Shown here: piece after piece, positions 1 to 33,444 of the stretch
Layout: every line of letters begins with the position of its first letter
Numbering within the stretch: the stretch's first letter is position 1
Virus record (IMG/VR): IMGVR_UViG_3300025879_002033
Coordinates: 1-33,444 of that record
Source: a virus
Reading direction: 5' to 3' (one strand)
DNA length: 33,444 nucleotides
Notes under the pieces: model-generated
Database searches by the model: none
Told to the model about the DNA's origin: nothing
The model's input: only the letters and a program-made list of their open reading frames with translations
Made by a program: the position numbers and the translations under genes

Positions 1-904
1 TGTATGGAAGTACTTGTTTACAGTATCAACCGATGACTCAATTAAGTTCTTGACTTCTGCCTTTATTCCGGTAAGATACATTACTGCACAACCTGCGGTT
101 GGTGCTGATACTGCACTTTCTAACCAATGGGATGTGCAACAAAACGCTGTCGATGGCGCCGTATATAACATTAAAGTTTCAAATGGTGGATCTGGATATA
201 CTTCTGCTCCAACTGTTACTGTTACTGGTGACGGTACTGGACTCACTGCAACTGCAGTAATTAGTGGAGGCGTGGTAACTGGGGTTAACGTAACCGCTGC
301 AGGTACTGGTTATAACCAAGTAGCGGTAACACTATCTGGAGGTGGTGGTTCTGGTGCAACAGCATACGGAGTTATCGGTCCTAAATCTGGGTTTGGCGCA
401 GATCCACGTGAAGATCTAAGAGCTCATTATGTAACTCTTAACGTAAGTCTTGTATATGCAGATGGTCAAGGTGACTTTATTGTCGGCAACGACTTCCGTC
501 AAATTGGTATTATCCGCAATCCATATAACTTTGGCACTACTACGGTAGCTACGGCTGAAACGCTTTCTGCAACTAAAGCTCTTGTAGTTGCTCTCGGCGG
601 ATCGTTTGCTAACGACAGTGAAATCGAAGGTACGGTTTCTGGTGCAAAGGCTATTGTTGATAGTTACGACTCAGTCAACGGGATCATCCGATTCCACCAA
701 ACAGAAGCAACAGGATATGTTGACTTCGACACTGGTGACTTTATTCGTGTAGTCGGTGATGCCGGCGCAGGCCAAGATTGTACCGCGATAAATAATCCTG
801 AAGTGCAACCATATTCGGGTGAGGTTATCTTCCTGGAAAACAGAACGCCAGTTAATCGTGCGTCTGACCAGATTGAAACAATCAAACTCGTACTTGAATT
901 TTAA
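1..904 (+). CDS. Baseplate wedge protein, gp8-like (C-terminal part, 5' end outside window)
   Basis: The reading frame is open from the left edge (first full codon at base 2), so this is the C-terminal ~300 residues of a longer gene. The end of the protein, with an ENRTPVNR stretch followed by [13 protein letters not shown], resembles the C-terminus of T4-like baseplate wedge protein gp8, which sits in the hexagonal baseplate. T4 gp8 is about 334 residues, so little should be missing. Residues roughly 47-120 form a glycine-rich insert with two SGGSGY/AGTGY-type repeats, a decoration common in marine T4-like virion proteins and seen again near the start of the protein at 6395. It is followed after 13 bases by the DUF4815 virion gene, the order expected in marine T4-like phages. 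The gp8 identity rests on remembered family features and context; a different baseplate protein is the main alternative. Confidence 0.72.
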
Positions 905-917
905 GGGTTAACAAACA

Positions 918-3900
918 ATGGCAATTAAGTTTAACATCGAACCATATTATGACGACTTTAACGTCGCTGGTTCTGACGGACTAAGTCCAAAAGAAAAATA
1001 CAACAGGGTCTTATTTCGTCCAGGTCATGCGGTACAGGCTCGTGAGCTTACTCAAATCCAATCGATTCTGCAACATCAGATTTCCTCGGTTGGTAATCAC
1101 CTTTTTGAAGAAGGTGCAATGGTTATCCCTGGCCATGCGTCAGTAGAACCTGCGCTAGATTATGTTAAACTAAGCGCAATTAACGAAACAGACCTGAATA
1201 ACCTCCTTGGCAAAATCTTTGTTGGTGCTGATACAGGTCTTCAGGCAAAGGTTGTTGCAGTAGCTCCTGCCGCTGGTGTTGATCCAGATACCATCTACGT
1301 CAAGTATCAAAATACAGGTACTTCCGATGAGAAAGTATTTGATGACAGCGAAATTATTACTGTTGGGTCTTATAGTGGTACTGTTGCATCAAATGGTACT
1401 GGCTTTGGTTCGGTAGCATTTATCGATGAGGGTATTTACTTTATCGAGAACAACTTCGTTGTTGTAAAAAGCGATCAGCTGATCCTTGACAAATATGATA
1501 CAGACCCTTCATACGATATTGGCCTAGAGGTTACAGAGTCTATTGCCACATCAGCCGAAGATGTATCTCTTAATGATATTGCTATCGGTACTCCAAACTA
1601 CGCTGCTCCCGGTGCTCACCGTTATAAGATCACTACAAAGCTAGTTAAACAAGCAAACGAAGCAAATACTCTTGAAAAGTTCTTGCTGCTTCTTCGCATT
1701 ACTGATGGTGAAGTTCAGTATAAAGTACGTTCAACTGATTACTCAATCATTGAAGATACACTTGCTCGTCGTACATTTGATGAGTCAGGTAACTATACAG
1801 TTCGCCCATTCATGGCGACTATCAACGAACACCAAGCAATTAACACACCAGGTGATGAAGCTAAGTTGGCTATCGGCCTTGAGAGTGGTAAAGCATACGT
1901 TCGTGGTTACGAAATTGAGACACTTGGTACACGGTATGTAAATGTTGACAAGGCGCGTGACTATGCACTCTTCGAAGCTGCATCTGTCCCAATGCTTGTT
2001 GGTAACTATGTAGAAGTACAAAACGTAGATGGCATCCCAGACATTAACACATATGGGAAGATGTCTATTTACGATACTGCCGGTGGAGCTGGATCTGTTA
2101 TTGGTTTTGCAAGAGCACGGTCTTTTGTATATGCCGGAGCTGGCAAATACCGTCTATACTTGTTCGATATCCAAATGAATGCAGCTGAATCTTTCCAAGA
2201 TGCTCGCTCATTTAAACTAGCAAGCACTCCTGAGTTCCTTTCTGATATTGTTCTTACCTCGGGTAATGCAATTATTCAAGAACCGAATCGTAACTCGATG
2301 GTATTTAGACTACCATTCGATCGTGTTAAAACCTGTGATAGCCAAGCTGACGATGCTCCAGATGATTTCAACTATGTCTACTTTACAAACCGTGATGTAG
2401 GTTCTTCTCTTGTAGCATCTGGACAAGCAACATTCAGTACTGTTGGTACTAACGAATTGTTTGAACCATTCGATGATGAGAACTGGGTTATTACGGTTGC
2501 AACTGGCGGATCTTCTGGTACTATTGTAGCACTTTCATCAGGCGATGTAAACATTCAATCTGGTTCTGAGAACGTAGTTGTTTCTGGCCTCGGTACTTAC
2601 GAGGGTGAGACAGTACGTCTTATCGCTGGCGTAAAGAGAACACTGACACACAAATCAAAATCACTAACTGGTGGTGAAGGTGCGGGTTCTGATAACGTTA
2701 GATTGTACCCGATTTCTTCTCCATCAAATACTGGCTGGATGAGTCTAGACCGTGGTGATGGATATCGTCTTATTGCTGTATACCAGTCAGCTGATACAAG
2801 TACTGATGCAACAATCAATGATGAAGACGTAACAGAATATTACGAGTTTGACAATGGTCAGCGTGATAACTTTTACGACCTATGTGCAGTTAGACTAAGA
2901 CCACAGACAGCGTTTAGACCAAAGGGTCGACTGCTTGTTAAGTTTGAATACTTCTCACACTCTGGTGCGGGTGATTTCTTCTCCGTTGATTCATATGGCG
3001 GTCTTGAAGATACTGACGGCAACATTGTTCGCTACGAAGATATTCCAGACTTTAAATCACGTAACACTGGCGAGTTAATCGAACTTCGTTCTGCTATTGA
3101 CTTCCGCCCACGTATTGATAACTCGGGTGGTAACTTCTCGGGTACTGGTGCATCTACTACTACTTGCCCAGAACCACTTACCACATTTACAACTGACATT
3201 CAATATTATCTGAATCGTGTTGATAAACTTTATTTGGACAAAGACGGTAACTTTGGCGTAACGAAGGGTATTCCTTCACTTGATCCAAAGCTTCCCGAAG
3301 ATCCTAAGGATGCAATGGTCATTTATAACGTAATGATTCCGGCATACACATTGAATACAGCAGAAGTTGGTATTCAGATGCTTGATAACAAACGTTACAC
3401 AATGCGTGATATCGGTCGTCTTGACAAACGTATCAACTCTCTTGAGTACTATACATCGTTGTCATTGCTTGAGCAACAGGCAGCAAATGCAGATATCATT
3501 GACGAAGCAACACAAACTCGACGTACTAAGTCAGGTTTCCTTGTTGACTCCTTTGCTTCGCATAGCGTAGGTAATGTGCTCAGTAACGAATATCGTGCTG
3601 CGATTGACCGTTCGAATAGAGTACTTCGCCCAGCATTTAACGAAGATAATGTTCGCCTACTTATGAACAATGTACTATCTTCTGATTATGCCCGGCACGG
3701 TGATATCGTAACTCTTCCATATACTGAGCAGGCTTTGGCTACTCAGGGCGTTGCATCTGCAACAATCAATGTTAACCCATACGAAGTATTCTCGTGGGAA
3801 GGCTCGATTGAACTCTCACCATCTACTGATGAGTGGAAAGATACTACACGCCGACCAGACGTAACAGTGAACCAAGACGGTGTGTTTGACGCTATGATGT

Positions 3901-6179
3901 CTGTCATCGACGAGCTTGACGCTGTTGGTACGCAGTGGAACGAATGGGAAACTAACTGGACTGGTGTTGATAGATCTTCAACCAGCCAAAGAACTGGACG
4001 TCGTCGTGGCGGTTGGTTCAACCGCTGGACACAACCAGGTGTTGCAACCACTACAACAACTACTGTAACTCAAGGGCAGTCTAGAACTGGTATTGAGACA
4101 TTTGTTTCTCCTGAAACAATTAACACCGAGATCGGCGATCGCGTAGTTGAAATTAACTTTGCACCATTCATTCGCTCGCGTATCATTAACTTTAAAGGTT
4201 CGCGCCTTAAGCCGAATACTCAAGTCTATGCATTCTTTGACGGAATTAATGTCAGCACATTTGTACGCGCCGAGGCCTCTTTCCTTCGTCACTCCGAGAA
4301 TGATAACCCAGTCTTGAATGGTAAGAATACACTGAGTGCTCACCCAGTAGGTGCAACAACACTTACAACAAATGCGAATGGTGAAGTAATTGGTTCATTC
4401 TTTATTCCGAATAACTCTGCAACTTTCTTTAAGACTGGTACTCGTGAATTTAAGCTGACTGATAGTGTATCAAACGATGATGCATTTGCGACTACTCAGG
4501 CGACGGCAAATTATTCTGCAAAGGGTTTGATCGAGACAAAAGAAAACGTTACGATCTCTACTCGTGTTCCTCAACTTGAAAAGCGCGAGGTAAGCGACAA
4601 CAGAATAATTAGTAATACCTCTACTCGTACAACTGTAAGATGGTATGATCCTCTTGCTCAGTCCTTTGTGGTTCCACTTGATGGCGGTGCGTTTATCACT
4701 GCAATCGATTTGTTCTTCCATACAAAAGACAGCAATATTCCGGTTACGCTCCAGATTCGTGAAATGGAAAATGGTATTCCTACTCAACGTATCGTACCTT
4801 TCTCTGAGCTTACAAAACCAGCGGCGGATGTTAACGTTGTAGATCTTAATACGAACTTGCCTGATCCTACACTGGCAACAACATTCACATTCGATGCTCC
4901 TGTGTATCTTCAGGACGGTATGGAATACTGCTTTGTGGTACTTGCTAACTCAAATGAGTACAATGTATGGTATGCTGGTATCGGCGAAGATGACTATACA
5001 ACAGGTAACCGAATCTCGAAACAGCCTTATGCTGGTGTATTGTTTAAATCTCAGAACGCTTCTACATGGACTCCAGATCAAAACAAAGATCTTAAGTTTA
5101 CTATCAAGCGTGCAGAGTTTGACACATCAGTTAATTCACAGATTGTTCTTGAGAATGGTGAGGTTCAACAACGTCAGCTGATTAAGAATCCATTCGCTAC
5201 CACATCAGGTTCGAATGTAATTCGAGTAGCTCACAGATCACACCACTTGTTTGAAAATACTAACTCAATTCCTTCGTATGTCACTATTGCAAATGCGACG
5301 GACGTAAATGGTATTCCAGCTGCGGAACTTAATACAACTCATGAAGTTCAGAACGTTGAAATGGATTCGTATGAGATTGTGGTTACTACAGTCGCAACCG
5401 GGACAGGTATTGATGGTGGAACTGCAGTAACAGCTACTGAAAACCAACTGTATAACACATTCTATACTAATTTGGCCCAGGTTAACTTGCCTGGAACCAA
5501 TACAACATGGGGTGTACGTACATCAACAGGTATGAGCTTGGGTGCAACATCACCTACTCCATACGTTACTCAAACAAGCTTCGCTCCGATTATTGTAAAT
5601 CAGAACGTAGACATGTTGAGCCCAGGTGTTGTTGCTTCTCTTGACAACGAGCAATCAGGTAAGACATTCTTCTTGCGTGGTACTCTGTCGTCAACGCAGA
5701 CTAACTTGTCTCCGGTTATTGACCTGGAACGAGCATCGATCTTTACGATTGCAAACCGCATTGATAACCCTGTTGCTACTGCGACTCCTGGTTACAACGT
5801 GGTTGATGACTTCTATGACGAAACTGATCCGGTACTTGGTTCATCGAAAGCAAAGTATCTGACTAAAAACGTAAAACTGGCCGATGCAGCAGACGGTGTT
5901 CGTATCTTTATGGATGTGAATAGACCTTCATCTTCTTCGGTTGATGTTTACTACCGAGTTTCAGATAACGAAGAATCAATTGACGGGTTGAACTGGATCC
6001 ATGCAGTTCCAGAAGAACCAATCCCGTTTGATGATGCATATGGATACAATGAGTCAGAGTTCATTATTGATCCTCCTGGTGTCTTTACGGTGTTTGCTGT
6101 TAAGATTGTAATGAAAAGCTCTAACTCGTCTCGTGTACCAACAGTTAAAGACTTGAGAGTGATTGCACTACAACCATGA
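918..6179 (+). CDS. Large virion structural protein with DUF4815-type N-terminal region
   Basis: This 1753-residue protein begins with a segment (YDDF..GLSPKEKYNRVLFRPG then QARELTQIQSILQHQ, residues ~10-55) typical of DUF4815 proteins of marine T4-like phages, which are virion structural proteins probably at the baseplate or tail-fibre connection. A middle region (~840-1040) is helical and polar. Residues ~1040-1060 are rich in Arg, Trp and Thr (TTTTTTVTQ). A C-terminal half includes a DPLAQSFVVP motif followed by beta-rich domains, as in family members. There is no signal peptide or catalytic motif. It starts 13 bases after the gp8-like gene and overlaps the next gene by four bases (ATGA), implying one transcript and translational coupling. 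Family assignment is from pattern recognition; exact position in the virion is inferred. Confidence 0.82.
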   Translation: MAIKFNIEPYYDDFNVAGSDGLSPKEKYNRVLFRPGHAVQARELTQIQSILQHQISSVGNHLFEEGAMVIPGHASVEPALDYVKLSAINETDLNNLLGKIFVGADTGLQAKVVAVAPAAGVDPDTIYVKYQNTGTSDEKVFDDSEIITVGSYSGTVASNGTGFGSVAFIDEGIYFIENNFVVVKSDQLILDKYDTDPSYDIGLEVTESIATSAEDVSLNDIAIGTPNYAAPGAHRYKITTKLVKQANEANTLEKFLLLLRITDGEVQYKVRSTDYSIIEDTLARRTFDESGNYTVRPFMATINEHQAINTPGDEAKLAIGLESGKAYVRGYEIETLGTRYVNVDKARDYALFEAASVPMLVGNYVEVQNVDGIPDINTYGKMSIYDTAGGAGSVIGFARARSFVYAGAGKYRLYLFDIQMNAAESFQDARSFKLASTPEFLSDIVLTSGNAIIQEPNRNSMVFRLPFDRVKTCDSQADDAPDDFNYVYFTNRDVGSSLVASGQATFSTVGTNELFEPFDDENWVITVATGGSSGTIVALSSGDVNIQSGSENVVVSGLGTYEGETVRLIAGVKRTLTHKSKSLTGGEGAGSDNVRLYPISSPSNTGWMSLDRGDGYRLIAVYQSADTSTDATINDEDVTEYYEFDNGQRDNFYDLCAVRLRPQTAFRPKGRLLVKFEYFSHSGAGDFFSVDSYGGLEDTDGNIVRYEDIPDFKSRNTGELIELRSAIDFRPRIDNSGGNFSGTGASTTTCPEPLTTFTTDIQYYLNRVDKLYLDKDGNFGVTKGIPSLDPKLPEDPKDAMVIYNVMIPAYTLNTAEVGIQMLDNKRYTMRDIGRLDKRINSLEYYTSLSLLEQQAANADIIDEATQTRRTKSGFLVDSFASHSVGNVLSNEYRAAIDRSNRVLRPAFNEDNVRLLMNNVLSSDYARHGDIVTLPYTEQALATQGVASATINVNPYEVFSWEGSIELSPSTDEWKDTTRRPDVTVNQDGVFDAMMSVIDELDAVGTQWNEWETNWTGVDRSSTSQRTGRRRGGWFNRWTQPGVATTTTTTVTQGQSRTGIETFVSPETINTEIGDRVVEINFAPFIRSRIINFKGSRLKPNTQVYAFFDGINVSTFVRAEASFLRHSENDNPVLNGKNTLSAHPVGATTLTTNANGEVIGSFFIPNNSATFFKTGTREFKLTDSVSNDDAFATTQATANYSAKGLIETKENVTISTRVPQLEKREVSDNRIISNTSTRTTVRWYDPLAQSFVVPLDGGAFITAIDLFFHTKDSNIPVTLQIREMENGIPTQRIVPFSELTKPAADVNVVDLNTNLPDPTLATTFTFDAPVYLQDGMEYCFVVLANSNEYNVWYAGIGEDDYTTGNRISKQPYAGVLFKSQNASTWTPDQNKDLKFTIKRAEFDTSVNSQIVLENGEVQQRQLIKNPFATTSGSNVIRVAHRSHHLFENTNSIPSYVTIANATDVNGIPAAELNTTHEVQNVEMDSYEIVVTTVATGTGIDGGTAVTATENQLYNTFYTNLAQVNLPGTNTTWGVRTSTGMSLGATSPTPYVTQTSFAPIIVNQNVDMLSPGVVASLDNEQSGKTFFLRGTLSSTQTNLSPVIDLERASIFTIANRIDNPVATATPGYNVVDDFYDETDPVLGSSKAKYLTKNVKLADAADGVRIFMDVNRPSSSSVDVYYRVSDNEESIDGLNWIHAVPEEPIPFDDAYGYNESEFIIDPPGVFTVFAVKIVMKSSNSSRVPTVKDLRVIALQP

Positions 6180-6388
6180 TACAAGATCCTAATTATATTC
6201 CAGTTGAGGGGCACGCGAATTTTGTTCGTGATGCCTCTACTGGAGCGATTATAAATATTGATAAGAGTAAGGCAACAAAGGCTAGAAAGGCCCGTGAAAA
6301 GGTTCTTCGAGAAAAAGAAGAAATCAAAGAACTTAAAAATGATGTCGCCGAAATCAAATCGTTACTCAAGCAATTGTTAGAGAGATAA
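6176..6388 (+). CDS. Small coiled-coil protein of T4-like phages, function unknown
   Basis: This 70-residue protein has an N-terminal stretch of about 30 residues (YIPVEGHANFVRD.STGAIIN) followed by a highly charged helix from residue ~30 to the end, with a heptad-like IKELKNDVAEIKSLLKQL pattern that predicts a coiled coil. Small proteins of this shape lie beside the DUF4815 gene in marine T4-like phages, but no function is known to me. Its ATG overlaps the stop of the preceding gene (ATGA), and six bases separate it from the next gene, so it belongs to the structural operon. The coiled coil could serve as an assembly factor or a trimerising element; this is inference. Confidence 0.75.
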   Translation: MIQDPNYIPVEGHANFVRDASTGAIINIDKSKATKARKAREKVLREKEEIKELKNDVAEIKSLLKQLLER

Positions 6389-6394
6389 AATAAC

Positions 6395-9358
6395 ATGGCA
6401 GCTAATTTTATAAATTTAACCGATACACTCGAAGAGTGGAGAGTCAAAGCTAATGAAGTTTATGGCAAAGTCGGTGATCTAGACACACTCGTAAAAGACT
6501 CTACTGTGATTTACACTGGAGTCATTGGCCAAAATGCCAATGACTTTACTGGTACACATGCTACATTTACGGTAACGAGATTTAATGGTTCATACTCAGT
6601 AGCTATTACGAGTGGAGGATCTGGCTACGATGTATCAGACACTGTTATTGTAAATGGTACAGATCTAGGTGGATCCTCGGGTACAAACGACGCAACAATC
6701 ACCATTACAGCCGTAGATCCAGGGTTTGCTGCCACCGATGCTACTATTACTGGTGTTGCGGTTGGTGACCTTATCTCTGAAGTAAATGGTTTACGCGCCG
6801 AGCTTGGATCACTTATTAACTTTACTCTAAATACAGATACAAGCACATTTTACGAAGCAGTAAATGAGCTTGAAAACATTATCCGTACAGAGGCTACTGG
6901 CGACGCTAATTATGCATTGACAACTGATGCACATAACCTTGTTGCTGCGATTAACGAAATTGAAGCTTCTCTACGTGGCGCAAATGCTGACTATGTTTTA
7001 AATACAGATTCAAGTGATGTAGTATCAGCTATTAACGAATTTCAAACCGAGATCGGCCGGATCGAAGACTTTGATGCGCAAGGATCTAGTGCAAATGCTT
7101 TGGTAGACTATGTCGACCTTGGTACTACTATTGTATCTGCTATTAATGCGCTGAAAGACAAAGCGGATATAAATGCTGATATCCTTGGCGGTGTCGTTGC
7201 AGATGACTATGACGGTCCAGATACCAATGTAGTAAGTGCGCTTAACTCGCTGTTTAACCGATCTGATCTTGGTACGCTCGATGATGTATATGTTCGTCGT
7301 AGTGGCACACTCGATATGGAAGGCTTGTTCCAACTTCACAGCACTGGTATTACATCTAATGCCAATAACATGTTGCTTAAAACTGGAGCTACTGATGTAA
7401 CTGCAGTTACTATTAACGCAAGTAACCAGAACGTTGGTATTGGCGGAACACCCGGTACAAATAAACTAAAAGTAACCGGATCTATTAATGCAACAACCGG
7501 ACTGTACTGGGATGGTGACTCTATTGACACTCGCTATCTAAGAAGTGATAACGGTGCACCTCAGATCCTTCACATCGATACTGAAATTGTGTCGTCTCTC
7601 GACTTAAATCCGGATCCAGGCAAAACAGTTACTATTGGTGGTGCAGTCGTAACAAACGATGACTTTGGATTCCTTGAGTGGGTTCAAGACCAAGTTGGTG
7701 CGATGGTTACAGCAAACACCGAAGAGCGTGGTATCTCGGCAGTTTACAATGACTCAACTGGTAAACTCAACTTTGCAATTGCTAACAACTCGCACAACCA
7801 CATAGTTGCCAACATTACTGATTTTACTGAAGAAGTTCAAGATACTGTAGGAGCTATGATTTCTGGTAACACAGAAAATGGTATTGCAGTAACGTATAAC
7901 GATACTTCTGGCAAGCTAAACTTTGACGTTAACGATCCTGTGATTACAATCTCAGGTGAAGCTTCTGGTTCTGCTACTATGACGAACCTGGGCAATACCA
8001 GTATCTCAGTTACGCTAGATCACGAAGCAATTCAAGACGCTGTTGGAGAAATGTTGACAGGAAATACCGAAACAGGTATTAACGTCACATATGACGACAC
8101 CGGTAACAAAATCAACTTTGCGCTTACTGCGTCACCTAAAGTTATTTTGAGTGGTGATGTAAGCGGTTCTGTTACACTTACAAACGTTGCAACTGGTGAC
8201 TATACGATTACCACGGTCATTGCCGATGATTCTCACAATCATACAATTTCAAACATTGATAACTTTACCGAAGAAGTTCAAGATATTGTAGGCACAATGA
8301 TCAACCCAACTAATATTGAGGCTGGTCTGAGTGTAACATATGATGATGAAACCGGTAAGATTAACTTTGATGTTAACGATCCAACAATTACTCTGAGTGG
8401 AGATGTTACTGGTACTGCTACCATGACTAACCTCGGCTCAATTGATATTACTACAACTGTTGCTAATGATTCGCATAACCACGATGGTCGGTATTATACG
8501 GAAACCGAGTCGGATTCAAGGTTTGCAAATGTTGCTGGTGATACATTCACTGGTAACGTTACAATTCAAGATGCAAACCTGAATGTTCAAAGGGACATTT
8601 ATATCGGCGAAAATGGTGCGGGTGATTCTAGTCTTTATTTTTACGACGATAATTCAGACACTTGGCGTGGCATTGAATGGGACGACTCAGCTAATGCCAT
8701 GGTCGTAGAAGATAACGGCGGTACACTGAGAACTATTGTTCACTCTGGTAATGTCGCTGGATATACTGTAACTAATGCGACAAATGCAGTATCATCGACT
8801 AACGCAGAATATATTAATGTTGATGAAACAAATACCAATGCATCATACCAGGTTATGTTTACCAATCAAAATGGCACTGGTTATCAAAGACCTTATATTG
8901 ATACAGATAATGGTCATTTGGTATATAACCCATCATCTCATACTCTTACTGCTGGTATCTTCTCGGGTACTGCGACCAATGCACGATATGCTGACTTGGC
9001 GGAAAAATACTTAGCAGATGGAGAATACGAAGTTGGTACTGTAATCGCTGTTGGTGGTGTTGCTGAAGTTACTGCAGCCGATATTACTAACCAACACTCA
9101 GTCCTTGGCGTTGTATCTGATAAACCTGCTTACTTGATGAACAGCGAACTTGAAGGTGGCACAACTGTTGCACTAAAAGGTCGTGTTCCAGTCAGGGTTG
9201 TCGGTAATGTCAAGAAGGGCGATCGTCTCGCTCCATCTATGGAGTCTGGTCTGGCCACAGTGAAAAACGAAAAAGATGCATGGTCATTTGCTATCGCGCT
9301 TGAAGATGGATCTGGTACTCCTGAAAATCCAGGGGTAGTTGAGGCTGTTATCCTATGA
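6395..9358 (+). CDS. Long tail-fibre-like virion protein with repeats and a Peptidase_G2-like C-terminus
   Basis: This 987-residue protein is built like a trimeric fibre. After a helical N-terminus (~1-40) and a SGGSGY module (~70) come helical NAINE/NALKD repeats (~155-300). Four repeats follow (~425-690) of the form [EE]VQD.VG.M....TE.GI.VTY.D..GK.NF.V, each followed by SGD.[SG]T.T.TN, with SHNH motifs between them, and then a DGRYYTETESDSRF fibre motif (~690-710). The last ~110 residues (ADLAEKYLADGEYEVGTV ... VALKGRVPV ... KKGDRLAPS) resemble the Peptidase_G2 / intramolecular chaperone-type ends of phage fibres, which can self-cleave after trimerisation. I cannot confirm the catalytic residues. 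It overlaps the next gene by ATGA. It is probably a tail or collar fibre; receptor binding is not proven. Confidence 0.75.
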   Translation: MAANFINLTDTLEEWRVKANEVYGKVGDLDTLVKDSTVIYTGVIGQNANDFTGTHATFTVTRFNGSYSVAITSGGSGYDVSDTVIVNGTDLGGSSGTNDATITITAVDPGFAATDATITGVAVGDLISEVNGLRAELGSLINFTLNTDTSTFYEAVNELENIIRTEATGDANYALTTDAHNLVAAINEIEASLRGANADYVLNTDSSDVVSAINEFQTEIGRIEDFDAQGSSANALVDYVDLGTTIVSAINALKDKADINADILGGVVADDYDGPDTNVVSALNSLFNRSDLGTLDDVYVRRSGTLDMEGLFQLHSTGITSNANNMLLKTGATDVTAVTINASNQNVGIGGTPGTNKLKVTGSINATTGLYWDGDSIDTRYLRSDNGAPQILHIDTEIVSSLDLNPDPGKTVTIGGAVVTNDDFGFLEWVQDQVGAMVTANTEERGISAVYNDSTGKLNFAIANNSHNHIVANITDFTEEVQDTVGAMISGNTENGIAVTYNDTSGKLNFDVNDPVITISGEASGSATMTNLGNTSISVTLDHEAIQDAVGEMLTGNTETGINVTYDDTGNKINFALTASPKVILSGDVSGSVTLTNVATGDYTITTVIADDSHNHTISNIDNFTEEVQDIVGTMINPTNIEAGLSVTYDDETGKINFDVNDPTITLSGDVTGTATMTNLGSIDITTTVANDSHNHDGRYYTETESDSRFANVAGDTFTGNVTIQDANLNVQRDIYIGENGAGDSSLYFYDDNSDTWRGIEWDDSANAMVVEDNGGTLRTIVHSGNVAGYTVTNATNAVSSTNAEYINVDETNTNASYQVMFTNQNGTGYQRPYIDTDNGHLVYNPSSHTLTAGIFSGTATNARYADLAEKYLADGEYEVGTVIAVGGVAEVTAADITNQHSVLGVVSDKPAYLMNSELEGGTTVALKGRVPVRVVGNVKKGDRLAPSMESGLATVKNEKDAWSFAIALEDGSGTPENPGVVEAVIL

Positions 9359-9765
9359 CGGATATGAATCCAAAAGATGTATTTTTTAAATTCGTAAAGA
9401 ATCACGACTTATTTGCCGACATTGAATTTCTTGATTCTCCTATTGAGGGTCAAGAAATCATTGCGGTTCGTGGCGGAGTGTATGAAGCTGATGATGGAAT
9501 CGTGATTGATCCTGATTATGATGAAATTGTCAGTAGCTTTATGAATATAAATTATGACCGTTGGGCAGTTAACCACATCTATAGTCTAGTTGAGCAAGCA
9601 AAAAAATCAGATAAAGAAAAAACTTTATTGGCACAAGCAATAGTTGATTATATCATAGTACCTTTGATAAATAGTAATATCAATTCAGAGAAGGTTTATT
9701 TTCCGGTACACAACTTAGGTGACTGGAATGACCTTTCTTGGGCAGATAAAGTAATCGAGGCATAA
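9355..9765 (+). CDS. Hypothetical 136-residue phage protein
   Basis: I do not recognise this protein. It is acidic, soluble and mixed alpha/beta, with no signal peptide, membrane segment or cysteine pattern. It has an acidic central stretch (DDGIVIDPDYDEI, ~45-57) and ends in a tryptophan-containing segment (DWNDLSWADKVIEA). It starts inside the stop codon of the fibre gene (ATGA overlap) and ends one base before the next ATG, so it is part of the same late structural transcript. A role as a small virion component or an assembly chaperone for the preceding fibre would fit its position, but nothing in the sequence demonstrates this. Confidence 0.7.
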   Translation: MTDMNPKDVFFKFVKNHDLFADIEFLDSPIEGQEIIAVRGGVYEADDGIVIDPDYDEIVSSFMNINYDRWAVNHIYSLVEQAKKSDKEKTLLAQAIVDYIIVPLINSNINSEKVYFPVHNLGDWNDLSWADKVIEA

Positions 9766-9766
9766 G

Positions 9767-10138
9767 ATGGCAGATCAAACACAGCGTAGTCCAAAGCAAA
9801 ATAATTATCCAAGCAATAGTCCTATTGCAGGCCTAAGAGGCGAGATTACTGCTGGTGCTTCAATTGATGCGGCTGATATTAACGGGCTAATTAACTTAAT
9901 TAACGGTTGGATTGGTCATACGCACGTCTATGACGATGCATACCAGCTTGCGACCTTTGGTAATACTGGCGATCGAACCGATTACTACGAAGACAAAACA
10001 ACTGCCAATACTGCTTTATCTACAGTTGGTCAAGTTTCTTCTGGTAGTGCAATAACTGCGGCTAAACACAACGAAATGAAAGATCGCAGTAATTCACTTC
10101 GCGGACACAGCCACGTTATTGATGACCGTACTTCTTAA
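9767..10138 (+). CDS. Small virion-type protein with two HxH modules
   Basis: This 123-residue protein contains two copies of a ~25-residue module. Residues 33-57 (I-D-A-A then N39, HTH at 51-53, DD at 56-57) and residues 96-120 (I-T-A-A then N102, HSH at 114-116, DD at 119-120) align without gaps. In both, the Asn lies exactly 12 residues before the first His. HxH motifs bind iron in the trimeric needles and fibres of T4-type tails (for example gp12), so a trimeric metal-binding tip or fibre module is plausible. The same module makes up the core of the 71-residue Cys-rich peptide at 13155. The gene ends the + strand structural run; its TAA overlaps the stop of the convergent hydroxylase gene, with no terminator visible between them. 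Virion location is inferred from the module and the neighbours. Confidence 0.7.
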   Translation: MADQTQRSPKQNNYPSNSPIAGLRGEITAGASIDAADINGLINLINGWIGHTHVYDDAYQLATFGNTGDRTDYYEDKTTANTALSTVGQVSSGSAITAAKHNEMKDRSNSLRGHSHVIDDRTS

Positions 10139-10665
10139 ATGCGCATATATTCTTTGAGAATTTCGTACCATTCGTCGTAATCAAAGTCTAACACAAAGAT
10201 AGAACGTTCTTCATTGGTGTCATTATATCCATAATGATTCTTTGTAGCGTCAAAAGCGAACAGTTCACCCATCTTCCAATTATAGGTTTTACCCTCAACT
10301 ACAAAACCTGATTCACCTTCTGGCAAAACTGTTGGAAGGTGAAGAATAATTTTACGTTTTCCCCAGTCAATATGGTTATGTTCAGGAGTCTTTGCTCCAG
10401 GCCTCAATACTAACCAACCAGTAGCTCTATGCTCAGGTCCTTCACGCACCAGCTCAGTTGTAATTGGGCAGCGTCTCTGTGAACTCGGCCATGCCTTGTG
10501 ATCCCACCATAAAGCTACTCCACTCCACCCCGGAACTTGCGTTTTATCTTTGTCCCAACCCGGTAGCGGAATTCTTCTGCGGTTAAAGTTAGTGTATTCT
10601 TCAATAATCGCATCTTGGTTTGCGATAATATTGTTAATAAATTCACGTTTTTCATTTACGTCCAT
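10135..10665 (-). CDS. Aspartyl/asparaginyl beta-hydroxylase-like 2-oxoglutarate/Fe(II) oxygenase
   Basis: This 176-residue protein matches the catalytic domain of the Asp/Asn beta-hydroxylase family, which uses Fe(II), O2 and 2-oxoglutarate to hydroxylate a substrate. Candidate iron ligands are H98 (in HNHID) and H144 (in KNHYGYND). R154 (NEERS) is the expected 2-oxoglutarate-binding arginine, and H109 sits 11 residues after H98. The H98-H144-R154 spacing (46 and 10 residues) equals the His679-His725-Arg735 spacing I recall for human AspH. An Asp (D100) occupies the third facial-triad position where AspH has Gly, so this enzyme may have a 2-His-1-Asp site. It is the last gene of a - strand operon and overlaps the upstream desaturase by 10 bases. 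The substrate is unknown: a protein side chain (perhaps a virion or peptide residue) or a lipid headgroup are both conceivable. Confidence 0.85.
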   Translation of the reverse strand: MDVNEKREFINNIIANQDAIIEEYTNFNRRRIPLPGWDKDKTQVPGWSGVALWWDHKAWPSSQRRCPITTELVREGPEHRATGWLVLRPGAKTPEHNHIDWGKRKIILHLPTVLPEGESGFVVEGKTYNWKMGELFAFDATKNHYGYNDTNEERSIFVLDFDYDEWYEILKEYMRI

Positions 10666-11360
10666 TTTAAAGCCTTTATGATGTTACCTGAGATGTCTAG
10701 ATTTCCGTTAAATTGATTAGGTTTATAATGATGGTCTTTATGCCAAGCATCTGCAAAAACAAACGGCCATGCCCAAGGTATGTTAGAAACTTTGCCATTT
10801 AAATGAGATATAACATTCACAAATAGGTTTGTGAATAAAATTGCTAATGCTGTAGGTACTACGATTAAAGTTAAATACCACATAGCACCAAAAACACTAA
10901 ATAAAACAGTATGGCTTAGTATGACTATGTATAACTCGTTTTTTGTAAGCCATGCAAAGTACTTGTCTCTCATTTTATCAGTTGCCAATTTAAAATTAGC
11001 TTCATGATATCTATGTCTGAAGGTACAATATAGCCAACCTTTATGATCTGGTGAATGAGGATCTTTATCAGTATCAGAGTGTTTATGATGAGTTCTATGC
11101 CATGCAGACCATGTAATTGGAGTACCTAATAGAAATACTACTCCCGCAAAAGATAAAACACATTGAACCCACCGTGGCGGATTCCATACTCTGTGCGAAG
11201 CCCACTTATGTAAGAATGCACTATTTACAAAGTCTGAAATAAACCAAAAAGAAATGTATGCTAATATAATATGAATTAGGCTAGCATACATTAACCAAAC
11301 TGGAACGGTTATTAGAAAAAGATAAAATAGCCATGTAGTAATAAACGGTGTATACTTCAT
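10656..11360 (-). CDS. Membrane fatty-acid desaturase (acyl-CoA Delta9 type)
   Basis: This 234-residue integral membrane protein carries the three histidine boxes of acyl-CoA/acyl-lipid desaturases: HKWASH (51-56), HRTHH (88-92, followed by K and D) and HKDHH (207-211). An extra NVISHLNG His lies near 186. These ligate the di-iron centre that inserts a cis double bond into a fatty acyl chain. Hydrophobic segments around 8-45, 62-85 and 145-180 give the usual two hairpin pairs. It is shorter than typical bacterial enzymes (~300 residues), mainly at the N- and C-termini. Its ATG overlaps the stop of the second desaturase (ATGA on the - strand). Desaturases are known as auxiliary metabolic genes in marine phages. 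Changing membrane fluidity during infection is the simplest role. Confidence 0.88.
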   Translation of the reverse strand: MKYTPFITTWLFYLFLITVPVWLMYASLIHIILAYISFWFISDFVNSAFLHKWASHRVWNPPRWVQCVLSFAGVVFLLGTPITWSAWHRTHHKHSDTDKDPHSPDHKGWLYCTFRHRYHEANFKLATDKMRDKYFAWLTKNELYIVILSHTVLFSVFGAMWYLTLIVVPTALAILFTNLFVNVISHLNGKVSNIPWAWPFVFADAWHKDHHYKPNQFNGNLDISGNIIKALKWT

Positions 11361-12136
11361 CGCCGATACCTCAATGATTCCGGTTTTGCAATTAGTTTGA
11401 TGACGTGTTTACCAATGTCAGGTTGTTTCCAATTCCATCCGAATTCAAATGTTCCTGGTTTATAGTGGTGGTTGTTGTGCCATCCTTCTCCCCACATGAG
11501 TAGTCCCATAAGAAAGGTATTCTTAGAACTGTCGTCTACATCATGATCGGTATGACCAAATACGTGTGCACCAACTGTAATCCAAGAGATCCAATGGATA
11601 CTAAACATAGTGACTACTACATATCCGTATAAAAAAAGGTTTACATCTATCAATAAAAGTGTTATAATATATGCTGATAGAACTTTAAAGTAGTTACGGT
11701 GAAACCATTTATGAAGAGGATCACTGGCAAGATCTTTAATTGATTTTGGTGAGACGTGATGAGATGGCCAGAAGTTAAACCAGTATTTCACCTTTGTGAG
11801 AAAAGGTTGGCCAGCAATTCTATGTGGATCTTTGTCAGTGTCTGCGGTCTTATGGTGCAAGCGATGTGTGCCTGACCAGGTTATTGTAGATCCTACAGTA
11901 TTAATTACGATGAGAAAGTGTAGTATTGATTCTATGATTTTATTGCGTGGCTGAAATGACCTGTGTGCAGACCATCTGTGCATGCCAATAGAAATACCTA
12001 GATGAACAATAATCCAGAAGGCAAATACACTGTAAAGAAAATAGTGAGTGTTCCAGTTGAAGATTAGAACTAATGGACCTCCAATGTATGCCAACAGTTG
12101 AAAGAACTTGATTTTAAAATTCCATGAAAGATTCAT
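11357..12136 (-). CDS. Membrane fatty-acid desaturase (second copy, divergent)
   Basis: From the ATG at 12136 this is a 259-residue membrane desaturase with boxes HRWSAH (53-58), HRLHH (91-95) and HNNHH (220-224) plus an HVFGHTDHD stretch (201-209). I chose this start because GGTGAG lies just before it (GGTGAGAAAATG on the - strand), and because the longer frame to 12256 would run across the divergent late promoters and into the opposite gene. Hydrophobic segments are at ~11-48, ~70-88 and ~153-197. It is the first gene of the three-gene - strand operon driven by the TATAAATA at 12184-12177. The two desaturases differ strongly in sequence, so this is not a recent duplication. They may act at different positions or substrates, or work as a heteromer. 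Confidence 0.88.
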   Translation of the reverse strand: MNLSWNFKIKFFQLLAYIGGPLVLIFNWNTHYFLYSVFAFWIIVHLGISIGMHRWSAHRSFQPRNKIIESILHFLIVINTVGSTITWSGTHRLHHKTADTDKDPHRIAGQPFLTKVKYWFNFWPSHHVSPKSIKDLASDPLHKWFHRNYFKVLSAYIITLLLIDVNLFLYGYVVVTMFSIHWISWITVGAHVFGHTDHDVDDSSKNTFLMGLLMWGEGWHNNHHYKPGTFEFGWNWKQPDIGKHVIKLIAKPESLRYRR

Positions 12137-12146
12137 TTTCTCACCG

Positions 12147-12154
12147 TATAAATA
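12147..12154 (+). promoter_or_regulatory. T4-type late promoter, TATAAATA (+)
   Basis: An exact TATAAATA lies 40 bases upstream of the ATG at 12195. T4-type late transcription (gp55 sigma factor with the sliding clamp) needs only this -10 box. It should drive the 318-aa gene, the Cys-rich peptide and the radical SAM cluster. Confidence 0.75.
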
Positions 12155-12176
12155 GTAATGACCGAAGTTATGTTTA

Positions 12177-12184
12177 TATTTATA
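12177..12184 (-). promoter_or_regulatory. T4-type late promoter, TATAAATA (-)
   Basis: The + strand reads TATTTATA, giving an exact TATAAATA on the - strand, 40 bases before the desaturase ATG at 12136. It should drive the desaturase-desaturase-hydroxylase operon. Confidence 0.72.
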
Positions 12185-12194
12185 GGACCTTGAT

Positions 12195-13151
12195 ATGAAG
12201 CCAGTAGTACTTTTTAGCTGTGGTGACACTACGCCAACACCATGGGATGATATCACAAATGCGTGGAATAAATCCTTTGATAATCATGGATGGTGGTATT
12301 CTATGAAGGATGCCGACGCGAATGTCTATCACTATCGGCGCGAACGTAGCAAGCTTGTATTTGCAAAATCAAAAGATCTGAAGAAACAATTTGTAATTAT
12401 CAAAGAGTTTATTGGTGAGAACAACCCATCATTTAAAGACTTAAATCGAGAAATCGATATGAAGTTTATTATGACATGGTTAAACCAAAACAAGAACGGA
12501 TCAATTGGTTTTGGTGTACCACTTAAAGTACTACAAGGTGAAGATAAACCAGATGTTCTCCAGTCTGCACTTTATTACATAAGAGATCCGTTTCCAGGCG
12601 GACATGTATTAAATGCAAAGAATGGTGTAGCAATCACAACAGATGAAGAACCTGATACCGAGATGATTACGTATTTCTATGCGTATCGTCTTAAAGATCA
12701 GCCTATCTATTTTATTATTTTTAACCCCGATATGATTTCACTTTCAGGTAATGTGGAATTTAGTGGTGAGCGTGCACATTATAGAATTATTGACCAACAC
12801 GCCGGAGCCTTTGCAAACCAGCTTTTAACTCCAAAGATGAGTAAGAATGCTTTCCCACTGGATATGAATTGGTATGCGGTAACCGGTGACTCTTTTACAA
12901 TGGATGTCGGTAAATTAAGTTCTGTTACTAATGCTTATGGAATTTATCCACAAGGCGTAAAAGTCATGAGCGACCTTAAAACTGAGCATGTAAAAAATAA
13001 TAAATATAACGTTACGTTCAATAAAGGACAAACACACGGGTATATAAGTCTCAGACTAAATACTGGTACTATGTTTGACTACTCACTTATTGGAAGTAAA
13101 AACAGACTAATATATAATATTAGAATAGACAAAAAATTTAAAGAGGAATAA
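12195..13151 (+). CDS. Unknown 318-residue protein, first gene of the radical SAM/peptide cluster
   Basis: I do not recognise this family. The protein is soluble and aromatic-rich, with beta-strand-like stretches throughout. Examples are FYAYRLKDQPIYFIIFNPD (~160-180) and, in the last third, YGIYPQGVKVMSDL with a Lys/Asn-rich, strand-rich end (NKYNVTFNKGQTHGYISLRL). There is no signal peptide or membrane segment. The only Cys is near residue 9 (LFSCGDTTPTPWDD). It starts 40 bases after a TATAAATA box with TAGGA as ribosome site, and ends three bases before the Cys-rich peptide gene, so the two are co-expressed. The N-terminal part (PWDDITNAWNKSFD) could be a fibre attachment segment. It could be a virion carrier for the peptide, a partner protein or an unrelated virion component; all three are inference. 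Confidence 0.7.
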   Translation: MKPVVLFSCGDTTPTPWDDITNAWNKSFDNHGWWYSMKDADANVYHYRRERSKLVFAKSKDLKKQFVIIKEFIGENNPSFKDLNREIDMKFIMTWLNQNKNGSIGFGVPLKVLQGEDKPDVLQSALYYIRDPFPGGHVLNAKNGVAITTDEEPDTEMITYFYAYRLKDQPIYFIIFNPDMISLSGNVEFSGERAHYRIIDQHAGAFANQLLTPKMSKNAFPLDMNWYAVTGDSFTMDVGKLSSVTNAYGIYPQGVKVMSDLKTEHVKNNKYNVTFNKGQTHGYISLRLNTGTMFDYSLIGSKNRLIYNIRIDKKFKEE

Positions 13152-13154
13152 TCA

Positions 13155-13370
13155 ATGGCTAATGAAAATACCAGCGCGGCCAGTGAAGCTGACTTTCCCT
13201 CTGGCTCAGTTAGCACTAAAAACACAGGTGATACTATTAGTGCTGACACATTCAACCAGATGCTAGACGTCCTTGACGATCTTGCTACGCATAGCCACAT
13301 CTTTTATGATGACTATGCTACAGTGTGTGAATGCCAGTGCCAGTGTGCGTGTAGCCGCGGAACAATCTAG
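13155..13370 (+). CDS. Putative RiPP-like precursor: HxH virion module with C-terminal CxCxCxCxC tail
   Basis: This 71-residue protein has a disordered Ser/Thr/Asn-rich N-terminus (1-27). A ~25-residue module follows (I28, A30, N34, HSH at 46-48, DD at 52-53) that aligns with both modules of the protein at 9767. The short tail has five alternating cysteines, C58, C60, C62, C64 and C66 (CECQCQCACSRGTI). A small protein with a helical leader-like half and a Cys-rich end, immediately followed by SPASM radical SAM genes, is the layout of sactipeptide, ranthipeptide and other radical SAM RiPP loci. Here the leader appears borrowed from a phage structural module. The SD is AGAGGAAT and the gene lies three bases after the 318-aa gene. 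Alternatives are a virion tip that binds metal through the Cys tail, or a protein modified in place without cleavage. Confidence 0.72.
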   Translation: MANENTSAASEADFPSGSVSTKNTGDTISADTFNQMLDVLDDLATHSHIFYDDYATVCECQCQCACSRGTI

Positions 13371-13390
13371 ATACTTGAGAAGGATACATT

Positions 13391-15124
13391 ATGGATGACG
13401 CTCGACGTAAAAGAATAGAAGAACACCGTGCTAGTGTGATTGCCACGGATAGTGGACTGCAATTTAAGTCGATTGATATCATCACACCGAAAGGCTTGGC
13501 AAAGAAAAATAAGCTAATCACTGTCATGCCAGCACCTGATGAGACTATTGTTCCATTAGGAGATGTTCCTTATCTGTTTTCTCAATTGAAACAGATGAAT
13601 CTTATTTTAACAAATGCATGTAACCTTGCGTGCACATACTGCTATGAGCAGCACGGAAAGGACTTTGGTAGATTTACTCCAGAGAGCCTCTTGACTGCTT
13701 ACAGATTTCTGAATAATTCGAACGACCATCAAAGAAAGGTATTTCAATTCTTTGGGGGTGAACCTCTTATTCACAAAGATCTGATCATGAACTTTATTCG
13801 TGATAACCAGGAAGAACTTCGAGAGAACTCAAAGGGTGATTTTAACACAGTCGTTGGTTGTGTTACTAATGGTCTTTTGCTGACTCAGGACCTGGTTGAT
13901 GAGTACTTTAGTTATGACTTTACCTGGATGCTTATCTCACTAGATACAGACAGAGCCGAAGTAGATCATCGAGAAATCGGACAAGAGAAAATTAACAAGC
14001 TGATGAATCAGTTACGTACTATTCCCGATGCACCAAAGCAGGAAAAACGGGTAACGATTCGTGTTACGCTTGCACGTGAGAATGCACCGTACTTTAGAGA
14101 CTTTGTTGATAACCTATATGCAGTTGGGATACGTCGACTTGTAGTTCATCCATTGGTTCTTGATTCTGCTCGTGGATTTATTCAATGGGAAGAACATGAA
14201 TGGGCAACACTGCATGACGATATCATTAACTCCCTTAAATACTATCACGACCTCCAGATTCACTTCTCGGAAGGTGTAGGTAAAAAAGGTGAAGAGAACT
14301 GCATGATCGGATCTGATATGATTGCGATCGATGGTTCAGGTGACTTTAGCGGATGCTACTTCTTTACTAACCAGAAGGCAGGTCCTGCCGGTAAAACTAT
14401 CCTTGGTAATGTCTTTGATGATAAAATCTATCTGGATAGGTACAAAGGTTTCCAAAAAGAATATGCTAAGATGTTCGAAGAGGAAGAACAGTGTAAGACG
14501 TGTGACTATAAGAATGCGTGTTATCAGTGTCCGGCCGGGAACATGGATACTGGATCTAAAACACTCTTTAGGCCAGATGATATGTGTCAGAAGATTGTTA
14601 AGTTGTTTGTTGACCTACAAGAAGATATTGCAAAGAAACAGTTCAGAACAAAATACGACATTCTGGTTCAAGCGTTGGATAATGAAGGATGTAATATCAC
14701 ACAGCTAAAAGCTTTGGCATACCTCATATTCTTCTATGTCTATAACTATCACCCAGACAAAGATATTGTCCATGAGAGAGTTGAAGAACGGTTTAAGACG
14801 CCTGAGCATCTTCTCGGTTTCTGGCTTGATCTTATGAACTCTGAGCATAACCTCCGTGACATTCAAAAGTCTGAGTTTATGGATTACATTGCATCTAAAA
14901 TTAATGATTCAAAGCAGTGTACAATTGATGAGTTCTATTATAAAGCTCTTAACAAAATGGGTAAAACACCGGCAGTTAACGTAAAGGCCGAGACAGACCA
15001 ACAGAAGATTTTCTACCTAGCTTTGCTACATATGATTATTCTTATTCCTGAAACGAAAGCACTTGAAGATACATTCAAATATAAATTGGTAGATGATAAT
15101 GACACCGCTCGAGAAACGCCTTAG
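13391..15124 (+). CDS. Radical SAM/SPASM enzyme, peptide- or protein-modifying type
   Basis: This 577-residue enzyme has the radical SAM cluster motif C77-x3-C81-x2-C84 followed by Tyr, and a GGEP motif (122-125) that contacts SAM. After the partial barrel come SPASM-type cysteines for auxiliary iron-sulfur clusters: C304, C322, then C368-x2-C371-x5-C377-x2-C380 and C399. The canonical pattern ends Cx2Cx5Cx3C, so this one is one residue shorter. SPASM enzymes include anaerobic sulfatase maturases and RiPP thioether- or carbon-bond-forming enzymes, which act on protein or peptide substrates. A C-terminal extension of ~175 residues (400-577) is mostly helical and unrecognised; it could bind the substrate. 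It starts 20 bases after the Cys-rich peptide with GAGAAGGA as ribosome site. Pairing with that peptide is inferred from adjacency. Confidence 0.9.
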   Translation: MDDARRKRIEEHRASVIATDSGLQFKSIDIITPKGLAKKNKLITVMPAPDETIVPLGDVPYLFSQLKQMNLILTNACNLACTYCYEQHGKDFGRFTPESLLTAYRFLNNSNDHQRKVFQFFGGEPLIHKDLIMNFIRDNQEELRENSKGDFNTVVGCVTNGLLLTQDLVDEYFSYDFTWMLISLDTDRAEVDHREIGQEKINKLMNQLRTIPDAPKQEKRVTIRVTLARENAPYFRDFVDNLYAVGIRRLVVHPLVLDSARGFIQWEEHEWATLHDDIINSLKYYHDLQIHFSEGVGKKGEENCMIGSDMIAIDGSGDFSGCYFFTNQKAGPAGKTILGNVFDDKIYLDRYKGFQKEYAKMFEEEEQCKTCDYKNACYQCPAGNMDTGSKTLFRPDDMCQKIVKLFVDLQEDIAKKQFRTKYDILVQALDNEGCNITQLKALAYLIFFYVYNYHPDKDIVHERVEERFKTPEHLLGFWLDLMNSEHNLRDIQKSEFMDYIASKINDSKQCTIDEFYYKALNKMGKTPAVNVKAETDQQKIFYLALLHMIILIPETKALEDTFKYKLVDDNDTARETP

Positions 15125-16190
15125 TCAAGTTGAAATAGTAACAATATATCTAGGAAACAAGTGTAACTTCGATTGCAATTACTGTGACCGAGGTTATATT
15201 GAATCCATAGGTAACCAAGCCGTGGCTCGTGGCACTGCAGATGAGATGTGGGAATTCTTTAAGTGGATTAGATTCACAAAGAACAACGTCAGGTATGTGT
15301 CTCTACATGGTGGAGAACCACTCCTTTTTGCAAAACGTATCGATGAAATATTAGGTTGGCTTACACCGATGGCCGACCGCAATGGCTGGGATATCGGTAT
15401 TACAACAAATGGATCTCTTGTAAAAGAGAACGAATGGCTGTACGAAAAATGGACAGGTCATATCAAAACAACTGTTAGTTACGACTTCATGTTTCAAGAA
15501 GAAAATCGTGACAAACTAGATGTGATGGAAATGGCCGAAGTGTTAAACCAACACAGTCCAGAGTGGAAATGGCAGACCGTCATTCCAATCGATGATCCTC
15601 GTGCATTCTCAATGGATTATATTAAAGACCTTGTCAACACCTGTTATAAAACTGGTTGTAGAGTAATTAATGTAATTCCACTTCGTCATCACCGTGGCAA
15701 AGATAAGTTTACTGTTCTTATTGATAATATCGATCTAGAACAATTCCTCGGTGCATTTATTGACTTCATACAAATCCTGTATATTAAAAAGCTGACCGTG
15801 TTTATTGATGGTAACTATACCATGATTGACAAAGCTTATTTAGGTGAACACCAAAAAGTAATCTTATCTCCTGATGGTTATCTGTATCCAGAGTTTGACT
15901 TCCTAGAATACCAATTACCACAGTTTAGAATCGGCAATTGGAAGAAACGAGAAGTGTGGATTCCTACCGGAGATGGTGATAGAATTCTACCTGAATGCCA
16001 TGAGTGTCCTATGAACCCGGTATGTGGTTTAAAATACTTGTACAAGATGTTTGATGAGAAGCCAAAGGGCAACTGTAAGAAATTTTATAAGTATATGAAC
16101 TTCGCTACCTTTCACTTAATGAAGATGAAAGACAAGAAGTCTATGTTAGAATGGATTGGTATTAAAGAAGACTTCGAGGTAAAATCATGA
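15093..16190 (+). CDS. Radical SAM enzyme with a short Twitch-like auxiliary cluster domain
   Basis: This 365-residue enzyme has C24-x3-C28-x2-C31 (CNFDCNYC) for the SAM-binding 4Fe-4S cluster and HGGEP at 72-76. A reduced C-terminal set of cysteines, C302-x2-C305-x5-C311 and C328, fits a single auxiliary cluster rather than the full seven-Cys SPASM. It starts inside the end of the previous gene (32-base overlap). The ATG at 15099 is a possible alternative start two codons later. Its TGA overlaps the next ATG (ATGA). Such tight coupling argues that it works in the same pathway as its neighbours, probably on the same peptide. The reaction (thioether, C-C crosslink, epimerisation or other) cannot be told from sequence. 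Confidence 0.87.
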   Translation: MIMTPLEKRLSQVEIVTIYLGNKCNFDCNYCDRGYIESIGNQAVARGTADEMWEFFKWIRFTKNNVRYVSLHGGEPLLFAKRIDEILGWLTPMADRNGWDIGITTNGSLVKENEWLYEKWTGHIKTTVSYDFMFQEENRDKLDVMEMAEVLNQHSPEWKWQTVIPIDDPRAFSMDYIKDLVNTCYKTGCRVINVIPLRHHRGKDKFTVLIDNIDLEQFLGAFIDFIQILYIKKLTVFIDGNYTMIDKAYLGEHQKVILSPDGYLYPEFDFLEYQLPQFRIGNWKKREVWIPTGDGDRILPECHECPMNPVCGLKYLYKMFDEKPKGNCKKFYKYMNFATFHLMKMKDKKSMLEWIGIKEDFEVKS

Positions 16191-17376
16191 ACGATTTCGA
16201 CACATATACAAACCCGGCAGAATTTTGGCTAAAAAAGGATGCACTTCGGTCACTTGACTATGATCTCTATTTTAGCCTCGGCAAGCGTTATTACTGTGAT
16301 GCCGGTTGCAAGGTTTGTTATATTGCCGACAATCTGAAACAGACCAAAAACCTGGACATTTATGATGATGACCTCGAAAAATATCACAATGAATGGTTTG
16401 CATTCTTTGAATATTTTGGTACAATAAGAACAAATGATGACCTATATTATTTTAAGCACAAGTACCCAAAACAATATGAATGGTATCTGAAATATGGTGA
16501 ACACTTTGAACTGTGTATCACAATGAATGGTTTACATTCTTTGAATATTTTGGTACAATAAGAACAAATGATGACCTATATTATTTTAAGCACAAGTACC
16601 CAAAACAATATGAATGGTATCTGAAATATGGTGAACACTTTGAACTGTGCATTACAGACAATGCCATATTCAGATTGCTTAAAATACCCGAGATGAAACT
16701 GAAATCGGTAGGCGATATCACACTATCAACTTTGTTCCTTGAAACCATAGGTGTAGAAAAGGTACTTGATGCCTGTAAAGAACTATACAAAAGATACGGT
16801 GTGAAAAAGATCAAATACATCGATTGTGGTAATCCCGAGATATTTAAGGATGTCATCGAATGGGTAAAAGAGAATCAACTTGCCGACTGCCTACACCACG
16901 ACTTTAGAACAAATCATCGTGAGGTATTTGCATACGACTGGGTAAGCGGTCAATCAACATGGATTACACACGACGATGGTAAAGTTGTCCAAGTGTACCG
17001 TGAATCAATCCATCTATATTATGATCGGTTCTATTTCTCATCTGATGAGGCATCCGATCTTGACAAATCAGTATTTTACTCTTTTTCTGGTAAGATAAAT
17101 ATTAATGAATTCATTTATGGACTAGTGAATACGAAAAAAGAGGTATACGGCAGACTTGCAAAACTACCCCTTGAAAAGATCTTTATTGATTATTACAATG
17201 CAACACAAGAGTTTATCATAAATCCTAATTTTAACTTTATACCTAGATATATGTTTCCACCTACTGCTAAATTCTTTTATGAAATGGAAAAGCTCGGATG
17301 GCAACAGACAAAATATGGACTTTATAACAACGACGGCGATCAATTAAAACCACTATTGGAAAGAATTAAATCATGA
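16187..17376 (+). pseudogene. Third radical SAM gene, split by a frame-shifting 134-bp tandem duplication
   Basis: Two overlapping frames, 16187-16561 (124 residues) and 16513-17376 (287 residues, GTG start), are the two halves of one gene. The first carries C37-x3-C41-x2-C44 (CDAGCKVCY), the radical SAM signature. The region 16382-16515 is repeated at 16516-16649 with one mismatch. 134 is not a multiple of three, so the duplication shifts the frame and the first frame stops at 16559-16561. Removing one copy gives a single uninterrupted frame of 351 residues. No clear GGEP or SPASM cysteines are visible; IDCGNPEIF may be the GGEP equivalent. Flanking genes overlap by ATGA on both sides, so the intact form belongs to the operon. 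It may be a recent loss-of-function change, a phase-variable state or an assembly error. Reinitiation at the GTG could still give a two-piece protein. Confidence 0.8.
16382..16649 (+). repeat. 134-bp tandem direct repeat, two copies
   Basis: Copy 1 is 16382-16515 and copy 2 is 16516-16649, directly abutting. I see one difference, G at 16400 against A at 16534 (Ala against Thr codon). The boundary sequences (TATCACA at the copy starts, CATTACA after copy 2) share short similarity that could have promoted slippage. The duplication breaks the radical SAM gene at 16187-17376. Confidence 0.9.
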
Positions 17377-18686
17377 GCTATGCGAAGTTTAAATTGGGTG
17401 ATTCACACATCTATTATGAGATTGATAGCAACACACTTTATAATGGAAGTGGTGAACAACTGTCAATGCCACCAGAACAAGATCCAGAGTTTTATGAATC
17501 TGTTCAGCATTTACATGGTACAACAAAAAAGATTAATAAGCCTGTAGCACTACGTATTCTATTCGGCCATGCATGTAACTATGACTGCTCATACTGTATG
17601 CAAAAAGACATTGGTAACCCCAATGAGCGTGTCAAGAATATGTTCCTCCAAAGGTTTATGGAACAGATCAGGGATAACCTGGATCTAGAAAACCTCGAGC
17701 GTGTTGAGCTCTGGGGTGGCGAACCATTTCTTTATTGGAATGATATCAAGCCTGTTATGGAATTGCTTGACAAAGAGGGACGTCACTTCTTCATCTCAAC
17801 TAATGGATCTCCATTACGTCAAAAGCATGTCGACTTCTTTAAAACACTAAAAGCTTCTGTTCAGTTGTCTATCTCACATGATGGACCAGGCCAGAATCTT
17901 CTACGAGGCGAAGATATCCTTGTAAAGGATGCGGTCGCATCGGTACTAAAACAGTTTGATGACTTGTATCCAAAGATTCAGTTTTCGTTTAACTGTGTTG
18001 TAAGTAAACTGAATTATGATCTATTTAAAATTAATGCTTATTTTAAACGAGCAGCAGACCGTATTGGTATTACAAGACCACGGATTAGTTTTATCCTTGG
18101 TAGAAACTATGATGAAACCGACTCACAGAACTCAGCTCACTTTCTTATTGGTGATGAAGATAGGCCTAAGTTTAAGAAGATCTTGCATGACTATATCGAT
18201 GCCGAGGTTGCTCAGCTCAAAGAGCACGGATTAGATAAGCAACAAGCACTTATTCAGTCTAACCTGGTAGTGGGTAACGAAGGTGCTTATGGCTTTGCCA
18301 AGATCATGAGACGTCAAGTACCGGTTACAATGACGTCTAGTTGTGGTGCAGATGCTGCTGATATTCTTTCATTGGATATCAAAGGTAATATTAGACTATG
18401 TCCACATACCGATGAAAAATATAATGTAGGTAAGATTGACGCTATCCCTATGGCCCAGGTAAAACACCTTGACCTGGACCGCAAGAAGTCTCACTGCGGA
18501 GATTGTAATGTAAGACGACTATGCAAATCAAGTTGTCCAATTAAATTTCCAGACTCAGTGTTTATGCAAAATTGTAAAAATGAAAAAGTATGGTACGGTG
18601 CGATTCAGACAAAGGCATTTGGTCTGATCTTTGGCCAAGAGCCAGAACTAGTTGAATTAGGAATCGAGGAAATCAATGAAGCTTAA
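17373..18686 (+). CDS. Radical SAM/SPASM enzyme with canonical seven-cysteine SPASM domain
   Basis: This 437-residue enzyme has an N-terminal ~60 residues that might bind a peptide leader, then C68-x3-C72-x2-C75 (CNYDCSYC) and WGGEP (114-118). The SPASM domain is textbook: C324, C343, then C375-x2-C378-x5-C384-x3-C388 and C401, enough for two auxiliary 4Fe-4S clusters. This domain is characteristic of enzymes that modify peptides or proteins, including sactipeptide and ranthipeptide synthases and sulfatase maturases. Its ATG overlaps the end of the broken radical SAM gene (ATGA), and its last 11 bases overlap the oxygenase gene. Together with the enzyme at 13391 this gives two full SPASM enzymes in one phage operon. 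The substrate is presumed to be the Cys-rich peptide, which is not proven. Confidence 0.92.
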   Translation: MSYAKFKLGDSHIYYEIDSNTLYNGSGEQLSMPPEQDPEFYESVQHLHGTTKKINKPVALRILFGHACNYDCSYCMQKDIGNPNERVKNMFLQRFMEQIRDNLDLENLERVELWGGEPFLYWNDIKPVMELLDKEGRHFFISTNGSPLRQKHVDFFKTLKASVQLSISHDGPGQNLLRGEDILVKDAVASVLKQFDDLYPKIQFSFNCVVSKLNYDLFKINAYFKRAADRIGITRPRISFILGRNYDETDSQNSAHFLIGDEDRPKFKKILHDYIDAEVAQLKEHGLDKQQALIQSNLVVGNEGAYGFAKIMRRQVPVTMTSSCGADAADILSLDIKGNIRLCPHTDEKYNVGKIDAIPMAQVKHLDLDRKKSHCGDCNVRRLCKSSCPIKFPDSVFMQNCKNEKVWYGAIQTKAFGLIFGQEPELVELGIEEINEA

Positions 18687-19428
18687 TCTTGAAAGAATTA
18701 ATGCTAAAAAAGCCGAGCTAGAGAATCACCCTATCTTGGTAACAAATACAATTCAAGATCTAGAAGACTTAAAAATCTTTATGAGCACCCATTCATATGC
18801 TGTATGGGACTTTATGTCTTTACTCAAGACTGTGCAGCATCATATTGCACCATCAGGTCATATGTGGCTGCCTAACCGGGGGAACCGGTCAGAGCTGGCC
18901 AGGATGATTAATGAAATTGTTATGTGTGAAGAAAGTGATATTGTTCCAGGTGGTGGACATATGAGTCACTTTGATATGTACATTCTGGCCATGAAAGAGA
19001 TCGGTATAGATACTAAGGTACTTGAAATATTTATTGATTACGTTAGCAGAGGTGACTCAAAACCGTATCATATCTGTTCAGATAAAATTGCTACGAAGTT
19101 TATGAGAACAACATTTGATTTGATTGACCGTGGACCACATTGTGCGGCCGCTGCTTTCGCCTTTGGTCGAGAGACGATCTTGCCTGATGTATTCCAGAGA
19201 CTACTAGATCAACTTGACTTGAACTCGGTAAAGGCACCGAAGCTTAACTATTACTTAAAACGCCATATCGAAGTAGATGGTGATGACCATGGACCTATGT
19301 CACTTCAGCTAGTTGACTTCTTTATTGATGGTGATCCAACCAAATTAATGGAAGCTGAAGAAGCTGCAATTGAAGCGATTACTGCACGAATTGAAATGTT
19401 CGACTCATTAGAAAGTAAATTACGTTAG
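18676..19428 (+). CDS. DUF3050 / heme-oxygenase-like non-heme di-iron oxygenase candidate
   Basis: This 250-residue helical protein matches DUF3050 by eye: SYAVWDFMSLLK near 40-50, NEIVMCEESD at 79-88, a GGGHMSHFD stretch with H95 and H98, AAFAFGRE ending at E166, and KRHIEVDGDDHGP at 195-207 (H197, E199, D201, H205). DUF3050 belongs to the heme-oxygenase-like fold, in which related di-iron oxygenases carry out N-oxygenation, desaturation or C-C cleavage; E, D and H residues in these motifs are the candidate metal ligands. It overlaps the SPASM radical SAM gene by 11 bases and closes the operon. An oxygenase that follows the radical SAM steps, or one that acts on an amino acid or lipid, are both possible. 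The family call is from memory of its motifs; the substrate is unknown. Confidence 0.8.
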   Translation: MKLNLERINAKKAELENHPILVTNTIQDLEDLKIFMSTHSYAVWDFMSLLKTVQHHIAPSGHMWLPNRGNRSELARMINEIVMCEESDIVPGGGHMSHFDMYILAMKEIGIDTKVLEIFIDYVSRGDSKPYHICSDKIATKFMRTTFDLIDRGPHCAAAAFAFGRETILPDVFQRLLDQLDLNSVKAPKLNYYLKRHIEVDGDDHGPMSLQLVDFFIDGDPTKLMEAEEAAIEAITARIEMFDSLESKLR

Positions 19429-19458
19429 TATACTCCCTCCCTCACGGTGTACTCTATT

Positions 19459-19487
19459 ATTATAACATAGATTCTAGGTTTTGTACA
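19459..19487 (-). promoter_or_regulatory. Possible sigma70-like promoter on the - strand (antisense)
   Basis: On the - strand TGTACA (19487-19482, 4 of 6 matches to TTGACA) is followed by a 17-base spacer and a perfect TATAAT (19464-19459). It points into the 3' end of the oxygenase gene with no - strand gene behind it. The base pairing is AT-rich and could be chance. Confidence 0.3.
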
Positions 19488-19531
19488 CAGTTATTTTGCG
19501 TTATTTTAATCTTTTTTGAATGTGCAACTAT

Positions 19532-19539
19532 TATAAATA
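19532..19539 (+). promoter_or_regulatory. T4-type late promoter, TATAAATA
   Basis: An exact TATAAATA lies 32 bases before the ATG at 19572, with TAGGACC as the ribosome site just upstream of the start. It restarts late transcription of the structural module after the accessory cluster. Confidence 0.78.
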
Positions 19540-19571
19540 ATAACAAGAAAATGAGATTATAGGACCATCAC

Positions 19572-19907
19572 ATGGCAGTTTACGCGAATTTAACAATAGA
19601 TCAAGGAAGCGACTTCTTCTCTAGTGTGAGTGTAGAAGGTGCCAATGGTTTGCCGTTTAACCTTACTGGTTATACTGCACGTGGTCAAATTAGACGTAGC
19701 TACACATCTACTACGGCTTATCCATTTACAGCTCTTGTCAATAATCCATTTGACGGAGAAATAGAAATTTCACTTGGTAACACCGCAACTACTCAAATGA
19801 AGCCAGGTCGTTACTTATATGATATAGAAATTGTTCAGGCGAATACTGGTGAAAGAACGCGAGTGGTTGAAGGCCAAGTCGAAGTAACTCCTGGAGTAAC
19901 GCGATAA
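19572..19907 (+). CDS. Conserved small virion-associated protein of marine T4-like phages
   Basis: This 111-residue beta-rich protein starts with AVYANLTIDQGSDF and contains LTGYTARGQIRRSY and a C-terminal EGQVEVTP, a pattern I recognise from small conserved proteins in marine T4-like structural modules. It has no catalytic motif or signal peptide. The strand pattern suggests a compact beta sandwich. It lies directly downstream of a late promoter, and its stop overlaps the next start (TAATG). Its function has not been established to my knowledge; a collar, fibre-attachment or decoration role would suit the position. Confidence 0.75.
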   Translation: MAVYANLTIDQGSDFFSSVSVEGANGLPFNLTGYTARGQIRRSYTSTTAYPFTALVNNPFDGEIEISLGNTATTQMKPGRYLYDIEIVQANTGERTRVVEGQVEVTPGVTR

Positions 19908-20119
19908 TGGCGATTAAAGCTACTATAAATAAACAAGCAAGGGTAAAAGCTCGTACGGTTGAGGTCGGTGCGGGCGTAAAACTTACTGACTTGTCCGATA
20001 TTGACTCGTCTAATCTTGACAACGGATCAATGCTCATTTACGATTTGTCTCAGCAGAAATTTCTGTTAACAAATCAAATCGAAAATCCAGACCTTAGAAT
20101 TATTGGAGGCATCTACTAA
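19907..20119 (+). CDS. Small conserved phage protein, function unknown
   Basis: This 70-residue protein begins with a basic region (MAIKATINKQARVKART). It continues with a LTDLSDIDSSNLDNGSMLIYD segment similar to the repeated 'L.DL.D.D.S...dG..L.yd....W' modules that link into phage fibre proteins, and ends in LRIIGGIY. Start and stop overlap both neighbours as TAATG, so it is translationally coupled between the 111-residue protein and the 733-residue fibre-like protein. It is probably a virion assembly or linker protein, by context only. A TATAAATA at 19924-19931 lies inside it and is not used as evidence for a promoter. Confidence 0.72.
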   Translation: MAIKATINKQARVKARTVEVGAGVKLTDLSDIDSSNLDNGSMLIYDLSQQKFLLTNQIENPDLRIIGGIY

Positions 20120-22320
20120 TGGCTACAGTCATTAAAATTAAAAACACCAACCTCGACAAGGCACCTGTCGATGGTAACGGTGATAGCTTACTCGCCACAG
20201 GCGAATTAGCTTATTCATACTTTAGTGGTGCCCAAAACAACAACGGCGATAGAGTCTACATCGGTGTCGGTACAGAGACTAACGGTCTTTCTGCTAACGT
20301 TGAAATTATCGGTGGTAAATACTTTACGGACATGCTTAGCCATGTTCATGGTACTCTTACTGCTTCTTCTACTGTCATTGTCGATGCGAATAAAAAAGTC
20401 GACGAATGGCGTGTTGATAACTTGGTGCTCAATGGCAATACAATTAGTGTTGACCAGACGTCAGACGCTAATGGCAATATTAACATTATTCCTGGTGGTA
20501 CAACCGGCGAAGTTGTTATCTCTGCCTTAGAAACTACGATCAATGGTGTTCTTACAGTATCGGGTAATCAAAACTTTACTGGCAACCTTGGCGTTACCGG
20601 TAATGCTTCGGTCACTGGAACTCTGGATGTTGACTCTCAGGCAACTGTTGCTTCGCTTAATGTCGAAGATCTGACAACTACTCGAGTCGTTTACGCTGGT
20701 GCCACAGGTGAGCTTGTAGATGATGCCGGCTTTACATACACCGGTTCAGGTGCAGGTGCAACACTTCAGTTACTTGGATCTATCGATGTAGATGTTGAAG
20801 CAACTCTTGCTTCGGCCGTCATTGAAGACCTGACAAATAACCGCATCGTGATTGCTGGTACAGGTGGCATTGTCGAAGATGATGCTAACTTTACTTTTGA
20901 TGGTACTACGTTTAATATTGGTCAAGGTAACCTTACTACTGCCGTTGCAACTGGTAATACAACAATTGCCGGTACGTTAGATGTTGATGGTCAATCTACT
21001 TTTGCGTCAGTTAACGTTGAAGACTTAACTAATAACCGTATTGTTATCTCTGGTATTAATGGTGAACTAGAAGATGATGCCAATTTCGTCTTTGACGGAA
21101 CAAACTTCAAGGTCGGTACAACATCCACTGATAAGTTTGTGGTTGCTCAGGCAACTGGTAACACATCAATCGAAGGTACATTAGATGTAACTGGCAACGC
21201 TACTTATGCCGGAACAATGGATGTTGACGGTCAGGTGACTGCAGCTTCAATTAACGTTGAAGATCTTACCGCTACGCGAATCGTATTTGCCGGTGCCAAT
21301 GGCGAATTGGTTGACGATGGTAACTTCACGTTTGATGCATCTACTGATAAGTTGTCTATCACCGGTTCTGCTCAGATTGATCAGATCGTACTAGATGGAA
21401 ATACTATTTCCACCTCAACTGGTGCTCTCACGATTGCTCCAGCTGCTCAGGCAGAAACGGTCTTTGGTACGACTTCTGCAATTCGTGTTCCGGTTGGTAA
21501 CTCTACCGAGCGTCCATCGACTCCTGCAACTGGTCAAATTCGTTATAACACTACGACCTCGCAGTACGAAGGTTATTCTTCAAGTGCTTGGCAAGGCCTT
21601 GGCGGTGTAATTGATGTTAACCAAGATACGTACGTTATTGCTCAGCCAACACCTTCACTGGTTGTTCCAGGAACTACAGCTGATACCCTTTACTTTGTAA
21701 CTGGTGGAACGCTGACTGCTGAAATGGATACAGCAAACGGCTTGACAGTTAACAACGTCAACGTTGCTGATAATACAGTATCTACTACAACCGGTGATTT
21801 GTACTTGGATCCAGGTCAAACTGGTGCAGGTTCACCTACTGGTAACGTAGTTGTTTACGGTAACCTAAACGTAATGGGTACCACAACAACTATTGACTCA
21901 ACTACTATCACAGTAGATGATCCAGTATTTACTTTGGGTGGAGATACTCCAGCTACTTCGGACGATAACAAAGACCGTGGTATTGAGTTCAGATGGCATG
22001 ACGGATCAGCGTCTAAGACTGGTTTCTTTGGTTATGATGATTCAGCTGAACGATTCAAGTTCATTGCTGATGCGACCAACGTATCTGAAGTCTTCTCTGG
22101 TGCAGCATCTGATGTAGAATTCGGTAATGCACTGATTGACTCAATGACATTTAGCGCATCTAACTTTACCGCTAACACAGTCCCATGGGTTGATGCTAAT
22201 GGTGACGTTGGTTTCCTAGACGAAGATGCTACATCTCCATACGGAACTGAAGGCCAAGTTATTCAGATGAATGCTTCTGGAATTCCGGTGTTTGGGCATA
22301 TCGACTGCGGCACTTACTAA
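20119..22320 (+). CDS. Repetitive tail-fibre-like virion protein
   Basis: This 733-residue protein is Gly/Thr/Asp/Val-rich and lacks methionine-rich or membrane segments. After an N-terminal attachment-like domain (ATVIKIKNTN ... LLATGELAYSY ... RVYIGVG, ~1-65) there are four imperfect repeats between ~170 and 420. Each has the form [SA].[NV]xEDLT..R[IV]V.AG..GE[LV].DD..F.[FY], joined by GTLDVDGQ.T stretches. Residues ~455-495 (IRVPVGNSTERPSTPATGQIR then YNTTTSQYEGYSS.AWQGLGG) are a common phage fibre element. A GNLNVMGTTTTIDSTTITVDDP module follows near 580. Such repeats form trimeric beta-structured shafts. It ends 61 bases before the next gene, at a hairpin. Fibre identity is likely; no receptor-binding domain is identified. 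Confidence 0.78.
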   Translation: MATVIKIKNTNLDKAPVDGNGDSLLATGELAYSYFSGAQNNNGDRVYIGVGTETNGLSANVEIIGGKYFTDMLSHVHGTLTASSTVIVDANKKVDEWRVDNLVLNGNTISVDQTSDANGNINIIPGGTTGEVVISALETTINGVLTVSGNQNFTGNLGVTGNASVTGTLDVDSQATVASLNVEDLTTTRVVYAGATGELVDDAGFTYTGSGAGATLQLLGSIDVDVEATLASAVIEDLTNNRIVIAGTGGIVEDDANFTFDGTTFNIGQGNLTTAVATGNTTIAGTLDVDGQSTFASVNVEDLTNNRIVISGINGELEDDANFVFDGTNFKVGTTSTDKFVVAQATGNTSIEGTLDVTGNATYAGTMDVDGQVTAASINVEDLTATRIVFAGANGELVDDGNFTFDASTDKLSITGSAQIDQIVLDGNTISTSTGALTIAPAAQAETVFGTTSAIRVPVGNSTERPSTPATGQIRYNTTTSQYEGYSSSAWQGLGGVIDVNQDTYVIAQPTPSLVVPGTTADTLYFVTGGTLTAEMDTANGLTVNNVNVADNTVSTTTGDLYLDPGQTGAGSPTGNVVVYGNLNVMGTTTTIDSTTITVDDPVFTLGGDTPATSDDNKDRGIEFRWHDGSASKTGFFGYDDSAERFKFIADATNVSEVFSGAASDVEFGNALIDSMTFSASNFTANTVPWVDANGDVGFLDEDATSPYGTEGQVIQMNASGIPVFGHIDCGTY

Positions 22321-22330
22321 TTTATGCTGA

Positions 22331-22363
22331 TCTGGATCTACTATAAATAATGGTAGATCCAGA
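22331..22363 (+). terminator. Hairpin with late promoter in its loop (possible terminator)
   Basis: A perfect 11-bp inverted repeat, TCTGGATCTAC (22331-22341) and GTAGATCCAGA (22353-22363), starts 10 bases after the stop of the fibre gene. The 11-base loop holds TATAAATA. It is followed by TTATTATG rather than a clean T-run, so termination may be partial, or the hairpin may act as an mRNA 3'-end stabiliser. Confidence 0.6.
22342..22349 (+). promoter_or_regulatory. T4-type late promoter, TATAAATA
   Basis: An exact TATAAATA lies 32 bases before the ATG at 22382, inside the loop of the hairpin at 22331-22363. The predicted start near 22355-22356 lies in the right arm, so late transcripts from here lack the left arm and cannot fold the hairpin. 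Confidence 0.75.
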
Positions 22364-22381
22364 TTATTATGTGAGGTTATT

Positions 22382-22552
22382 ATGGACACAGAATTGATGA
22401 ATGCTTATGTTCAAAAGCAGAATCGGTTAATAGGTGAATTAATTAATAAGAATCTAATGTTAGACTCTCAACTCGAAATTGCTATGGCAAAATTAAAGAA
22501 ATATGAAGAGTCAAAAGCAGAGGATACGACAGAAGATAAAGCATATAAGTAG
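22382..22552 (+). CDS. Small coiled-coil protein (56 residues)
   Basis: This short gene is preceded by GTGAGG as ribosome site and by a late promoter. The 56-residue product (starting MDTELMNAYVQKQNRLI) is a single amphipathic helix from ~5 to ~45, with regularly spaced Leu/Ile (LIGELINKNLMLDSQLEIA), followed by a charged tail ending KAYK. It predicts a coiled coil. Small helical proteins of this kind sit between fibre genes in marine T4-like phages, but I know of no assigned function. An oligomerisation or fibre-assembly role is possible. It ends 13 bases before the next fibre gene. Confidence 0.7.
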   Translation: MDTELMNAYVQKQNRLIGELINKNLMLDSQLEIAMAKLKKYEESKAEDTTEDKAYK

Positions 22553-22565
22553 GAATTCCTAGTCG

Positions 22566-23534
22566 ATGGCAACGGTATTACAACACAAAAGATCAGGTAC
22601 ATCTGGTGATTCGCCGGCGGTGAACTCCATTGCGCTTGGTGAAATCGCTATTAACACTACCGATGGTCATCTTTATATCAAAAAGGATGTCGGTGGCACT
22701 GAAAGTATTGTAAGGCTTCGCGGACATACTCTTCCAACGGAAGTAGCTATATCAGTAGATAGTTTCACTGGTGACGGCTCAACTGTTACTTTTACAACTT
22801 CACGAAATATCCAGGCAGATCAATTTGCGTTTGTTACTATTAACGGCGTACAACAGCAGATTGATGTTTATAGTGTATTCAATAATAGTATTACGTTTGC
22901 CGCGGCTCCTATCGTAGGTGACAATATTGAAGTAAGAATCCTGGATGTATATGGTACTGAAGTTGTTTTAAGAGACAACAAGAAATACTATTATACAATT
23001 ACAAGTACGGCTAATACTGTAAGTGGTGCTGATGATAACGGAATCACACTAGCATACGATACCGGTCACGTTGACGTATTCCAAAACGGTGTTAAGCTCA
23101 TTGAAGGCAGTGACTTTACAGCGACGAACGGAACATCTGTTCTCTTTACCACATCTCTTGAAAATGGAGATATTGTCGAAGTTATCTCGAATGGTAAGGC
23201 ATCATTCCTTGATTCAGATGCTCTAAAGAATAACTCTTCAGAATTTGTTACCACAACGGCAAATCAAATTGCAGATACTTTCTCGATATATTCATATCGG
23301 TCAGCAAAGTATATAGTACAAGCAACATCTGGTTCAGCATACCATGTAACAGAAGTGATGTTGATTCACGATGGGACAACAGTTTATTTAAGCGAATATG
23401 GTACAGTTCAAACTACTGTCCAGAGCCTAATGACAATTGATGCCGATATCATTAACGGCAACGTTCGATTGCTGGTTACTCCAGCTCTTACTAACACAAC
23501 AGTAAAAACTCAAAGAATAACGGTGACTGTATAA
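22566..23534 (+). CDS. Tail-fibre-like protein with phage fibre N-terminal head domain
   Basis: This 322-residue protein begins LQHKRSGTSGDSPAVNSIALGEIAINTTDGHLYIK, the short N-terminal head motif found on many phage tail fibres and hyaluronidase-type fibres. It then carries two beta-sandwich modules of the type seen at T7 fibre N-termini: F..DGSTVTFTTSR ... FVTINGVQQQ ... NSITFAAAP..GD.IEVR (~63-125) and a second DVFQNGVKL...SDF version (~165-215). The last ~100 residues form a further beta-rich domain with no known match. Its stop overlaps the next start (TAATG). It is probably a connector or short fibre that anchors the following long fibre; this is inferred from modules and order. Confidence 0.77.
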   Translation: MATVLQHKRSGTSGDSPAVNSIALGEIAINTTDGHLYIKKDVGGTESIVRLRGHTLPTEVAISVDSFTGDGSTVTFTTSRNIQADQFAFVTINGVQQQIDVYSVFNNSITFAAAPIVGDNIEVRILDVYGTEVVLRDNKKYYYTITSTANTVSGADDNGITLAYDTGHVDVFQNGVKLIEGSDFTATNGTSVLFTTSLENGDIVEVISNGKASFLDSDALKNNSSEFVTTTANQIADTFSIYSYRSAKYIVQATSGSAYHVTEVMLIHDGTTVYLSEYGTVQTTVQSLMTIDADIINGNVRLLVTPALTNTTVKTQRITVTV

Positions 23535-25543
23535 TGGCTGACACAAAAATTAAATCAAGTAACCTTGCTGATTTAGCAGTTACCCACGACAAACTGCACA
23601 CTGATATGAACTTGACCAGTAAGACAGTTCAAGTTGCAGCACCAACAGCAGATTCACATCCAGCAACAAAAGATTATGTTGATACTGAAGTCGCGGGTGC
23701 ACCGGGTGTATCTTCATTCTCATATGATGCTCCAACCGAAGTACTTACAATTGCAACTGTCGACGGTGGCTTATTTACTGCTGATGTTTCTTCATTGGCA
23801 TCAGAATCATATGTTGATCAAGCTGAAGCTGATGCAATTAGTACGGCTGCAGCTGATGCAACGTCAAAAGCAAATGCAGCTCTGGCTAGTGCCAACTCTT
23901 ATACTGACGCTGAAGTGGCTGCCCTTGTTGATTCTTCGCCTTCTACATTAGATACCTTGAACGAATTGGCTGCAGCTCTTGGTGATGATCCAAGCTTTGC
24001 AACTACTACAGCAACTAATATTGGTACTAAAGCTAACAAGACTATTACAGTGTCTGCTGGCTCAGGTCTTACTGGTGGTGGAGACTTAACTGCTAACCGT
24101 ACTATCTCACACGCTGACACAAGCTCTGTCTCAAGTGTTAATGGTTCTGGTAACACCTTCATTCAAGACATTGGCTTTGACACTTATGGTCACGTAACTT
24201 CTGTTGGTACAGGTACTGTTACTGTAGGTGATGGTGCTATGACTGTTACGGCAGGTTCTGGTTTGTCAGGTGGTGGTCAACTAGGTACAGCTAACCAGAG
24301 TGGTGCTTCTAGTGTAACTGTATCACACGCTGACACATCTAGCCAAGCATCTGTGAACAACTCTAATGGCACAGTCATTCAGGACATTACGCTGGACACG
24401 TATGGTCACCTTACAGGTATTAATTCAGTTAACCTAGATGATCGTTATTACACAGAGAGTGAAGCTGATAGCCGTTTTGTTAATGCCTCTGGTGATACCC
24501 TTACAGGCACCCTCAATTATCGCATGTTGAGCGGCCAAGGGACATCAAACTACGACACAGCAGGTGATTCTTCTGGATTTAGCGTGTTTTACGGGGCAAG
24601 CGCCGCTACAAACAAACCGTCTGGCGTAGATCACGCAGTTGCAACCTTTTCTTTTAGTGGCGCTTGGCAGACTCAGATTGCTATGGACTGGCGTACTAAC
24701 AAAGCATACCTACGCACACAAGAAAATGGTACTTGGAAAGGCTGGAACCAGTTTTTCACAGATGGCTACCACCCTAACGCTGACAAATGGACTACCGCTA
24801 GAACGCTGTCACTCTCTGGTGACGCATCAGGTTCTACATCTTGGGATGGCTCTGGTAATGCTTCTATTAGTGTTACTGTAGCGGATGATAGTCACAGTCA
24901 TAGCAACTACCTAAGAAGTGATGCTAATGATAGCCTTGTACCTAGCGGCTGGGCATCACCAATGACCCATGCTGCACTAAACATAGGTTACAGTGGTAGT
25001 GGTGAAACCAGAGCTATAGACATTGACGGTGGCTGGGCTCCTGGTGAAAATAAGTGTATTTCATTTACTCACGGTTCTAATGCCGATAATATAGTTGGGC
25101 AGTTTAGAGTTAAGTATGATAGCCCAGGATCACGTATGCAATTTGGTAGGTTGTATCATGCTGGTGATAGCTCTATTTACCCGATGGAGTTGGTATCTAC
25201 CTCAACTACGGCTGCAGACTTATATATAAGTGGCAACGGCGTATTTGCCGGGGATGTTACAACAAACTCTGACGTTCGATTAAAGTCAAACATCAACACT
25301 ATTACAAATGCAGTGGATACTGTTAAGTCTCTTCGTGGTACATCATATATAAAAGATGATAAGCCAAACATTGGTCTAATTGCTCAAGAAGTCGAAGAAG
25401 TAATGCCATTCATGGTCAGGACAGCTTCTGATGAAATGGGAACCAAATCAGTCAATTACCAAAACATGGTTGCGCTTTTAATTGAAGCAATCAAAGAGCA
25501 GCAAGTTCAGATTGACGAGCTTAAAGCGCAACTTAACAGCTAA
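23534..25543 (+). CDS. Tail fibre with C-terminal peptidase S74 (intramolecular chaperone) domain
   Basis: This 669-residue fibre starts with a module (LADLAVTHDKLHTDM, ~10-25) shared with the fibre at 31102. It has a helical Ala-rich segment (~95-130), a DTLNELAAALGDDPSF module (~139-155) and repeated SHADTSS..SVN..G...IQDI..DTYGH units (~190-290). DDRYYTESEADSRF (~305) and SHSHSNYLRSD (~455) follow, then receptor-side domains. The last ~92 residues are a peptidase S74 chaperone: S579-D-V-R-L-K584 provides the Ser-Lys dyad in the SDxRLK form, followed by IGLIAQEVEEVMP and a coiled-coil end. This domain drives trimer folding and then cleaves itself off. It is the best-defined long fibre in the window. 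Confidence 0.88.
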   Translation: MADTKIKSSNLADLAVTHDKLHTDMNLTSKTVQVAAPTADSHPATKDYVDTEVAGAPGVSSFSYDAPTEVLTIATVDGGLFTADVSSLASESYVDQAEADAISTAAADATSKANAALASANSYTDAEVAALVDSSPSTLDTLNELAAALGDDPSFATTTATNIGTKANKTITVSAGSGLTGGGDLTANRTISHADTSSVSSVNGSGNTFIQDIGFDTYGHVTSVGTGTVTVGDGAMTVTAGSGLSGGGQLGTANQSGASSVTVSHADTSSQASVNNSNGTVIQDITLDTYGHLTGINSVNLDDRYYTESEADSRFVNASGDTLTGTLNYRMLSGQGTSNYDTAGDSSGFSVFYGASAATNKPSGVDHAVATFSFSGAWQTQIAMDWRTNKAYLRTQENGTWKGWNQFFTDGYHPNADKWTTARTLSLSGDASGSTSWDGSGNASISVTVADDSHSHSNYLRSDANDSLVPSGWASPMTHAALNIGYSGSGETRAIDIDGGWAPGENKCISFTHGSNADNIVGQFRVKYDSPGSRMQFGRLYHAGDSSIYPMELVSTSTTAADLYISGNGVFAGDVTTNSDVRLKSNINTITNAVDTVKSLRGTSYIKDDKPNIGLIAQEVEEVMPFMVRTASDEMGTKSVNYQNMVALLIEAIKEQQVQIDELKAQLNS

Positions 25544-25561
25544 TAGTGGGAGTACACGAAG

Positions 25562-25819
25562 ATGGCGATTAAGGTAAACGGCACAGAGGTTATCAGCAAC
25601 TCTCGTGCCCTAAACAACATTGCATCTGTTGATGCTACTACAACTACGTCCATAACAGCAGGTGGCGTAGGTGGTTCTGCTACCTCTATATCTCATTCAA
25701 CCTCTGAACCTACGGCAAATATAGCAGTTGGCTCGTGTTACTATGACAGTACAGAAGGCGCAAAGGGAACCCTCTACATATATGATGGTTCTGAGTGGGG
25801 CGGCAAAGCTCTAGGATAA
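25562..25819 (+). CDS. Short stand-alone fibre N-terminal module (85 residues)
   Basis: This 85-residue protein is nearly identical in layout to the first ~85 residues of the adjacent gene at 25848: MAIKVNGTEVI..SR.L.NI.S.DATT...ITA.GVGG, then SCYYDS...LYIYDGSEWG. It stops right after the WGGKALG segment. It is therefore a free-standing copy of a fibre attachment and tryptophan-containing module, either a small virion protein in its own right or the stub of a fibre whose distal part has been lost or replaced. It has a GGGAG ribosome site 12 bases before its start and lies 28 bases before its paralogue. Confidence 0.72.
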   Translation: MAIKVNGTEVISNSRALNNIASVDATTTTSITAGGVGGSATSISHSTSEPTANIAVGSCYYDSTEGAKGTLYIYDGSEWGGKALG

Positions 25820-25847
25820 TAGTTAATAGTTCGAAAGGAGAACGAAG

Positions 25848-26906
25848 ATGGCTATACGAGTAAGCGGTACACAAGTAATTGGTAGCGGCCGCCAATTAAC
25901 AAACATTACATCCATTGATACAGCTACTGCGAATGCCATTACGGCTGCGGGAGTAGGGGGTGCGGCAGACTCTTTTAGAGTGCTAACTACTGCGCCCTCA
26001 AGCCCTTCTGTTGGAGATTGTTACTACAACTCTAGTGACTCTCATCTTTACATTTGGGATGGTTCTGAGTGGGGTGATCTAGACTTTACCAGTATACAGG
26101 TGAACACAGTCAGTGGCGACCAAGTATTTGCAGGTTCTGGGTCAGGTACATGGAACGTACCTGCTGGTGTTTACAAAATTTCTGTCGTTTGCGTAGGCCA
26201 AGGGGGAACACAGAGCGGTAATTATATAGCAGGACATGGTGGCGGCGGTTTATGTTGGAAAAACATAGACGTAACACCTAATCAGACTTTCTACTATGAC
26301 GCCCCAGCGTCCGTTAGTGGGTCTACTACTGCTACTACTTTTTCAGGCAATGGCGTAAATATGGTAGCAAATGCAGGAACCGTAGCTACTAGCGTCAGCA
26401 GTCCTGGCGCCGGGGGCACTTATTCTGGCGGAGACGGCGGTGGTAACGGCGGCAATGGTGGAACTGGTTTTGCCAGCAACCCCTACGGTGGCGGTGGTGG
26501 CGGAGGCGCAGGAGGTTACGCAGGTAATGGCGGCGTTGGCGGTAATGGCACTGGGTATAGCTCATCGCCCGGTGCTAATGGAGATGGCGGTGCCGGTGGT
26601 GGCGGAGGCGGTGGCTTCGATAACCGTTCTGGTCAGGGTTATGTGTATTCGGGTGGCGGCGGTGGCGTAGGTCTTTACGGCCAAGGCAATAATGGTAGTG
26701 GTGGTTTTGGTAGTGGAAACTACAGCTCTGCCGGTGCTGGTGGACATGGGTCAGATCTACCGCCTTATACTAATTATGGCGGTGGCAACGCTGGCGGCTA
26801 TTTTCAAAACAGTCCCTCCAACATGGAAAGAACTGGGGCAATCCGAATTGTTTGGAGGATTAACAGTACCAATGCCTTCCCAAGCTCAGATGTTGGCCCG
26901 GTTTAA
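25848..26906 (+). CDS. Glycine-rich tail-fibre adhesin
   Basis: This 352-residue protein has the same N-terminal module as the preceding small gene (1-~80). A short beta domain follows (FAGSGSGTWNVPAGVYKISVVCVGQGG, ~100-125), and then from ~125 to ~335 an extreme glycine-rich region with runs such as GGGGGGAGGYAGNGG and GGAGGGGGGGFDN. It ends TGAIRIVWR plus a short tail. Polyglycine-sandwich domains of this kind form the receptor-binding tip of T4-like adhesins (gp38 of S16/T2-type phages) and of many marine phage fibres, where loops between Gly-runs are hypervariable. The gene is visibly more GC-rich than its neighbours, because of Gly codons. AAAGGAG precedes its start. A tail-assembly chaperone follows 10 bases later. 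Confidence 0.82.
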   Translation: MAIRVSGTQVIGSGRQLTNITSIDTATANAITAAGVGGAADSFRVLTTAPSSPSVGDCYYNSSDSHLYIWDGSEWGDLDFTSIQVNTVSGDQVFAGSGSGTWNVPAGVYKISVVCVGQGGTQSGNYIAGHGGGGLCWKNIDVTPNQTFYYDAPASVSGSTTATTFSGNGVNMVANAGTVATSVSSPGAGGTYSGGDGGGNGGNGGTGFASNPYGGGGGGGAGGYAGNGGVGGNGTGYSSSPGANGDGGAGGGGGGGFDNRSGQGYVYSGGGGGVGLYGQGNNGSGGFGSGNYSSAGAGGHGSDLPPYTNYGGGNAGGYFQNSPSNMERTGAIRIVWRINSTNAFPSSDVGPV

Positions 26907-26916
26907 GGAGATTACT

Positions 26917-27138
26917 ATGCACTTAACTATTGCAGTACGAGACAACTTAACAAGCCAGACTGAAGTCAGAGACTTTAGAAATGGACTGCTCCTTGAAACA
27001 GATCAGTGGGCTACTCTTGATCGACCTGATTATATTACTATGACAGCAGAGCAGACAGCATATCGCCAAGCCCTTCGTGACATCACAGATCAGGCTGGCT
27101 TTCCACACGACATTACATGGCCCACGAAGCCTGAGTAA
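26917..27138 (+). CDS. Tail-fibre assembly chaperone-like protein
   Basis: The gene starts at 26917, where AAGGAG lies 6 bases upstream, not at the longer in-frame extension from 26692, which is a shadow of the Gly-rich gene. The 73-residue product matches the Phage_tail_APC type: RDFRNGLLLETDQWATLDRPDY, then TAYRQALRDITDQAGFP and a C-terminal WPTKPE. These small proteins help fold or attach tail fibres. It directly follows the Gly-rich adhesin and is likely specific for it. A second family member lies at 32680. Confidence 0.82.
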   Translation: MHLTIAVRDNLTSQTEVRDFRNGLLLETDQWATLDRPDYITMTAEQTAYRQALRDITDQAGFPHDITWPTKPE

Positions 27139-27157
27139 ACAAAATACAAGTGGAGTA

Positions 27158-27199
27158 ATGATGAAGAAGAATATTATGTGTAAGGACTTACAGTCCTAG
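27158..27199 (+). CDS. Possible leader peptide ORF (MMKKNIMCKDLQS)
   Basis: A 13-codon ORF (or 12 from the second ATG at 27161) has GGAG at 27152-27155 and ends with TAG at 27197-27199, inside the base of the hairpin at 27183-27197. A ribosome reading it would prevent that hairpin from forming, as in translation-coupled attenuation. The peptide may be a chance ORF. Confidence 0.3.
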   Translation: MMKKNIMCKDLQS

Positions 27200-27207
27200 A
27201 GTTTTTT
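27183..27207 (+). terminator. Small hairpin with T-run (possible terminator)
   Basis: AGGACT (27183-27188) pairs with AGTCCT (27192-27197) over a 3-base loop, followed by AGAG and TTTTTT (27202-27207). The stem is short (6 bp), so strength is uncertain. Confidence 0.5.
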
Positions 27208-27227
27208 AAATCTAGCTTCCTAAAACA

Positions 27228-27235
27228 TATAAATA
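27228..27235 (+). promoter_or_regulatory. T4-type late promoter, TATAAATA
   Basis: An exact TATAAATA lies 36 bases before the ATG at 27272. Its last base is the first base of the terminator stem at 27235, so transcripts that start near 27241-27242 lack most of the left arm. Confidence 0.75.
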
Positions 27236-27271
27236 GTCCTATAGAAACCAAACATCTGTAGGACTTTTTTT
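27235..27271 (+). terminator. Rho-independent terminator abutting the next start codon
   Basis: AGTCCTATAGA (27235-27245) pairs with TCTGTAGGACT (27255-27265) as an 11-bp stem with one G-U pair and a 9-base loop, followed by a T-run to 27271 immediately before ATG. The right arm contains TAGGAC, the only ribosome-site-like sequence for the gene at 27272. Confidence 0.75.
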
Positions 27272-28477
27272 ATGGCATCAACCAAAGCAACGGAACTCGC
27301 CCAGTTATCGCGTAAGCTCACGTACAACGAGGGCACGGACGTCGCTGCGATTGACGGCGACGGTAGTATCCTTACAACTGGTGACAATACAGATCAGCTC
27401 CAAGAAGGTTTAACTAACCTTTATTATACTGACACACGAGCTCGTGGATCTTTATCTGCTGGCACTGGTATCGTATACGATTCTGTAACAGGTATCATTT
27501 CAATTGGTCAAGCTGTTGCGACGACTGATGACGTCACATTCAATTCTGTTACAACAACTTCTCTAGCCTTTGGCGCTGATGCCACCATGAGCTGGAATTC
27601 AGTTGATGGTACAGTTGATATTGCATACGGTGATGCAACTCTACAGATTGGCCAAGAACAACATTATTACGGTAAAGCGACTGAAGCCATTTCGAATGGT
27701 GATGTTGTTATGTTTGCCGGTGTCCAGGGTGATCACATCCTTATCGCAAAGGCAGATGCTACTGCAACTGGATTTGTGTCTGAGTGGGTGATTGGTGTTG
27801 CTACTGAAGACTTTGATCTTAACGATTTTGGCTATGTAACATCCTTCGGTAAAGTCCGCGGGATTGATACAAGAGGCTATACGGCCGGTGATCTACTTTG
27901 GTTAGATCCGGCAACGCCGGGTGGATTACTTACATCACCACCGACTGGCAACGTTGATCACGTTCTTGTTGCAGCTGCAACTAACTCGACTACAAATGGT
28001 ACAATCTTTGTTCGTGTCACAGTTACGCACTCATTCGACGAGCTTCCAGGATTTGATACAAGTTCAAAAACAAACGGATCTATTATTGTTTGGAATGGCA
28101 CTAACTGGGAATCAAGCTCAGACTATTATACTGTGGCTGATGCTGATTCGGCAATCGCTACAGCCATCGCGAACCTTGTTGACTCGGCTCCAGGCACACT
28201 TGACACACTTAACGAACTTGCTGCAGCATTGGGTGATGATCCAAACTTTGCGACAACAGTAACCAATAGCCTGGCAGATAAGATCGATCGCAACAACGAT
28301 ACAACCGATGATCTTTCAGAAGGCTCAACAAATCTTTATTATACAGATGCTCGAGTCTTGGCAGCTGTTGATCAAGCACATATAAATACTTTAAACATAG
28401 ATGCTGATACCGTTGATGGTAAGCATTACGACGACATCATTTCAGACGCAACCGCATTAGCGATCGCTTTAGGATAA
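27272..28477 (+). CDS. Tail-fibre-like virion protein (attachment/shaft)
   Basis: This 401-residue protein opens ASTKATELAQLSRKLTYNEGTDVAAIDGDG followed by LQEGLTNLYYTDTRAR, a fibre motif repeated at residues ~350 (LSEGSTNLYYTDARVL). Between lie a beta-rich module (~100-250; QIGQEQHYYGKATEAISNGDVVMF then GVATEDFDLNDFGYVTSFG, resembling a common phage fibre domain with G-rich loops) and a PGTLDTLNELAAALGDDPNF module (~305-325) shared with the fibre at 23534. It ends with VDGKHYDDIISDATALAIALG. There is no S74 domain or receptor-binding tip, so it may be a proximal fibre segment whose distal partner is one of the next genes. The start follows the terminator T-run directly. Confidence 0.78.
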   Translation: MASTKATELAQLSRKLTYNEGTDVAAIDGDGSILTTGDNTDQLQEGLTNLYYTDTRARGSLSAGTGIVYDSVTGIISIGQAVATTDDVTFNSVTTTSLAFGADATMSWNSVDGTVDIAYGDATLQIGQEQHYYGKATEAISNGDVVMFAGVQGDHILIAKADATATGFVSEWVIGVATEDFDLNDFGYVTSFGKVRGIDTRGYTAGDLLWLDPATPGGLLTSPPTGNVDHVLVAAATNSTTNGTIFVRVTVTHSFDELPGFDTSSKTNGSIIVWNGTNWESSSDYYTVADADSAIATAIANLVDSAPGTLDTLNELAAALGDDPNFATTVTNSLADKIDRNNDTTDDLSEGSTNLYYTDARVLAAVDQAHINTLNIDADTVDGKHYDDIISDATALAIALG

Positions 28478-28483
28478 TCAATT

Positions 28484-28819
28484 ATGGCTAACAGTTTTAA
28501 ATTAAAAACACTTGATGGTTCTGCTATTGCGGCTAATACCGAATCAACTGTTTATAACGCCCCGGCAAGTACTACAACAATCGTGCTCGGCTTAACCTTA
28601 TCAAACATCAGTAACAACACTGTATATGCATCTGTTGGTATTAATAATGCTGATGGGGATAATGTTAAGTTCTTGAGGAACATTCCTATCCCAACAGGTT
28701 CTGCCGTTGAGGTTATGTCAGGTAATAAGATTGTTCTAGAGACGGGCGATGCTATTACAGCCGAATCTGATACCGCCAACTCCCTTGACGTTGTTCTGAG
28801 TATCATGGAGCAATCATAA
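28484..28819 (+). CDS. Small beta-rich virion-associated protein
   Basis: This 111-residue protein (MANSFKLKTLDGSAIAANTESTVYNAP ... IVLGLTLSNISNNTVYASVGI ... IPIPTGSAVEVMSGNKIVLETGDAI ... LDVVLSIMEQS) has the strand pattern and wording I recognise from small conserved structural proteins of T4-like marine phages, which sit between fibre genes. It has no Cys, signal peptide or catalytic motif. It starts 6 bases after the preceding fibre and ends one base before the next, so the three genes form a coupled unit. A fibre-collar or decoration function is inferred from context. Confidence 0.75.
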   Translation: MANSFKLKTLDGSAIAANTESTVYNAPASTTTIVLGLTLSNISNNTVYASVGINNADGDNVKFLRNIPIPTGSAVEVMSGNKIVLETGDAITAESDTANSLDVVLSIMEQS

Positions 28820-28820
28820 T

Positions 28821-30788
28821 ATGGCTTATATCGGTAATTCACCTGAAAATGTTTTGCAGGCTCGTACTGCAGAATATGAATACACCGCAACGGCTGGTCA
28901 AACGGCATTCAGTGGTGTAGACAATAATGGACTAAGTTTAGATCTGTTACTTGCTAACCAGAACGAAGTTTACCTTAACGGTTCTCGTTTGGTTTCTGAT
29001 GATGACTTTACGGTATCTGGTGATACCTTGACATTAACTGTTGCTGCTGCGGCTGGTGACATCTTGGTTATCAAGACCCAGACAGAAGTCAGTAACATCG
29101 CATCTTACACCAAAGCTGAAGCAGATTCACGTTATGTGAACTACAGTGGTGATATTGTAGCTGGTGACTTGCAAATTAGTGGTACAGTATCTGCTACTGA
29201 TCTTGTTGTTGATACAGATACTTTATATGTAGATTCTACAAATGATCGTGTTGGTATTGGTACTCCTTCCCCTAGTGCAAACCTTGAGATTATTCAAAGT
29301 GGCAATAACGTAGGGCTTTTAGTTTCTGGCGGTGGTTACAACTACACAGCTAAGTTTGAGAGTTCAGACGCAGAAGCAAACATTATTATTGAAGATAGCA
29401 ACAGCACTAATAACGGTAATATGATTGGCGTTGCTACAGATGATATGTATTTTCTAACAGCTGGCGCAGAACGCATGCGCATCGACAGCAGCGGCCGGGT
29501 GAAAATCGGAACCACAAGCAACACCCCCGCTGGAGATGGTGTAGCAGGGTTTGTGTTCGGTGATAACACAGCAGGGACACCCGCGGCAGGGGTCGCTTCA
29601 TTCGCAGCAAATTCGGCGGCACCTCTACTTCTTACTCGCCTTACCAGTGATGGTAACGTCTTAGGCATTGCCGACGGAACTACTACCAGAGGTTTACTAC
29701 GAGTAGTCAGCGGCAATTTTGCTATCCAAGGCAACAACAACCTTGTTTTCTCAACAGGTGGCTCCAACACAGAACGTATGCGTATCGACAGCAGCGGTAA
29801 CTTAATTCTTAAAGCAACCTCAGATGCTGGTAACAGACTGCAAATTAACGGAGCAGACGAAACCTCTGAATTGTTAGAAATAGGCATAACATCAGGGCAT
29901 GCTCAGCTTACTGCAACACACGCATCTGGAGGCTCTAACTCAGCAGGGTTTATATTTAGAACTAGAAATGGAACTGCTGGAACTAATGAGAAGATGAGGC
30001 TTGATGCGAGCGGTAACTTGCTGGTGGGGACTACGAGCGGCTTTGGCTCTTCAGGAATAACGCTTGGCTCCAACAAGGTAATTTATGCTGCGGCTTCTTC
30101 ACAAAACGTAGCTAATTTCCAAAGATACACAACGGATGGTGAGATTGTTCGCTTTGGTAAAGACGGCTCCACTGTGGGGACTATTGGGACACTCTTTGGT
30201 GATCTTTATGTTGCAACAGGAAACACTGGTATTCGTTGCGTTGATGCAAACAGGTCTATAAGCGCATACGACAGCAATGCAGGTTCACTTGTTGATGCCG
30301 CTGTTGATCTTGGGTTTGCTACGACCCGCTTCAAAGACCTCTACCTGTCTGGCGGTGTATACCTTGGCGGCGCTGGGTCGGCTAATCATCTGGATGACTA
30401 TGAGGAGGGAGATTTCCAGCCGTATTTTTCTACAACAGGTAATAGTGGATCAATCTCTTACAGTTCCCAGCAAGGCACATATACAAAAATAGGGCGAAGA
30501 GTATTTTTCTGGTTTGATTTTACTGTATCTAGTTGGAGTGGGGCGACAGGTTCCCCACTGATAAGCTTACCATATGCTTCATCAGGTACGAGTGAAATGG
30601 GGGCGTTTACCCCGTGGGATATACATAACAACTATACAGGTTCTCGAACCCCAACTCAATGGATCAGCCAGAACTCTAGTTGGATGAGAATGTATACATG
30701 GACAGGGGATACTGCCATGGGACATAATCCATGGGCTGTGAACCAAATCGGCCGGGTTTCGGGTAGTGTAAGCTATACCTCATCTTAA
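28821..30788 (+). CDS. Mosaic tail fibre with RMRIDSSGN repeats
   Basis: This 655-residue fibre starts MAYIGNSPENVLQARTAEYEYTAT, with a T7-fibre-like N-terminal beta module (VYLNGSRLVSDDDFTVSGDTLTL, ~50-90) and TKAEADSRYVNYSGD (~95-110). The middle has VGIGTPSPSANLEI and three units of the type [AT]ERMRIDSSG or NEKMRLDASGN (~210-400), the common long-fibre repeat of marine phages. The C-terminus (LDDYEEGDFQPYF ... YTKIGRRVFFWFDF ... a Trp-rich end) is a frequent receptor-side fibre domain. The stretch at about 29460-29620 is clearly more GC-rich than the gene around it, suggesting module exchange. A hairpin follows the stop codon. Confidence 0.82.
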   Translation: MAYIGNSPENVLQARTAEYEYTATAGQTAFSGVDNNGLSLDLLLANQNEVYLNGSRLVSDDDFTVSGDTLTLTVAAAAGDILVIKTQTEVSNIASYTKAEADSRYVNYSGDIVAGDLQISGTVSATDLVVDTDTLYVDSTNDRVGIGTPSPSANLEIIQSGNNVGLLVSGGGYNYTAKFESSDAEANIIIEDSNSTNNGNMIGVATDDMYFLTAGAERMRIDSSGRVKIGTTSNTPAGDGVAGFVFGDNTAGTPAAGVASFAANSAAPLLLTRLTSDGNVLGIADGTTTRGLLRVVSGNFAIQGNNNLVFSTGGSNTERMRIDSSGNLILKATSDAGNRLQINGADETSELLEIGITSGHAQLTATHASGGSNSAGFIFRTRNGTAGTNEKMRLDASGNLLVGTTSGFGSSGITLGSNKVIYAAASSQNVANFQRYTTDGEIVRFGKDGSTVGTIGTLFGDLYVATGNTGIRCVDANRSISAYDSNAGSLVDAAVDLGFATTRFKDLYLSGGVYLGGAGSANHLDDYEEGDFQPYFSTTGNSGSISYSSQQGTYTKIGRRVFFWFDFTVSSWSGATGSPLISLPYASSGTSEMGAFTPWDIHNNYTGSRTPTQWISQNSSWMRMYTWTGDTAMGHNPWAVNQIGRVSGSVSYTSS

Positions 30789-30819
30789 CCCTGTTGGATC
30801 ACAGGGTAGTCAGTCCAAC
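30789..30819 (+). promoter_or_regulatory. Two mutually exclusive small hairpins after a fibre gene
   Basis: CCCTGT (30789-30794) can pair with ACAGGG (30801-30806), and the overlapping GTTGGA (30793-30798) with TCCAAC (30814-30819). There is no T-run, so a true terminator is unlikely. The AAGGAG ribosome site for the next gene (30825-30830) is just downstream. Confidence 0.35.
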
Positions 30820-30839
30820 CATCAAAGGAGATAAACACG

Positions 30840-31097
30840 ATGGCACTAACAGAAGAAACAGTACAAGACAAAATAGAGATCGTAGGTGACTTTAAACATG
30901 TTCAGGTGCGCACAGCCACGGTCATCAAGCGTGATGGCGTAGAGATCAGCAGATCTTTCTCACGTCATGTCGTAGCACCAGGTAATGATATTACTAACGA
31001 ATCAACCGAAGTGCAAGCAATTTGCAATGCAGTACATACTCAAGCAATCAAGGATGCTTATGCTGCACAGGTAGCAGCTCAAACTCCAGAGGAATAA
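30840..31097 (+). CDS. Small conserved phage protein (85 residues), function unknown
   Basis: This 85-residue protein (MALTEETVQDKIEIVGDFKHVQVRTATVI ... ISRSFSRHVVAPGNDITNE ... a helical Ala/Gln-rich end) matches a type of small protein that recurs between fibre genes in marine T4-like phages. A beta-strand N-terminal half (WKVQVRT-type) is followed by a C-terminal helix from ~60 to 85. No enzymatic motif is present. A clear AAGGAG lies 9 bases before the start, and the next fibre begins 4 bases after its stop. It is likely an assembly or virion accessory protein; its function is not known to me. Confidence 0.72.
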   Translation: MALTEETVQDKIEIVGDFKHVQVRTATVIKRDGVEISRSFSRHVVAPGNDITNESTEVQAICNAVHTQAIKDAYAAQVAAQTPEE

Positions 31098-31101
31098 TTA
31101 A

Positions 31102-32679
31102 ATGCCAATTACTAAGATCCAGACAAGCGGTATTCCCGACTTAGCGGTTACACATGATAAATTACACACCGATATGGATCTTAGCACCAAAACGGTTACA
31201 CTTCCTGCGTTAAGTCAATCCTTAACTATTGATCGTGCTTCATCTAATGGAACACCTGTAGTTGATCTTTATACAAATAAAAGTCAAGGCGAATTTTCAA
31301 AATTAAGATTTTATAACCAAGCCTATAGTGGTTCTGTGCCTATGGCAACTATCAGCGCTCAAGTTCCAACTGCTAATGTGTATGGAAGGTTAGACTTTAA
31401 AGTTAACAGTGCTAATGTCGATGAAACAGTTATGTCTTTGTATGAAGGCAAGGTTGGTATTGGTACAGATAGTCCTGCTCAAAAACTTCATATATATGGA
31501 AATACTCCACAAATACTTTTAGATACAAGTGATTACCGTGGACAAATATGGTCCATCAGATCAACGAATGGCGCTCCAAATAACACGGGTACTTTATCTT
31601 TTAGAGACGAAGCAGGTAATAATTGGTTGGATTTAGCGGCTAATGAAGGCGCACCAATCACGCGATTTTATAGTGGCGCATCTTCAGCACGTATGGTTAT
31701 TAGAAATGATGGCAACGTTGGTATTGGTACTACTAATCCTCAAGCAAAACTTCATGTCACTAGTAGTGTATTAATAGAGGGCGGATCAACAGATAGTAGA
31801 ACTCTTGGCTTTACTAATGCTAGCGGTTCAACTGGTTGGTCAATAGGCAATGGAATTATTGATTCTACTCATAACTTTAGAATATATGATAATACTGCCG
31901 GTGCAGCTAGATTTACTGTTGATGGTAATGGTAATGTCGGTATTGGTACGTCGAATCCAACTGTTAGTTTAGAAGTCAATAACGCATCTGCTAGAATAAA
32001 GCTTAGTGACGGAACAGATCAAGTCAATATCGGTTTGTGGGACGGGTCCAACTATAGGATAGAAGGTGACGCTAATAGACCTATCTTTATAACTTCTTAT
32101 GATACAGATAACGGAGTGAATATAGGCTCCAGTGGTAGCACCCATTTCTCTGTAAGAAACCAGTATGTAATGGCCTACCGGGATAAAAGCGGTGGTGGAT
32201 CTCTAAAACAATTTTCAAATGGAGCAGTAGATTTATTCCCAACCCTTGGTAAGTATCTTGGCTACATTGCGAGCGGTCAAAGTGCTAGCATAGCTTCATT
32301 GGTCGGGAACACAGCAAATAATGGAAGTGATACTGGAACATATATGGTTATGTTAAAAGGAGCAAATACTGCTTTGGGCATATATATGGTTACAATTGGT
32401 ACCGCCACAGATATTTACGACGGTGGCATTTATGTAGCAGAGCAATTTAATGATAGAGGTAGAAACCAAGTTGCGGCTGGGTTTAGTGCGGCCGATCATA
32501 TTTTTATAACTGTAACAACCCTTATGAAAAGTAATGGCCATTGTTATGGAACATGTCACACTATGGATATGGACCAATATGGAAATATAACTACAGGTGG
32601 AGCATATCCTGGCGGCCAAATATGGGCTATCCATTTGCATGGCGGAAATAAAGGAGAAAAAACATTATGGAGCGCTTAA
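31102..32679 (+). CDS. Tail fibre with GNVGIGT repeats
   Basis: This 525-residue fibre starts MPITKIQTSGIPDLAVTHDKLHTDM, an attachment module shared with the S74 fibre at 23534. Three GxVGIGT..P...L.[VI] repeats follow (~113-130, ~203-220, ~275-292), separated by beta-rich segments. A C-terminal domain of ~180 residues ends HLHGGNKGEKTLWSA. There is no S74 domain. The gene and its chaperone neighbour are visibly AT-richer than the fibres before them (for example many TAT, AAT and AAA codons), suggesting separate origin. Its stop codon (TAA, 32677-32679) is directly followed by the next ATG. It probably works with the chaperone at 32680 as a swappable receptor-binding fibre. Confidence 0.8.
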   Translation: MPITKIQTSGIPDLAVTHDKLHTDMDLSTKTVTLPALSQSLTIDRASSNGTPVVDLYTNKSQGEFSKLRFYNQAYSGSVPMATISAQVPTANVYGRLDFKVNSANVDETVMSLYEGKVGIGTDSPAQKLHIYGNTPQILLDTSDYRGQIWSIRSTNGAPNNTGTLSFRDEAGNNWLDLAANEGAPITRFYSGASSARMVIRNDGNVGIGTTNPQAKLHVTSSVLIEGGSTDSRTLGFTNASGSTGWSIGNGIIDSTHNFRIYDNTAGAARFTVDGNGNVGIGTSNPTVSLEVNNASARIKLSDGTDQVNIGLWDGSNYRIEGDANRPIFITSYDTDNGVNIGSSGSTHFSVRNQYVMAYRDKSGGGSLKQFSNGAVDLFPTLGKYLGYIASGQSASIASLVGNTANNGSDTGTYMVMLKGANTALGIYMVTIGTATDIYDGGIYVAEQFNDRGRNQVAAGFSAADHIFITVTTLMKSNGHCYGTCHTMDMDQYGNITTGGAYPGGQIWAIHLHGGNKGEKTLWSA

Positions 32680-33114
32680 ATGTCTGACGAGTCAAAAATT
32701 CAAAAGCTCTATGCATATACTTCTATAGAAGATATTCAAATTGGAGATTGTTTGAATATTGAATATAAAAGATGTATGGATCACTGGTATCCAGATATAG
32801 AATACAAATACTACCCACTTAAAGATGGATATAACACTATCAAATTTGTTGATGAAAAAAGTGTATCTAAAGAGGAACTTGAAGAAAAAGTTTTAGAAGC
32901 CACTAAAATTATTATTTCTGGTGGTAAATTAGAAGTAGAAAAAAATGCTCGAGCTAAGAGAGATCAGCTTTTAAAAGAAACTGATTGGGTATCGGGCGAA
33001 GATGTTTCTCAAAATATAAAGGACAAATGGTTTCCATACCGTCAAGCATTGCGCGATATTACTAGTCAAGAAGGATGGCCAATGAATATTGTGTGGCCTG
33101 AAAAACCATTATAA
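32680..33114 (+). CDS. Tail-fibre assembly chaperone-like protein with extended N-terminus
   Basis: The C-terminal ~50 residues of this 144-residue protein (RAKRDQLLKETDWVSG, then FPYRQALRDITSQEGWP and a C-terminal WPEKPL) match the Phage_tail_APC type and the 73-residue protein at 26917. The N-terminal ~70 residues are a separate, Tyr-rich domain (YEYKYYPLKDGYNTIKF-like) with two Cys, followed by a charged coiled-coil linker (~70-95). It starts directly after the stop of the AT-rich fibre gene and shares its AT-rich codon use, so fibre and chaperone probably move together. The stop codon overlaps the late promoter at 33110-33117. Confidence 0.82.
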   Translation: MSDESKIQKLYAYTSIEDIQIGDCLNIEYKRCMDHWYPDIEYKYYPLKDGYNTIKFVDEKSVSKEELEEKVLEATKIIISGGKLEVEKNARAKRDQLLKETDWVSGEDVSQNIKDKWFPYRQALRDITSQEGWPMNIVWPEKPL

Positions 33115-33117
33115 ATA
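33110..33117 (+). promoter_or_regulatory. T4-type late promoter, TATAAATA, overlapping a stop codon
   Basis: An exact TATAAATA begins in the last sense codon (TTA, 33109-33111) of the chaperone gene, spans its TAA stop (33112-33114), and lies 30 bases before the ATG at 33148. It should restart transcription for the fibre gene that runs off the right edge. Confidence 0.75.
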
Positions 33118-33147
33118 ACTAAAAGAACTTGAGGGATAGGGAACTCG

Positions 33148-33444
33148 ATGACAAATTATATCGGTAATCAGCCATCTGCTGGTGAATTTAAGAGGCTTGA
33201 TTCAATAGCCTCTTTGTTCAATGGTAGCGCAACACAGTTTAATCTGACATACAATTCCGTATCGTCTCCGGTAGGTGACTCAAGTCAGCTTATCGTGTCT
33301 TTGAACGGCATCATCCAGGAACCTCTTAACTCATACACTTTGGGTGTTGGCGGTTCCTCTATTGTATTTGCTTCTGCTCCAGCATCCGGAGATGAATGTT
33401 ACATTGTATCTCTTGGCGGTGTTGGTGGTACTGCATCTACTGTT
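33148..33444 (+). CDS. Tail-fibre N-terminal region (gene continues beyond window)
   Basis: The ATG at 33148 follows GAGGGATAGGGA and a late promoter. The 99 residues present begin MTNYIGNQPSAGEFKRLDSI and contain a T7-fibre-like N-terminal beta module (FNGSATQFNLTYN, then LIVSLNGIIQEPLNSYTL, SSIVFASAPASGDECYIVSLG). The start resembles that of the fibre at 28821 (YIGN.P). The distal part and C-terminal domain lie outside the window, so the fibre type cannot be judged. Confidence 0.8.
   Translation, partial: MTNYIGNQPSAGEFKRLDSIASLFNGSATQFNLTYNSVSSPVGDSSQLIVSLNGIIQEPLNSYTLGVGGSSIVFASAPASGDECYIVSLGGVGGTASTV

Follow-up and report, generated by a model that had tools for sequence, protein, structure and literature searches.

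To our knowledge, the chemistry that radical SAM enzymes perform on peptides concerns small secreted peptides, cofactors and a few enzymes, and no case is known to us from virus particles. The tail fibres of T4-like phages are matured by chaperones, and gp37 contains HxH iron sites; we know of no enzymatic radical modification in this process. In the systems of the ranthipeptide/SCIFF maturases (PapB, NF047865; CteB, PDB 5wgg; TIGR03974), a SPASM radical SAM enzyme is encoded beside a Cys-rich peptide. A 2020 report on pelagimyophages described radical SAM genes in the host-recognition cluster, between VrlC and gp14, where they form variable cassettes (PMC7029224). Surveys of auxiliary metabolic genes (AMGs) list many viral radical SAM genes, including 261 instances of 'ahbD' in one survey (PMC9301287, PMC7150976). 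The Achromobacter phages JWF and 2-1 encode a 'radical SAM domain-containing protein' (phrog_1802). MgoB of the mangotoxin operon is a member of the DUF3050 family (PMC3298696), for which a haem-oxygenase-like structure containing a di-iron site was modelled (PMC4520260). Our literature search returned no paper that connects phage tail fibres with radical SAM enzymes, and papers beyond those searched may exist.

Results

The locus was found in a virus record of 33,444 bases, which was analysed at full length and is hereafter called the window. It lies among the tail-fibre genes of a marine phage that is T4-like. Structural phage families (baseplate wedge, VrlC and tail fibres) flank it, and the protein encoded upstream at 918-6179 has 38.7% identity to VrlC of Pelagibacter phage Mosig. 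The six-gene block that an initial annotation had placed here was found to be real and needed only small corrections. It comprises, all on the + strand, the genes for a small peptide, PEP (13155-13370), the enzymes SAM1 (13391-15124) and SAM2 (15093-16190), the protein P36 (16187-17376), SAM3 (17373-18686) and a DUF3050 protein (18676-19428). The overlaps of 4-32 bases that had been described between neighbouring genes exist at the later junctions (32, 4, 4 and 11 nt), but PEP and SAM1 are separated by a gap of 20 nt.

The T4-type late promoter motif TATAAATA is present on the + strand at 12147-12154, 40 nt upstream of the gene at 12195-13151 (g12195), so the transcription unit probably begins at this gene, which belongs to the same unit as PEP and the enzymes. 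The motif had nine exact matches in the window versus 2.8 expected, eight on the + strand and one on the - strand. Several of them lie shortly upstream of phage genes (e.g., 6250, 12147, 19532, 22342 and 27228), and these sites might help to delimit operons in this phage group. The product of g12195 (+ strand, 318 aa) belongs to no known family and is present in nearly all cassettes. Its AF2 model (pLDDT 82.7) was all-beta with an Ig-like/virion-type resemblance, and the Foldseek matches, to the phage lambda tail-tube Ig domain and the Milano collar, were weak; on the basis of this model, the protein may tentatively be placed among Ig-like virion-type proteins. Upstream, the + strand encodes at 9767-10138 a protein of 123 aa that contains two HxH modules (phrog_31780); a relative of it occurs in nearly all cassettes and in some of them lies between P36 and SAM3.

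Immediately before the cassette, the opposite strand (10135-12256) carries a pair of fatty acid desaturase genes (10656-11360 and 11357-12256; PF00487) and a gene for a 176-aa protein. These genes have a TATAAATA of their own at 12184-12177 (- strand). Desaturase-like and/or 10135-like genes are also located near the cassette in three relatives (L066, L073 and L075).

PEP (71 aa), the proposed substrate, consists of an HxH module and an (XC)5-SRG tail, CECQCQCACSRGTI, whose five cysteines are arranged as C-x-C-x-C-x-C-x-C (C-E-C-Q-C-Q-C-A-C, residues 58-66, 13326-13352). All 45 distinct PEP sequences retained HxH, D-x-Y and (XC)n. Their tails had three to six Cys, and X was Q, N, A, E or D with one exception. 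A C-terminal Cys-(x)-Arg-Gly was present in 44 of the 45; in the window, Arg-Gly corresponds to residues 68-69 (13356-13361). An alignment of 15 sequences showed a variable N-terminus and invariant M36, H46 and H48 (the HSH motif, residues 46-48, 13290-13298), D52, D53, Y54, C58, C60, C66, R68 and G69. The sole PEP without the Arg (L090, NCECECGGGGTI) was found in the sole cassette that has SAM3 without SAM1, SAM2 and P36. This single case suggests, at the level of sequence, that the additional enzymes might act at or near Arg-Gly. In another relative (L085, 9944-10567), the Cys tail is split by an insert of ~130 aa, probably a mini-intein (TACQCNCA / CFAGDTLI...IITKN / CNCTCCTRG), which had no Pfam match at E 0.01. 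Self-splicing inserts are usually located at conserved functional sites.

Comparison of the N-terminal part of PEP with the HxH modules of the 9767-type protein gave an hhalign E-value of 5.5e-6 and a probability of 86%, from shallow alignments. Because the body of PEP is akin to the HxH modules of another phage protein encoded nearby, PEP looks like a virion protein and not a secreted RiPP; its make-up suggests a structural protein bearing a Cys tail instead of a leader and a core. Alternatively, PEP could be a true RiPP, cut from its HxH leader and freed at lysis as a toxin, a signal or a superinfection-exclusion factor. A small precursor encoded beside several tailoring enzymes, with a Cys-rich C-terminal core and a variable N-terminus, would be consistent with such a role. 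However, the presumed leader is akin to an HxH phage protein, PEP is encoded among tail genes with a late-promoter motif, and neither a protease, a transporter, an immunity gene nor an RRE had a match in the cassette. We consider a true RiPP improbable. The initial annotation had already pointed out that no transporter or leader protease was visible, and none was matched within the cassette: searches of the cassette proteins for RRE, leader protease and exporter yielded no Pfam or NCBIfam match, a divergent RRE being possible. An exported RiPP was rejected since the cassette contained no export or protease gene. Of the two fates that had been proposed for the product, release by lysis and display on the virion, display is the better.

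Relatives of the locus were collected from viral contigs by searches with PEP, with the DUF3050 protein and with the PEP alignment. The order g12195, PEP, SAM1, SAM2, P36, SAM3 and, in some cassettes, DUF3050, together with a two-HxH protein like that at 9767-10138, was kept in ~40 other viral contigs; these loci are metagenomic and the contigs partly related, so the counts are partly non-independent. The positions of g12195 and the HxH protein differ among groups of cassettes. The dN/dS of the enzymes in the relatives was ~0.02-0.08, which means strong purifying selection. The conserved order combined with this selection indicates more than a chance association. A reverse search from SAM2 found 47 loci, and PEP was present in 43 of the 43 whose contig extends to it; the other four (L250, L255, L264 and L269) are on contigs that begin within the enzyme block or at its edge. 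In L237 and L238, PEP is encoded on the other strand, and in L267 it lies downstream; thus the linkage outlasts rearrangement. The initial annotation had proposed a peptide maturation cassette with radical SAM enzymes, to be doubted if homologous loci lacked the peptide, and the observed linkage supports this proposal. In GTDB genomes, only two MAG contigs had a match, both with the full cassette. In phage records, tblastn with PEP, HDO and P36 gave no convincing matches, and the searches of these records found no full cassette in a cultured phage.

The same kind of tail was found in systems with one enzyme. Scanning the DNA of viral contigs for CNCNCNC yielded 120 loci. A SAM gene was located downstream on the same strand, always within 2.9 kb, in 44 of the 59 loci with in-frame C-terminal (NC)n tails, versus 0 of 53 out-of-frame controls (Fisher p 1e-18). 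For most of the 15 in-frame tails without a SAM gene, the contig ended soon after the tail or the ORF was tiny. When SAM3-type genes were used as the starting point, an (XC)n-tailed protein was encoded upstream in 70 of 80 loci, these being the best-scoring of at least 593 and hence a non-random set biased to top scores. As controls for these best 80, the opposite strand gave 8 by a looser test and the downstream side gave 0. Two of the ten misses do have a tail: in L333 it lies just beyond the search distance, and in L334 it is followed by a Hint domain. The window shows this pairing too, with the PEP tail and SAM3 nearby.

Most of the (NC)n-tailed proteins tested were tail fibres according to PHROGs, and two had collagen repeats. 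The residue X in these tails varied (N, Q, A, E, D), and no Arg-Gly end was seen among the listed tails of this wider set, save for the PEP homologues recovered by the same scan. Many of the tailed fibres are 300-900 aa long; the presence of the same kind of tail on the ends of such proteins also speaks against the interpretation of PEP as a true RiPP. The cultured Achromobacter phages JWF and 2-1 encode a tail fibre that ends in NCNCDCNCNCSC followed by a Hint domain, and a radical SAM gene lies two genes downstream. Fusion of a Hint domain directly behind the (NC)n tail was found in JWF, 2-1 and one metagenomic contig (L099:7503-8954, L100:7635-9077 and L334 near 2930). This domain may release or transfer the C-terminus of the tail. 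In four fibres (L275, L277, L279 and L288), a His-rich DPHHHH stretch was observed directly before the NCNCNC tail; it is possibly a metal site beside the modified tail. We also considered whether g12195 corresponds to the gene that separates fibre and enzyme in the one-enzyme systems, and rejected this because the two had no profile similarity. The Fusobacterium phages phiKSUM and FNU1 were considered and set aside.

In both gene contexts, one enzyme family is paired, in a strand- and position-specific manner, with C-termini of the (XC)n type. The best explanation of this pairing is that the tail is the enzyme substrate; the linkage strongly implies this. It could also be supposed that the radical SAM genes are AMGs serving host cofactor metabolism and that the peptide is unrelated, in keeping with the frequent listing of phage radical SAM genes in the AMG surveys cited above. 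This supposition is contradicted by the linkage to (XC)n proteins, which is reciprocal and specific to strand and position in each of the two systems; it is scarcely credible and was rejected.

SAM1 (577 aa), SAM2 (365 aa) and SAM3 are members of the radical SAM superfamily, as all three exceeded the PF04055 cut-off of 29.5 bits (E 2.4e-15, 1.8e-10 and 4.2e-14, respectively) and contained CX3CX2C. SAM3 was assigned to SPASM (TIGR04085 / PF13186; 27.4 bits versus the TIGR04085 cut-off of 27) and has the full SPASM Cys set, with C317, C336, C376, C379, C385, C389 and C401 invariant in the family alignment. CX3CX2C and these seven Cys are kept in the cassette and the one-enzyme systems alike. A search for SAM3 in plasmids gave no match. 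The SPASM score of SAM1 was sub-threshold (15.4 bits), and CX2CX5CX2C was noted in it by eye. SAM2 has one Cys set of the auxiliary-cluster type (C302/C305/C311/C328), which was invariant in 15 relatives. In one relative (L018), SAM1 (2477-4120) and SAM3 (6671-8026) were each in two frames in an otherwise complete cassette, which reflects either sequencing error or decay.

The initial annotation had interpreted the block as a sactipeptide- or ranthipeptide-type locus. This could not be upheld: scores against RiPP-maturase families were far under the cut-offs, no RRE/PqqD match was found, and membership in these classes was rejected. The NCBIfam model nearest to SAM1 was PapB NF047865, a ranthipeptide maturase, with 114.9 bits versus a cut-off of 340; SAM2 and SAM3 reached 41.1 and 60.4 bits with this model. 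Against the SCIFF maturase TIGR03974 (cut-off 425), SAM1 and SAM3 scored 77.2 and 30.2 bits, respectively. The best solved relative of SAM1 was the thioether maturase CteB (PDB 5wgg, E 8e-13).

These similarities bear on the reaction catalysed. The SAM3 family could act on the same substrate by other chemistry, epimerising or methylating alternate residues or preparing a tail that binds metal or Fe-S. X and Cys alternate strictly, which would suit a D/L backbone; because X varies (N, Q, A, E, D), the backbone is a plausible target. SAM3 was weakly similar to the peptide epimerase YydG (E 6e-4), and HxH with (XC)n looks like a metal site. However, SAM3 carries the full SPASM Cys set, and both the best solved relative of SAM1 and its best NCBIfam model, though under the cut-off, are thioether or ranthipeptide maturases. 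Other chemistry is therefore a possibility to be taken seriously, albeit the less probable one.

The DUF3050-like gene reported in the initial annotation was confirmed (PF11251, 242.3 bits versus a gathering cut-off of 22.2), and its product has a solved relative, 9vwb (E 9e-47). Absence of this gene from several cassettes indicates that it is accessory. DUF3050 genes of lower identity were also seen in viral contigs without the cassette (L034-L053).

P36 (phrog_36229) is encoded in the window in two pieces, 16187-16561 and 16513-17376. Its frame is broken by a tandem direct duplication of 134 nt (16382-16515 and 16516-16649), a length that is not a multiple of three. The gene had been annotated as a broken radical SAM gene. 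It is indeed split by this duplication, but the enzyme label is less secure: CX3CX2C is invariant, and the Pfam search gave no radical SAM family match. The model of an intact relative had a pLDDT of 93.7 and no significant match among PDB structures, so that the 'radical SAM' label for P36 rests on the motif. The disruption may mean that this copy is impaired or that the duplication is an assembly error. If the cluster were decaying, the pathway would no longer work in this phage, as a frame-shifting duplication might indicate. However, the remaining genes are all intact, P36 is unbroken in relatives on other contigs, and the 99% identity between the two copies means that the event was recent or is an assembly artefact. 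Decay of the cluster is rather unlikely.

Discussion

Judged from genes and their neighbourhoods, the cassette is probably a module for the maturation of a virion protein, in which SAM3 would modify a Cys tail used in host recognition. PEP would be made late, together with the tail-fibre genes, as a small structural protein composed of an HxH module and a flexible (X-Cys)n tail. SAM3 would modify this tail, as the same enzyme family would do on the (Asn-Cys)n C-termini of fibres in many phages. SAM1, SAM2 and P36 could add further changes, possibly at the Arg-Gly or the D-x-Y that lie close beside the Cys run. An optional oxidation could be contributed by the DUF3050 protein. The intein-like insert in L085 and the Hint domains, located exactly in or after the Cys tail, were counted in favour of this explanation. 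Considering that the tails are borne by fibres or by a small HxH protein of the fibre region and that genes for an exporter or a protease are missing from the unit, the product is most likely retained on the virion.

The likeliest reaction of SAM3 would be the formation of thioether bridges from Cys sulphur to neighbouring residues (X being mostly N, Q, E, D or A). This chemistry is favoured because CteB is the best solved relative of SAM1 and because it would be the most straightforward function of a SPASM enzyme whose target is Cys; it is suggested by distant similarity to CteB and PapB-type enzymes. The product would be a rigid tip that withstands reduction in the cytoplasm and serves host recognition. 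We infer the bond formed, the division of labour and the role in adsorption, and also the virion location, the latter on the basis of homology and of the genes nearby.

In a wider sense, we lean towards the view that, in phages of many lineages, the fibre tips are finished chemically by radical SAM enzymes whose targets are (X-Cys)n C-termini, which would be an unrecognised class of virion maturation; within this class, the cassette with four enzymes and DUF3050 would be the most elaborate and may produce a peptide structure that is chemically new. If fibres bear enzyme-modified Cys tails, receptor binding and phage stability need to be re-examined, and a recombinant fibre expressed alone would miss the modification. 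Some of the radical SAM genes listed as AMGs may be tail-maturation enzymes of this kind and, if so, would become virion-maturation genes. The cultured Achromobacter phage JWF makes the question accessible to direct experiment.

Comparison with known systems

According to the initial annotation, no phage-borne cluster of this composition was known; this overlooked both the radical SAM cassettes that pelagimyophages carry, as the consulted part of PMC7029224 describes, and the common one-enzyme version with (NC)n fibres. The pelagimyophage cassettes occupy the same genome region, and that part of the report describes no peptide, partner genes or function for them. T4-like tail-fibre maturation shares with the cassette the tail-fibre region and the HxH motifs. 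The DUF3050 protein has its Pfam family and a haem-oxygenase-like fold in common with MgoB and 9vwb, whereas MgoB belongs to the mangotoxin operon, whose product is non-ribosomal, rather than to a peptide-tail locus. The phrog_1802 protein of phages JWF and 2-1 is SAM3-like and is encoded after the NCNCDCNCNCSC fibre, but it is a single enzyme, a Hint domain follows the tail, and the annotation of these records never connects the enzyme to the tail. SAM1 aligns with the ranthipeptide/SCIFF maturases over ~320 aa. In contrast to those systems, which the cassette approaches only with scores far below the curated cut-offs, its proposed substrate is a tail of alternating X and Cys attached to a phage protein of the HxH type, and it combines four enzymes and a DUF3050 protein in a phage tail locus.
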